Assembly (NCBI RefSeq): GCF_032884065.1
Contig: NC_088879.1
Coordinates: forward strand, 23,484,038 to 23,548,037
Direction: 5' to 3'
Source: Artemia franciscana
Lineage: Eukaryota; Arthropoda; Branchiopoda; Anostraca; Artemiidae
DNA: 64,000 nt
In this document: positions 1 to 64,000 of the stretch, piece by piece
Layout: every line of letters starts with the position of its first letter
How positions within the stretch are numbered: the first letter of the stretch is position 1
Program-made: the position numbers and the translations under genes
Notes under the pieces: model-generated
Told to the model about the DNA's origin: nothing
The model's input: only the letters and a program-made list of their open reading frames with translations
Databases searched by the model: none

Positions 1-1167
1 AACTTCAAAAATCCTCAGAAAAACCGGTAATTTAAGGCATTACTTAAAGTTTATTTTAGCTCTTTGGATGCAAGTTTCGAGTAGGGACTATAAGAATGAT
101 TGATAAAACCCAGCAGATTAAATACGATTTTACGTTTTATTCTGACACAATATTCCTATATTAGCTGTCTTACAAAACAAAATTGAGTCTTCGTCAGTAT
201 GGATATATACACTGTTTGTGTCAACTAGAATTTCCCTGTGGACATTGAGATTGGCAAAGCCATTTAGGCTACTTTCAGACGTCACGTTTCTTAGGTATGT
301 CTTGATTCTCCGAAGTGTAAAAGGAGCGCTCTGTTGTGCTGGTCGATACAGGTATAGTGATTAAAATATTAAGTAAGATATGGATGTTCGGAGAGATTGC
401 TTTGCCACAAATATTTAGAAAATCAGTTGCATTGACATGGTGTGCCTTGTTCCGTTAGAGAAATTTTTGCCAAATTTTTCTTTCCGCCATCAAACGTTTA
501 AGGTGTTGTTTTCCAAATCTTCTTCATAAATTTCGATCAACTTCAAAAATGGCTCTTTCATCTCTACTTTCTTCACTATTCTGTGGATAAGTGTGAAGCA
601 AACAGTGAAACCCTTTTAAAATATTCTTGTGCTTTAAGAGACGTTCTTCTATAAAGTTTTATACTTTCAATCCAGAAGATGAATAAGTTAATTCTTTAAA
701 ATTGTTCTGTGCTTTCGGCTGAGACATTTCTTCTGTGTATCTGCCTGTCTACAATCCTTGTAATACTAATTGTAGTTCCATTCAATTTGGCCATTTTTGG
801 TCAAATTTCCATTCAATTTGGCCAAAGAAAATAAAATCAGTGAAAAATAGAATGTTAAACTTTATTTTGCCGTGGGGGGAGGGAAGGTGTCAGCACGCCA
901 TAAGTTGAACACCTTACGAATCGTGCATGTTGTTTCAATATCTCTGGCGGGGTGTCCATATTGCTGATGGACGGGTTCTCTTTAGTAACAAACGTAGTGA
1001 GAGCCAATTCAAGTTTTGTTCCACTTTCTTTTTGTAGCTCTTTAATGTTAACATTGCTTGATATAGCAACAGGGCCCTTGACTGATGATACCTAGTGCTT
1101 TGCTCAATCTTTGACAAAAATTTTTAAGGCCTGCTACCACTCTATCTTCATAGGTCCATAGAACTTG

Positions 1168-1172
<5 letters not shown>
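1..1172. other. No gene recognised
   Basis: AT-rich sequence with no recognisable gene. A minus-strand frame of about 70 codons around 880-1080 is free of stops and not strongly biased in composition, but it has no start, no family match I know and no clear splice sites. A 16-base direct repeat (CCATTCAATTTGGCCA) occurs twice near 778-826. Confidence 0.5.

Positions 1173-1225
<53 letters not shown>
1173..1225. repeat. Poly-T tract of 53 bases
   Basis: An uninterrupted run of T about 50 bp before an F1 fragment. It could be the poly-A tail of a retrotransposed sequence on the minus strand, but no element body is recognisable next to it, so simple microsatellite growth is equally likely. Confidence 0.9.
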
Positions 1226-1228
<3 letters not shown>

Positions 1229-1273
1229 GAACTAAGTATTTACAGTATACATTACAATATAAAATTGTAATGT

Positions 1274-1788
1274 ATCTGGGGGAAATCTTGGAAAAACAAT
1301 TGGAGTGGAGGAATCGAGATGAAGCTTGGTGGATAGAATAAACAAATGCCCTTGATACGTGATTGACAGAATCGTACTTCACTCTCTTTGGGGGAGGGGT
1401 TCAGTGATTTGGTGAGTTCGGTGCTTTTGGACGTGCTAGGGCGATGAAAATTGGTAGGCGTGTCAGGGAGCTGCACAATTTGACTTGATAGAGTCTTTTT
1501 CCCAGATTCGACCATCTGCGGGCAAAAGGGAGAGGAAAAATTAGAAAAAATTAGGTATTTATAACTTACGAGTGGGTGATCAGATCTTAATGAGTTTTGA
1601 TATTTAGAAGGACTTTGCGACTCAGAGCTGTTAGTTTAAAACTTGACCGGTATTAAGCCTCTTAATTTCCTTTTTAAATCAATCTATTGATTCATAGAAT
1701 TTTGTTAGAGCTCATACCATATGATCTCTTGGCTCTTAGCTCTTCTCGCCTCGTCACAAGTGCCATATGAGCTCTTAGCTCTTGTTTC
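1274..1788 (-). mobile_element. F1 element, 5' end fragment
   Basis: The 5' terminal part of the F1 family (see 50656-54083) on the minus strand. The outer end at about 1788 reads, on the minus strand, AACAAGAGCTAAGAGCTC, then the subterminal motif TATGGCACTTG and a GTGACGAGG segment. One core unit follows before the copy stops at about 1274. The 3' hairpin end and (GACY)n tract are missing, so this is a truncated copy. It is close in sequence to the 5' end at 53700-54083. Confidence 0.85.
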
Positions 1789-1987
1789 TTTATATCTTAA
1801 CCACAACCAGACATCTGATAATTACCTAGAGCACAACACTTCCTTTGTGATTTCTGTGTGCTCTAAAGTTCTGCTTCTTGGTGTGCTTAGAAATTAGTTT
1901 GTTATAAATTTGTGAAAGATAGATTTTTCTGCCTTGTGTAAGGCACGATTTTCTAAAAAACCTTACGACATGCCTATGAAGTGGGCA

Positions 1988-2203
1988 AGACAAAATGAAA
2001 GGTTTGAAAAGCGGATTAAACTTTTAATAGGACACTGAACTTTACTAGAAAAGAAGAAAAAAGTTTCCTCCACATAATTGATGCACGTTGGAATATTTAA
2101 CGACCTTTCATTCATCATTGCACAAAAGGCGTTTTTTTTTCTTGTAAAACTCACTTTCTTATTAAAAGTTTAACCCGTTTTTCGTTTAAGAATCAGAGTA
2201 ATT
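1988..2203. repeat. Direct repeat, copy 1
   Basis: About 215 bp shared with 3415-3612 in the same orientation. Both copies start near GACAAAATGAAAGG and end near AAGAATCAGAGTAA. This copy retains about 14 bases that are missing from the second one. No coding content is recognisable. Confidence 0.85.
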
Positions 2204-2299
2204 TAGCCAAATGAATATACTTTCAACGTAACACCTTAAGATGGTATTTCTAAAAAAATGTTATTCGCGATGCTTTTTCTCAGACCACACTGCCGTTCT
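2204..2299. other. Spacer
   Basis: Short unassigned AT-rich stretch between the direct repeat and the F4 arm. Confidence 0.4.
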
Positions 2300-2430
2300 A
2301 TGACGAACAAATAAATTTTCAAATAGGGATGGATCTATTTATTTAGACAGTGAATAAACAGGTACAAAAGTGCAGATATTTTTATCACATATATATCATC
2401 ATCAGTACGATCTGATGACGAGCCCGATTT
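2300..2430. mobile_element. F4 foldback MITE, single arm
   Basis: One arm of the palindromic F4 element seen whole at 57295-57640 and 63140-63515. The shared order is CTATGACGAACAAA, a TTTAGACAGTGAA block, and a TCATCAGTA block where the family's centre would begin. The second arm is absent, so this is a decayed or half copy. Confidence 0.6.
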
Positions 2431-3414
2431 GAAAACTTATTTGTTAGCCAAATTGGCAGGCTGAGAAAGAGCTTATGTTTATTGGAATAGAATCGCTAGA
2501 AAATAACTGAATAAAAAAAAACAAATAAAATAAAAATTTATGAATTATGTGTAAAAAATAATAGAAGACTTGAAATATGGGAGGAAGAAAGGCCCTCTTA
2601 GGGATGTACCTCAAAGCGGTATAGTCCTCAGTTATGATTTTTTTTTTTTTTTGGGGGGGGGGGTCCACAACAAACTTAAAAATACGCATTTTTTATATTC
2701 ATTTAAAAAAAAATTTGAGTCGGTCTAATTGCGCGGAGAGGGGTTTCAAACCTCCAAATCCTCCTGGGTGCGGCCTTGGTTTACCTGTTCTTTATAACCT
2801 TGACCATGCCTTAAAAACTGATTAAGAGCAAGAGAAAACAAATCGGAACAATACGCAAAATTTATTTTGGCACACATGTCTAAAATTCCATAGTAAAACG
2901 AACATAAAAGGTTTAAAATACACTCCAATTAAACTGAACAAACTTTATCAGAATATCAGCCAACCTTTCACTTCCTCTCAATTAAAACTTTTGAAAAAAC
3001 CTTTTGTACAATTTTATGCTTACACACGGAATTAAGAAAGAATTTTCCCCGTTTTTTTCGCAGTACACATTTAGAACAAATACACATATTTAAGAAAATA
3101 AAGTAACTATCCTTTAAAACTCCCTCAATAACTTAAAATTTTCGGTAAAATGGAATGAAGAATTTACAATCATCAAGGCTCATCTTACTTATAATGGTAA
3201 GTCGAGACAAAATGGTACAACAGTCTCTCGAGCTGTAAAAGACAGTAAAATCCCCTGAATGACAATTTATTTTCTTTTTAGAAAGTACAAGTGTCTAAAA
3301 ACTACAGTTTTTACGTAATGTGTACGCCTCGGGCGAGATTGAAAAGTATGACAATTATTATTGTGGCATTTTGAATAGGTAAATAATATTTTAATGCCTT
3401 TTTATTTATAATTG
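2431..3414. other. No gene recognised
   Basis: AT-rich sequence with T and G runs at 2637-2662. Short open frames here are low-complexity and I treat them as chance. Confidence 0.5.
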
Positions 3415-3612
3415 AGACAAAATGAAAGGTTTGAAAGCGGATTAAACTTTTAATAGGACACTGAACTTTGCTAGAAAAGAAGAAAAAATTTTCCTTCACA
3501 TAATTGATGCACGTTGGAATATTTAACATTGCACAAAAGGCGTTTTTTTTTCTTGTAAAACTCACTTTCTTATTAAAAGTTTAACCCGTTTTTCGTTTAA
3601 GAATCAGAGTAA
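3415..3612. repeat. Direct repeat, copy 2
   Basis: Second copy of the 1988-2203 sequence, about 1.43 kb downstream in the same orientation, with a short internal deletion relative to copy 1 and a few substitutions. It is probably a local or dispersed duplication; the flanks differ. Confidence 0.85.
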
Positions 3613-5450
3613 CCCGACAAGTTTTATATTTCAGTTTTTGAGCCAAGAAATTAGGACTTTTTTCCTCAGCCAACTTCATACTAGGCGTAAATTTCAGCTT
3701 ACTTGTCTATAAAACGTACGCATACAGGTGAAAAAAAGAACAAGATAGAATTTAATTGCTTTTAGGGATTTTCTCGTACATGTTTGAATACTAAGCTATA
3801 AAATGAAGTACAATTTTTTTAAAGACGATATTTTTTGCTTAATTATTTTACGAAGTTTTAGGTGTAAAAAAAAACTGAATGTACTTTTCTACATAAGAAA
3901 GTTTTTCATCCAGAAATTCGCGTTATACATTTAATTGTAAAAAGAAGAAGTATAAGAGGGACGCGGATGTTAGCTTTCATCCTGAAAAAATCATTTATGT
4001 TTACCGCCCCTTAGTTAAGTCCTCAAATTAACCTCAAATACGATGATATATTTAAATCCTATTCCTTTGCAATAGCTGTACATAAGTTACATAAGTAAAA
4101 GTAACAATCGAACACGCAAAAAAAAGAAACAGTCACAAATCCTTATAAAATCACAAAGACAGATTTCTCAGATATACAGTGTTAAAAATAATTTTTACGA
4201 TTCAAAAGTGAATTAAATCTTCTCCTTCAGTGGTCTGGATAGGGGAGAGACGTTCCTTCATACCAGGCAACAAACTAATCCTAGCAGAACGCCTTACACT
4301 GTAAACACTTGATTGACGTCAACTTTTACGTCTTTCTACGTTCTTAACTGGGGAAGTCATAGGTGAAGGCACATATGTGACTACTGAGCTATCTTTCTAA
4401 AAAAAAGAAGAAAAATCATAACTTCGATATAAATTGGGCCTAGCTCAATTTAATTTTCAGTCCTAGATGGGAAGTAGATATACCTCTCTTCCTTGATATA
4501 CCTCTTTATACCTATAGTTTGCTTATCAAATGAAGATTAAAAATAGAACACTTGAATTAGTGGACAGATGACATTGACCTTGAGGCATTGAAATAGTTTA
4601 TACCTCAATCTTGCCAGGTCTCCCCTATCTACTTTAAAGGAAATGTGATTCTACAAAGGTTAACAATAGACAAATTTCGATTATGGACAATTCAATTTCA
4701 AAATAATGTTAATTTTTTGAAGTTGAATTCATAACACAAAACAATACAGACACATGTTACACATTGTAATACAAACAAAACAATAAAACATAAATACAAA
4801 ACACAACTAAATGGAGTTTCTTTGCTAAGATTAAGTCAAAATTTTGTTGTTCTTACAGCTAATTTGGTCGGCCAGTCTTTGCGCAAGATTATCATTAGAT
4901 ACAAAAAATAATTCTTAGATTAATCCTCCTTAGCATTAAAGGCGCGTTTTTCTACCCTACTTTTGAAGGTCAACAGCCATTGGGCAATGGGCAATTGCTA
5001 CCAAAAAGATCAAACCAAACAAGAACAGTGCAATTTTCACATTATGCTGAAAACAAGACTTATCATATATCAAAATGTCTCTTTAGAAGATAAAAAACAT
5101 GCCCTATAAAATATCTTCCAATAATCTAGGGATCCTAAAACCCGTCCTATAAAACCAATCTATCGGGCCCACTCTGAATGGGCCTCGGGCAGCCGAGGTA
5201 AAAAGAATCTTAAACAGTTAAGATCTTAATGAGCTCTAGAATAAGGAGAAAGAAATGGGACCTAAGATAAAGGAATAGCTACGGGGGTAAAAACAGTTTT
5301 AAGCGATTAACATTTGTAAAATATCCGTGATATTGAATATCTTTGTAGCTTTATCGTAGTGTTGATTAAATCAGGGTGTACGAAAAAGATTTAAGATAGT
5401 TTATGGCACTGCGTGCTAGCTCTCTCCCGACAGAGGACATAGGAAAATAT
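3613..5450. other. No gene recognised
   Basis: About 1.8 kb of AT-rich DNA. I found no long frame, RNA gene, family repeat or splice-flanked exon. If the RIOK3-like gene continues towards the window start, this lies in or beyond its 3' part, but no C-terminal exon is visible. Confidence 0.5.
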
Positions 5451-7176
5451 CAAACAGTTCGTGGTAACGAACTGTAGTAAGGAGCGACCCGGCTCAATAG
5501 TAACCAACACTCTAAAAAATGGAATTTTGATACCAATACCTACATCAAAAGAATCGCATTTTAATGCTGATTTTAAATATATAAGTTTCATCAAGTTTAG
5601 TCTTACCCATCAAAAGTTACAAGCCTGAGAAAATTTGCGTTATTTTAGAAAATAGGGGGAAACGCCCCCTAGAAGTCATAGAATCTTAACGAAAATCACA
5701 CCATTATATTCAGCGTATCAGAGAACCCTAGTGTAGAAGTTTCAAGCTCCTATCTACAAAAATGTAGAATTTTGTATTTTTTGCCAGAAGGCAGATCACG
5801 GATGCGTGTTTATTTGTTTTTTTGTTTTTTTTTTCTTTTTCCCAGGGGTGATCGTATCGACCCAGTTGTCTAGAATGTTGCAAGAGGGCTCAACCTAACG
5901 GAAATGAAAAGTTCTAGTGCCCTTTTTAAGTGACCAAAAAATTGGAGGGCACCTAGGCCCCCTCCCACGCTAATTATTTTACCAAAGTCAACGGATCAAA
6001 ATTCTGAGATAGCCATTTTATTCAGCGTAGTCGAAAAACCTTATAACTATGTCTTTAGAGACGACTTACTCCCCCACAGTCCCCATGGGAGGGGCAACAA
6101 GTTACAAACTTTGACCAATGCTTACATATAGTAATGGTTATTGGGAAGTGTACAGGCGTTTTCAGGAGGATTTTTTTTGGTTGGGGGAGGGGTTGAGAAG
6201 AGGGAGATATGCTGGGGGAACTTTCCATCGATAATTTGTCATGGGGGATGAAAATCTCCATGAAGGGAGCGCAGGATTTACTAGCATTATTTAAAAACAC
6301 AATGAAAAAATAAATATGAAGAAGTACTTTCAGCTGGAAGTAAGGAACAGCATTAAAAGTTAAAACAAACAGAAATTATTACCCATTTGAGGGGCTCACC
6401 TCCTCCTAATACCTCGCTCTTTACGTTAAAGTATTTTTAGTAATTTCAACTATTTATTCTAGGGCTTTTGTGATTCTGGGGTCATTCTTAATGAATTGGG
6501 ACAAAATTTAAGCTTTAGTGTAAAGAGCGAGGATCTGACAAGGGGGCGAACCCCCTCATATATGTAATAAAAATATGAGAATACAAAAGTTCTTTACGTA
6601 AGCTAATTTATAAGTTACGTAAATCTCTTACTAATAAAAATATTCGTAAAAAATTAAAAGTTCTAGTTGCCTTTTTAATTAACCAAAAAATCGGAGGGCA
6701 ACTATACTTCCTCCCCCGCTCTTTTTTTCTCAAAATCATTCGATCAAAATTATGAGAAAGCCATTTAGCCAAAAAAAAAATAAAAAAAAAAAAAAAAATG
6801 CAAATTTCGTTTTAATTATTTCTCTGCGGAGAGCCAAAATCAAAACATGCATTGATTCAAAAACGTTCAGAAATTAAATAAAAAAAACAAGTTTTTTTTA
6901 ACTGAAAGTAAGGAGCGACATTAAAACTTAAAACGAACAGAAATTACTTCGTATATGAAAGGGGCTGCTTCCTCATCAACGCCCCGCTCTTTACGCTAAA
7001 GTTTTTTACTGTTTTAAAAAGAAGAATTGATAGACAGAGTCAAACTTTAGCGTAAAGAGCGGGGCGTTGATGAGGAAGCAGCCTCTTTCATATACGAAGT
7101 AATTTCTGTTCGTTTTAAGTTTTAATGTCGCTCCTTACTTTCAGTTAAAAAAACTTGTTTTTTTTTTTATTTAATA
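5451..7176 (-). mobile_element. F2 element, apparently full length
   Basis: About 1.73 kb. The left end has the terminal hairpin CAGTTCGTGGTAACGAACTG (8-bp stem at 5455-5462 and 5467-5474, loop GGTA). The motif AGTAAGGAGCGAC follows at 5476-5488 and its exact inverse lies near the other end at 7127-7139. The last 280 bp form a foldback. Matching full copies lie at 36343-38054 and 38760-40528. No protein of known family is encoded. If the hairpin end is the 3' end, the element is on the minus strand. A Helentron-like non-autonomous element is my preferred reading; a foldback DNA transposon is the alternative. Confidence 0.85.
6888..7172. repeat. F2 internal foldback (near-perfect palindrome)
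   Basis: The arms read outwards from a short centre near 7020-7040, which separates inverse copies of CTCTTTACGCTAAAGTTT. Each arm contains AGTAAGGAGCGAC and a CATATACGAAGT-type block. The same foldback occupies the equivalent end of the copies at 36343, 38760 and 56100, so it belongs to the F2 family and is not a separate insertion. The single strand could form a hairpin of more than 120 bp. Confidence 0.9.
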
Positions 7177-7177
7177 G

Positions 7178-7514
7178 GAGAAGGATTGGTTCTAGTGAAG
7201 GTTTTTTTATGTGTCCAATGTGTAAGAAGGTTAAAGAAAATCAGGTCCACCTCTGGGCTATTTGGCAAGAACCGAAGGGGTTGATATCTGAGTACTTAGC
7301 TGTACACGGTGGAAATCCTGATTTCGTTGACAACATATGGCAGTGGTATGAATGTTTGGACTATTTGACACATCAAACAAAATATGACCTCACCTTTAAT
7401 AACATTTCTGCTTCTTCAACATCTACCCCTGAAATGGTCCTGAAGAGATCTTCAGGGAGTAAAATACCAGGAACACGAAGCTTATTGAAAAACTGTAACA
7501 AAAAGAAAAATTAG
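7178..7514 (+). CDS. Unidentified coding-like frame, possible terminal exon
   Basis: A frame of about 112 codons begins right after an F2 copy and ends at a TAG. It is not low-complexity. It contains a CPMCKK (CxxC) motif near the start, a Trp-rich middle (HLWAIWQ, NIWQWYECLDYL), and a Ser/Thr/Lys-rich basic tail ending NCNKKKN. A splice-acceptor-like TTTATTTAATAG precedes position 7178, and its pyrimidine tract belongs to the F2 end. I do not recognise the family. It could be a terminal exon of an unknown plus-strand gene, a piece of a transposon protein, or chance; the residue composition argues mildly against chance. If it is an exon, it lies opposite the minus-strand RIOK3-like gene or beyond its end. 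Confidence 0.35.
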
Positions 7515-8149
7515 AATAAAACTCATATTTTCAATCTTTTCAGTTCAGAAAATTAAAGTTTTCAGTTCAGACCTCTTCAATTTTGAAGAAGAGAAAAAAA
7601 CAATATATATTAGGTATTTTACGAAATCAGTCCATCTGCTACAGTAATTTTCTGTAATTTTTATGTTAAAGATATAAATTCAATTTCGAAATGATTTGGC
7701 TGCAAAAAAAAATGCATGAAAACATTTCTGAGAAAATCTTTTCAGAAATATTAAAATAAATTGTGACATGAAAGAAAAAGAAAATATAAATGAAACAAAA
7801 TTAAAAAAATATATAGGTAAATAATTCGGCTTCTTGTCAGTCTATGGAACGGAAAAAGATACCAGGTAGCATTTGCATTAAAATTACCAAAACTTTTTTT
7901 TAATCATGGTTGCAGCAGTATATTATACCTAGCAACTACGGCCCATGGAAAATAAAATTTAAAAGACAGGTTTTTAAAGGCACTTTTTAGTAAGAAATAT
8001 TTCTCATGTAACGCTATTTCATAATAACAAATGAGTATAATTCTTCTATTCAGGGTTTTCAAATATGGTGATTCTAATGGCACAGTTTTCATTTCGATCC
8101 AATACCTTTTTCAAACGGTTTCAGGCTATTTTACGACATTCCCAATTAT
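7515..8149. other. No gene recognised
   Basis: AT-rich; short frames only. No recognised repeat. Confidence 0.45.
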
Positions 8150-9180
8150 CTGTTTTCGCTATTTTCTTTTTAAGGTTTTTGAATTTTCATAATCCTTAGA
8201 TAAAATATATGCAAATATTTTGTAATTACCAGTGTGTTCTTTATGCAATTTAATGTCTTTTCATTCTAAAATCAGTAGGAGGGCCCATTTTTGGGCTCTC
8301 CTACTGACATTATATAACTGGTTGCGTTCAAAAAAGTGTTCTTTTACAGCTTTTGAATTGTTGTAATCCCTTGTTAAAATATAAATTTACAATCAACGGT
8401 TGTTTTCTCTTTACGCAGTTTAATGTCTTTTGAACTGCGTCTTCTCAAAGATATTTGATTACTGAAGCTAGTCCGATTTCTAACAAGGACTTACTAAGTT
8501 TGTCTTCTTTAAGATTTTCGAATTGTTGTAATCCCTTGTCAAAATAGAGAATCCTGATCTGTAATAACTATAAATTTTCGTTTTTTGGGCCGTCCTAGTG
8601 ACATTATATGACTGGTGGCGTTCATACCTGTTAGATTAATCACGTAGCGAGTTGATTTTATAAAAAAAAACTAATTTTAAAATTTTCAGGTATTTTTCTA
8701 GTTTGAATTAAAACATTAAAATTATTGCTCCAGCGTTGTAAATATTTTTGGAGTTTACACAATGACTCTAGCGATTCGGAACTGAGCTTAAAATTTTTAA
8801 AAACTTTTTTCATGTCTTGAAAAGACATTGCTTATACTTATAAGAGAAGATATTCGGTAATGATGTTTTCTAACAACAATTTCTACTAAGCTTAAAACTT
8901 TTGGTTTTCTTTTTTAAGCTTTTTGAATTGTTGTAATCCCTTGTTAAAATATATACAAATATTTTTGCAATTGCCTATTTTTTGCTCTTTACGCAATTTA
9001 CCGTCTTTTTATTACGTAAGTCAATGATTATTACAGCAAGTCCGATTTCTAACAACGATTTCTGCTACGCTTCAAACTTTTGGTTTCTGTTTTAAGGTTT
9101 TGGAATTGTTGTAATCCTTTGTCAAAATATATGCAAATATTTTTGCAAGTACCAGCTTTCTGCTCTAGGATTATTTAATT
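8150..9180. repeat. Degenerate tandem array, unit about 175 bp
   Basis: The anchor GAATTGTTGTAATCC or a close variant recurs near 8180, 8350, 8522, 8930 and 9103. It is followed by TTGTTAAAATATA and then CTTTACGCAATTTAATGTCTT-like text. A second anchor (TCCGATTTCTAACAA) occurs three times. Spacing is about 172-177 bp, with one larger gap where units have decayed. No coding function is evident. Confidence 0.75.
8273..8306. other. Hairpin, 15-bp stem with one mismatch
   Basis: CAGTAGGAGGGCCCA at 8273-8287 pairs with TGGGCTCTCCTACTG at 8292-8306 around a TTTT loop, with one mismatch. It lies inside the 175-bp array, and the other units lack the inverted arm, so it arose locally. Confidence 0.8.
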
Positions 9181-9945
9181 TAAACTTATCCGCACATCGA
9201 AATCTTCAATTTATTCAAAATTTAGGCTCTTGACGAATTTTCTCAAACTTCGTACATATCTAGATCGTTTTTTTAGGCCGATCCTGGGATGCTAATTTCC
9301 CCAAAAAAATATGGAGTCGTTTTCGACAAAAAATACATACATGCACACAAATGCTTAAAAATACTTTGCTCTCCGGTGAAATTTGAAAGTTAGTTCAATG
9401 CCTTTATACTGACTATGGTCGTTTTGTAGAATGGAACTAAAAGTTGAAACACTTAGAAAAAGGGGACAATTCTTTTTCAGAATTGCTTTAATTAACCTCT
9501 TTTAAATTTTGCTCCTATCTTCCTTTTTTGAACAGCGATTATAGTCTGTTCTAGAAAATGAAAAGTTTTTCAAAAAATCAGCTAAAACCTAGAAAGTTTT
9601 CTTTGGCAAAGTTTATTCAGTGGCCATATTTACTCCATAGGATACAAAGAACAGTGGCCAAGATAGACATAAAAATGCAATGCAATGCAAGATAGACTTA
9701 AAAATTAGCCAATTGATTAGATTTGCCAATTGACAAGATTAGCCAATTGAGTTTTAGAAATGTGGGGCTAATTTTCACTCCAAGAATAAGAAATAATGTG
9801 ATTGGATTAGAGGATGATTGGATGTCATAAGGAACCAATGAAACTAAAGAAAACAATGAGACTAGAATATTTTTAGGGGCTGTGCTTTCCTGAACTTTAA
9901 GAGAATTTGATCCACATTTTTTTCGATATCTTTGACAAGCTACAA
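9181..9945. other. No gene recognised
   Basis: AT-rich sequence with small local repeats: AATGC iterated near 9675-9690, and AGCCAATTGA or variants three times near 9706-9755. Confidence 0.45.
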
Positions 9946-9949
9946 TGAA

Positions 9950-10200
9950 AGGAATGTTAAGATGGCACGGCCAAGTCCTACGGATGACAGATTACCAAAA
10001 CTCATGCTTTTTACCATTTATATAGAGATAAACGACAAAGAGGTCATACCAAAATAGTGTGAAAAAGGGTCACGAGAAAATATTTAAAGAGAATAGAAAC
10101 TTGCGTACGAGCGATTAGAGTGAAGTTTTGCCCAGACTGGGACAGAGGAGGGTCCGTAGCCTCCTTGGACTGAGGTGGCTTGGTACCAAAATAATTGGTG
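9950..10200 (+). pseudogene. LINE reverse-transcriptase C-terminus, remnant
   Basis: A plus-strand frame begins MLRWHGQVLRM, a signature found just after the reverse-transcriptase domain in many non-LTR retrotransposons (RW-G-HVLRM-type). Another frame follows with KRGHTKI and RVTRKYLKRIET, and a third with VKFCPDWDRG. The reading frame changes and stops occur, so the copy is dead. No tail or target duplication is visible. The clade cannot be fixed from so little. Confidence 0.55.
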
Positions 10201-10269
10201 GTAGTAGCAGTCCCAGGCAATGACAGTACTTTTTGGGAAAGTCTCAAGAGGAGCGTTCCACAAAGAGCA

Positions 10270-11280
10270 AATAGAATAATGAAATTCTTCTAAAGATAGA
10301 AGAAGCTGTTACTCCAGAGTGCCCATTATTAACAATATATGAGTCAACAGGTGACAGATTTAAAAGATTTGAGAGTTGTCCCTATAGAGGAAAATATTTC
10401 TACTAGAAGAGAAAACAAACGTGTGTTAGAAACTTACAACAAAATTCAATTCAGACAAAGAACTCACATTTCATGGGGAAAAGAAAGAAAAATAACATAA
10501 AACTAAGAGAATGGCCAAGAACATCTCAGGAAGCAATATTTGTTTTTGTTGTGTCTGTAGATCAATAGCATTGTTGTCGTAATTTCAATACAAAGCCGAC
10601 TAGAATAATAAAACCATTCTAAAAATTGAAGAGCCTTCCGACGTAACGTGGCAACAAGTAATGGCACTAATAAGCCCAAAGCTCATCAAGTATTATATCT
10701 ACCTCTCAAATTCGAATATACATGTTGTGAAGCTTTTAATCCATAGCAGACTGAAATACTGAAATAATTCGAAAAAAGAAGAGCCTCACATTGCAGAGGC
10801 CATAAGTATTGTCATTCATTAACGAAAAGCTCATCAAGTTTTATACCAACCTCTCAAATTCGAATATACTCGTTGTGAATCATTTAATGCACAGAGGGCT
10901 AAAAATCTCAAATCCTTCTAAAAGATGAAGAGTCTCAAAACGCAGAGGCCGTACATAAAGTCACCCATCAATGAAAAGCTCATCAAATTTTATACCAATC
11001 TCTCAAATTCGAATATCCTCGCTGTAAAGCTTGAAACGCATAGCACACTGAAATAATGAAATTCTTCTAAAAGATGAAGAGCCACAGATAAAATCAGTCA
11101 TCAATGCAAATGCCCTTAAGTTTATACCAACCTCTCAAATTCGACTATCTCCATTGTGAGGCTTTTAATGTGTAGCAGACAGATATAACAAAACCCTTTT
11201 AAAAGATGAAGAACTTCACATCAAAGTGGCAAGAAATCACGGCACTCATCAACGCAAAGCTCATCGAGTTTAATCAGCCT
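10270..11280. repeat. Tandem array, unit about 148 bp
   Basis: Five to six imperfect units. The anchor AAAGCTCATCAAG or a variant falls at about 10679, 10827, 10975, 11118 and 11257, giving spacings of 148, 148, 143 and 139 bp. Each unit also carries CTCTCAAATTCGAATAT and a CTAAAAGATGAAGAG-like block. The first unit, near 10270-10530, is the most diverged. No protein is encoded over the array. Confidence 0.85.
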
Positions 11281-11601
11281 TCCCAAAAAATAAGTAAAAA
11301 TAAATGTCACCCAGCGACTGATTTAACCGAGCTGAGGTATTTTCCCTTAGAGAAGAGTCATAATGGTGTTGAACCGTCTCATATTTCGTTTTGGATAAAA
11401 ACAGAAAATACAGATTGAAAATACATTAATGAGTAGCCGTAAAATTATAAGTATTTTATAGCTAATTCGTAGCTGAAAGAGGCTTATCTTCCATAATTTT
11501 ACTAAAAAAGAGTCAATCATTCGCTAGATGGGTGTAATCGCCATTTGGTTCATTTCTGCATGGGTTAAAATGTTTAAAATACAGTAAATACATGTACTTA
11601 C
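11281..11601. other. Intron or flank downstream of RIOK3-like exon
   Basis: No exon encoding the expected continuation of the RIO domain was found here. The donor at 11601 implies more gene further left. Confidence 0.5.
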
Positions 11602-11772
11602 GTCAGTTATGTTTTCACAGTCTCTCTGTAGCAGTTGATAGGCTAGTTGGTCGCCTATGTCAACAGACTGTGTCACATCAATGAAATAGCACTGATTCTG
11701 GTGCCATAATATGTTATATTCGGATAAATCACCATGTACCAGACGCGCTTCTTTATAAAGCCGTTTCATCAT
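11602..11772 (-). CDS. RIOK3-like atypical protein kinase, catalytic-loop exon
   Basis: A 57-codon internal exon. The acceptor TTCTATTTTAG ends just before 11772 and the donor GTAAGT starts just after 11602; it is phase 0 at both ends. It begins MMKRLYKEARLVHGDLSEYN and carries the RIO catalytic loop, with Asp and Asn kept in GDLSEYN. ILWH follows, then the metal-binding Asp in FIDVTQSV, and it ends RDCENITD. RIO kinases are ATP-binding proteins; RIOK1 and RIOK2 act in maturation of the 40S ribosomal subunit, and RIOK3 is linked to the same pathway and to innate signalling. LWH and the residues around Cys-Tyr-Phe-Ile-Asp favour RIOK3 over RIOK1 (LYH). It follows the 17749-17894 exon without a gap. 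The next downstream exon was not found and may lie outside the window. Confidence 0.9.
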
Positions 11773-12469
11773 CTAAAATAGAAATCGATGTCAAATATGG
11801 CCTCAATTTATCAATAATTAACGTTTTTAGGTTAGTGGTAGCCGTAACTAAAACACAAAGTCTGAATTAGTTCTGTAGAATAATCTCGCCAACATGATAA
11901 ATAAAGCAGGCCTTAAATTGGTCTCTACACTACAGATTATATTGCCCTGGCAAAAGAAACGAATTAATTTTTAGCAAATAGGCGGGTCAAAGGCCCTTGA
12001 AAAACAAAACAAAATGGAAAAAAAGGCGGTTCTGGTCTTTCTTGCGCGCGGAGCATAATCACGATCAGCTTCCACGTCTCCAAAAATATTCAGGTCATAT
12101 CTTAACAAGGTCTTCATTTATTAACAAAAGTTACCATTTATTTAAACCTGACTTTTCTTACTATAGCCTCTGCAAAGAGGCTATAGTTTATTATTTGTAT
12201 TTATGTTCTTTATTATTTATTTTTATATATACGTTTTTTATTCTTATTCATTATTTAGTTAATGTTTTTATTTTTAACTGTTAATTGTACCTAAAATCAA
12301 TTTAATTAAAAATTTAACTAAAATTTTATTAGAATTAAAAATGAAATTAAAATTTTGAATATATCTTAATTAGTTAATTTGTTTTGTTTTTTTTTTTTTT
12401 TCTTCGCCAAGCCATTTCTCATGGAAGGAGTTATCGCAGAGACGAAAAAAAAAACTAGGTTTTTGTACA
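11773..12469. other. Intron of RIOK3-like gene
   Basis: AT-rich intronic DNA with no recognised element apart from the hairpin at 12160-12187. Frames here are low-complexity. Confidence 0.6.
12160..12187. other. Perfect 12-bp hairpin with GCAA loop
   Basis: ACTATAGCCTCT (12160-12171) and AGAGGCTATAGT (12176-12187) pair perfectly around GCAA. It lies in intronic DNA and matches no repeat family in the window. Confidence 0.85.
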
Positions 12470-12745
12470 GATACTACTAGTAAAAGTTCAAATATTTTGG
12501 ATTCACATCCAGAAGCCGTTATTAACAAAGAGAAAGAGATGAGATTAAATAAGTTAACAATTCCTAAAAACATTCAGGCTTTTACCACTATTTGTAAAAA
12601 AAAGTAGTTAGATAAATGCTACTAATAAAAGTTCAAATATTTGTGATTCACATCCAGAAGCCGTTATTAACAAAGAGAAAGAAATGAGAATAAATAAGTT
12701 AACAATTCCTAAAAACATTCAGGCTTTTACCACTATTTGTAAAAA
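12470..12745. repeat. Tandem duplication, unit about 147 bp
   Basis: Two adjacent copies, from about 12470 and about 12617, are nearly identical. Both contain CACATCCAGAAGCCGTTATT, AAGTTAACAATTCC and CAGGCTTTTACCAC and both end in an A-run. The high identity implies a recent duplication. Confidence 0.9.
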
Positions 12746-12759
12746 AAAAAAAAAGTTTT

Positions 12760-13084
12760 TCAACGTTCGCCGTCTTAATTAAATGTTTTACGAGTTATGA
12801 CTTCTTCATTTCTAAGGTTGGGAAGGCAGCGTTGTCTAACAAATCAATACTAGGGTTTAAAACATTTTCCAATATTTGACAACTTCAAATAATACCATAG
12901 AATTTACACAAATATCATTATATTAGTACAAATACCATAGAATTTAAATACTTTTTTGCAACTTTTCCGATATTTGACAATTTCAAATAATACAAGTTTT
13001 TGAAAAGTCAAAACAAAATGCAAGAATATATTTTCACCTTCATACCTTGCCTACTTGCAGGGATAGAAAGATTTTAATAAGTTT
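12760..13084. other. Intronic AT-rich DNA
   Basis: Contains the short direct repeat ATACCATAGAATTTA (twice near 12890-12945) and an ATATTTGACAA-TTCAAATAATAC motif twice. No gene seen. Confidence 0.45.
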
Positions 13085-13735
13085 AAATTTTAAAGTTGCT
13101 TTTTTAAGATTTTAAAATACACTTAAATTTTTGTAATTTATGTTGCAGGTTAATAGATTACGATGTTTCAAGGTTTGTAATTAAAACAAAAAGTTTGGCA
13201 TCAAAATACGCAAAACTTTTAATTAAGAAAGAGAACGTCAAAAAAAGGATTTTCTCATACGATTGCAAGTAAAAGCAGATGAAGATTTAAAAAAGTCTCT
13301 TGAAGAAAATTGTCTAAGGACAGTCTCAGCTATTCCTTTGACATAACTTACATGAAACCATAATCATGATGTAAGAAAATTTTCCAGAAGAATAATGACA
13401 GAAAGGTTAAAATAATTTTTTTAATTTTTCAAGTTTTAATCGTAAATTTTGATGCTTCAGTCTATAATTAGACCCTGATTGGCATTATTGAGATTTGTAA
13501 TCATAACAAGATGAAAGCATAATAACAGACAAAAGATTTGATTCAGAAAGGACGTCATTTTTTTTTTTTTTTACAGTTGCTATTAAAAGGAGAGGAGGAC
13601 TAATTAAATTTTTCAAAACAATTTTCTAAGGATAATCTGAGCTTTTATGTTGTATAGCTATTGCAATCACACTGAATGAAAAATATGGCTCATGTACACT
13701 TTCCAGAAGCATAATTAAGACAGATTAAAATGATT
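13085..13735. repeat. Diverged tandem pair, unit about 320 bp
   Basis: The blocks around 13178, 13312 and 13380 recur in the same order around 13498, 13623 and 13700 (CTAAGGA-A-TCT-AGCT; TTCCAGAAG-ATAA; TTAAAAT). The copies are substantially diverged, so the duplication is old. Confidence 0.6.
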
Positions 13736-13809
13736 AGGTCATTCAGTTGAAGGATCACGGATTGGTATTGGTTTTACTTTTTTGCAAACTATCTGGGGGG
13801 TAAATCCCT

Positions 13810-14800
13810 TGTGGTGTTGATTTTTGTTCACTTTCTAAAGATGAAACAGTTGCTAACCAGTTAAAGGGGCATTTGGCCAGAATAATCCAGTCTTTGGCGG
13901 CTCTTGATGTAAATAAAACGAACCAAGAGTATCAGAAGATTCCACATGATGATGTACCTATATCTACTATTTCTGAGGATCAAGTTTTTAAGTAAAACAA
14001 ATAAACTTAAAAGAACAATTATAGCTCCCAGATATTCCGATTGAACTTGTAAAAGTATTTTCTGACAAATTGACTTGGCCACTAACACACATTTTTAATT
14101 GCATTTCAGCTTCTTCAGTTTACCCACAGATATGAAAAACGGGGTATGTTACTCCAATCCCTAAAAAAATACTGAACTTAATGTCGATGGCGTGAGACGA
14201 ATCACTTTTACCCCCTTGTTTAGCAAAATGTACGAAAGCTTTGTAGCAAATTGGTTAAAAGCTGAAATTAAACCCTTCCTTGATCCTCATCAGTACTGTA
14301 ACAGAAAGAATACATCAACATCCCATTATCTTGTCAGTCTTTTACATTTTATTTTTAAGCCCTGGGTCCTATTCTTTTTCTAGTTATGATAAATGATATT
14401 GCTAATGACTATGAAGACCGTTGGAAATATGTTGATGATAAATAAATTTGTGAATCAAATGAATGAAGTAAAGCTCAAATTTTAATTGATAACGTGAAAA
14501 CTAAAGCTTCCGTTTCAAATATAACAGTAAATAACAGTAAATCTTCTATTTTAACTGTTTCATTTTTAAATTCTTCTGAACCAAATTTCCAACCAACTAC
14601 CTCTTAGGTAAGACTACCTAACTACCTCTATTAAACTCTTAGGAGTTATTATAACCACTGATTTAAAATGGGAAGCAAACATAACTAGTCTAGTAAAAAA
14701 CCGGTAATGCTGGGCTGCAGATGCTCAAGCTAATTTCGAAAGATAGCACCCCTCCAAATATTTACATCTTTTATTCACCCAATTCTGGACATATCCACCT
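13810..14800 (+). pseudogene. LINE reverse transcriptase, internally deleted remnant
   Basis: Successive plus-strand frames show the order expected for a non-LTR reverse transcriptase. First comes SLSKDETVANQLKGHL (13830 onwards), then DIPIELVKVFSDKLTWPLTH and GYVTPIPKK. Next are RRITFTPLFSKMYESFVANW and DPHQYCNRKNTSTSHYLVSL, the fingers region. Then GPILFLVMINDIAN and WKYVDD carry the active-site motif, and finally VKLLGVIITTDLKWEANITS. The palm segment carrying the first catalytic Asp is missing between about 14345 and 14360. Several stops and frame changes make it non-functional. No tail was identified. The sequence resembles CR1-like elements, but the clade is uncertain. Confidence 0.85.
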
Positions 14801-14881
14801 TCAAAGAAAACAAGCCATGAACCATAAACGAACATTAAGGACAGCCTGTCTCATTTCAAGCTAACAATATAACTAATATTG

Positions 14882-15257
14882 GTCAATAGATTATAGCTCA
14901 GTATATAGTATACTACTTAGCTCAAAAACAATAATAAGCTTGACTTATAAGCCGAATTTATTAAATTGCGGCCATTGTAATTATTTAAGATAAAAAAGTA
15001 ATAATAAGGCCTAAACCTTTCAGTAAGACTATGAAAAATATAGGTTACACATACTAGGCTATATAAGCAAATACTACTAAACTAATTAATAGATCAGTGC
15101 ATATAGTATAGTATATTATATAGCTCAAATACAACAATAAACTCGACTTATAAAACGTCGAGTATTTAGCTACTACGATTATAACCATAATAGAGCAAAA
15201 TATATAATAACGACTAAAACTTTTAGTTAAAACATTGAAAACTATATTATATAGGCT
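14882..15257. repeat. Tandem pair, unit about 200 bp
   Basis: Two related copies from about 14882 and about 15085 share GTATATAGTATA-like text, TAGCTCAAA-ACAA, ACTTATAA, GACTA-AAC-TTTAGT and a closing TATATAGGCT. The second runs into a TA microsatellite. Confidence 0.65.
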
Positions 15258-15259
15258 GG

Positions 15260-15344
<85 letters not shown>
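15258..15344. repeat. (TA)n microsatellite
   Basis: About 43 uninterrupted TA dinucleotides ending roughly 50 bp before an F1 copy. Confidence 0.98.
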
Positions 15345-15345
<1 letters not shown>

Positions 15346-15396
15346 TAATAAAACGCCTAATGCTTCCGTTTCATTCTTGGAGCCTTTGCCAAGGTA

Positions 15397-17296
15397 AAAC
15401 AAGAGCTAAGAGCTCATATGGCACTTGTGACGAGGCCAGAAGAGCCAAGAGCTCATATGATATGAGCTTTAACCAAATTCTAAGAATCAATAGATTGAAT
15501 TAAAAAGAAAACCAAAGGCTTAATACCGGTTGGGATTTGAAATAATGAGCTCGGAGTCACAATGTCCTTCTAAATATCAAAATTCATTAAGATCCGATCA
15601 CGCACTCGTAAGTTATAAATACCTCATTTTTCTAATTTTTCTTCTCCCTTCAACCCCCCAGATAGTCGAATCAGGGAAAACTACTTTATCAAGTCAATTT
15701 GTGCAGCTCCCTGACACGCCTACTAATTTTCATCGTCCTAACACTTCCAGAAGCACCAAACTTGCCAAAGCACTGAACCCTACCCCCTAACTCCCCCAAA
15801 GAGAGCGAACCCAGTACGGTTACGTCAATCACGAAACTACGACATTTGCTTATTTTACCCACCAAGCTTCATCCCGATTCCTCCACTCTAAGCGTTTTCC
15901 AAGATTTCTGATTTCCCCCTCCAGCTCCCCCCAATGTAACCAGATCTGGTCGGGATTTGCAATAAGAGCTTTGAGACATAAATATCAAATTTCATTAAGC
16001 TTCGGTCACCCGTACATAAGTTGAAAATACCTCAATTTTTCTAGTTTTTCCAAATTAACACCCCCCACCCCCCAGCTCCTCCAAAGAGAACGGATCCGTT
16101 CCAATTGTGTCAATCGCTTATCTAGAACTTGTACTTATTCTTCCCATCAAGTTTCATCCTGATCTCTCCACTCTAAGCGTTTTCCAAAATTTCTATTTTC
16201 CCCCTCCAACCCCTTATGTCCCCGGATCCAATTCGAGTCGAAAATGGAGCATCTGAGACATAAGATCCTTCTATATATTAAAATTCATTAAGATCCGATC
16301 ACCTAATCCGTAAGATAGAGTTACACGAATTTTCATGTTTCCCAAGAATTCCAGTTTCCCCCTCCAACTCTCCCCAATGTCACAGGAGCTGGTCGAAATT
16401 TTAAAAAGAGCTCTAAAGCACAAGATCCTTCTAAACATCGAACTTCATTAAGATCTGGTCATTCTTTCGTAAGTTACAGATACCTCATTTTTTCTAATTT
16501 TTTCGAATTAACCCCCACCCCCCCCCAAACTCCACCAAAGAGAGCGGATCTGGTCCAGTTATGTCAGTCACGTATCTTGGACTTGTTTTTATTCTTCCCA
16601 CCCAGTTTCATTCTGATCTCTCCGCTTTAAGTATTTCTAAGATTCCCCCCCCCCCAATGACGCTGGATCCGGTTGGGATGGAAAATGAGAGATCTGAGTT
16701 ACGACGTCATTCTAAATACGAAGTTTCATGAAGATCCGATCACTCCTTCGCAAGTTAAAAATATGTTATTTTTTCTCATTTTTCAGACCTACCCCCCCCC
16801 CCCCCCCCAACTCCCCCAAATAGAGCGGATCCGTTCCAATTATGGCAATCCCGTATCTAGGACTTGTGCTTATTTTTCCCACCAAATTTCATCCCGATCC
16901 CTCCATTCTAAGCGTTTTCCAAGATTTTAGAAGTCCCCCCATATCCCCCCTCCCCCAGTGTCACCATATCCGGTCGGGATTTAAAATACGAGCTCTGAGA
17001 CACGATATCCTTCCAAACATCAAATTTCATTAAGATCTGATCACCCGTTTGTAAGTGAAAAATGCCTCATTTTTTCTAATCTTTCCGATTTACCCCCCCC
17101 CCCCCCCAGATGGTCAAATCTGGGAAATAACAATTTCTAATTTAATCTGGTCTGGTTCCTGATACGCCTGCCAAATTTCATCGTCCTAGCTTACCAGGAA
17201 GTGCCTAAAGTAGCAAAACTGGGACAGATCGACAGACAGACAGACAGACTGACAGAATTTGCGATCGCTATATGTCACTTGGTAGATACCAAGTGA
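15397..17296 (+). mobile_element. F1 element, full length
   Basis: About 1.9 kb with both ends. The 5' end reads AACAAGAGCTAAGAGCTC, then TATGGCACTTG at 15417-15427 and a second AGCTCATA-TGA-TATGAGCT inverted pair. Core repeats follow: the anchor near GACACGATATCCTTC or variants falls at about 15550, 15972, 16252, 16410, 16695 and 16996, mostly 280-300 bp apart with one half-spacing of 158. Near the 3' end are a GACA/GACT microsatellite (about 17229-17256) and the hairpin arms CACTTGG and CCAAGTG. Each unit carries C-rich runs. No coding capacity. It sits in the RIOK3-like intron, antisense to the gene. Confidence 0.9.
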
Positions 17297-17748
17297 AAAG
17301 ACTAAATAGCTAAAATGCAGAACAAAATCGCATAGAATTTAAATGATTCTTATTTGTTAGGTTTCTTTCATTTTACCCGTTTTCTTTTTATTGTATACCG
17401 CTTTTTATCACCTTATGTTATTTTCTTGTATGTTTCAGTTATTTCCCTTTCGAGTCTTTTTCTTGTCGTTGATAAAGATTATCCGACGTGCAGCCGAAAT
17501 ACGCTTTTATTGTTTTTTGCTGTAAAAAACATAAATATGTTTTTTTTTTGTCTTAATGAAAAGTTTTACCCATTATTCCTATATATTTTTATCTCAATTG
17601 AACTCCAAATGGCAGAGAGACCCCCGAATTCTTTGTAATAAGAATGTTTATGTCAAACAATCCGTTAAATTACGTAAAATGAGTCCCCACAACTAAAAAA
17701 TATAGATAACTTGGAAAAAAATAAATTTAAAATGAAATGCTGATTTAC
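17297..17748. other. Intron of RIOK3-like gene
   Basis: AT-rich. A plus-strand frame of 94 codons at 17354-17638 is highly hydrophobic and T-rich with no recognisable motif; I treat it as chance. Confidence 0.55.
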
Positions 17749-17894
17749 TTTGTTTATTTGATTATACGCCAGAATTCGTTCTTCTTCGTTGAGAACTGAC
17801 TCCTTTAATGTGTTGGCTGGCTTGTCATCTTCGCCAATTAGGGACATCACCAACACATTTTTCTTTAAACAAATAACTTCTGGGCATTCAATCC
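17749..17894 (-). CDS. RIOK3-like atypical protein kinase, hinge-region exon
   Basis: A 146-bp internal exon. The acceptor TTTTTCTTCAACAG ends before 17894 and the donor GTAAAT starts after 17749. It enters with two bases that complete a Gly codon split with the 27.2-kb exon and leaves in phase 0, so the phases match both neighbours. The translation begins GIECPEVICLKKNVLVMSLI and continues GEDDKPANTLKESVLNEEER to AYNQINK. GI-CP, LVMS-IG and the spacing to the next exon are typical of the RIO hinge. LKK before the LVMS strand and AY-Q near the exon end favour RIOK3. The intron to the next exon is about 6 kb. Confidence 0.9.
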
Positions 17895-20502
17895 CTGTTG
17901 AAGAAAAAGAATAAATACTTATGGTGTCAACAAAAAAAAGTGTCAACAATCACACTATGCAACAATATTAGTGCTAAGGAAATAAAATAGCTCGTTGGCC
18001 ACAGAGGGGGGGGGAACTTTTAGGGAGGGAGGAAATCTAGAATGTTATTTCTGGAGAAGAGCCCAAATGCGATTTTAGAGACCAGACAGAGGGGCAGTTC
18101 CCCGGGGGGGGGGGTGCAGAATTGCAAACGAATAATCTAATTGTTATAGTAATTTTGAAATTTTTGAAATTCTGTAAATAAAGTAGAAGGCGCAGTTAAT
18201 AAATAAAAAATAATTAATAAGTAATTCAGCAATTAATGAATAAATAATAAAATGTAAAAATGATTAAACGATAACAATTAAAATAATTAAATTAAGACAA
18301 CAATTATTAATTATGTAATTAAATAATTTAAAGGGTAAATAAAAAATAATAAAAAAATTAATTATATAATAATTAATAAATTGAAATTTTTTTTGATAAA
18401 TGAAAATTGTTAAAATTTGGCCTGCAAATTTTGTGGGCGACGGGGAGGAGGGCGCTAATCAAGATTTTGCCCCCGAGGAATAAGAGAGGCTAGAACGGCC
18501 ACTGAGAGGGCCCACCGCTTAAAAATAGCACAGCTTAAGGTTTAACTATCAACAACACCCCCCCCCCCCCCCAAAAAAAAAAAAAAAACTACCCTGAACT
18601 TCTGGATTTCGTCATATCTTCTTGTAATTTCCCATAGTCACAAATATAGTTGGAAGGAACATGGTTTGACTTAAAGAGGTCATGGTTAAGTTTAAAGCAA
18701 GTTAACAAACTAATTAGAAGTGCTCCTTATCGGACAACCGTCTTTAGTGATGAATTGTAGTTTTCGCAATTTTACATTAAAGCTCAAAATGGCTGTGTAG
18801 ACAAAACTCAAAAACATTACTAAAGCAATGAATCAGTAAACCCCCCCCCCCCGCCGGTAATATATGCACACTGACAGGTTTCAAGAAAATTTGTCAAAGT
18901 TTAAGTGTGAAATTTCGTCATTCAAGCAGTCCAGATCAATCAAAGTGTCTGACTAACAATTTTGTCATTTTAGGCAATTTGTTATATTTTACTAATTTAA
19001 CAAGTCATCTAATTCTGATAATATTTTGACCGCTGGGTTTATATATGGGCTCAATGGAACCTTGAATTTTGAAGTTTTAACTGATGGCACTTCAGTTGTA
19101 ACATTGGTGAAATTTGATAGCACTTCTAAAGATACTGCTTGTAAGGGTTTTGTGCGTCTTTCACGAAAGCTCGTGTCTATGTCATAAGACATTTCAAGAC
19201 TGTTTCAAGGTATCCATAGAATTGTTTTCATAACAAAATTTTACCATTAAAATTTATCGAAATATTAGTTGAAATTCCTGGATAATTTTCAAATGGCAAT
19301 TCTTCCTGACTTTTAAGACCGCGTTTTGAAATTTGTGGTTCCTATGGGCTGGATTCCGTTCTTTACAAGGCTACGGCGGATGCCGCTACCACGATATGCA
19401 ATTCAGTTCAATTTAGTTAATTTAATTACAACAATTAAATAATACATACCATCAATCCAAGTGGCCTCCCGGAGAAGGATAAAATGTAAATATGCGCATT
19501 TTGCAAAAGCAATTTAATATGAGAATGTATTACTAGTGAATATATAAAGTTTACAGTTTCAACAGCTTATTGGCAGGTCGGATGTTTTCTTTGAAAGTTG
19601 TTATATCGCTTGTGCTTCACTCTTAGGCTCAAATCTGGTTAAGTCCATATTGCAATATCAAAAGTACAATTACCAAAGTCCAATAAACAAAAATTATAAT
19701 GGATTCAAGTCGAACGTTGCAACTCTACTGCAGCTGTTGCAAACACGGCTTATGCGTTACTTTTCGCGGAATCAGAGCACCGAAACATCTAGAATAATCT
19801 AAGATTATTCTACTCATGAGGATTTAAGAAGGGTTGTCCTCAAAATTCCCTCTGCCACCTATTAAAGAGAAATGAACCTTGCAAAGCGTGTTTCTCTCCC
19901 AGCAAGGCATTTAACTCTGTGAAAAAAAAAAGCCACACAGTCTCAAGGTCCACGTTGTTACCATAGCCTTAGAAAAAAAAAAAAAATCACTTTCTTTGCA
20001 GGACCCCTTTGGAACTACATAAGATAACAAAGGACATATGTTGATAAAAAGAGGATGAAAACTGATTAATTTTCCACAGGTCTCAAACTTGGGGAGAAGA
20101 GATTTCAAAAATTTCTAACAGAGATCACAAATCATGTACACAGATGACGCATCACATATGGCAGAAATGTGACATGAATTGTGTCGCATTTAGGGGAACA
20201 GGTGGTGCTTAAAGGCGTAGAGTTGTTGGGGGAGAATGGGTCACCCCTGAACTATTTTGTCTACAGTTTCTGGGGAAAATGTTACGACTTTTCAGAGAGA
20301 ATACAAATACGCATGCTCCTTGCTAAGTTTTAAAATGTCTAATGCAACATCAAAGAACATTTCCGATATTACGCCCTCCACTGTATTTTCCTCTTATTTT
20401 AGTTCCAAATGAGCAAAAAATATGAAATTTCAACGACCTGGGTTTAGGAAAAATTTGCCTATAGGGGCTTAAACCTTTCAACCTTCAATAAAAAAGAAAT
20501 AA
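17895..20502. other. RIOK3-like intron, unassigned
   Basis: No further exon found. It contains G-runs near 18006 and 18100, a very AT-rich low-complexity stretch (18160-18420), C/A runs near 18555 and 18840, and an inverted repeat AGAATAATCT/AGATTATTCT near 19790. The minus-strand frame at 18992-19192 is not obviously low-complexity, but I recognise no family and see no clear splice sites. Confidence 0.5.
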
Positions 20503-22446
20503 AAACAAGAGCTAAGAGCTCATATGGCACTTGTGACGAGGTCGGAAGAGCCGAGAGCTCATATGGTACGAGGTCGGAAGAGCCAAGAGCTCATTTGGAC
20601 GAGGTCGGAAGAGCCAAGAGCCAAGAGCTCATTTGGCACTTGTGAGAAGGTCAGAACCTAAAGTTAAACTTTATAGCACAAGATCCTTCTAAATATCAAA
20701 TTTCATTAAGATCTGGTCACCCTTTCGTAAGTTACAAATACCTCAATTTTCAAAATTACCTCCCCCCTCCCAATTCCACCAAAGAGAGCAGATCCGGTCC
20801 AGTTATGTCAGTCACGTATCTTAGACAGGTTTCTATTCTTCCCATCCAGTTTCATCCTGATCTCACCGCTTTAAGTATTTTCTAAGATTTCCGGTCCCCC
20901 CAACTGCCCCCCCCCAATTACGTTTGATCCGGTTGAGATTTAAGATAAGATATCAGAGTTATGAGGTCCTTCTAAATATGAAGTTTCATGAAGATCCGAT
21001 CACTCCTTCGTAAGTTAAAAATACGTTATTTTTTCTTATTTTTCAGAATTACCCCCCCCCCCCGCAATTAAGCGGATCCGTTCCAATTATGTAAATTACG
21101 TATGCAAGACTTTTGCTTATTTTTCCAACCAAGTTTCATCCCAATCCTTCCAATCTAAGGGTTTCCCATCATTTTAGGTCTCCCCACCCCAAACTTCCCC
21201 CAATGTCACCAGATCCGGTCAGGATTTAAAATAAGAGCTTTGAGCCACGATATCCTTCTAAACATCAAATTTCATGGAGATCCAATCACCCATTCGTAAG
21301 TTAAAAATACCTCATTTTTTCTAATTTTTCAGAATTAACCCCCCCCCCCAACTACCCAAAAGAGAGCGGATCCGTTCCGTTTATGTCAATCATCTATCTA
21401 GGACTTGTGGTTATTTTTCCCACCATGTTTCATCCCGATCCCTCCACTCTAAGTGTTTTCCAAGTTTTAGGTTTCCCCCTCCCAACTCCCCGCCCCCATC
21501 ACCAGATCCGGTCGGGATTTAAAATAAGAGCTCTAAGACACGATATCCTTCTAAACATCAAATTTCATTGAGATCCGATCACCCGTTCGTAAGTTGAAAA
21601 TACCTCATTTTTCTAATTTTTAAGACTTACTCCCCCCCTCCCAACTACCCCAAAGAGAGCAAATAAGTTCCGATTATGTCAATCATGTATCTGGGACTTG
21701 CGCTTATTTTTCCCATCAAGTTTCATCCCGATCCCTCTACTCTAAGTGTTTTCCAAGATTTTAGGTTTCCCCCCTCCAACTCCCTCCAATGTCATCAGAC
21801 CCAGTCGGGATTTAAAATAAGAGCTCTGAGACACAATATCATTCCAAACATCAAATTTCATTAAGATCCAATCACCCGCTCATAAGTTAAAAATACTTCA
21901 TTTTTTCTATTTTTCCGAATTAACCGGCCCCTTCCCCCCCCCAGATGGTCAAATTGGGAAAACGACTATTTCTAATTTAATCTGGTCCGGTCCCTGATAC
22001 GCTTACCAAATTTCATTGTCCTAGCTTACCTGGAAGTGCCTAAAGTAGAAAAACCGGGACTTTAGGTTTTCCCCCTCCAATTCCCCCCAATGTCATCAGA
22101 TCCGGTCGGGATTAAAAATAAGAGCTCTAAGACACAATATCATTCCAAACATCAAATTTCATTAAGATCCAAATACCCGCTGATAAGTTAAAAATACTTC
22201 ATTTTTTCTATTTTTTGCGAATTAACCGGGCCCCCACTCCCCCCCAGATGGTCAAATCGGGAAAATGACTATTTCTAATTTAATCTGGTCCGGTCCCTGA
22301 TACGCTTGCCAAATTTCATCGTCCTAGCTTACCTGGAAGTGCCTAAAGTAGCAAAACCGGGACCGACAGACAGACCGACAGACCGACAGACAGACCGACA
22401 GAATTGGCGACTGCTATATGTCACTTGGTTAATACCAAGTGCCATA
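20503..22446 (+). mobile_element. F1 element, full length
   Basis: About 1.94 kb with well-preserved ends. The 5' end shows AACAAGAGCTAAGAGCTC and TATGGCACTTG (20523-20533), with the GAGGTCGGAAGAGCC block iterated three times. Core units of about 290 bp follow, with alternating C-rich tracts. The last core segment, ending in GCCTAAAGTAG, is itself duplicated about 288 bp apart (near 22040 and 22340). The 3' end has (GACM)n at about 22362-22400, the hairpin CACTTGGTTAATACCAAGTG at 22422-22441, and the terminal CAAGTGCCATA at 22436-22446, which is the exact inverse of the 5' TATGGCACTTG. It lies antisense in the RIOK3-like intron. Confidence 0.92.
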
Positions 22447-23663
22447 AAAAAAACATTATTCGTTTGTTAATATTTCACATTATAATTAGCATGATTATTT
22501 GATTCCATTTTCATTTTAATTTATCCTATTTATTCTTTCTCTAAGACACTTTAACTTAAACTACAATAGGGGGATTACGATCAGTAACTCATCATTAAAG
22601 AAACAGGGAGAAAATACTTCAAATAAGGTAAAGAATTTAAATTACGAAGTCCATCAGAATGAAAACACTTTTCGCCACCTGGCTCCATTTAGATCTGTCC
22701 ATAACTGAAATTCAAGATTTTCTATGATTTTTCGTTTAGTTGTTATAGAATATAAATTTTCACCAGCGTTTCCAAATCGAATCGTTAAAAGCAATATGCG
22801 AAAATTGGGTTAGTTCAACGCACTCAAAAATTTTCGAAACAATAAATTTTTTTCGCAGCAATGCTTTTCACATTTAAAAATTAAAAGATGTTACAGAAAC
22901 CTGTAAATAAATGAATTAAAGACCTATCTTGAGCTTTCATTATGCAATATTTCATGTTTAATCTCTATGGTGTACTTTGACTTTTTATCTTAAAGTAGAT
23001 TTTGTTCATTAAAATTTGGTTCTCGGTTTTATCTATATTATTTTTTTTTACAGATGTATATGGTTGTCTAAATTTCCACTTAACAAATTTAAAGAATTCG
23101 TTTTCATTTTTGATGTCCCTGGTAATTCAATGAAAACCATCAAATACAACAAATGCGACAAGATGAACAATTTTGGAGACTTCAGTCTAATAGTCTTTAT
23201 TTTTTTATTTTTTTAGCAGGATCATGACAGAAATGTTCTTTTCCTCTTTATCGGTGATCGTATCAATCTGGCGATCATGGAGGAACGAGGCCTGTTTTAG
23301 TTAGAAACCATTACACCAATTCATTCTTATCATTTTAGATTAACTATATTATCGTTTATAAGAAATGAAGTTACTTAAAGAGTAATTTGCTCCAGCAGCA
23401 ATATCTGACCATTTCAAATAGTAATTGTATATTATAATTATATTATGATTACATTAAAGAACATTAGTTGGTTTCCCTTCGCGAGCAAAAGACCGGTATT
23501 TGGGTGACATAATTATGAAGGTTAGTTTGATGGTATTGTCTAATTTTAAGTGACAATGAAAAATCAGCAGTGTAATTTCTAGCCATTTTTTTTCTTGCAC
23601 AAAATACAAATTTTGTCCAAATATTGCAAAACAATATTATATTGAGCAAAAATTCACCCCCAA
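22447..23663. other. RIOK3-like intron, unassigned
   Basis: AT-rich; short frames only; no recognised repeat. Confidence 0.5.
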
Positions 23664-24400
<737 letters not shown>

Positions 24401-25324
24401 TAATCTCTTTTAATATCTGATTTAAGGGTTACAAGCGGATTTCAGGTGGCAAACAATTTTTAATAGAGAATAAATTCGTGGCGAAAAGAAGATGATTCAA
24501 AGATCATGTTGAAGAGGCCGTCGAAGAGAAAAGGCAGACTGTCTTTTCAGTGGCAGAGAAGGCAAAGAAATCGCGTTTCCAAGAAGAAAATAGTTACGCA
24601 CGGAAAAAAAGAACTGGCAAATAATGTGAAAAATATGGGCGATTACAATAAAAAAAAATATATATAAAATCAACAAGAAGTCGACATTTCAGACGGAGAA
24701 AACCCCTATTATTCAACTTACGAAAATTTGATTAAGAGTTGTCACGGTGTCGTATTGCGTACATAAGCCAATATTGACGAGTACCTTTAAGTAAATAAGA
24801 ATTTCATTCTTTTTTTTTTACAAAAATCTAAATGATTTAAATAAATCAAAATATGTTTAAATTTAGTAAGAACATAAAATTATACAAAATTTAAATCTAT
24901 TAAGCCTCCGAAAAATATAGATTATTTATTATATTGTAATTCAGTTAATTTCAAGTTGAACTGTACATTCAAAAGTACGGCACTGAGAGGTCAGTAGCAA
25001 CATTCAATTAGGAGTGTGGCTACCCCAACATTTAGTTAATCTGTGTACACCTCCACACTAATTTTGTCAAACTGTATACGCTTAAAAATTAGGATGAGTA
25101 TAAAAATCAAATCAATAAGAAATTCAATTTTCGGAACCTTCAACTGCAAATTAAGATATTTTTAAAATAATAATCCTTTTACCTGATGCAATCGAGGTTT
25201 CAGGGGCAAGAGTCGCCCTCAATCAAAGGGGGAAATAAATATAGAAAAACTTAAATACAAATATTTTTTGTATGAAAGATACAGCAAAACTAAAATCTAA
25301 GACTAACATGCATCAACCTATACA
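24401..25324. other. RIOK3-like intron, unassigned
   Basis: AT-rich; nothing recognised. Confidence 0.5.
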
Positions 25325-27000
25325 GGGCTGCCACAGGTTCTGGTACAAAATTGAGATTTAGGGACCTCGTATCAGTCGAAAAAGGAAATTCTCTAGGGAA
25401 CATTCTGGACGCAAAATGGACCTCAAAACTCAATTTTCAGGAAGCATTTGGAAGAAAAGGCTGTGATACAACACCAAGGACACTTGACAAAGGTAAAAAA
25501 TGGGGAAGGATCATTCGTATACATCTCTCCATGATCAGAGGCCAAGTGATAATCAACAAAATGACCACCTGAAAATCATCATGTCATGGGGGAGCTTTTT
25601 CTTCTTTTTTTCTGAACGCTTTACTTTCGAATTAAAAAAAAAAAAAAATCAGATTCAAAAATATGATAAAAGAGCTAAGGGTACAGTAACCAGCACAAAC
25701 AACCTATTTGTTTCCTTTTTTTTTACGCTGCCTTGTGCTGGAACAGAGATGTGATCAGCAACTGTTTCTTTGACTCTAACTGCTGCTGGGCAGTTTCAAG
25801 GGTAGCAGCTACCTTTTTTTTGTTCATTGCGCATCGACAGAGTGCCATCTATCATGGCCTGCACTACCTGTATCTCGACTATGTCCTTCTTTTCAATGTA
25901 TTTTTTCAGCCAGTTATGGGCTTCCTTCAGCAACTCGTCTGCAACCTGTTAATTGAAACCAAACGTTTTTTTTTTTCTTGAGATATTTTTTTAGAGTCTC
26001 TATTGCCTGTCTTTTCAAAGAGGTTTCAGCAAGCTGCAGCTTTCAGCCGTTCTCTTGCCTCCAAATCCTTCTGCTCTTTCTTAGTACCTTTTTCTTTCAA
26101 GGCTTTTTCCCTTCTGTAGGTAGAAATCATAGCTCTTTCTAACGGATTTGGCTATTTTTATCAAGTCTTCAGTGATAGCAACATTTTGCGGACATCCTCT
26201 AAATATGCCCAGCCCATCTATCACAAACAAGTTTGCATTCAAAGTCCGCTCATTCATCGAAGCTCTTTCTTCGCTGAGAACTCGCCCCGAAAGCGAGAAA
26301 ACCCGCTCAATACTGGCAGGCCCGTGTGCAATGGTCAAAGCATTTTTACGACTTCAGACAAGTTTGGATATTTCCCTCCCAGAATCACGTTGTTTCACTT
26401 GTCGTCGATCCTTCCTGGCTCCGGTGAAGGTCCGGATAACTGGACTAGCGTAAAATCGTCAACTAGCATGTCCATTTGCGTCAAGAATGGGTAACTTTCT
26501 GGTAATATATAATAAACTCTGAGCAGAAACTGGCTTTGAATCTTTATTGGAATGCAGAAAAGACAACACTTTCAACAACATATTTTGCGACCACAGAATA
26601 ATACTTCTGAACACACTGCATGAACGAACGTTTCGGAAGCTCGTCTACTAACTCGAGATAGTCGACAATCTCGTCACTCACAACTGTCAGTAGCAGTGTT
26701 AAAAGGTTCTTTTCATCCGCCAAAGTTCTTTTCTTTTCGAATGGCTTAAGTGTTAGTTCATCCCTAAGCTTTTCAGTCGAATCGAGTGTTTGAACTCGTC
26801 CAGCCAATGTCGAAATCAGCAAGATTCAGCTCCGTATAGAGTTCATGCACTAGGAACTCTTCCCATTGAAACTCATTGGTGAAACGTGTGAAGAGGTTCG
26901 AACTTTCAACAACAAATTGACACTCTGCTTTCGATTGTTTGATCAGCCGGATGACCTCTTCCTACACATTTCATTTCATAAGACTAGGCTTTTCTTAGGA
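25325..27000 (-). mobile_element. Decayed hAT transposon with transposase remnant
   Basis: Read on the minus strand, from high to low coordinates, the transposase pieces appear in order. LIKQSKAECQFVVESSNLF leads into WEEFLVHELYTELNLADFD. Then come LADEKNLLTLLLTVVSDEIV, KVLSFLHSNKDSKPVSAQSL and GGKYPNLSEVV. LTIAHGPASIERVFSLSGRV and SMNERTLNANLFVIDGL follow, which are the hAT C-terminal dimerisation core. A coiled-coil tail (LLKEAHNWLKKYIEKK, TLETAQQQLESKKQLL) ends near 25720. There are about three frame changes, so it is inactive. The low-coordinate end has CAGGGCTGCCACAGG at 25325, resembling a hAT terminus; the opposite end was not found. It is unrelated to the 23664-24400 element. Confidence 0.8.
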
Positions 27001-27206
27001 ATTTAGACAACGAGGCAATCAGACAGAACTAACATCAGTTCTAAACATTAACTTAAGCAACGGAGGGAAAAGTGAACAGAATTGGTACCACAATTTTAGG
27101 GTCATTCTGTAAGTTATGATAAAAAAAATAGCCACTCCTGTTCCATAGACGATTCATAAATTGTTCTAATAAAAACGACCTTTCAAAAGTTTTCAATAAA
27201 ACTTAC

Positions 27207-27256
27207 CAATTTTGTTCATTCTCCTGAGATTAAGCATCTCTTTCTTTGCCCACATA
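27207..27256 (-). CDS. RIOK3-like atypical protein kinase, N-lobe exon
   Basis: Translates as MWAKKEMLNLRRMNKI plus one base of a split Gly codon, with the donor GTAAGT immediately after 27207. MWAEKEM-NL-RM is the usual RIOK3 sequence here, so this exon precedes the one at 17749-17894, across an intron of about 9.3 kb. The start is uncertain. An AAAGCAG acceptor at 27257 would leave one base to complete the codon before Met-Trp, as the family alignment expects. A stronger-looking TATCTTTCCAG acceptor would start the exon at 27294 and add KPGQIDWPMHQSS, which has no family counterpart. Upstream exons for the glycine-rich part of the N-lobe were not found. Confidence 0.8.
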
Positions 27257-27542
27257 CTGCTTTGATGCATTGGCCAGTCGATTTGGCCTGGTTTCTGGAA
27301 AGATACAAATTTTAGAATTATGAAGAAACATTTATTATGGCAAGAATAAAGCTTGTGACATGTTTATAATATAGCAACATAGCTTGTGACAAACTAAATC
27401 CCAGAAAGGGTGTTTCACATCTTAAAATACTTCTAAAGAAACTGAAATTGCAATGGTGTCTATATATACACAAACATGTAGGCATACTTTGCATAAATGA
27501 ATTCTTCCACATTTCAGCTTTACTGAAACTTATCTGAAAACT

Positions 27543-28540
27543 TTTTATGGTACTTGGTATTAACCAAGTGACATATAGCGATCACAAATTCTGTCGGTCT
27601 GTCTGTCCCGGTTTTGCTACTTTAGGTACTTCCAGGTAAGCTAGGACGATGAAATTTGGCAGGCGTATCAGGGACCGGACCAGATTAAATTAGAAGTAGT
27701 CGTTTTCGCGATTTGATCATCTGGGCGGGAGTGGGGGGTCGGTTAATTCGGAAATAATAGAAAAAAAATAAGTATTTTTAACTTACGAACGGGTAATGGG
27801 ATCTTAATGAAATTTGATGTTTGGAAGGATATCTTGTCTCAGAGCTCTTATTTTAAATCCCGACCGGATCTGGTGACATTGGAGGGGGGGACCTAAAATC
27901 TTAGAAAACGCTTAAAATGGAGGGATCGGGATGAAACTTGGTGGGAAGAATAAGTAGAAGTCTTAGATACGCGATTAGCATAACCGGAAAAGATCTGCTG
28001 TTTGGGGGAGTTGGGGGGGGGGTTAATTCTGAAAATTAGAAAAAATGAAATATTTTTAACTTACGAAGGAGTGATTGGATCTTAATGAAATTTGAAGTTT
28101 GGAAGAATATCGTGTCTCAAAGCTCTTATTTAGAGTCCCGACTGGATCCGGTGACCTTGGGGAGGGGACATAAAATCTCGGAAAACGCTTAGAGTTTAGG
28201 GATAGGGATGAAACTTGGTGGGAAAAATAAGCACAAGTCATCGATACGTGATTAATATAAACGGAACAGATCCGTTCTCTTTGGGGAGTAGGGGAGGGGA
28301 GAAGTAATTCTGATAAATTGAAAAAATGAGGTATTTTCAACTTACGAAGGAGTGATCGGATCTTAATGAAATTTGATTTTTGGAAGGATATCGTGTCTCA
28401 GAGCTTTCATTTTAAATCCCAACCGGATCCGGTGACACTGGGGGGTGTTTGGGGGGAACCTAAAATCTTGGAGAACGCTTAGAGTGGAGGGATCGGGATG
28501 AAGCTTGGTGGTAAAAATATCAGAAGTCTTAATAATCGAG
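27543..28540 (-). mobile_element. F1 element, 5'-truncated
   Basis: The 3' end is complete: on the plus strand it starts TATGGTACTTGGTATTAACC with the hairpin, then TCTGTCGGTCTGTCTGTC at about 27592. About three core units with G-rich runs follow, and the copy stops near 28540 without the 5' terminus. The subterminal motif has one change (GTAC for GCAC). Confidence 0.88.
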
Positions 28541-29741
28541 ACTTAATATCAATTGACATCTGGGGCTCAGGTGGTGGACTTGTCGGGTAGATCATGTTTA
28601 CCACCGACAAGGCTAGTTTTAAACTAATAAGTATGAAAAAAAAGCTATAAATATGAAAGCTATAAAAATACATAGAAAGGATGCAGCATTGTTATAATCC
28701 GGCACGCTCCAAGCAAGGATAATTGAAAAAGGACAGCAATATTGACGAAAAAGGACACAAGGAATATTAGATCAAGCTATTAAGATACACTAGAGAAACT
28801 ATATTCATCATAGGTAATACATTGCAGAAGAGAGCATGGACGTATTCAGAAGAGCCGTATTGGTGCCCGCGGGAGTTTCCTGTTCTCTTAAATTGCGGGG
28901 AAAAGGCAATACGGGTCACGCACTTCCCATGTGATCTTCCTTAGTTCAGTATTTTCCACTAGTAAAGTCAGTGTCAATAAATAGAAAGGACAAATGTAAC
29001 AATCTATTTTAAAAGTTAATCTAAAATTTAAGAAATCTCCTTGCTGTAATAACTTTTTCTTATTCATTCAAAAATTCTGGAAGCCATCTAATTTTCTGTG
29101 GTGATCTAATTTGGAAAAAAAAACAGAGATATAAATAGGAATATGAAACAAAAATTACTTAAATTTTGTTTTACTAAAGTTGAAATTTCTTTTTTTATAG
29201 TTTCTTGGGAATTCGTTCTTTTGTACTAAGATCGTTACAGGTACCCTACATTTTATGGAAAATAGAGATTTTTTTTCGGCAGACAAGAGTAAGTGTGGAT
29301 TTGTCTTGTAAGAGCTATTTAACCAAACCAAACCCCATCGGTGATGTCCCACAAAGACATTTCGATCGAAAGGGGTATGCGAATTTCATAAGACAAATAC
29401 GCGCAGAACAAATCAAATAGCGTTGGGCAGACACTGGTACTAATAAATCCATGGTATAAACTTGTGGATTAACTGCTAATTATTTCACCAATCTCTAATC
29501 AAACCAAAAGACCAACTTGTCTGCAAGATAGTTCCAGCATTAGAGATCTATTGACCCATATGATCAAAGGATCGAACAGAACGAATAATCCTGGGAAAAA
29601 AAACATCTATATAATAATATTGATATTTAGAATAAAAGACGGGGACGTATTTTCCGTATGGGGGAAGTATTGTAATAAGCATAACTAAATGAATATAAAC
29701 TATTATTGATTAAATGTAAAAAACCATTCTAACTCGCTTTG
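28541..29741. other. No gene recognised
   Basis: Mixed AT-rich DNA. Short plus and minus frames around 29155-29420 overlap one another and show no recognisable domain. Confidence 0.45.
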
Positions 29742-29882
29742 GCGAGTTAGGTGCTTCTGGACGTGCTAGCACGATGAAAATTGGTAGGCGTGTCAGGGAG
29801 CTGCACAACTAGACTTGATAAAGTCGTTTTCCCCGATTCGAACATCTGGGGGGCTGAAGGGAGAGGAAAAATTAGAAAAATT
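29742..29882 (-). mobile_element. F1 fragment
   Basis: About 140 bp matching the segment of F1 that lies near 53722-53850, just inside the 5' region (GGACGTGCTAG, GGTAGGCGTGTCAGGG, GAGCTGCACAA). A small hairpin AACTCGC-TTTG-GCGAGTT sits exactly at its left edge. Confidence 0.8.
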
Positions 29883-31269
29883 CCTTTGATCATGTGATTA
29901 CTGATCGCGTTCTTCTTTGAACATAACGTTTTAAAAGCTTTGATATGCTGACAAGTTTAGCGTTTAACCGATAGCCGGGTTAATATTAATCAAAGCTGGA
30001 AACTCCACCGAATTCTTTGAGATTTTCTTTTCTATAAAAGATTTACTTAGCCACAAAAAGATTTACTTAGGGAACAAATTGATATTTTTCGGACTTAGCC
30101 TTCTTTTGTTAGGTCAGTAAGTAATCAAGTTCTGTAAATATAGTGAAGAAAAAGTGAAGGGAATGACAATACAATGCGGGTAAGTTACAATCATTTAGCA
30201 CCAATTACCTTTTTGTGAAATATTGTCTGAAATCTATAATCGTTTTTTATCAGATCAGACTTTTTTTTCAGCACAGTCTTTTTCTCATGGAATACTTTAA
30301 TGACGCATCTTTGTTGTGACACATCACCCCTAAAAAAAAAAAAAATGGTTAATCATCTTTCTTTTATTCTTAGTGCTTTAGCTTTGATAGGAGCCCCCAT
30401 TCTTAACTAAAGTTTAAAAATAATAGACCCTAGTTCGTTAAGGCTATCCAGCACCAGCTGGATAGCCTTATTTGATCATGAACATAAGTTAGCGCAGCGG
30501 AAAGGCAAAATGGAACAACGGCACTTTTTTTTCCAAACCTGAAATTCAAAGCACAACCACCCCAAAGATCACCCATGAATCGCAACTATCATCTAGCAAA
30601 ACTTGCAATGGAAAACAAGAGAGGAGAAATTCACTAAACATCTGAGACAAGAAAAGCTTCAGTTTTTAAGGCTTTTGAATTTAAGTCAATAATTTCTTCG
30701 ATCAACAATGTCTCTCCATTTACAATTAAAAAAAAAAAGTATAGAAAAACGGGTAGAATAATTTCAGTAAGACAGTGGAAAAGATATGACATGAAACTTT
30801 CTATTAAAGCAATTAAAACTAATTCTTTTAAACAGTCTTCTTGAAATATTACATACCTTTTTCTATATTTTCACTTCAGGTTAACTGAATTAGGTCAAAC
30901 CAATCCAGCCAGGTTGCAAACATTCAAAGACGCGAGAAAACAATTTTAAGGGTTATTTTGAAAATAATTCATAAATAATATCTGTTACTTGCATAATATG
31001 GGTACAAATCGATAACGTAAAAGAACGAGGCAGTTTTGTAGTAATTAATAGAGTGTTACCTATGGTATTTTAATCCTAAAAAGTTACGGATAGCTTTATA
31101 ATACCAACTAGATTATATAAGATATTGTTCCAACTTTTAATCCGTCTCGATGTCTACGATTGAAAGGATAAAATTCAACTGGCTGCAAAGTTAATTTAGT
31201 CCCTTCTATAGATACTATTTCGTAGTTGTTTTTTTTTTTCAACACTGAGGAATAGGCTTTGGTCATGTG
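29883..31269. other. No gene recognised
   Basis: AT-rich, single-copy within the window, apart from the hairpin at 30439-30470. Confidence 0.45.
30439..30470. other. Perfect 14-bp hairpin with ACCA loop
   Basis: TAAGGCTATCCAGC (30439-30452) and GCTGGATAGCCTTA (30457-30470) pair without a mismatch. No run of T follows and no known element end is attached. Confidence 0.88.
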
Positions 31270-32085
31270 ATTAAATAGAAAAAAACAAGTTTTTTTAAAT
31301 GAAAACTCTTTACGCTAAAGTTTGACTCTTTCTCTTAACTCAAGAAACTTTAGTGTAAAGAGCGGGGCGTTGAGGAGGAAAAGTCCCTTTCATACACGGA
31401 GTAATTTCTGTTCGTTTTAAGTTTTAATGCTGCTCCTCACTTTCATTTGTTCAACTTGTTTTTTTCTATTTAATTTCTGGATGTTTTTGAATTAATGTGT
31501 TTTGATCTTGGCTCTCCGCACATACATAATTAAAACAAAATTTGCATATTAATTAATTGCAATTATCGGAAGACTTTGAGGAAAAAGGAGTGAAGGAGGA
31601 GGCCAAGTTCCCCTCCAATTTTTTGCTTACTTAAAAAGGCAAGTAGGACTTTTAATTTTTTACAAACGTTTTCATTGGTAAAAATTATACGTAACTTACG
31701 AATTAACTTACGTAACGAACTTCTATATTCGTATGTTTTTATTGCGTATATGAGGGGGTTCAACCCTCGTCGATACCTCGCTCTTTACGATAAAGCTTAA
31801 ATGTCCCATTTAAGGTTCAGTGACTTTCAGCTTTAAGCTTTGGAACTTAAATCACACTCTGAATCACAAAGGCCGTAGAATAAATAGTTGAAATTACTAA
31901 AAATACTTTAGTTTCGCTAAAGATGGTATAACGAGGAGGTAAACCCCTCATATGCGTAATAATTTTTGTTAGTTTTAAGTTTTAATGCTGCTCCTTACTT
32001 TCAAAAACTTTTCATGTTTAATTTTCAGTGTTTTTATCAAATAATGCTAGTAAATCCCGCGCCCCCTTAATTAAAATTCTCTTTG
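31270..32085 (+). mobile_element. F2 element, truncated
   Basis: Begins with the A-rich end and foldback (31273-31465), continues through the CTCCGCACAT, GGAGGCCAAGTT and GAGGGGGTTCAACCC landmarks, and stops at AATGCTAGTAAATCCCGCGC, about half way. The hairpin end is missing. Confidence 0.85.
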
Positions 32086-32089
32086 AAAC

Positions 32090-32715
32090 ATTACTCCGTA
32101 TATGAGAGGGACTTTTCCTCCTCAACGCCTCGCTCTTTACGGTAAAATTTGACTCTTTCTCTTAGCTTTTTTTTTAAAACAGTAAACAACTTTAGCTTAA
32201 AGAGCGGGGCGTTGAGGAGGAAAAGCCCCTTTCACATACGGAGTAATTTCTGTTCGTTTTAAGTTTTAATATTGCTCCTTACTTTCATTTAAAAAAACTT
32301 ATTTTTTTATTTAATTTCTGGACGTTTTTGAATTAATGCATGGTTTGATCTTGGCTCTCCGCAGATAAATAATTAAAACGAAACTTGCATATTATTTAAT
32401 TGCAATTAATCAGAAGATTTTGAGAAAAAAGGAGCAAGGGAGGAGGCCTAGTTGCCCTCCAATTTTTTGATTACTTAAAAAAGCAACTAGAACTTTTAAT
32501 TTTTTACAAACATTTTCATTGGTAAGAAATATACGTAACTTACGAATTAATTTACGTAACGAACTTCTATATTCGTATGTTTTTATTGCGTGTAGGAGGG
32601 GGTTCAACCCTCGTCGACTCGCTCTTTACCCTAAAGCTTAAATTTATAAATTATTTTTTCATTGTTTTTTCAAATAATGCTAGAAATTCCTGCGCCCCTT
32701 CATCAACACTTTTCA
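32090..32715 (+). mobile_element. F2 element, truncated
   Basis: A second partial copy directly after 31270-32085 in the same orientation. It runs from its own foldback to AATGCTAGAAATTCCTGCGC, almost the same break point as its neighbour. The pair may be a tandem duplication of one truncated element. Confidence 0.82.
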
Positions 32716-32875
32716 CAACACTTTTTTTTTTGATTCTACCAATTAATACAATCCTTAGATAAGACATTCAGCTTTTTATAGATGCTGTATTTACTTCGAT
32801 AGTTCCGTCTTTATTTTCTTCAAATTTAAAAAGACAATATGCTTCTTTCGATTTTTTTGTTTTTCTTCTATCAAT

Positions 32876-33245
32876 CAAACAGTTCGTGGTAACGAACTGT
32901 AGTAAGGAGCAACCCAGCTCAATAGTAAACGAAACTAAAAAAAACGGAATTTTGATGCTAAAATAAACATCAAAAGAATCGGATTTTTATGTTGATTTTA
33001 AAAATATATATTTACTGTGCGGATAGCCAAAATCAAACATGCATTAATTCAAAAACGTTCAGAAATTAAATAAAAAAATACTATTTTTTTTTTTAACTGA
33101 AAGTAAGGAGCGACATTAAAACTTAAAACGAACAGAAATTACTCCGTATATGCAATTGTTTGTCCCCTCCGCAATCCCTCGCTCTTTACGCTAAAGTTTG
33201 ACTCTGCCACAATTCTACTTTTTAAAACAATTAAGTAACTGTGGA
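32876..33245 (-). mobile_element. F2 element, internally deleted
   Basis: Contains the terminal hairpin end (CAGTTCGTGGTAACGAACTG, about 32880) and about 110 bp inside it. The sequence then jumps directly to the opposite end (CAAAATCAAACATGC-type block, A-rich tract, AGTAAGGAGCGAC, CTCTTTACGCTAAAG). Roughly 1.3 kb of the interior is absent, giving a MITE-sized derivative. Confidence 0.85.
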
Positions 33246-33751
33246 TTTCTGAGGATTTCAGAAACTGTGGAACTGTGGATTTCAGAAATCCTTGTATCGT
33301 ACTAAATTCAAGATAAGTCCCTGCTTATCTTGCGTCCCCCCCCCTTCCCTCATTCTTATTTGTTTTATAGCTTAATGTAGGCGAGCATCAGTTTTACCCG
33401 GTGGTCAACTTGTCAGATGTTGAATAAATCAAGAAGGATTTTAATAACTATGTAAATGGTGGAATCCTAGTTTTTAAGCAAAACTGAATATTGTACTGAA
33501 ACTGAAGAAAGAGCAAAATCAACTGCTGCCTCTTTGTGACAGCTAAAAAAAAGTGTTGCTCTGTGACTAAACACGACTCATGCTTAGACACTCCCGAAAC
33601 ACTTGCAGCGGGGGGAGGGACACTGAGCACCACTCTAAACAAATTTAAAAATGAATTTCGAATTTTTCGAATTTTTCTCATTCGAAATATGATCCCCCCC
33701 TCCAAGACCAAAATACACAAAATTTGAAAAATATTGAATATTTTCACAAAA
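33246..33751. other. No gene recognised
   Basis: Short local repeats of AACTGTGGATTTC near 33238-33290; C-runs at 33338-33346 and 33695-33701. Overlapping frames on both strands are not convincing. Confidence 0.4.
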
Positions 33752-33875
33752 TCCTGACTTCCACTTCAGAGAAGAACGCAGAATCACTCAGATTATAATT
33801 AAAGGTAAAGAGAGAGGAGCTGAGTAGATTTTTTCATTTTATAAAAGACAATGATATACTCACATTGTATTAAGG
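33752..33875. repeat. Dispersed 125-bp repeat
   Basis: Same orientation and about 90% similar by eye to 55040-55162 (CTGACTTCCACTTCAGAGAA, GGTAAAGAG-GAGGAGCTGAG, GATTTTTTCA-TTTATAAAAG). No family known. The 55-kb copy abuts an F2 element. Confidence 0.8.
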
Positions 33876-34049
33876 TTAAAAATACCAGCGATTTGCACTA
33901 CTAAACAAGTGTGTAGTATTTTTTTCTGCGGAAGCAAAGAGACTGAAACTAAAAACGAAGATTCGACAAAATCTTTGAAACATGCGTTTCATGGTCAACA
34001 TCTATAAGTTGAATACTTTTTCAAGTTTAATTTTTTTTTTTTCGTGGAT

Positions 34050-35145
34050 AGTTGTTCTCTCTTAATGGTATTAGAACTAAAAAACAACACGGCTTACCAT
34101 TTTCAGTTTTTCTCCCCTTAGTTCGGCAATTAGTTTTATGATAAAAAGTCAAGCTTTTTTTTCCCTTTTTAATAATGGTGTAAATCTTTCAGTCATTTTT
34201 CTTCTTCGTTTTTGGTATGAGAATTCTTTCCTCCGAATTAATAAATCTGGATCTTCGTTTGTCCGTTTATGTCGAGGTGTCAAGCAGGGAGGGGTTTTAT
34301 CACCTAGTATATTCAAAATGTGCATTTCTGGTATTTTAGATGAAATTAGACCAAAATAATTTTATTGGACTCTCAGATGTTTTTTATCTTGCTTATGCAG
34401 ATGACCTTTTACTTTTGTGTAAAAATAAGCAAGGTCTCTCGTTTATGGTCTCAAAAGTTTCACGTCTATTTTCTAATATTGGTCTTTCTCTTAATGTTGA
34501 GAAATGTGAATTTCTAGTTTTTAATGGTCCGACTTCCTCTAATGCTCCCTTAGCTTGTCGCGGTTTTTCAATACATTTTGTTTCCACCTTTCGGTGGTTG
34601 GGTATTACTGTTACGAATTCAATTTCTTGCCTACGGCAGTGCACTGTTCGTGATATTCAAAAAAAAAATTCAAACGGGCTATTCTATGATAGTTGCTAAT
34701 CGAGCGAAGTATAATAGACGTGCACTCGGTAGACCATTTTGTGATCATTCTGTCCTTTATCTTTCTGGTCTTTATCCCCTTCTAAAGACAAAAGATGTTA
34801 ATCAGATTCGGATTTTTTATTTCAGATATTGTAAATTTTTACTTTATCTCCCCCCTTGGTATAGCAATAGGAAGATAATTCGTAAGTTTGATGTCCCTGA
34901 CATAAGTGCAAAGTTGGCCCTCATGTATGGAAGGTTGTCGGAATCAGCTTTTTATCGTTTATCGCCTCATCATCCTTTGGTCCGTCTGTTCGGTTAATCT
35001 CATTGTAGCTCGTTGTATGTTTTTTCTATTTGTAGTGTATTTTACTTGTAGTGTATTTCATTTTTTTTCTTTTTGTTACTCCACAAGTGCCATAACTTGT
35101 TATGATGTGGGTTAAAAATAAATTATTATTATTATTATTATTATA
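34050..35145 (+). pseudogene. LINE reverse transcriptase, 5'-truncated remnant
   Basis: Reverse-transcriptase motifs in order: LLRFWYENSFLRINKSGSSF, CRGVKQGGVLSPSIF (template-grip region, about 34270-34314), YLAYADDLLLL with the catalytic YADD at about 34385-34405, IGLSLNVEKCEFLVF, and FRWLGITVTN. The C-terminal thumb follows with LYLSGLYPLL and FDVPDISAKLALMYGRLSES, ending at a stop near 34997. Frames change twice, so the copy is inactive. A 3' UTR of about 120 bp and an (ATT)n tail at about 35118-35143 mark the 3' end, as in CR1, I and Jockey-type elements. It is on the opposite strand to the RIOK3-like gene. Confidence 0.88.
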
Positions 35146-35202
35146 ATTTAGGCATAGCATATATTTTGGGTTAAATAACTCTAAACATGGCTATAAATGT
35201 AC

Positions 35203-35323
35203 CTCTAATATTGGCCAATCCCTCTTCAGATGTTTCAGTCTTACATCTTGGGCCTTTTCAAAATCGAGCTGAGCCTTTATTTTCCTTTCTTCTTTGTCGT
35301 CAACACGGTTTGAGACTCCACTG
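35203..35323 (-). CDS. Candidate internal exon, gene unknown
   Basis: A frame flanked by a good acceptor (TGGTTCTACAG before 35323) and a donor (GAG|GTACAT after 35203). It encodes SGVSNRVDDKEERKIKAQLD and FEKAQDVRLKHLKRDWPILE: charged, helical and probably coiled-coil, quite unlike the surrounding AT-rich frames. It lies upstream of the RIOK3-like exons on the same strand, so it could be an N-terminal exon of that gene, but I see no convincing match to RIOK3. It may belong to another gene. Confidence 0.4.
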
Positions 35324-35985
<662 letters not shown>

Positions 35986-36000
35986 CTTTTATTTTCTTTT

Positions 36001-36342
36001 TCTAATTTTAGTGAATTGAATATACCTTGGGTTGAATACAAGATTTAGATCTGAAATATTTGGTAAATATTTATGTTACTACTTTTGTCGTTATCATTGA
36101 AAACTATGAGCCTTGATTTTGTCTTTTCTATCTTTCTGCTTATTGTGCAGATAGGGTGACACCATCAAAATTTTGAAAAATTGTGTTTGAGTGTGCACTT
36201 CTCTGCACACTCAAACACAATGGCCACTATCTCAATACAATGGCCACTATCTCAATTTTAGACAATTGAACATACCTTAGTATGAATTTTAAATTTGCAT
36301 CTGAAATATTCGGTATATATTTGTGTCAATGCTTTGGTCGTT
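36001..36342. repeat. Local tandem duplication interrupted by an F2 element
   Basis: Unit 1 (about 36008-36160: GAATTGAATATACCTTGG ... TCATTGAAAACTATGAGCC ... ATAGGGTGACA) is followed by a related unit starting at about 36258. Its second half resumes at 38055 (ATTAAAAGCTATGAGCC ... ATTGGGTGACA) after the F2 copy at 36343-38054. Unit 1 therefore approximates the uninterrupted insertion site. Confidence 0.8.
36180..36221. other. Perfect 18-bp hairpin
   Basis: The left arm at 36180-36197 (core TTGTGTTTGAGTGTGCA) pairs without mismatch with 36204-36221 around a 6-nt loop, CTTCTC. It is followed by a direct repeat of AATGGCCACTATCTCAAT. Confidence 0.9.
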
Positions 36343-38054
36343 ATTAAATAAAAAAAAAAACAAGTTTTTTTAACTGAAAGTAAGGAGCAACATTAAAACT
36401 TAAAACGAACAGAAATTACTTCGTATATGAAAGAGGTTGCTTCCTCATCAACGCCCCATTCTTTACGCTAAAGTTTGACTCTGTCTATCAATTCTTCTTT
36501 TTAAAACAGTAAAAAACTTTAGCGTAAAGAGCGGGGCGTTGATGAGCAAGCAGCCTCTTTCATATACGAAGTGATTTCTGTTCGTTTTAAGTTTTAATGT
36601 CGCTCCTTACTTTCAGTTAAAAAAACTTGTTTTTTTTTATTTAATTTCTGAACGTTTTTGAATCAATGCATGTTTTGATTTTGGCTCTCCGCAGAGGAAT
36701 AATTAAAACGAAATTTGCATTTATTTTTTTTTGGCTAAATGGCTTTCTCATGATTTTGATTGAATGATTTTGAGAAAAAAAGAGCGAGGGAGGAAGCCTA
36801 GTTGCCCTCCGATTTTTTGGTTAATTAAAAAGGCAACTAGAACTTTTAATTTTTTACGAATATTTTTATTAATAAGAGATTTACGTAACTTAAAAATTAC
36901 CTTACGTGAAGAACTTTTGTATTCTCATATTTTTATTACATATATGAGGGGGTTCGCCCCCTTGTCAGATCCTCGCTCTTTACACTAAAGCTTAAATTTT
37001 GTCCCAATTCATTAAGAATGACTCCAGCATCACAAAAGCCGTAGAATAGATAGCTGAAATTACTAAAAATACTTTAACGTAAAGAGCGAGGTATTAGGAG
37101 GAGATGAGCCCCTCAAATGGGTAATAATTTCTGTTTTTTTTTAAGTTTTAATGCTGCTCCTTACTTCCAGCTGAAAGTACTTTTTCATATTTATTTTTTC
37201 ATTGTGTTTTTAAATAATGCTAGTAAATCCTGCGCTCCCTTCATGGAGATTTTCATCCCCCATGACAAATTATCGATGGAAAGTTCCCCCAGCATATCCC
37301 CCTCTTCTCAACCCCTCCCCCAACCAAAACATCCTCCTGAAAACGCCTGTACACTTCCCAATAACCATTACAATATGTAAGCATTGGTCAAAGTTTGTAA
37401 CTTGTTGCCCCTCCCATGGGGACTGTGGGGGAGTAAGTCGTCCCTAAAGACATAGTTATAAGGTTTTTCGACTACGCTGAATAAAATGGCTATCTCAGAA
37501 TTTTGATCCGTTGACTTTGGTAAAATAATTAGCGTGGGAGGGGGCCTAGGTGCCCTCCAATATTTTTGGTCACTTAAAAAGGGCACTAGAACTTTTCATT
37601 TCCGTTAGAATGAGCCCTCTTGCAACATTCTAGGACAACTGGGTCGATACGATCACCCCTGGGGAAAAAAAAACAAAAAACAAAAAAACAAATAACCACG
37701 CATCCGTTATCTGCCTTCTGGCAAAAAATACAAAAATCCACATTTTTGTAGATAGGAGCTTGAAACGTCTACAGTAGGGTTCTCTGATACCCTGAATCTG
37801 ATGGTGTGATTTTCGTTAAGATTCTATGAGTTTTAGGGGGCGTTTCCCCCAATTTTCTAAAATAACGCAAATTTTCTCAGGCTCGTAACTTTTGATGGGT
37901 AAAACTAAACTTGATGAAACTTATATATTTAAAATCAGCATTAAAATGCGATTCTTTTGATGTAGGTATTGGTATCAAAATTCCATTTTTTAGAGTTTTG
38001 GTTACTATTGAGCCGGGTCGCTCCTTACTACAGTTCGTTACCACGAACTGTTTG
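36343..38054 (+). mobile_element. F2 element, full length
   Basis: About 1.71 kb. The 5' end is an A-rich tract, then AGTAAGGAGC-AC and the foldback (36350-36645). The interior has the same landmarks as the copy at 5451. The 3' end at 38030-38054 has AGTTCGTTACCACGAACT and TGTTTGAT. The insertion split a locally duplicated unit. A frame of 76-87 codons in the interior (about 37120-37447) is discussed in the findings. Confidence 0.92.
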
Positions 38055-38159
38055 ATTATTAAAAGCTATGAGCCGTGATTTTGTCTTTTTCAATTTCCTT
38101 CTTACTGTACCGATTGGGTGACAAGAACACTTGAAACTGAAATGTGGAAACAATTATGT

Positions 38160-38620
38160 GCATTCTCGAGCACTAGTTGCCTATTAACTCACTTTCGACT
38201 CTTAAAAAGGCACTAGATCTTCCAATTTCCAATCAAATAAGTCTCCTATAAAGTTTACACAGCTACCTCTTCCACAAAAGCCTTATATGGCCCCTGGGGC
38301 AAAAATTACAACACCTGTCCACAGTCTCTAGGGGGTTGTGTCACCCTGTAGTTATTGTAATTTGATATTTAGACAATTTTGATCAAAATGAAAATCTCAA
38401 AACTTTGATTGGAAGCATTTGGGGAAAAAAGGACACGAGGGGGCTATATACCCACTAATTACTTTTGATTTTTAAAAAGGACACAGGAACTTCATGGAGA
38501 GGAGGCTAGTTACCTATCCAATCACTTTTGGATCCTAAAAAGGGCAATAGAATTTCCAATTTTTGATTGAATGATACTCATCTAAAATTTATACAACCAC
38601 CTTTTTAAGTACCTCTAAGG
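38160..38620. repeat. Diverged tandem pair related to F2 interior
   Basis: Two segments of about 300 bp share CTAGTTGCCTAT/CTAGTTACCTAT, CTTAAAAAGGCACTAGA/CCTAAAAAGGGCAATAGA and CCAATTT--AAT. These also resemble the TTAAAAAGGGCACTAGAACT segment of F2. They are probably old F2-derived DNA. Confidence 0.5.
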
Positions 38621-38759
38621 AAAAAAAAAGTAAATAATAGTAAAACATTAAAACATTTTGGTCTTTTCTAGAACACTGTAGTGTTGCCTCTGATACCTGA
38701 GTTGCAGCTTATAATATTTTATTGAAAAAGAGATTAATACTATATTGAAGACAAATGAT

Positions 38760-40528
38760 CAAACAGTTCGTGGTAACGAACTGTAGTAAGGAGCAACCCG
38801 GCTCAATAGTAACCGAAACTCTAAAAAATTGAATTTTGATATCAATAGCTACACCAAAAGAATCGCATTTTAATGATGATTTTAAATATATAAGTTTCAT
38901 CAAGTTGAGTCTTATCCATCAAAAGTTACGAGCCTGAGAAAACTTGCCTCATTTAAGAAAATAAGGGGAAACACTCCCTAAAAGTCATAGAATCTTAACG
39001 AAAATCACACCATCAGATTCAGCGTATCAGAGAACCCTACTGTAGAAGTTTCAAGCTCCTATCTACAAAAATATGGAATTTTGTATTTTTTGCCAGAAGA
39101 CAAATCACGGGTGCGTGTTTATTTATTTTTTATTTTTATTTTTATTTATTTTTTTCCCAGGGGTCATCGTATCGACCAAGTGGTCCTAGAATGTCGCAAG
39201 AGGGCTCATTCTAACGGAAATGAAAAGTTCTAGTGTCCCTTATAAGTGATCAAAAAAATTGGAGGGCATCTAGGCCCCCTCCCACGCTCATTTTTCCCCA
39301 AAGTCAACAGATCAAAATTTAGAGATAGCTATTTTGTTCAGCATATTCGAAAACCATAATAACTATGTATTTGGGGATGATTTACTCCCCCACAATCCTT
39401 AGGGGAGGGGCTGCAAGTCACAAACTTTGACCAGTGTTTACATATAGTAATGGTTATTGGGAAGTGTACAGACGTTTTCAGGGGGATTTTATTTTGCTTG
39501 GGGGGGGGCTCAGGGGAGGCGGCTATGTCGGAGGATCTTTCCTTGGAGGAATCTGTCATGGGGGAAGAAAAATTCAAGAAAAAGGGCGCATGATTTTCTA
39601 GCATTACTATAAGAAAACAATGAAAAATAAACATGAAAACGTTTTTTCAAATGAAAGGAAGGAGTAGCATTGAAACTTAAAACTAACAGAGATTATTGCG
39701 CATATGAGGGGTTCTAAAAATACTTTAGCATAAAGAGCGAGGTGTTTAGGAGGAGATAAATACGTCGCTCTTTATGCTAAAGTATTTTTAGTAATTTCAA
39801 CTATTTGTTCTACGGCCTTTCTGTTTCAGGGGTCGTTCTTAAAGAATTGGGACAAAACTTAAGATTTAGTGTAAAGAGCGAGGTATTAACCAGGATACAA
39901 ACCCCATTGTATACATAATAAAAATATAAGATTATGAAAGTTTGTTACGTAACTTGCTAATTTATAAGTTACGTATATTTTTTACTAATAAAAACGTTCG
40001 TTAAAAATTTAAAGTCCTAGTTGCCTTTTTAAGCAACCGAAAATTTGGAGGGCAACTAGGCCTCCTTCTCCACCCCATATTTCTCAAAATCGTCTGATCA
40101 AAACTAAGAGAAAGCCATTTAGCCAAAAAAAGAATTAATATACAAATTTTATTTTAATAATTTATGTGCGGAGAGCCAAAACCAAACATGCATTAATTCA
40201 AAAACGTTCAGAAATTAAATAAAAAAAACTATTTTATATAGCTGAACGTAAGGAGTGATATTAAAAATTTAAACGAACAGAAATTACTCCGTATATAAAA
40301 TGGGTTGTCCCCTCTTCTCTTATGCATGGGTTGTCCCCTCGCTCTTTATGCAAAAATTTGACTCTTTGCCACAATTCTACTTTTTAAAACAATTAAAAGC
40401 TTCAGCGTAAAGAACGAGGGATTGCGAAGAGGACAACCGATTGCATATACAGAGTAATTTCTGTTCGTTAAAATTTTTAATGTCGCTCCTTACTTTCAGC
40501 TAAAAAAAATAGTTTTTTTTATTTAATC
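38760..40528 (-). mobile_element. F2 element, full length
   Basis: About 1.77 kb. It starts with CAAACAGTTCGTGGTAACG and runs through all F2 landmarks to a foldback at about 40210-40528, ending in a T-rich tract and TATTTAAT. It is more diverged from the 5451 and 36343 copies than they are from each other, and the foldback arms themselves differ by several changes. Confidence 0.92.
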
Positions 40529-41048
40529 AGAGACTAGTAACGACATTTGAACATCGGGTAGCCAAGTTCACTAATTTAAAAAAAAAAAAAACCGGAACCA
40601 AAAATCAAGCATTTATTCATGCACAAAATTATTATAGGCTCAAGGCGCGCGCATAAGAGTGGGTAGGGAGGTAGGCCAAGCAACTTTGGTTCACAAAATT
40701 TAAAATTGGGGAGAATAATGCATTTTCAATAACTACAGGGGAGAGGCAAATTTGTCTTTTATTCCATGGAATTACAAAAATCACATTTTCCATGAAAATA
40801 TCATCAGTAAAGAAATGTTTAAAAATACAGGGGGCACATACCTCCCAGCCCCTTCCCAAAATGGATACCACTGAGAGATTCCTCAACCAAAATATAAGAA
40901 ATTAGCGATTTTCCCAATATATTTTCCACTCAATTTGCCAATTTTAGGTGATTTATAAGTAGTGTCTCGTAAAACAATTCATTCCTAAGGACGTACTGTA
41001 CGGTTTGACCAGTTCATAAGCTGTGTTAGTCATTATTTTTTTTCCTCT
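40529..41048. other. No gene recognised
   Basis: Short unassigned stretch. The 40632-40886 minus frame has no recognised domain. Confidence 0.4.
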
Positions 41049-43815
41049 TTTTATGGTACTTGGTATTAACCAAGTGACATATAGCAATCGCCAATTCTGT
41101 CGGTCTGTCTGTCTGTCTGTCAGTCCCGGTTTTGCTACTTTAGGCACTTCCAGGTAAGCTAGGACGATGAAATTTGGCAAGCGTATCAGGGACCGGACCA
41201 GATTAAATTAGAAATAGCCGTTTTCCCGATTTGACCATCTGGGGGGGAATGGGGGCCCGGTTAATTCGCACAAAATAGAAAAAATGAAGTAATTTTAACT
41301 TATGAGCGGGTGATTGGATCTTAATGAAATTTGATGTTTGGAAGGATATCGTGTCTTAGACCTTTTATTTTAAATCCTGACTGGATCTGGTGACATTCGG
41401 GGGGGGGGGGGGGCTGGGAGGGGGAAACCTAAAATCTTGGAAAACACTTAAGAGTGGAGGGATCGAGATGAAACTTGATGGGAAAAATAAGCGCAAGTCC
41501 CAGATACATGATTGAGATAATCGGAACTGATTCGCTCTCTTTGGGGTAGTAGGCGGGGGGAGTAATTCTTAAAAATTAGAAAAAATGAGGTGTTTCCAAC
41601 TTACGGACGGGTGATCGGATCTCAATGAAATTTGATGTTTAGAAGGATATCGTGTCTTAGAGCTTTTATTTTAAATCCCGACCGGATCTGGTGATGGGGG
41701 CGGGGAGTTGGAAACCTAAAACTTGGAAAACACTTAGAGTGGAGGGATCGGGATGAAACATGGTGGGAAAAATAAACACAAGTCCTAGATAGATGATTGA
41801 CATAAACGGAACGGATCCGCTCTCTTTGGGGAAGTTGGGGGGGGGGGGGGGGTATTTCTGAAAAATTAAAAAAAATGAGGTATTTTTAACTTACGAACGG
41901 GTGATCGGATCTCAGTGAAATTTAATGTTTAGAAGGATATCGTGTCTTAGAGCTTTTATTTTAAATCCCGACCGGATCTGGTAATGGGGGCGGGGAGTTG
42001 GGAGGGGGAAACCTAAAACTTGGAAAACACTTAGAGTGGAGGCATCGGGATGAAACTTGGTGCGAAAAAAAACACGAGTCCTAGATACATGATTGACATA
42101 ACCAGAACGGATCCGCTCTCTTTGGGGTAGTTGGGGGGGGGGTTAATTCTGAAAAATTAGAAAAAATGAGTTATTTTTAACTTACGAACGGGTGATTGGA
42201 TCTCCATGAAATTTGATATTTAGAAGGATATCGTGTCTCAAAGCTCTTATTTTAAATCCTGACCGGATCTGGTGACATTGGGGGAAGTTTGGGGTGGGGA
42301 AACCTAAAATGATGGAAAACGCTTAGATTGGAGGGATTGGGATGAAACTTGGTTGGAAAAATAAGCAGAAGTCTTTCATACATGATTTACATAATTGGAA
42401 CGGATCCGATCAATTGCGGGGGGGGGGGGTAGTTCTGAAAAATAAGAAAAAATGACGTATTTTTAACTTACGAAGGAGTGATAGGATCTTCATGAAACTT
42501 CATATTTAGAAGGACCTCGTAACTCGGATATCTTATTTTAAATCTCAACCGGATCAAGCGTAATTGGGGGGGGGGGGGGCAGTTGGGGGGACCGTAAATC
42601 TTAGAAAACAAACTTACGAACGGGTGATAGGATCTTAATGAAATTTGATGTTTGGAAGAATATCGTGTCCAGAGCTGTTATTTTGAATTCCGACCAGATC
42701 TGGTGACATTAGGGGGAGTTGGAGGGGGAACCGAAAATCTTTGAAAACGCTTAGAATGGAGGGATCGGGATGAAACTTGTTGGAGATAATAATTAGAAAT
42801 CTTAGACACGTTATTGACACAACCGGAACGGATCTGCTCTGTTTGGTAGAGTTGGAGGGGGTTAATTCAAAAAATTAGGTATAATGAGGTATTTTTAACT
42901 TACGAAGGATGATCTGATCTTAATGAAATTTAAAGTTTGGAAGAACGTCGTGTCTCAGAGCTTTTATTTTAAATCCCGACTGGATTCGGTGACATTGGGG
43001 GGAATTGAGGGGGGAACCTAAAATCTTGGAAAACACTTAGAGTGGAGGAATCGGGATGAAGCTTGGTGTAAAAATAAGCACAAGTCCTAGATACGTGATT
43101 GACTTAACCGGAACGGATCCGCTCTCTTTGGGTGAGTTGGGGGTGGAGGGTTAATTTTGAAAAATTAGAGAAAATGAGGTATTTTTAACTTACGGAGGAG
43201 TGATCGGATCTTAATGAAATATGATTTTTGGAAGGATATCGTGTCTAAAAGCTCTTTTTTTAAAATCTCAACCTGATCTCGTGACATTGGGGGGAGTTGG
43301 AGGGCACATAAAATCTTGGAAAACGCTTAGAGTGGAAAGACTGGGATTAAACTTGGTGACAAAAATAATCGTAAGTCCAAGAAACGTGAAAGACATAACC
43401 GTAACGGATCCGTTCTCTTTGGGGGAGGAGGGTTAATTTTGAAAATTAAAAAAAAACAAGGTATTTTTAACTTAGGAAGGAGTGATCAGATCTTAATGAA
43501 ATTTCATGTTTAAAGGATATCATGTCTCGGAGTTCTTGTTCTAAATCCCGACCGGATCCGTTGACATTGGAGAGAGTTGGGAAAGGCCTAAAATCTTGGG
43601 AAAGGCTTATAGTGGAGGGATCGGGATGAAACTTGATTGGAAAAATAATAGACACCTGATTGACATTGGAACGGAAAAGAGAGCGGAACGGACCCGCTCT
43701 CTTTGAGGGAGTGGGGGGGGGTAATTTTGAAAAAATAGGTATTTTTTACTTGCGAAGGAATGATCGGATCTTAATAAAATTTAATCTTTGGAATGATATC
43801 ATGTCTCATGATAAA
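41049..43815 (-). mobile_element. F1 element, long tandem core, 5' end missing
   Basis: The 3' end is intact: hairpin ACTTGGTATTAACCAAGT near 41057-41074, then (GTCY)n at 41097-41127. About nine core units follow. The anchor GGATATCGTGTCT or a variant lies near 41344, 41645, 41935, 42226, 42512, 42657, 42943, 43233, 43514 and 43793, so spacing is 279-301 bp except one of 145. Each unit has two G-rich runs (for example 41399-41412 and 41836-41851). The copy stops at about 43815 without the 5' terminus. No coding capacity. Confidence 0.92.
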
Positions 43816-44404
43816 AATCAAACCTAAACTAAAAATCAAGCATTCAAACAAATAATTCCAGACAAATAAGTCCTTTATTTTCTAACATCTACTAAAATAT
43901 ACAAATATTTGTCTAAAATTAGAATATATATTTTCAGTGAGTTCTTCATATTCAACTCGGTACCTTCAAGGAAACACCAAAATATTAAGAAAATTTACTT
44001 TTACAACCTCTGAATTATATTGTAAAACCTCTTAATTATATGGTTCTAAGAAGTGTTTCACTTTACTGTCACCATCCATCCTAATTATCAAATATACAGA
44101 CCATATCATATATTCTCAGTAAAATTGCCTATTGTTTTGTGCTGTTCATGTTACTGGTTTGCTTGTTAAATACTTTAGGATGTGAAAATAGTTTTGACAA
44201 TTTATGGAGTTTCTCTTAGCAAGAGAGAATGCTATTCTGATAACAAAGCTCAACAACGTTAAAATCATGGAATGAAATATGTTATTAGTGTACAGTTCAG
44301 TGTAATCATAGAAGGAGATATGGGACTAGTGTGCAGTTCAGAAAAAGAAGACGAAAATACAGTTAAGTTTAGAAAATAACTTTGAAAAATATGAAAATAT
44401 TTAT

Positions 44405-44650
44405 TTAAATCATTCTTAAAGGAATTACACTTTACTTTACATTCAACCCTCTTTAAATTATAAATACACAGCACAAATTACATATTTGCCATACATTTTC
44501 TGTTTTTTTTTTTTTTTTTGTTTTTTTTTGTCAATGTTGCTTCAACCTTAAAAAGGCCCTAAAATACTTACATATATCATTAACAAGTTTTACACATTAT
44601 TTACCCCTTAACCCCTCATGATATTTAAATATATAGCTAGTCCCAAATTA
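44405..44650. repeat. Dispersed repeat, copy 1
   Basis: Shares TCAATGTTGCTTCAACCTTA, AAATACTTACATATAT and flanking text with 46060-46330 in the same orientation. Both contain TTAAATTATAAATACACAG-like or AGCAAATATACAGCCCAA-like segments ahead of a T-rich stretch. Confidence 0.75.
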
Positions 44651-46059
44651 TAAATCCTTTATGCATCTTTTAGTAGTTCACTCTATTGTTTCAACCCAAT
44701 TTGTTCCCATCACCTGATCAGTCATAATGATCAGGATAATCATGAGCAGCTACTTGATGATCATAATGCTGGCAATTGTGATTTAAGATAAGACCTATGA
44801 AGTTAAGCAAAATTGACAAATTCAAGTGAAGAAAATGCAAGGGAAGTTTACAATTTGTGCTACAAGTTTTAATTTTAAGATTCTATTAGGTCTTTAAAAC
44901 TAACTAAGTGTGTTGAAGGTTTTTAAAGTTTTTTTTCTGATTTCTAAGATGATACCTTCAGTAAAACCCTGATAGTGCATCACTCACTTAGTCTTAGGCT
45001 ATATAAAAACAACTCCCCAAATAATGTATGAAATTCTTACTCTATAATTTTAAGTTATTATCAGTGAATTACATTTTCTGGTTCTCTTCTATGACATTAT
45101 TAGGGGGGGGGGGGGTTGCTGGAGATGAACATTCCAAAATAAGGAAATAAAAAAATTGAGAAAACAAACTATCCCTCTATTTGTTCCAGCATGTCACCTT
45201 CTTAAAACAAACCATTCAGACCTTTAGCTATTTTGCCAAATTGGTTAGAAAAAAAAGCACAATTAATAGCTAAATGTAAGGAGAGATTATATTTAGACTT
45301 ACGAATAGATGTTTAACAAATATCAATCACAAATATCATATGGGTAAATGTGCAGTTTAAAACATAATTTAGCTAGAATAAAAGTGACTATTAATTGAGG
45401 CTTTGCCTTTTCTCATAGGGTCCAGAATTGGAGGTACCAAAAAGGTAATGCAGTCCAAAGTTGCCAAAAGTTTAAAAGCATGTCTAAGAAACCTGTTAGG
45501 TTTGAAACCTTGGTAAAATTCTAGTTTAGCATTGTATTTGAATACTGATTTTAGCATTGATGAAAACTTCTTACTTATAATTTTTGTCAATATGGACAAG
45601 ATTTTATACCTAACATAGCAGCAAGTTGAACAGATGACATGATTTTTTTTTCTATGCTTTCGAAACATAATAATCAATTGAGATTAAAAAGCCCTCTGGT
45701 GGTTCCATATAGTCCAATGATTATCTAAAATACTTAAAGAATGTCTCTAATAAAAATGTCTCTAATAATCAGGATGTCTAATAATCATTTTTACTCCAAA
45801 TATTCTACATATCTCAATATCACATTTTGATAAATTATGCACTTGGTTGCCTGTAGAGAACAACTACAAGCTGAAAAGATGACCAAGTTAATGTAGGAGC
45901 TAATAAGCATAACAGTACATATCAAACACAGAAATATTTGGTGCTAATGAAGAACTAATCTTCCTCGGAAGAAAACATAGGGTGAGTGTAAATTTCAGTA
46001 ACATCAGGAAACGCTATAAATGGAAACGATATAAATTTTAAAAATCCAAAAATACTTTA

Positions 46060-46330
46060 TTATATTTCACAGAAAAGACCTTTATTTAACTTTACCCCAG
46101 TCCTCTTTAATGAGCAAATATACAGCCCAAGTTATGTATTTCTGTGACATCATTCTGTTTCTCTATTTTGTCAATGTTGCTTCAACCTTAAAAAAACCTA
46201 AATACTTACATATATTGTTGCATAAGTGATTCACATTACTTTAACCCTAAAAATCTACTTATGTCCAAAAATATAGCAAAACACAAACTATTCAGTCAAT
46301 AATTTGAAAATAAATATATTTGGCTAATTA
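46060..46330. repeat. Dispersed repeat, copy 2
   Basis: Second, diverged copy of the 44405-44650 repeat, about 1.65 kb downstream. No terminal inverted repeats or coding content seen. Confidence 0.75.
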
Positions 46331-46649
46331 ACTATAATCTCATTTAAGGGAAAGAAGAATATATATGGGTTAGGTAAAGTGAAGTTCTTTAAAGAATGAT
46401 ATGAGCGAGTGCATTAGGATTTTTAAGCTTTATAGTGTTTATTTCTGACAAAGAGTAATTCTGTACATTCACCAAATACAAAACAAAATGAGTAGATTTT
46501 CAACTTGTCCCTGTGTTAAATATACAGTCTTATTTAAGGATAACCAATATCTGGTGATAAAAGTTTAGATTACCCGACCTTTGCACCTAATCCCGACGAT
46601 TAACATAAGCAAAACTAGGTAGGTAATGAGAAATAAGACAAATAAAAAT

Positions 46650-47260
46650 AATTTCGATCAGGAGTTCTATCAGATCCCCCCAGTCTAGAATTATCCCTGG
46701 AATGTTCGTCCCAGGAAATTCACCACGCCTCCCCCCCCGTAGAAAAATTGTCCCCATGAAAACTCAACTCAAGCACAAAATCCCCTCCCACACAAAAAAA
46801 AAATATCTTATACCTTTCCAATAACAAATACAAGGCGAAAGAAATGGATAATTTTTTATAACTTAGACCTATCCCCAGGAACTGGAGGGGGGAGGACCAT
46901 TTCATCTCCAAATCCATAGTTTTAGGGCTTTCAACCTACTCAGCAAAATGATTATCTCAAAGTTTTGATGGGATAATTTTTGGGGGGAGGGAGAATAGTT
47001 GCTATGTAATATGTTGGTCATTAAAAAAGGGTACTAAAACTTACAATTTCAATTCAAATGAGCCCTCCTTCTATGTTCTAAGGAAATTGGTTGTATACAA
47101 TCACCCATGGGGAAAAAACAACAACAAATAAACATCAAACCATGATCTTTTTTCTGACCTAAATGCAAAATTCGAATTTTTTGGAGATAAAAGTTTGAAG
47201 ATAAGAGCTTGAAGTAGGGATCTATAATACATTGAATCTGTTTAAGAGATTTTCATTGCT
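46650..47260 (+). mobile_element. F2 element, old diverged fragment
   Basis: Matches the middle of F2 in order but with many changes: CCCATGAAAA, CCTTTCCAATAACAAATACA, GGGACGAA-like text, TTAAAAAAGGGTACTAAAACT, AATGAGCCCTC, CAATCACCCATGGGGAAAAA, and AAAATTCGAATTTTTTGGAG. Neither end is present. It shows the family has been in the genome for a long time. Confidence 0.7.
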
Positions 47261-47369
47261 TTTCCTGAGACCATAATAATCTCAATCACTTGACTTTTTA
47301 ACTTAAGCACTTAATTTTTAATTTTAATTTTTAACAAGCACTTAAGTTTGATTTTTTAACAAGCACTTG

Positions 47370-48830
47370 GAATTTTCAACTCGGAATGTTACAATATTGA
47401 AAAAACAATATTGTATTAACATCTTAAATGATGAATACAGAGGTTTCAAACTCTATCTATTAGGAATTTCAGAAACTCATATCCTTTGGGTAAGAAACAT
47501 GAAATTATTTGGCATATATATATATATATATAATTTATGTATTTGGGAAGGAAGTATGGGGTATACTTGCAGGGTATAGGACTCATGGTTAATAAGGAAG
47601 CTACTAAGTCTTTGGAGGTAGGGAAGGTATTGACAATAGGGTAAGTGGCTCATTTTATGACTCGAAATCAAAGGAAAATTAGTGTAGTAAGCTGACCAAT
47701 TAAGTCAGAAATTGATTTTAATTAAACCAATACAACGGAGTGCAACAACGGAAATTATAAGAGGTTATAAAGAGGTTTGGAAATAATGGGTTTCAGATCA
47801 TAAGCTATAAAATGGACCACCAAACAAGAGCTGACGGAATTGCTATGGAGATACGGGATTTTGTAATACCCGCTTTCTTGTTTTAAACAGGGGGTGCGGT
47901 CAGAGCGTATATATATATGCCTGTTTTATGATAACGTGGTCATAATCTTTAAACTATTTTAAATACTTCTGGATTTTGAAGTGTTTTGGGATTGTAAGTC
48001 CTATATGATTTAATTATCATTTTATGATTATCTCTATAACCAAAGTCAAGTCTTACATCGTTGTCTGCCATGAAATTCAATAAAAGTAATATTATACCAA
48101 ACATCTCTACAACATTAGTTGAGCTTCTCAACTATACCAGTAGGACACCATTATAATTAGTAAGAACAAAATGCTACTCTAGATTTGAATCATTCTTAGG
48201 ATCGTACCCATATCCCTTCCACGGGCATGGTTGACAACCCATTATAGTATTACCACAAAACCTACTCTACAACATTAGTTATAGTAGTATATGTCCCTGT
48301 AGAACCAGCTATTGGTGATAGCAGTGATCCAGATGAATTTACTTTCAGAACAAGAAAAAGGTTAGGGTCCCATTTAAAAATAGGACATTTTTATTAAGCA
48401 ATTTTTATGCCCAGATCGGCAGAACAAGGAATAGATGATATCTTAGCCTAGATACATTTGGTATGCGAAATTCAGCATCAATGGTTACAGATAGCTCAAA
48501 TTTTGTATGCAAACAATCTAGTTATAACCAATACAGCATTTCGTCATAAAATGACCAATAAATTAAAAACGTGTTCACATGATGGTGAGACAGCTAACCT
48601 TGTTGATAGTATTTTTGTAAACCTAAGACTGGCAGGATCATCATAAGATGCAGGGTAAATATGAGTGCTATTATTGATCTTAAAATTCAATATCATCATC
48701 TAGTAGAGACTAAAAATAATAGTAGCCTAATGAAATATAGTAATACTCAGATTGATGATTGCCCTAAACTGAACATGAAGCCACTATTGACTTCACTATT
48801 TGAATATGGATTGTGAAACTTTGTATTTTA
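47370..48830 (+). pseudogene. LINE endonuclease domain, remnant
   Basis: Plus-strand frames recall the apurinic-type endonuclease domain of RTE/CFDP2-like LINE proteins. LLGISETHILWV is the conserved SETH motif (about 47457-47490). GYTCRVGLMVNKEATKSLEV, VAHFMTRNQRKISVV, VVVYVPVEPAIGDSSDPDEF, NNLVITNTAFRHK and DGETANLVDSIFVNLRLAGS follow at intervals as in that family. There are many stops, frame changes and unrelated stretches (including a short TA run near 47515), so it is an old relic. The reverse-transcriptase half is not present. Confidence 0.75.
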
Positions 48831-50655
48831 GGCCATATTATGGAGGTCCTATAAAGCTTTTTTGGTGTATCTTAAGTTAGGCCCCTATTAAACAAATTTT
48901 GTCAAGAAATAACCAACAGTAAAGTCTTCTAGTTTCTTGCATGATAACTATCATTTATTTCTGACTATTATCCTAGCTTAAATATATTCGTTGCTGGACA
49001 CCTACTAAGTGGAGAAGAGTCTGGTAAAAATAAGTGGTGTCAACTTCAAGTGTATTCATTGGACCAGGCTGCCTAGTCGGTCACTCAAACAGGTGTCTAT
49101 GCATATAATACCGAAATTTGTTGCTTTTTGGAATGCTTGTTTTGTTAATGTACAGTGACAGTGATAATATAAAATTAAGAAAAGCAATATGAGCAAGATT
49201 TATATACCTCTGAGAACTTATAATTTTTTGATTGATGTACATTTTTGAAATGATTTATTCATACTAGATGTTCATTTACAAGTTTTTGACCTATCCTGGG
49301 ATCCCTGTTCCAAAAGTGAGATTGGATTTTTCAAAGCTGGGGGCTTAATCCTCCTCTCTGTTTAGTGAGCACAAATCAATAATTGAAGCTTCGATCATTT
49401 CTATCTTATATTCAATGAGTATAAAAGGGTAATTTCCTTTATTTATTTGTCTTGTTTTGTCCTATAAGAATTTTTTTTGTCCAGCAGAATAAATGTTGAT
49501 CTTCTTAAGTTCAAATTCCACAAAAAGAAAGTTTAAATTTCACAAACAGAAAGCTTAAATTTCTAGATTAAAGTAAAAGTTCTGAGAAATACTGGTTTTA
49601 TATTTTTTTCCCTCTTAGGCTATGTTGCAAAAAATTCGTAAGCTAAGTGATCTCATTAAAAGTAATTAACTGCTTCAATTCCTAAAGACGACAAAAATTC
49701 ATTGAACCTGAAACAGACCACTGAAAGAAAAACCCTATTAAAAAAAAATCTTACCCACAGAAAAATTTATCAGAGTTATCTTTGATCCAGATGTTTATGG
49801 TTTAATCATATTAGTTAATGATAAAGAAATGCGAAGATGTATTATTTTCTAATCACCTGTTTCTCATACCAGTAGAAGTTCAATATAGTTTTCCTCTCTT
49901 TTGTTATTTATTCAGAGCAAGTCTTGTCACCTACAGCCTTCGCGACCAGTACCCTCTTATTTTAGTTACATTTTCTTTCCCTCCCAAGGTAAGTACCCAA
50001 AAAACCCAAATCTCGCGAGAAGGAGAAAGCGTTGCTAAGTAATTTGTTCGCATCAATTATTATAAATACGAGCATAAGGGGGAAAAAGTGGAATGAGAGC
50101 TGACGAATTATTAGCGCAATTGCATACAAGGTAGATTTATTGGAAAGAAAAAACTATTCTTAACAAAACATAACGAATTCACATTTTATGTATGACAAAA
50201 CAAAAATTGAAAGTCAATAACATAAATCATTTGAGAAACGGCAAACGACCGAAAACCAAATAATAGGGGAAGATAAATCCAAAAAAGAAATAAAAATAAA
50301 AGAGGAAACAAAAGAAAAAATTTAAACGGAAAAAAGTGAAAAACGTTTAAATTAAGTAAAAATCAATTGCTTAAAAAAGCATTAAAAATCAAATCAAATA
50401 AGAATCCTGAATCATAAATGGCGAAAACTTCAGACATTACTCCAATGCAATTCTGTAGGATTATCTCAAGCCAATAAAAGGGTCGTTTAGCACAATGAAT
50501 TAAGAACAGCAATCAAAACTGTATTTTTCAGGGTCTTAACAGCTGAAATTCAGATAATCTAAGCAAAAATCAAAAAAAGAGCGATAAACTGCTTGCTTAC
50601 AAATACATTCTAAGATTACACTTGATAGCCTTCACTTTTTTCGTTCATACCCTTT
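48831..50655. other. No gene recognised
   Basis: AT-rich single-copy DNA. One splice-flanked frame at 49873-49988 is described in the findings. Confidence 0.45.
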
Positions 50656-53600
50656 TTATGGCACTTGGTATTGACCAAGTGACATATAGCAATCGCAAAT
50701 TCTGTCGGTCCCGGTTTTGCCACTTTAGACACTTTTAGGAAAGCTAGGACGATGAAATTTGGCAGGCGTATCAGGGACCGGACCAGATTAAATTTGAAAT
50801 AATCGTTTTCCAGATATGACCATCTGGGGGTGGGGGAGTGGGGGGCCCGTTGATTCGGAAAAAATTGGAAAATTGAAGTATTTTTAACTTACGAACGGTT
50901 GATCAGATCTTAATGAAATTTGATGTTTGGAAGGACATCGTGTCTCAAAGCTGTTATTTTAAATCCCGACCGAAACTGGTGACATTGAGGGGGGGAACCT
51001 AAAAACTTGGAAAACACTTAAGAGTGGAGGGATCGGGATGAAACTCGGTCGGAAAAATAAACAGAAGTCCTAGATACATGATTGACATAACCGGAACGGA
51101 TCCACTCTCTTTGGGGTAGTTGGGGGGGGGGGCAATTCTGAAAAAATAGAAAAAATGAGGGTTTTTTAACTTAGGAACGGGTGATCGGATCTCAATGAAA
51201 TTTGATATTTAGATGGATATCGTGTCTCAGAGCTCTCATTTCAAATTCTGGCCAGATCTGGCGACATTGGGGGGAAGGTGGGAGGGAGAAACCTAAAATC
51301 TTAGAAAACACTTAGAGTGGAGGGATCGGGATGAAACTTGATGGAAAAAATAAGCGCAAGTCCTAGATACATGATTGACATAACCGGAACGGATCCGCTC
51401 TCTTTGGGGTAGCTGGGGCGGGGGTTAATTCTGAAAAATTAGAAAAAACTAGATCTACGTTGCATGTGCAACGTGAGGTGTGGCGGCAACCTTTGCTCGG
51501 CTTCGCCGAGTAAAGTGTTGCGAGAGCAACACTTTGGTTTTGTTTCCTCGCTGCAACTAAACGCTGAAGTTGTTAATCTGTAAGGATGCTAAAATACATA
51601 CTAGGTACACCAACTCGCAAAAGTTGCAAACACCTCATTGCTAAAGATGATTGTAGCCTTACAGCCGGTTATTACTTACAAGTCCCCTACATGTCTTACC
51701 ACTGGAACCAAATTGGTCTTACCATCAAATACAACGGAAACTAAAAATAGGTACACCAACTAGTAAGAGTTGCGAGCCCCTCATTGCCGAGGATGATTAT
51801 GAGCTAACAGCCGACTGTTGCTTACAACTCCCCTATATGTCTCACAATTGGTATCGGCCTATTTTTGGTTTCAGTGTGTACCTTACTACTGAAGTTGTCA
51901 ACCCCTTTAAACTTTCAAACTGGTATATCTCATGAAGGAATTTTTGTACAAAAAAATGGATGGATATACTTTGATCAGCTCATCAAAAGCTATCGACTGC
52001 CGTCGAAAAAATCTATCTGTCTTAGTTCAAAAGTTGACTTTTTTGCCGTAGGCCAACTTTCTAACGTCATCACTTAGAAAGGAGCGAAGGATAAACTCTA
52101 ATTTCTTTAGCAATGAGAGAACTTTTAAAGTTTAAGAGGCACATCTGACACCATTTCTCTACCGCAATCCCAAGTGCGAAAAACCGAATGATAAACTCAG
52201 CCGAAATCACGGCAGCACTTTCGGACTTGTGGGAAAATGCCGCTTTTTTGCTTCTCTAAATTTTTCTATTTATCACTCAAAGAAGATATATTGGCTGTGG
52301 GGCAGGGTAACTGTCGCATATATTTAACACTTATAGATTTTAGTCCATCTTCAATTTGAAACTGGTGCCTGCCTGCTTGCCTGCTAGAACGGAGCTTTCC
52401 ATTCGAAAGCAGAAACATGGTTTGATGAAACGAAAGCTTGGCTGCATAACTTCAGACAGTCCTCTCTGACATAGGCTATACAACTCCTCTTCACTTCACA
52501 CACAATAGGCTCTGGCTCAAGGACAAGCAAAAACCATCCTTTTTGGCCCCAGGCAAGAGTTCTACGAACCTTTCCAAAATGTAAAGTCATATTCATCAAT
52601 CCGGCCTAAGGTCCACACTTTCCGTAAAAACCGCAGAGGTTAGACCCTTACCACTTTCTAGGAATAAGCTGAAATCGGGATGCTAGGAACAAAAAAAAAA
52701 CACGACAAAACCAAAGTGTTGCTCTCGCAACACAATGAGGTACTTTTAACTTACGAACGGGTGATTGGATCTCAATGAAATTTAACACTTAGAAGGATAT
52801 CGTGTCTCCAACCTCTTATTTCAAATCCCGACCGGATCTGGTGACATGGGGGGGAGTTTTGGGTGGGGGTACCTAAAATCATGGAAAACGCTTAGATTGG
52901 AGGGATCGGGATGAACCTTGGTGGGAAAAATAAGCAGAAGTCCTAGATACGTGATTTACATAATTGGAACGGATCCGTTCTATTGGGCGGGGGGGTAATT
53001 ATGAAAAATTAGAAAAAATGACGCATTTTTAACTTACGTAGGAGTGATCGGATCTTCATGAAACTTCATATTTAGAAGGACCTCGTAACTCAGATCTCGT
53101 AATTTAAATTTCAACCGGATCCAGCGTCATTGGGGGGGAGAGACCAGAAATCTTAGAAAATACTTAAAGCGGAGCGACCAGGATGAAACTGGATGGGAAG
53201 AATAAAAACCTGTCTAAGATACGTGACTGACATAACCGGACTGGATCTGCTCTCTTTGGTGGATTTGGGAGGGGGATAATTTTGAAATTTGAGGTATTTG
53301 TAACTTGTGAAAGCGTGACCAGATCTTAATGAAAAATGATATTTAGAAGGATCTTGTGCTTTAAAGCTCTAATTTTAAATTCCGACCAGATCCTGTGATA
53401 TTGGGGGGAATTGGAGGGGGAAACCATAATTCTTGGAAAACGTGAAAATTAGGGTATTTTTATCTTACGAATAGGTGATCGGTCTTAATGAAATTTGATA
53501 TTCAGAAGGAATTCATAACTCAGAGCTCTTATTTCAAATCCCGACCAGATATTTTGACTTTGGGGGGAGTTGGAGGGGGAAATCTTGGAAAACACTTGTA

Positions 53601-54083
53601 GTGGAGGAATCGGGATGAAGCTTTGTGGATAGAATAGGCAAATGTCCTTGATACGTGATTGACTTAACCATACTGGATTCACTCTCTTTGGGGGAGTCTG
53701 GGGGGAGGGGTTCAGTGATTAGGCGAGTTTGGTGCTACTGGACGTACTAGGAGGATGAAAATTGGTAGGCGTGTCAGGGAGCTGCACAAATTGACTTGAT
53801 AAAGTCGTTTTCCCAGATTCGACCATCTGGGGAGCTAAAGGGAGAGGAAAAATTAGGTATTTATAACTTACGAGTCGGTGATCGGATCTTAATGAATTTT
53901 GATATTTAGAAGGACATCGTGACTCAAGAGCTCTTATTTTAAATCCTGACCGGCGTTAGGCCTCTGATTTTCCGTTTAAATCAATCTATTGATTCTTAGA
54001 ATTTTGTTAGAGCTCATACCATATGAGCTCTTGGCTCTTCTTGCCTCGTCACAAGTGCCATATGAGCTCTTAGCTCTTGTTTA
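50656..54083 (-). mobile_element. F1 element, full length, interrupted by F3
   Basis: About 2.14 kb of F1 split by the 1.29-kb F3 insertion at 51449-52733. The 3' end starts TATGGCACTTGGTATTGACC, with TGGCACTTG near 50658 forming the inverted partner of the 5' motif, but the GTCY microsatellite has shrunk to about one unit. About six core units follow. The 5' end at 54083 shows, on the minus strand, AACAAGAGCTAAGAGCTC and TATGGCACTTG. Confidence 0.92.
51449..52733 (-). mobile_element. F3 element, Helentron-like, nested in F1
   Basis: 1285 bp, richer in GC than its surroundings. A perfect 29-bp inverted repeat (51515-51543 and 52705-52733) lies at the outer right end but 66 bp inside the left end. 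Each arm contains GTTGC-GAGA-GCAAC. Beyond the left arm are the hairpin CTCGGCTTCGCCGAG (51496-51510), the near-palindrome ACGTTGCATGTGCAACGT (51457-51474) and a terminal CTAG. On the minus strand this is a 5' terminal repeat, and an internal 3' repeat followed by hairpins and CTAG, which is the Helentron/Helitron2 plan. Inside is an imperfect tandem pair of about 137 bp (AGGTACACCAACT-G). Frames of 70-71 codons at 51865 (plus) and 52384 (minus) match no family I know. Confidence 0.75.
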
Positions 54084-55039
54084 TTTTCCAATGATCTACT
54101 GCTTGTATACTTCGTAGGTCTAGTTTTTCTTTAATTTTTTTTTCACAGAAGATCTATTTCCTTCCCGAAAGCTTTGATTTTTTGTTTTCGTATTCTGACT
54201 GAAATATCATCCTCACTGTTTTGTTGTTTTGCTTTTTTTTTTTTTTTTTTTTTTACAAATTCATCACCAGTTAAGGCTTAACTGGTCTCCCTATATTAAA
54301 AAAATTCAAATATGCAGGGATATAAATATTTTACTTTCTAACGGCACTTTCTTTGAGCGAAAGATCTTGAAAAGAAATCCCTGACCCCCTCCCTCGAGGG
54401 AGCTGTTGGTATTTCAGAGATCTGACAACAAATCAAGCAAGTGAAAATACGGCCAGGGATACCATTCCATGAACACTCGCCTCAAAAGAAGTCTTTAAAG
54501 AAAAAGACATTCCAGTGTGCAGGGACCTGAATGTCGATTTTTGAATAAGAGTCTTTGTGAAAAATTATACAGAACCCCCAACGCCCTTACAACATACCTG
54601 TGTTTCCTAGGGGGTAAACATATAACAGGTTAGTACCCATGCAGGAGCCAATAGTTGCTTTAGCCTTTCATGATTCGCCTTAAATGGTACTAATATCCTT
54701 GTTATGCGCAAACTCTGAATGAGATAAAGAAAGAAAAAGCTGAAAACAGAGTGGAGAGAAAGACAAAAGAAATGTTCATATATTTAAACAAACTCTTGAA
54801 AAAGTTTTAGAGCCTTTGCCAAGGTCCAGAATTTTGAAGCCATATATTCTGACCTTATTCTTATCATTAAAAGTTTCTTTAGTTATTCCTATTGTGTTCG
54901 CTGTCTTATTTAGAATATTACACCAGTTTTTGAGCATTTTATTGGTTCAATTTTTGAATAGAAAGGCAATTTGGTCTAATAAATAATTCAATTATTGAAA
55001 AAGAATGGAAGAAGACGGACATAAAGAAGATTAGAAATT
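54084..55039. other. No gene recognised
   Basis: AT-rich with a T-run at 54233-54254; nothing recognised. Confidence 0.45.
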
Positions 55040-55162
55040 ATTCTGACTTCCACTTCAGAGAAGAACGCGGAATCGCTCAGATAATAATTTAAGGTAAAGA
55101 GGGAGGAGCTGAGTAGATTTTTTCACTTTATAAAAGATAATGGTACACTTACTTTGCATAAA
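55040..55162. repeat. Dispersed 125-bp repeat
   Basis: Partner of 33752-33875. Its right edge coincides with the start of the F2 copy at 55163. Confidence 0.8.
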
Positions 55163-56452
55163 CCAGTTTGTGGCAACCGGAACTCTAAAAAATAGAATTT
55201 TGATACGAATAGCTACATCAAAAGAATCGAATACTAATGCTGATTTTAAATATTTAAGTTTCATGAAGTTTAGTCTTACTCATCAAAAGTTACGAGCCTA
55301 AGAAAACTTGCTTTATTTTAAAAAATAGGAGAAAACATCCCTAAAAGTCATAAAATCTTAACGAAAATCACACCATCAGATTCAGCGTATCAGAGAGCCC
55401 TATCGTAAAAGTTTCAAGGTCTATCTACAAAAATATGGAATTTTGTATTTTTTGCCAGAAGGCAGATCACGGATGCGTGTTTATTTTATTTTTTTTTTTT
55501 TTGTTGTTGTTGTTTTTTCCCAGGGGTGATCGTATCGACTCAATGGTCCTAGAATGCTGCAAGAGGGCTCATTCTAACGGAAATGAAAAGTTCTGGTGCC
55601 CTTTTTAAGTGATCCAAAAATTGAAGGGCACCTAGGCCCCCTCCCACGCTAATTACTTTCCCAAAGTCAACGGATCGAAATTCTGAGATAACCATTTTAT
55701 TCAGCGTAGTCAAAAAACTTTATAACTATGTCTTTGGGGACGATTTACACCCCTACAGTCCCCATGGGAGGGGCTGCAAGTTACAAACTTTGACCAGTGC
55801 CTACATACAGTAATGGTTATTTGGAAATGTAAAGACGTTTTAAGGGGGATTTTAAGGTCGGTGGGGGGGGGGGGTTTAACAAGAGGTGGATATGTTGGGA
55901 GAACTTTCCATCGAAGAATTTGTCATGGGGGAATAAAATTTCCATGAAGGGAGCGCAGGATTTTCTTGCATTATTTAAACAAAATTCAATCGATCAAAAC
56001 AATGAGAAAGCCATTTAGCCAAAAAAATGAATCAGCAAATTTCGTTTTAATTATTCATCTGTGGAGAGCCAAAATCAAAACATGCATTGATTCACAAACG
56101 TTCAGAAACTGAATTAAAAAAAAATAGTTTTTATAACGGAGTGAGGAGCGACATTGAAGCTTAAAACGAACAGAAATTACTCCGTATATGAAAGGGGGTG
56201 CTCCCTCAAAAACGGCCCGCTCTTTACGCTAAAGTTTTTTACTGTTTGAAAAAGTGCAGTTAAGAGAAAGAGTCAAACTTTAGCGTAAAGAGCGGGGAGT
56301 TGATGAGGAAGCAGCCCCTTTCATATACGATGTAATTTCTGTTCATTTTATATGAAATTTATATATTTAAAATCAGTATAAAAATAAAATTCTTTTGATA
56401 TTGCCGTCGGAATCAAAATTTTATTTTTTAGAGTTTTGGTAACTATTGAGAA
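55163..56452 (-). mobile_element. F2 element, rearranged
   Basis: The hairpin end is damaged (CAGTTTGTGGCAACCG) and the AGTAAGGAGCGAC motif is lost. The interior follows the family to 55985, where several hundred bases are missing. It resumes in the block before the foldback, and the foldback runs to about 56345. A reversed piece of the hairpin-side sequence (56346-56452) follows, so part of the other end has been added in inverse orientation. Confidence 0.82.
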
Positions 56453-56710
56453 CGAAGCTTTAATCGTCGTATTCCATCCATCAGTATTAGCTCATTTCTT
56501 TCATAATAATTTTATTGCTATCCATTATTCCATCGAAAACCAGGTATAGAAGTTTTCATATATCTAGATCATTTTCCCTGTAAGACTATATCTATATCTA
56601 TCCCTGTAAGACTGTAAGACTATGTCGGATATCTAGATAAGCGGACAATGTCAATAGTCATTGTTATCCGGCCACTGTAAGGTCATTATTTAGTTTTAAG
56701 ATTCTTTGCG

Positions 56711-58180
56711 CTAAAGTTTTTTACTGTTTCAAAAAGAAGAGTTGAGAGAAAGAATTAAACTTTAGCATAAAGAGTGGGGCGTTAATGAGGAAGCAGCCGC
56801 TTTCATATACGAAGTAATTTCTGTTCGTTTGAGTTTCAATGTTGCTCCTTACTTTCAGTTAGAAAATTTGTTTTTTTATTTATTTCAAATATAAAATCAA
56901 AAGAAAAAAAATGACCTTCGATGAGATAAATGAAGATAAGAAAAGCCCAGATTTGGAATTGCATAGGCACAAGAAAAGAGAAGAATAAAATATTTGATAT
57001 TCAAAAACGGCAGCATGTCAGTACTTTTCCCTGACAGTCGGTCCGTCTCTAAGTTATTATGTGACCGGCTCTAGAAAACGCTTTTTCACAAGGGACTCAG
57101 GCGTCAAATGCTATCATTAATTTCATTTTAACTTGGCATAGGTATTTTTGAGACCCCATAGCAGAAGACTTCCACCATTTGAGTGGATCGATCAGTTTTT
57201 CTCTTTTTTTTTTTTTAAACTTTTCCACGAATTTTGTACATTATACAAAAATTAGGTATTCTTTTCTTTGGCCACACGGCCATTCTATGACGAACAAACA
57301 AGTTTTAAAATGGGGATACATTCATTTATTAAGACAATGAAATAAAAGAAGAAAAAACAGATACTAAATACAGATATTTGGATCACATAACCAGCGATCG
57401 TTATCAGTAGAATTACTAAAATGATATTACTAGATATGTTACTTTGTGAATGACCCGAATAAAGTTATTTATTTGGTTGTGCATAAATACGATAGTTTCA
57501 ATTCTGTTATTTTAGTAATTCTACTGATGACGGTCGATATGTAATCGAAATATTTGGAATTGTGTACCTGTTTGTTCTTTTTTCACTGTCTAAATAAATG
57601 GATATATCCCCATTTTAAAATTTATTTTTTTGTTGAACCCAAAATGAGAAAAAAAGAAACAAATTATCTATCAAACAGTTCGTGGTAACGAACTGTAGTA
57701 AGGAGCGACCCGGCTCAATATTAACTGAAACGCTAAAAAAAGGAATTTTTGATATCAATAACTACATCAAAAGAATTTCATTTTGATTCTGACTTTAAAT
57801 ATATAAGTTTAATCAAGTTTAGTCTTACCCATCAAAAGTTACGAGCCTGAGAAAATTTGCATTATTTTAGAAAATGGGGGGAAACACTCTCCCCAAAAGT
57901 CATAAAATCTCAACGAAAATCACACCATTAGATTCAGCAAATCAGAGAACCTTAGTGTAAAAGTTTCAAGCTCCCATCTACAAAAATGTAGAATTTTGTA
58001 TTTTTTGCCACAAGGCAGATCACGGATGGGTGTTTATTTGTTTTGTTTTTTGCTTTTTTTCTTGGAAGATCGTATCGACCCAGTGGTCATAGAATCATGC
58101 GATAGGGCTCATTCTAACCGAAATGAATAGTTCTAGTGCCTTTTTAAGTGACTAAAAAAATTGGAGGGCACTTTGGCACC
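56711..58180. repeat. Duplicated block, copy A (no LINE insertion)
   Basis: Order: half of an F2 foldback (56711-56883), about 410 bp of otherwise unique DNA (AAAAACGGCAGCATGTCAGT, CCATAGCAGAAGACTTCC), an F4 MITE and the start of an F2 element. The same order recurs at 61286-64000. The CATTTTAACTTGGCATAG site near 57125-57143 is the empty counterpart of the LINE insertion in copy B. Confidence 0.92.
57295..57640. mobile_element. F4 foldback MITE, complete
   Basis: About 345 bp, almost all of it in two inverted arms of about 135 bp. Outer parts are TTTTAAAATGGGGATA and its inverse; inner parts are CAGTAGAATTACTAAAAT and its inverse ATTTTAGTAATTCTACTG. A central spacer of about 90 bp separates the arms. 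No coding capacity. Superfamily unknown; the target duplication is not clear. Confidence 0.85.
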
Positions 58181-59980
58181 CTCCCACGTTAATTATTTTC
58201 CAAAGTCACCATATCAAAATTCTGAGACAGCCATTTTATTCACCGTAGTCAAAAACCACATAACTATGTCTTTGGGGACGACCTACTCCCCCACAGTCCC
58301 CATTGGAGGGGCCACAAGTTAGAAACTTAGACCAGTGCTTACATATAGTAATGGTTATTTGGAAGTGTACAAATATTTTCAGGGAGATTTTTAGGCTGGG
58401 GGGCGTTGAGTTTAGGGAACTTTCTTTGGAGGAATTTTTCATGGGGGAAGAAAATTTTCGTGAAGGGACCGCAGGATTTTCTAGCTTTGTTTAAAAAAAA
58501 ACAATGAAAAAATAAATATGACAAAGTGTTTTCAACTGAAAGTAAGGAGAAAAATTAAAACTTAAAACGAACGGAAATTATTACGCATATGATTGGCTCA
58601 TCTCCTCCTAATACCTCGCTCTTTACGCTAAAGTATTTTTAGTAATTTCAACTATTTATTCTACGGCTTTTGTGATTCAAGGGTCATTCTTAAGAAATTG
58701 GGACAAAATTTAAGCTTTTGTGTAGTTGCCTTTTGTTCTAGTTGCCTTTTGAAGCATCAAAAAATGGAGGGTAGCTAGGCCTCCTCCACCACTTCTTTTT
58801 TTTCTCAAAATCTTCCGATTAAAACTATGAGAAAGCCATTTAGCCAAAAAAATGCAAAAAAAACTTGTTTTTTTATTTTATTTCTGAATGTTTTTGAATT
58901 AATGCATTTATTTTGGCTCACCGCACATGAGTAAATAAAATAAAATTTGCATATTACTTTTTTTTGGCTAAATGGTTTTCTCATAGTTTCGATCGGTTGA
59001 TTGTGATAAGAAAAGCGTGGGGGAGGAGACCTAGTCTCCGCCCAATTTGGTTTACTTAAAAATACAACTAGATTTATTTATTTTTTTCACAGACTTTAAA
59101 CATACTTTCCTTACGAATTGACTTATGTAACCAACTTCTGTATTTCTGTATTTTCATTACGTATATGAGATGGTTCGTCCCCTCGTCGATACCTCGCTAT
59201 TTACGCCAAAGCTTTATTTTTGTCCACAATCTTTAGGGATGACCCCTAAATAAAAAAGGCCGCAGAATAAATAGTTGAAATTCTTATAAATACTTTAGCG
59301 TAAAGAGCAAGATATTGAGGAGGAGACGCAATATTTTATGTTTGTCTTAAGTTTTAATGCTACTCATTACTTCCATTTGACATTTTTTTTTATTTATTCT
59401 TTCATTGTTTTTTTAAATAATGCTAGAAAATCCTGCGCTCCCTTCATGGAAATTCTCTTCTCTAATGATAAATTCCTCCATGGAAAGATCCTACCAGGTT
59501 GACCTCTCCCCAAACCCACCCCAACGCGAAAAAGTCCCCCTGAAAACGTCGGTGCGCTTCATAATAACCATTACTATATGTAGGCAATGGTCAAATTTTG
59601 TAACTTGCAGCCCCTCCCCCGGGGACTGCGGGAGATTGAATCGTCTCCAAAGACGTCTCCAATCGTCTCCAAAAAATTCAAAATTCCACATTTTTGTAGA
59701 TAGGAACTTGAAACTTCTACAGTAGGGTTCTCTGATGCGCTGAATCTGATTGGTGTGATTTTCGTTAAGATTCTACGACTTTTAGGGGGTGTTGCTTCCT
59801 ATTTTCTAAAATAAGGCAAATTTTCTCAGGCCCATAACTTTTGGTGGGTAAGATTAAACTTGATGAAAATTATATATTTAAAATCAACATAAAAATACAA
59901 TTCTTTTGATGTAACTCTTGGTATCAAAAATCCGTCTTTTAGGGTTTTGGTTTTAGTTCGTTACCACGACCTGTTTGATA
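57672..59980. mobile_element. F2 inverted pair (head-to-head)
   Basis: The left arm (57672 to about 58860) starts with CAAACAGTTCGTGGTAACG and follows F2 inwards. The right arm (about 58862 to 59980) is F2 in the opposite orientation, ending GTTCGTTACCACGACCTG and TTTGATA. The arms meet where the foldback should be; the foldback has been lost. The inverse ends extend to TATCAAACAG and CTGTTTGATA. The result is a 2.3-kb element with arms of about 1.1 kb. Each arm has its own small deletions, so the join is not recent. Confidence 0.88.
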
Positions 59981-60889
59981 GTAGTTGTAGCAGTAATAAT
60001 AATATTATGAGCAGTAGTAGCTGTAGGAGTAAAAGAAGTAGTGTTTTGATACGCTGTCATGGAAAAACTGGGATAGGATAGTAGCAATACTACTTGGCAT
60101 TATTCATAGCCCCGTGAAATTTGTTGGCAGATTTGACAATTTTTGGAATCCTGCTAGTGCCAGCCTTAGAACTTTTTCCATACATGGATGCAAATTCGAT
60201 TAGTTCAGTATCCCCCCACAATAAGCCTAAGTTTTAGTTCCGAGTATCCGTGTTTTTTTGTTTTTTTTCAAAATTTAGGAAATATATTTACGTATCTTCA
60301 AAACTTTATAAATTGGGATTGAGCAAAGTTGTGAAGCTGTAAACAATTTTGTTGTAGCCTACTTCATTCAAGCAGAAGATCTTTCTTGCAAGGTTTCATT
60401 TTATAACACATGTTTTTAAAGGTCTTCAAAGGTCAGGGCCCTCTAGAGGGAGAATGTGTGGAGGTAGGTACTTCAAAATACCTTCCCGGAATATACTTTA
60501 GACCTATCCCTGAAAGTTTCATTTTCCTAACTTAACCTCTTTCTGAGGTAGCCAAAAGTCAATAAACTAGAATTTTACCATTTATATGAATTATTCAATA
60601 TTTTTCCAAATTAAGTCACTCTAACATCTCCAACATGCACTTCAACTGCTCAAATTAAACTGACTATAATGTAGTTGCACTCTTCTTAAGGTGTAAGCAA
60701 AATTTAAACAAAATGATGACCATAAACTTAAAACTTATAACAGGGTGACATGAAATGATCTCTCGTTTGTTCAAGCTGAGGTATGCCTCAATAGATTACA
60801 CACCGGAAGTGCGACTGCAAAACTTGTCATATATCAAATTTCGTAATTTAAAATGGGGCAAAGATTGGGAAAAAAGACAGGAAAAAGGT
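59981..60889. other. No gene recognised
   Basis: AT-rich with a short run of TAG-type triplets near 59985-60045. No element recognised. Confidence 0.45.
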
Positions 60890-61270
60890 TTGTAAGTCAG
60901 GATATGTAACCATTGTTTACATATAGTATTTCGTTTTAGGAACTATAAAGACACTTTTTGAGGAGCGATGAGAATTTTCTACTACGGGGATTTTCTACTG
61001 GGATAATTTTCCGCGGGAAGGGAAGTTCCCAGCGGTAAGCTTTCCAAGAGAAATTTTGCACTGGGGGAATCTGCTAAAATTTTTATGCTCTTTTGGTCAA
61101 CTTTCTCTCTGCCGACTCTGTTTTACATTTGAAAATACTAGGGGGGATTGTCGAGGGGAAATATCTGTCGGGTAGGAATTGTCTAGAGTATCTTTCCATT
61201 GGTGGGAGATTTTATGTCGGAGAAATTCTCCATGGGGGAGTTTTCCACATGATGAGTTCTTCAGAGGATA
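60890..61270 (-). mobile_element. F2-related sequence, strongly diverged
   Basis: GTTTACATATAGTA-TT, AACTATAAAGAC and repeated GGGGGA/CTGGG-AA-TTTTC text resemble the F2 segment around 39430-39600 but with heavy divergence. No ends are present. Confidence 0.4.
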
Positions 61271-61696
61271 TTTTCTGCGGGAGAAAAGTTTTTTACTGTT
61301 TTAAAAAGAAGAGTTGAGAGAAAGAGTCAAACTTTAGCATAAGGAGTGGGGCGTTAATGAGGAAGCAGCCCCTTTCATATACGAAGTTATTTCTGTTCGT
61401 TTTAAGTTTTAATGTCGCTCCTTACTTTCAGTTAAAAAAAACTTGTTGTTTTTATTTCTTTCAAATATAAAATCAAAAGAAAAAAGATCACCTTCGATGA
61501 CATCCATGAAAATAAGAAAAGCCCAGATTTGGAATTGCATAGGCACAGGAAAAGAGAAAAATAAAATATTTGTTATTCAAAAACGGCAGCATGTCAGTAC
61601 TTTTCCCTGAGAGTCGGTCCGTCTTTCAGTTAGGATGTAACCGGCTCTAGAAAACTTTTTCAGGCATCGGGTGCTGTCATGAATTTCATTTTAACT

Positions 61697-62968
61697 TACT
61701 TACTTACTTACTTAATGCTCCTGCCGAAATGCTTCCGGCGTCGAGAGTGATGCTACATGGTACGTCCATTTGGACTGGTCTCTTGCAAGTATGTGGACAT
61801 CCTCCTGAATATTTGCCATGACTAAGAAGGCGCCTGCCATCTGGTTGGGGGATGACCTCTTGGGGTCCCCCAAAGATCCCACCGTGCAGCACGGGATCAA
61901 AGTCAAAAATCGTTCGTGCGGGAGTGTTGGGGTGCATGCGAAGGAGATGTCCGTACCAGCGTAGTGTTCGTTGGGTGAGTTGGACTGAGTAGGGCGTTTG
62001 AGCAGTTAACGCCAGGAGGTTCTCGTTGCTAACAAAATCGTGCCAGCGTAGTCCTTCAATGCGGCGAAGATGTTTTGTTTGGGCTATATTTACGGTGCTA
62101 AGCACAGACTGAGTGGCCGGCCAAGTTTCGGCTCCGTAAAGAATCACGGATCCCACCAAAGTATTACGGCTGATAAAAGGTTTCCTCCAAAGGGCACTTA
62201 GTCTCCCCACTACTGCTGAGGCTTTGGCAATTCGGTGCATTAGACCTTTAAGGATTGATCCGTCATTTGAGAGGATAGAGCCAAGGTATGTAAATTCCTC
62301 AACAATCTCAGCTGGTTTGTCACCGACCATTAGGACTGGCGGGGGACGCGGTGAGTTACAGGATTCAACAAACATCACTTTTGTCTTCTGCCAATTAATC
62401 GACAGCCCTATCTTTAAGGCTTCATCAGCAAGGATTTGTAGGGCTTCTGTGAGCTTCGACGGTGAATCGGAGACAAGAGCAAGGTCATCGGCATAGTCAG
62501 CGTCTGAAAGTACTCTATCACCGTAATGCAACCCAAACTGGAGGCGGTTTATGGTCCGAGTCATAATGTAGTCGATGACACAATTAAATAGTTCTGGGGC
62601 AGCAGCATAACCCTGACGGACTCCAGTATTGATTTTAAAAGATGAGCTGCGTCTGCCATTGACTTGCACGCAGCTCTCAGTCCCTTCATGGTGCCGCTCG
62701 ACAAGAGTTCAGTACTTCTCAGGTAGTCCCGACTGCTGGTCGACAGAATCGAAAGCAGCCTTGAAATCCGCAAAGGCAACATATGCTTTTTGTTGAAATT
62801 ATCGAGTCTTTTCTATCAGCTGCCGCATTGTGAACATTTGCTCCACAGTGGACCTTACTGGCATGAAGCCAGCCTGTTGGATTCTTCGTTGGCTTCTGAA
62901 GAAAATGGTACAGCGGTCCAGGAGGGTCATAACGAAGAGCTACCCGGGCAAAGAGAGGAGTAACCAAG
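61697..62968 (-). mobile_element. Young 5'-truncated LINE (RTE/CFDP2-like) with reverse transcriptase
   Basis: Minus strand. The longest frame (61704-62669) contains NTGVRQGYAAAPELFN, DADYADDLALVSDS with the catalytic YADD, GLSINWQKTKVMFV, FTYLGSILSNDGSI, and the C-terminal signatures HLRRIEGLRWHDFVSNENLL and LRWYGHLLRMHPNTPART. Upstream, in another frame, AFADFKAAFDSV carries the first catalytic Asp (62741-62777). A frame change near 61890 separates it from the natural-looking C-terminus SKWTYHVASLSTPEAFRQEH. The 3' tail is (AAGT)4 at 61697-61712. The flanks duplicate TTTTAACT/TTTTAACC (61689-61696, 62969-62976), and the empty site exists in copy A. It is a dead-on-arrival insertion, truncated within the reverse transcriptase. 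Confidence 0.92.
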
Positions 62969-63139
62969 TTTTAACCTGGCATAGGCATTTTTGAGACCCC
63001 ATAGCAGAAGACTTCCACCATTTGAGTGGATCAGTTTTTCTCATTTTTTTTTTAAACTTTTCCACGAAATAAGTTTTTAAAAGAAGTAAAGTATTACATT
63101 AAACAAAAATTAGGTATGCTTTCCTTTGGCCACACTGCC

Positions 63140-63515
63140 GTTCTATGACGAACAAACAAGTTTTTGAATGGGGATAAATTCATTTATTATGACAATGAAA
63201 AAAAAGAAGAAAAAACAGATACTAAATACAGATATTTGGATCAAATACACAGCGATCGTTATCAGTAGAATTCCTAAAATGATATTACTAGATATTTTAC
63301 TTTGTGAATGACCCGAAAAGTTATTTATTTGATTGTGCATAAATACGCTACTTTCAATTCTGTTATTTTAGTAATTCTACTGATGACGGTCGATATGTGA
63401 TCGAAATATTTGGAATTGTGTATCTGTTTGTTTTTTTTTTTTTTTTTTTTTCACTGTCTAAATAAATGGATTTATCCCCATTTGAAAATTTATTTTTTCA
63501 TTAAACCCAAAATGA
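63140..63515. mobile_element. F4 foldback MITE, complete
   Basis: Second complete F4 copy, in the same position of the duplicated block as 57295-57640. It differs by substitutions and by a T-run at 63430-63450. Confidence 0.85.
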
Positions 63516-63540
63516 GAAAAAAAGAAACAAATTGTCTATC

Positions 63541-64000
63541 AAACAGTTCGTGGTAACGAACTGTGGTAAGGAGCAACCCGGCTCAACATTAACCGAAACT
63601 CTAAAAAATGGAATTTTGATATCAGTAACTACATCAAAAGAATCTCATTTTAATTCTGATTTTAAATATATAAATTTAATCAAGTTTAGTCTTACCCATC
63701 AAAAGCTACGGGCCTGAGAAAATTTGCATTATTTTAGAAAATAGGAGGAAACAACCCCCAAAAGTCATAGAATCTCAGCGAAAATCACACCATTAGATTC
63801 AGCGTATCAGAGAACCCTATTGTAGAAGTTTCAAGCTCTTATCTACAAAAATGTGGAATTTTGTATTTTTTCCATAAGGCAGATCACGGATGCGTGTTTG
63901 TTTTTCTTCTTTCTTTTTTTCCATGGGTGATCGTATCGACCCAGTCGTCCTAGAATCATGCAAGATGGCTTATTCTAACGGAAATGAAAAGTTCTAATGC
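63541..64000 (-). mobile_element. F2 element, cut by window end
   Basis: Begins CAAACAGTTCGTGGTAACG and follows the F2 order (GGAGCAACCCGGCTCAA, CATCAAAAGCTACGGGCCTG, AAATCACACCATTAGATTCA, GGTGATCGTATCGACCCAGT) to the end of the window. Confidence 0.92.

Follow-up and report, generated by a model that had tools for sequence, protein, structure and literature searches.

A probable family of array-carrying, non-autonomous Helentrons (HINEs) in Artemia franciscana

Copies of the family and their surroundings

The window analyzed here, a single 64,000-nt stretch of Artemia franciscana DNA, contains six copies (A to F) of one dispersed family together with one stray half unit, which adds up to the "seven copies or pieces" of the original prediction. 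The six copies occupy 10,237 bp, or 16.0% of the window. Both ends are present in three of them: copy F (50657-54081), which lies on the plus strand when read in the orientation of the non-autonomous Helitron2/Helentron elements (HINEs) and has TTTT on its left flank and T on its right; copy C (20504-22446, minus strand), which is complete; and copy B (15398-17295, minus strand), whose 5' subTIR lacks its first 5 nt. Only the TATGG end is found in copies D (27546-28531) and E (41052-43808), both on the plus strand, with this 5' end intact; D is truncated within a B half unit of the core array and E within an A half unit. Copy A (1283-1786, plus strand) consists of the 3' part only, with the AACAAG end, its 3' end, at 1786. 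The stray half unit (29738-29875, plus strand) is of the L type, lacks ends, and is 91% identical to copy F over 138 bp. The fixed plan once ascribed to every piece is therefore to be read more narrowly: it is seen in the complete copies B, C and F, and not in A, D, E or the stray half unit.

Comparison of the 400-bp flanks among all six copies gave no match, and the copies are therefore separate insertions. Copy B is located within a RIO-kinase gene, on the same strand as the gene, in an intron of 5,976 bp (11773-17748); the adjoining exons (17749-17894 and 11602-11772) join in frame, and the intron borders are AG/GT. The motifs by which the family had been recognized are all found in the window above chance, with expected counts taken from shuffled sequence. 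Motif AACAAGAGCTAAGAGCTC has 7 matches at no more than 3 mismatches against 0.03 expected (4 are exact), motif CACTTGGTTAATACCAAGTG has 6 against 0.00 (2 of the 6 being one palindromic site counted on both strands), and motif TATGGCACTTG has 27 at no more than 2 mismatches against 12.9, with six of its seven exact matches inside the family.

The family copies contain no recognizable coding sequence, and the window holds no matching transposase. None of the 115 stop-to-stop ORFs of at least 70 aa in the window (a set of 86 plus 29) has a Pfam match to a Rep, helicase or endonuclease domain at E 0.01; the matches at this threshold, among the 86, are to reverse transcriptase, RIO kinase, a hAT remnant and DUF3023. 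No Rfam family reaches its gathering score in the window. Exact scans with the 5' end found no occurrence in viral contigs or prokaryote genomes, and exact scans with the core and the 3' end found none in viral contigs.

Two further observations concern the surrounding DNA. The reverse-transcriptase ORF (61707-62708) has 81 protein matches, 7 of them named Artemia franciscana; these 7 cover 19-60% of the query at 75-94% identity, with identities of 29-43% for the other named animals. On these matches, an origin of the window from a bivalve was rejected. The GC content of the window is 34.9%, and values of 34.7-34.9% are given for A. franciscana assemblies (PMC11492255).

Ends, hairpins and target site

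The end sequences of the family are TATGGCACTTGG...ACCAAGTG on the 5' side and CAAGTGCCATATGAGCTCTTAGCTC on the 3' side. Read from the TATGG side, with a slash for the boundary, the 5' end is TTTT / TATGGCACTTGGTATTAACCAAGTGACATATAGC, after which come the GTCY-type units and then the array, and few bases vary between copies. The 3' end is laid out as CACAAGTGCCATA T GAGCTCTTAGCTC TTGTT / T. In copy F the 5' subTIR (or ATIR), TATGGCACTTG (50657-50667, plus strand), and the 3' subTIR, CAAGTGCCATA (54052-54062, plus strand), are exact inverses over 11 bp, just as the original prediction had said of the two end motifs. The 5' subTIR is terminal (0 nt from the 5' end) and the 3' subTIR lies 19 nt from the 3' end.

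The 5' subTIR pairs with an adjoining inverted repeat in a predicted hairpin (ACCAAGTG.CATA; 50657-50686 in copy F, plus strand). In copy F the DNA fold has an energy of -11.2 kcal/mol (z -7.25), which was matched by none of 200 shuffles, and the z values in the other copies folded are -7.99 (C), -6.87 (B) and -5.43 (D). The loop is 4 nt in all four of these, and copy E has the same sequence there as D. On the other side, the palindrome GAGCT-CTT-AGCTC (54064-54076 in copy F, plus strand), 5 nt from the 3' end and with a 5-bp stem, is identical (GAGCTCTTAGCTC) in all four copies with a 3' end. It is predicted in all four folds, at energies modestly below those of shuffles (z -0.85 to -2.4).

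One position of the subTIR is informative about pairing between the ends. Among the folded copies, three (C, D and F) have a G at position 5, and in each of them this base is left unpaired in the 5' hairpin; its partner is present in the 3' subTIR of all four copies with that end. A base that lacks a partner in the hairpin and yet has one kept in the 3' subTIR is as expected if both subTIRs must pair. Copy C carries a second 3' subTIR, with one mismatch, at 20632-20642, 109 bp ahead of the last one, and 2.8 copies of a hairpin block of about 32 bp lie between the two; copies A, B and F have one such block each. It is possible that the additional subTIR and hairpin blocks of copy C are spare terminators.

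The target appears to be a run of T. TTTT stands ahead of all five 5' ends (at 50653-50656, plus strand, for copy F), whereas over the window as a whole TTTT precedes 2.7% of positions, and T follows all four 3' ends, so that T is found beside nine of nine ends. The boundaries lie within T runs and are ambiguous by a few bases. At the boundaries given here, the two flanks of each complete copy (B, C and F) have just 1-3 T in common. Longer matches, T-rich and of no constant length, appear only after the boundary is shifted; they reach 7 bp in copy C and 5 bp in copy F. A target duplication of 5-8 bp had been named in advance as evidence against a Helentron origin, and no constant one was seen at these flanks. 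A 5' terminus extending further than TATGG was considered and rejected: a C precedes the TTTT in four of the five copies, yet TTTT^T is the published Helitron2 target.

All five copies with a 5' end have a GTCY-type microsatellite directly 3' of the 5' module, the number of units ranging from 2 to 10. It reaches 10 units in copy C (22360-22399), and in copy F it is just 8 bp (GTCGGTCC, 50704-50711, plus strand; the two units GTCG GTCC). The (GACY)n/(GTCY)n microsatellite assigned to the plan at the outset is thus found in every copy with this end, although its shortness in copy F had been missed.

The core array and an insertion within it

The arrays consist mostly of alternating half units, A (about 110 bp aligned) and B. 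In copy F the core array spans 50886-53953 (plus strand) at about 290 bp per A/B pair; it is interrupted by an insertion and ends with an L half unit and then a shortened A. Wherever a 5' end is present (five copies), an L half unit opens the array (50720-50829, plus strand, in copy F), and L plus a shortened A closes it beside the 3' module in copies A, B and F. The spacing between regular A starts is 271-301 bp over 19 intervals, a count that leaves out A-after-A junctions and array ends; the irregular A-after-A junctions measure 146 bp (copy E), 162 bp (copy F) and 172 bp (copy B). The A and B consensus sequences align with a local score of 50, compared with a shuffle maximum of 43 (reached by 0 of 500), and with a global score at z = 5.8 (0 of 1000 shuffles reach it). 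Because the halves are related and the spacing is regular, the description of a dimeric 290-bp core is correct. The L half unit is weakly related to B, with 3 of 1000 shuffles as good by global score and 33 of 500 by local score. Homology of L to A was rejected, because its score was matched by 181 of 1000 shuffles (161 of 500 in a separate shuffle test).

The history of the arrays was approached by comparing 65 half units (67 matches minus two that were cut off). For A units the best match is in a different copy in 28 of 32 cases, for B units in 22 of 24 and for L units in 8 of 9. These counts were rejected as proof that arrays move whole, shuffled copy labels being as good in 626 of 2000 trials for A and 415 of 2000 for B. 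Mean identity is nearly equal whether units are compared within or between copies: 80.0% in both cases for A, 81.4% within and 80.2% between for B, and 80.4% within and 81.4% between for L. The copies therefore show no sign of private homogenization. The order of half units is collinear across copies to a degree that only 7 of 2000 order shuffles reach in the case of A, and only 1 of 2000 in the case of B; single pairs of copies run against it (E-F, F-E and B-E for A; B-C for B). Because the best matches are collinear beyond shuffled order, the arrays seem to have moved largely ready-made.

The interruption in the array of copy F is a foreign insertion of 1,287 bp (51449-52735, minus strand), which was absent from the original prediction. 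Its minus strand reads CCTCA / TT GTGTTGCGAGAGCAACAC ... ACGTTGC-ACAT-GCAACGT AGATCTAG / TTTTTTCTAA. A 29-bp subTIR lies 2 nt from the 5' end, after the initial TT, and its inverted copy (51515-51543) lies 66 nt from the 3' end; a 3' hairpin stands 8 nt before the CTAG end. The two terminal hairpins both fold (z -3.39 and -2.20), and no stop-free frame exceeds 92 codons. The empty site of the insertion is given by uninterrupted sister core junctions: of seven chosen junctions, six have TCA and then six T, and the seventh has TCA and then eight T.

The insertion looks like a second rolling-circle element. In this single copy, the 5' TT, the 3' CTAG and an A^T insertion without duplication all fit. 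The same junction letters also fit an element that begins with GTG and is flanked by a 2-bp TT duplication. The former reading resembles proto-Helentron-Pi of Phytophthora infestans, which is described as having a 5' TT, a 3' CTAG, and A-T insertion without a target site duplication (PMC4067079). However, proto-Helentron-Pi is about 14 kb long and coding, whereas the insertion is 1,287 bp, non-coding, and equipped with palindromic subTIRs of the mite-HINE type, which in mites lie 38-60 nt from the 3' end (PMC4067079). Oyster elements that combine CTAG ends with subTIRs have been termed possible intermediates (PMC7992393).

Classification, polarity and comparison with known systems

The structure of the family argues strongly that it consists of non-autonomous Helitron2/Helentron elements (HINEs), which probably move by rolling-circle machinery supplied in trans and carry the array as cargo. 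A pair of subTIRs lies near the 5' end and inside the 3' end, as in HINEs, and is identical over 11 bp; 11 identical bp of subTIR is the limit published for counting HINEs as one family. An inverted repeat adjoins the 5' subTIR, and a palindrome lies between the 3' subTIR and the 3' end. The features of the DINE-1/pearl-like subtype of HINEs are also present, namely a GTCY-type microsatellite in the 5' module and then tandem core repeats. Canonical Helitrons (Helitron1, with 5' TC, 3' CTRR and A^T insertion) were considered and rejected, the ends here being TATGG and TTGTT. Several points weigh on the other side of the HINE assignment: none of the 115 ORFs matches a Rep, helicase or endonuclease, the boundaries within T runs are ambiguous, the 5' subTIR of copy B is five bases short, the 3' palindrome is short, with a fold that betters shuffles only modestly, and the distances at the 3' end are below the range in mites, if near the 20-30 nt of Helitron2.

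The family had been introduced as a pearl/DINE-1-like Helentron derivative, and these structural features support its placement among the non-autonomous Helentrons. The label "pearl" is an analogy here, because pearl is a bivalve family and the present host is a crustacean. What has to be reversed is the orientation, in which the AACAAG end was taken as 5' and the "terminal hairpin" as 3'. The order and polarity of the modules match the published plans of Helitron2, DINE-1 and HINEs, and therefore AACAAG, the supposed 5' end, marks the 3' end, and the strong hairpin belongs to the 5' end. Because the elements have no open reading frame, this polarity rests on agreement with published plans and not on a coding strand.

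Keeping the same class with its initial orientation would make the hairpin at the TATGG end the 3' terminator of rolling-circle replication. That hairpin is far stronger than the one at the other end, as might suit a terminator, and polarity is formally arbitrary in elements without an ORF, as is said of DINE-1 (PMC2374699). However, the 5' subTIR would then lie 19 nt inside the element and the 3' subTIR would be terminal, and the microsatellite would be on the 3' side and the target A-rich, all of which is opposite to the plans as published; the initial orientation is accordingly improbable. An origin as a MITE that derives from a cut-and-paste DDE transposon, has inverted repeats and carries tandem repeats as cargo is still less probable. 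The inverted repeat pair, the non-coding sequence and the tandem core would suit a MITE, and DINE-1 and pearl were themselves formerly classed as MITEs (PMC7492417, PMC2374699), but one of the inverted repeats lies 19 nt inside, so that the two are not both terminal, and the flanks of the complete copies share 1-3 T with no duplication of constant length. It is hardly credible that the family is a dispersed satellite or foldback element without transposition signals of its own, spread by recombination or as a passenger, since the same unique ends recur at unrelated sites with unmatched 400-bp flanks, even though the tandem array makes up most of each copy and one stray half unit lacks ends.

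For the favored HINE assignment, the named families suggest how movement might occur. A Rep/helicase made elsewhere in the genome would recognize the paired 5' and 3' subTIRs and the hairpins. The element would be copied as a single strand by a rolling-circle process starting at the hairpin (TATGG) end, and copying would stop at the AACAAG end, where the 3' and 5' subTIRs would pair as proposed for Helitron2 (PMC3627910). Insertion would take place after TTTT and before T without duplication of the target, and the satellite-like array would be carried along as cargo.

Rolling-circle transposons are reported to make up 8.81% of the A. franciscana genome, where they are termed simply "Helitrons" (PMC11492255). 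The present family, which covers 16% of the window, is a concrete candidate for part of this fraction, with defined ends, target and polarity. The array-carrying HINE plan is now placed in a crustacean, and the corrected polarity matters for finding read-through products or an autonomous partner. Elements of this kind have already been described in flies, oysters and algae; what is new is this member, which is otherwise an ordinary mobile element. No paper joining Artemia and Helentron was found in the literature searched. Searches for Helentron in crustaceans or Daphnia, and for Helitron in Artemia, gave no title on such an element among the matches listed, and the end motifs searched as text gave titles unrelated to transposable elements among the matches listed. 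A wider and tentative proposal is that two derivatives of Helitron2 coexist in A. franciscana, the array-bearing T-run HINE and a non-coding element with proto-Helentron ends and Helentron-type palindromic subTIRs; the insertion in copy F might then be an animal example of the proposed intermediate between Helitrons and Helentrons, and the HINE might account for much of the 8.81% assigned to rolling-circle transposons.

In the published Helitron2 plan, the 5' ATIR lies 0-2 bp from the end within a 5' hairpin, and the 3' ATIR stands upstream of a hairpin, about 20-30 bp in from the 3' end; Helitron-1N1_CRe of Chlamydomonas inserts between TTTT and T or C, with no target site duplication in all but 1 of 200 copies (PMC3627910). 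The Artemia family shares with the Chlamydomonas Helitron2 elements the terminal hairpin of the 5' ATIR, a 3' ATIR that lies inside (at 19 nt here) and, it appears, the TTTT / T target. The Chlamydomonas elements differ in being 657 and 673 bp long, and neither a GTCY microsatellite nor a core array is mentioned for them in the available text of PMC3627910.

DINE-1 is described as having a subTIR, a partial inverted repeat, a GTCY microsatellite, central repeats, a 3' stem-loop and TT targets (PMC2374699). The subTIR, the GTCY microsatellite, the central tandem repeats, the 3' stem-loop, an apparent preference for TT or T-rich sites and the lack of coding sequence are shared by the Artemia family with Drosophila DINE-1 and the mite HINEs, and the partial inverted repeat beside the 5' subTIR is shared with DINE-1. 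However, the subTIRs listed for DINE-1 differ from TATGGCACTTG, and its 3' stem is 7-11 nt compared with 5 bp here. In the mite HINEs the 3' subTIR is 38-60 nt and the palindrome 8-35 nt from the end, as against 19 and 5 nt in Artemia (PMC4067079).

The likeness to bivalve pearl elements is drawn from layout and not from sequence, and the host here is a crustacean. For Cg_HINE of Crassostrea gigas, the shared features are a subTIR of 11-12 bp with an inverted repeat 1-12 nt away, a GTCY/GTCC/GTCK microsatellite ahead of the array, a right end with a subTIR and a palindrome, and apparently T-rich targets (PMC7492417). The monomers of the oyster array are mostly 140-180 bp, whereas the Artemia unit of about 290 bp is a pair of such halves (PMC7492417).

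Internal and terminal variation among copies

In copy E of the non-autonomous Helitron2/Helentron family, the alternation of A and B half units in the core array is broken at 42572-42610 (+), where one A half is joined to another and the B half between them is absent. Copy E may be a composite array, because the best-matching copy changes at this A-A junction: copy C is the best match for most of the half units before it, and those past it find their best matches in copies other than C. At the 3' end of copy C itself (20504-20642, -), the hairpin block of about 32 bp is present in 2.8 tandem copies, and a second 3' subterminal inverted repeat (subTIR), with one mismatch, precedes the final subTIR by 109 bp. 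The extra blocks and second subTIR are possibly spare terminators.

Target and surroundings

On the family strand, C precedes the TTTT run in four of the five copies having a 5' end (50652 in copy F, 41047, 27541 and 17300), and in this small sample it is perhaps part of a target preference. Copy B lies in the intron between two neighbouring exons of a RIO-kinase gene (11602-17894, -). Reverse-transcriptase pieces occur at 34340-34696 (+) and 61707-62708 (-), the latter close to proteins named Artemia franciscana. Outside the family copies, an exact TATGGCACTTG at 35084-35094 (-) is either a chance match or the relic of a related element; it adjoins the palindrome CATAACTTGTTATG.

An insertion nested in copy F

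Copy F is interrupted by a non-coding insertion of 1,287 bp (51449-52735, -), whose empty site is kept in sister core units. With 5' TT and 3' CTAG ends, 29-bp subTIRs and hairpins at its termini, the insertion resembles a proto-Helentron.
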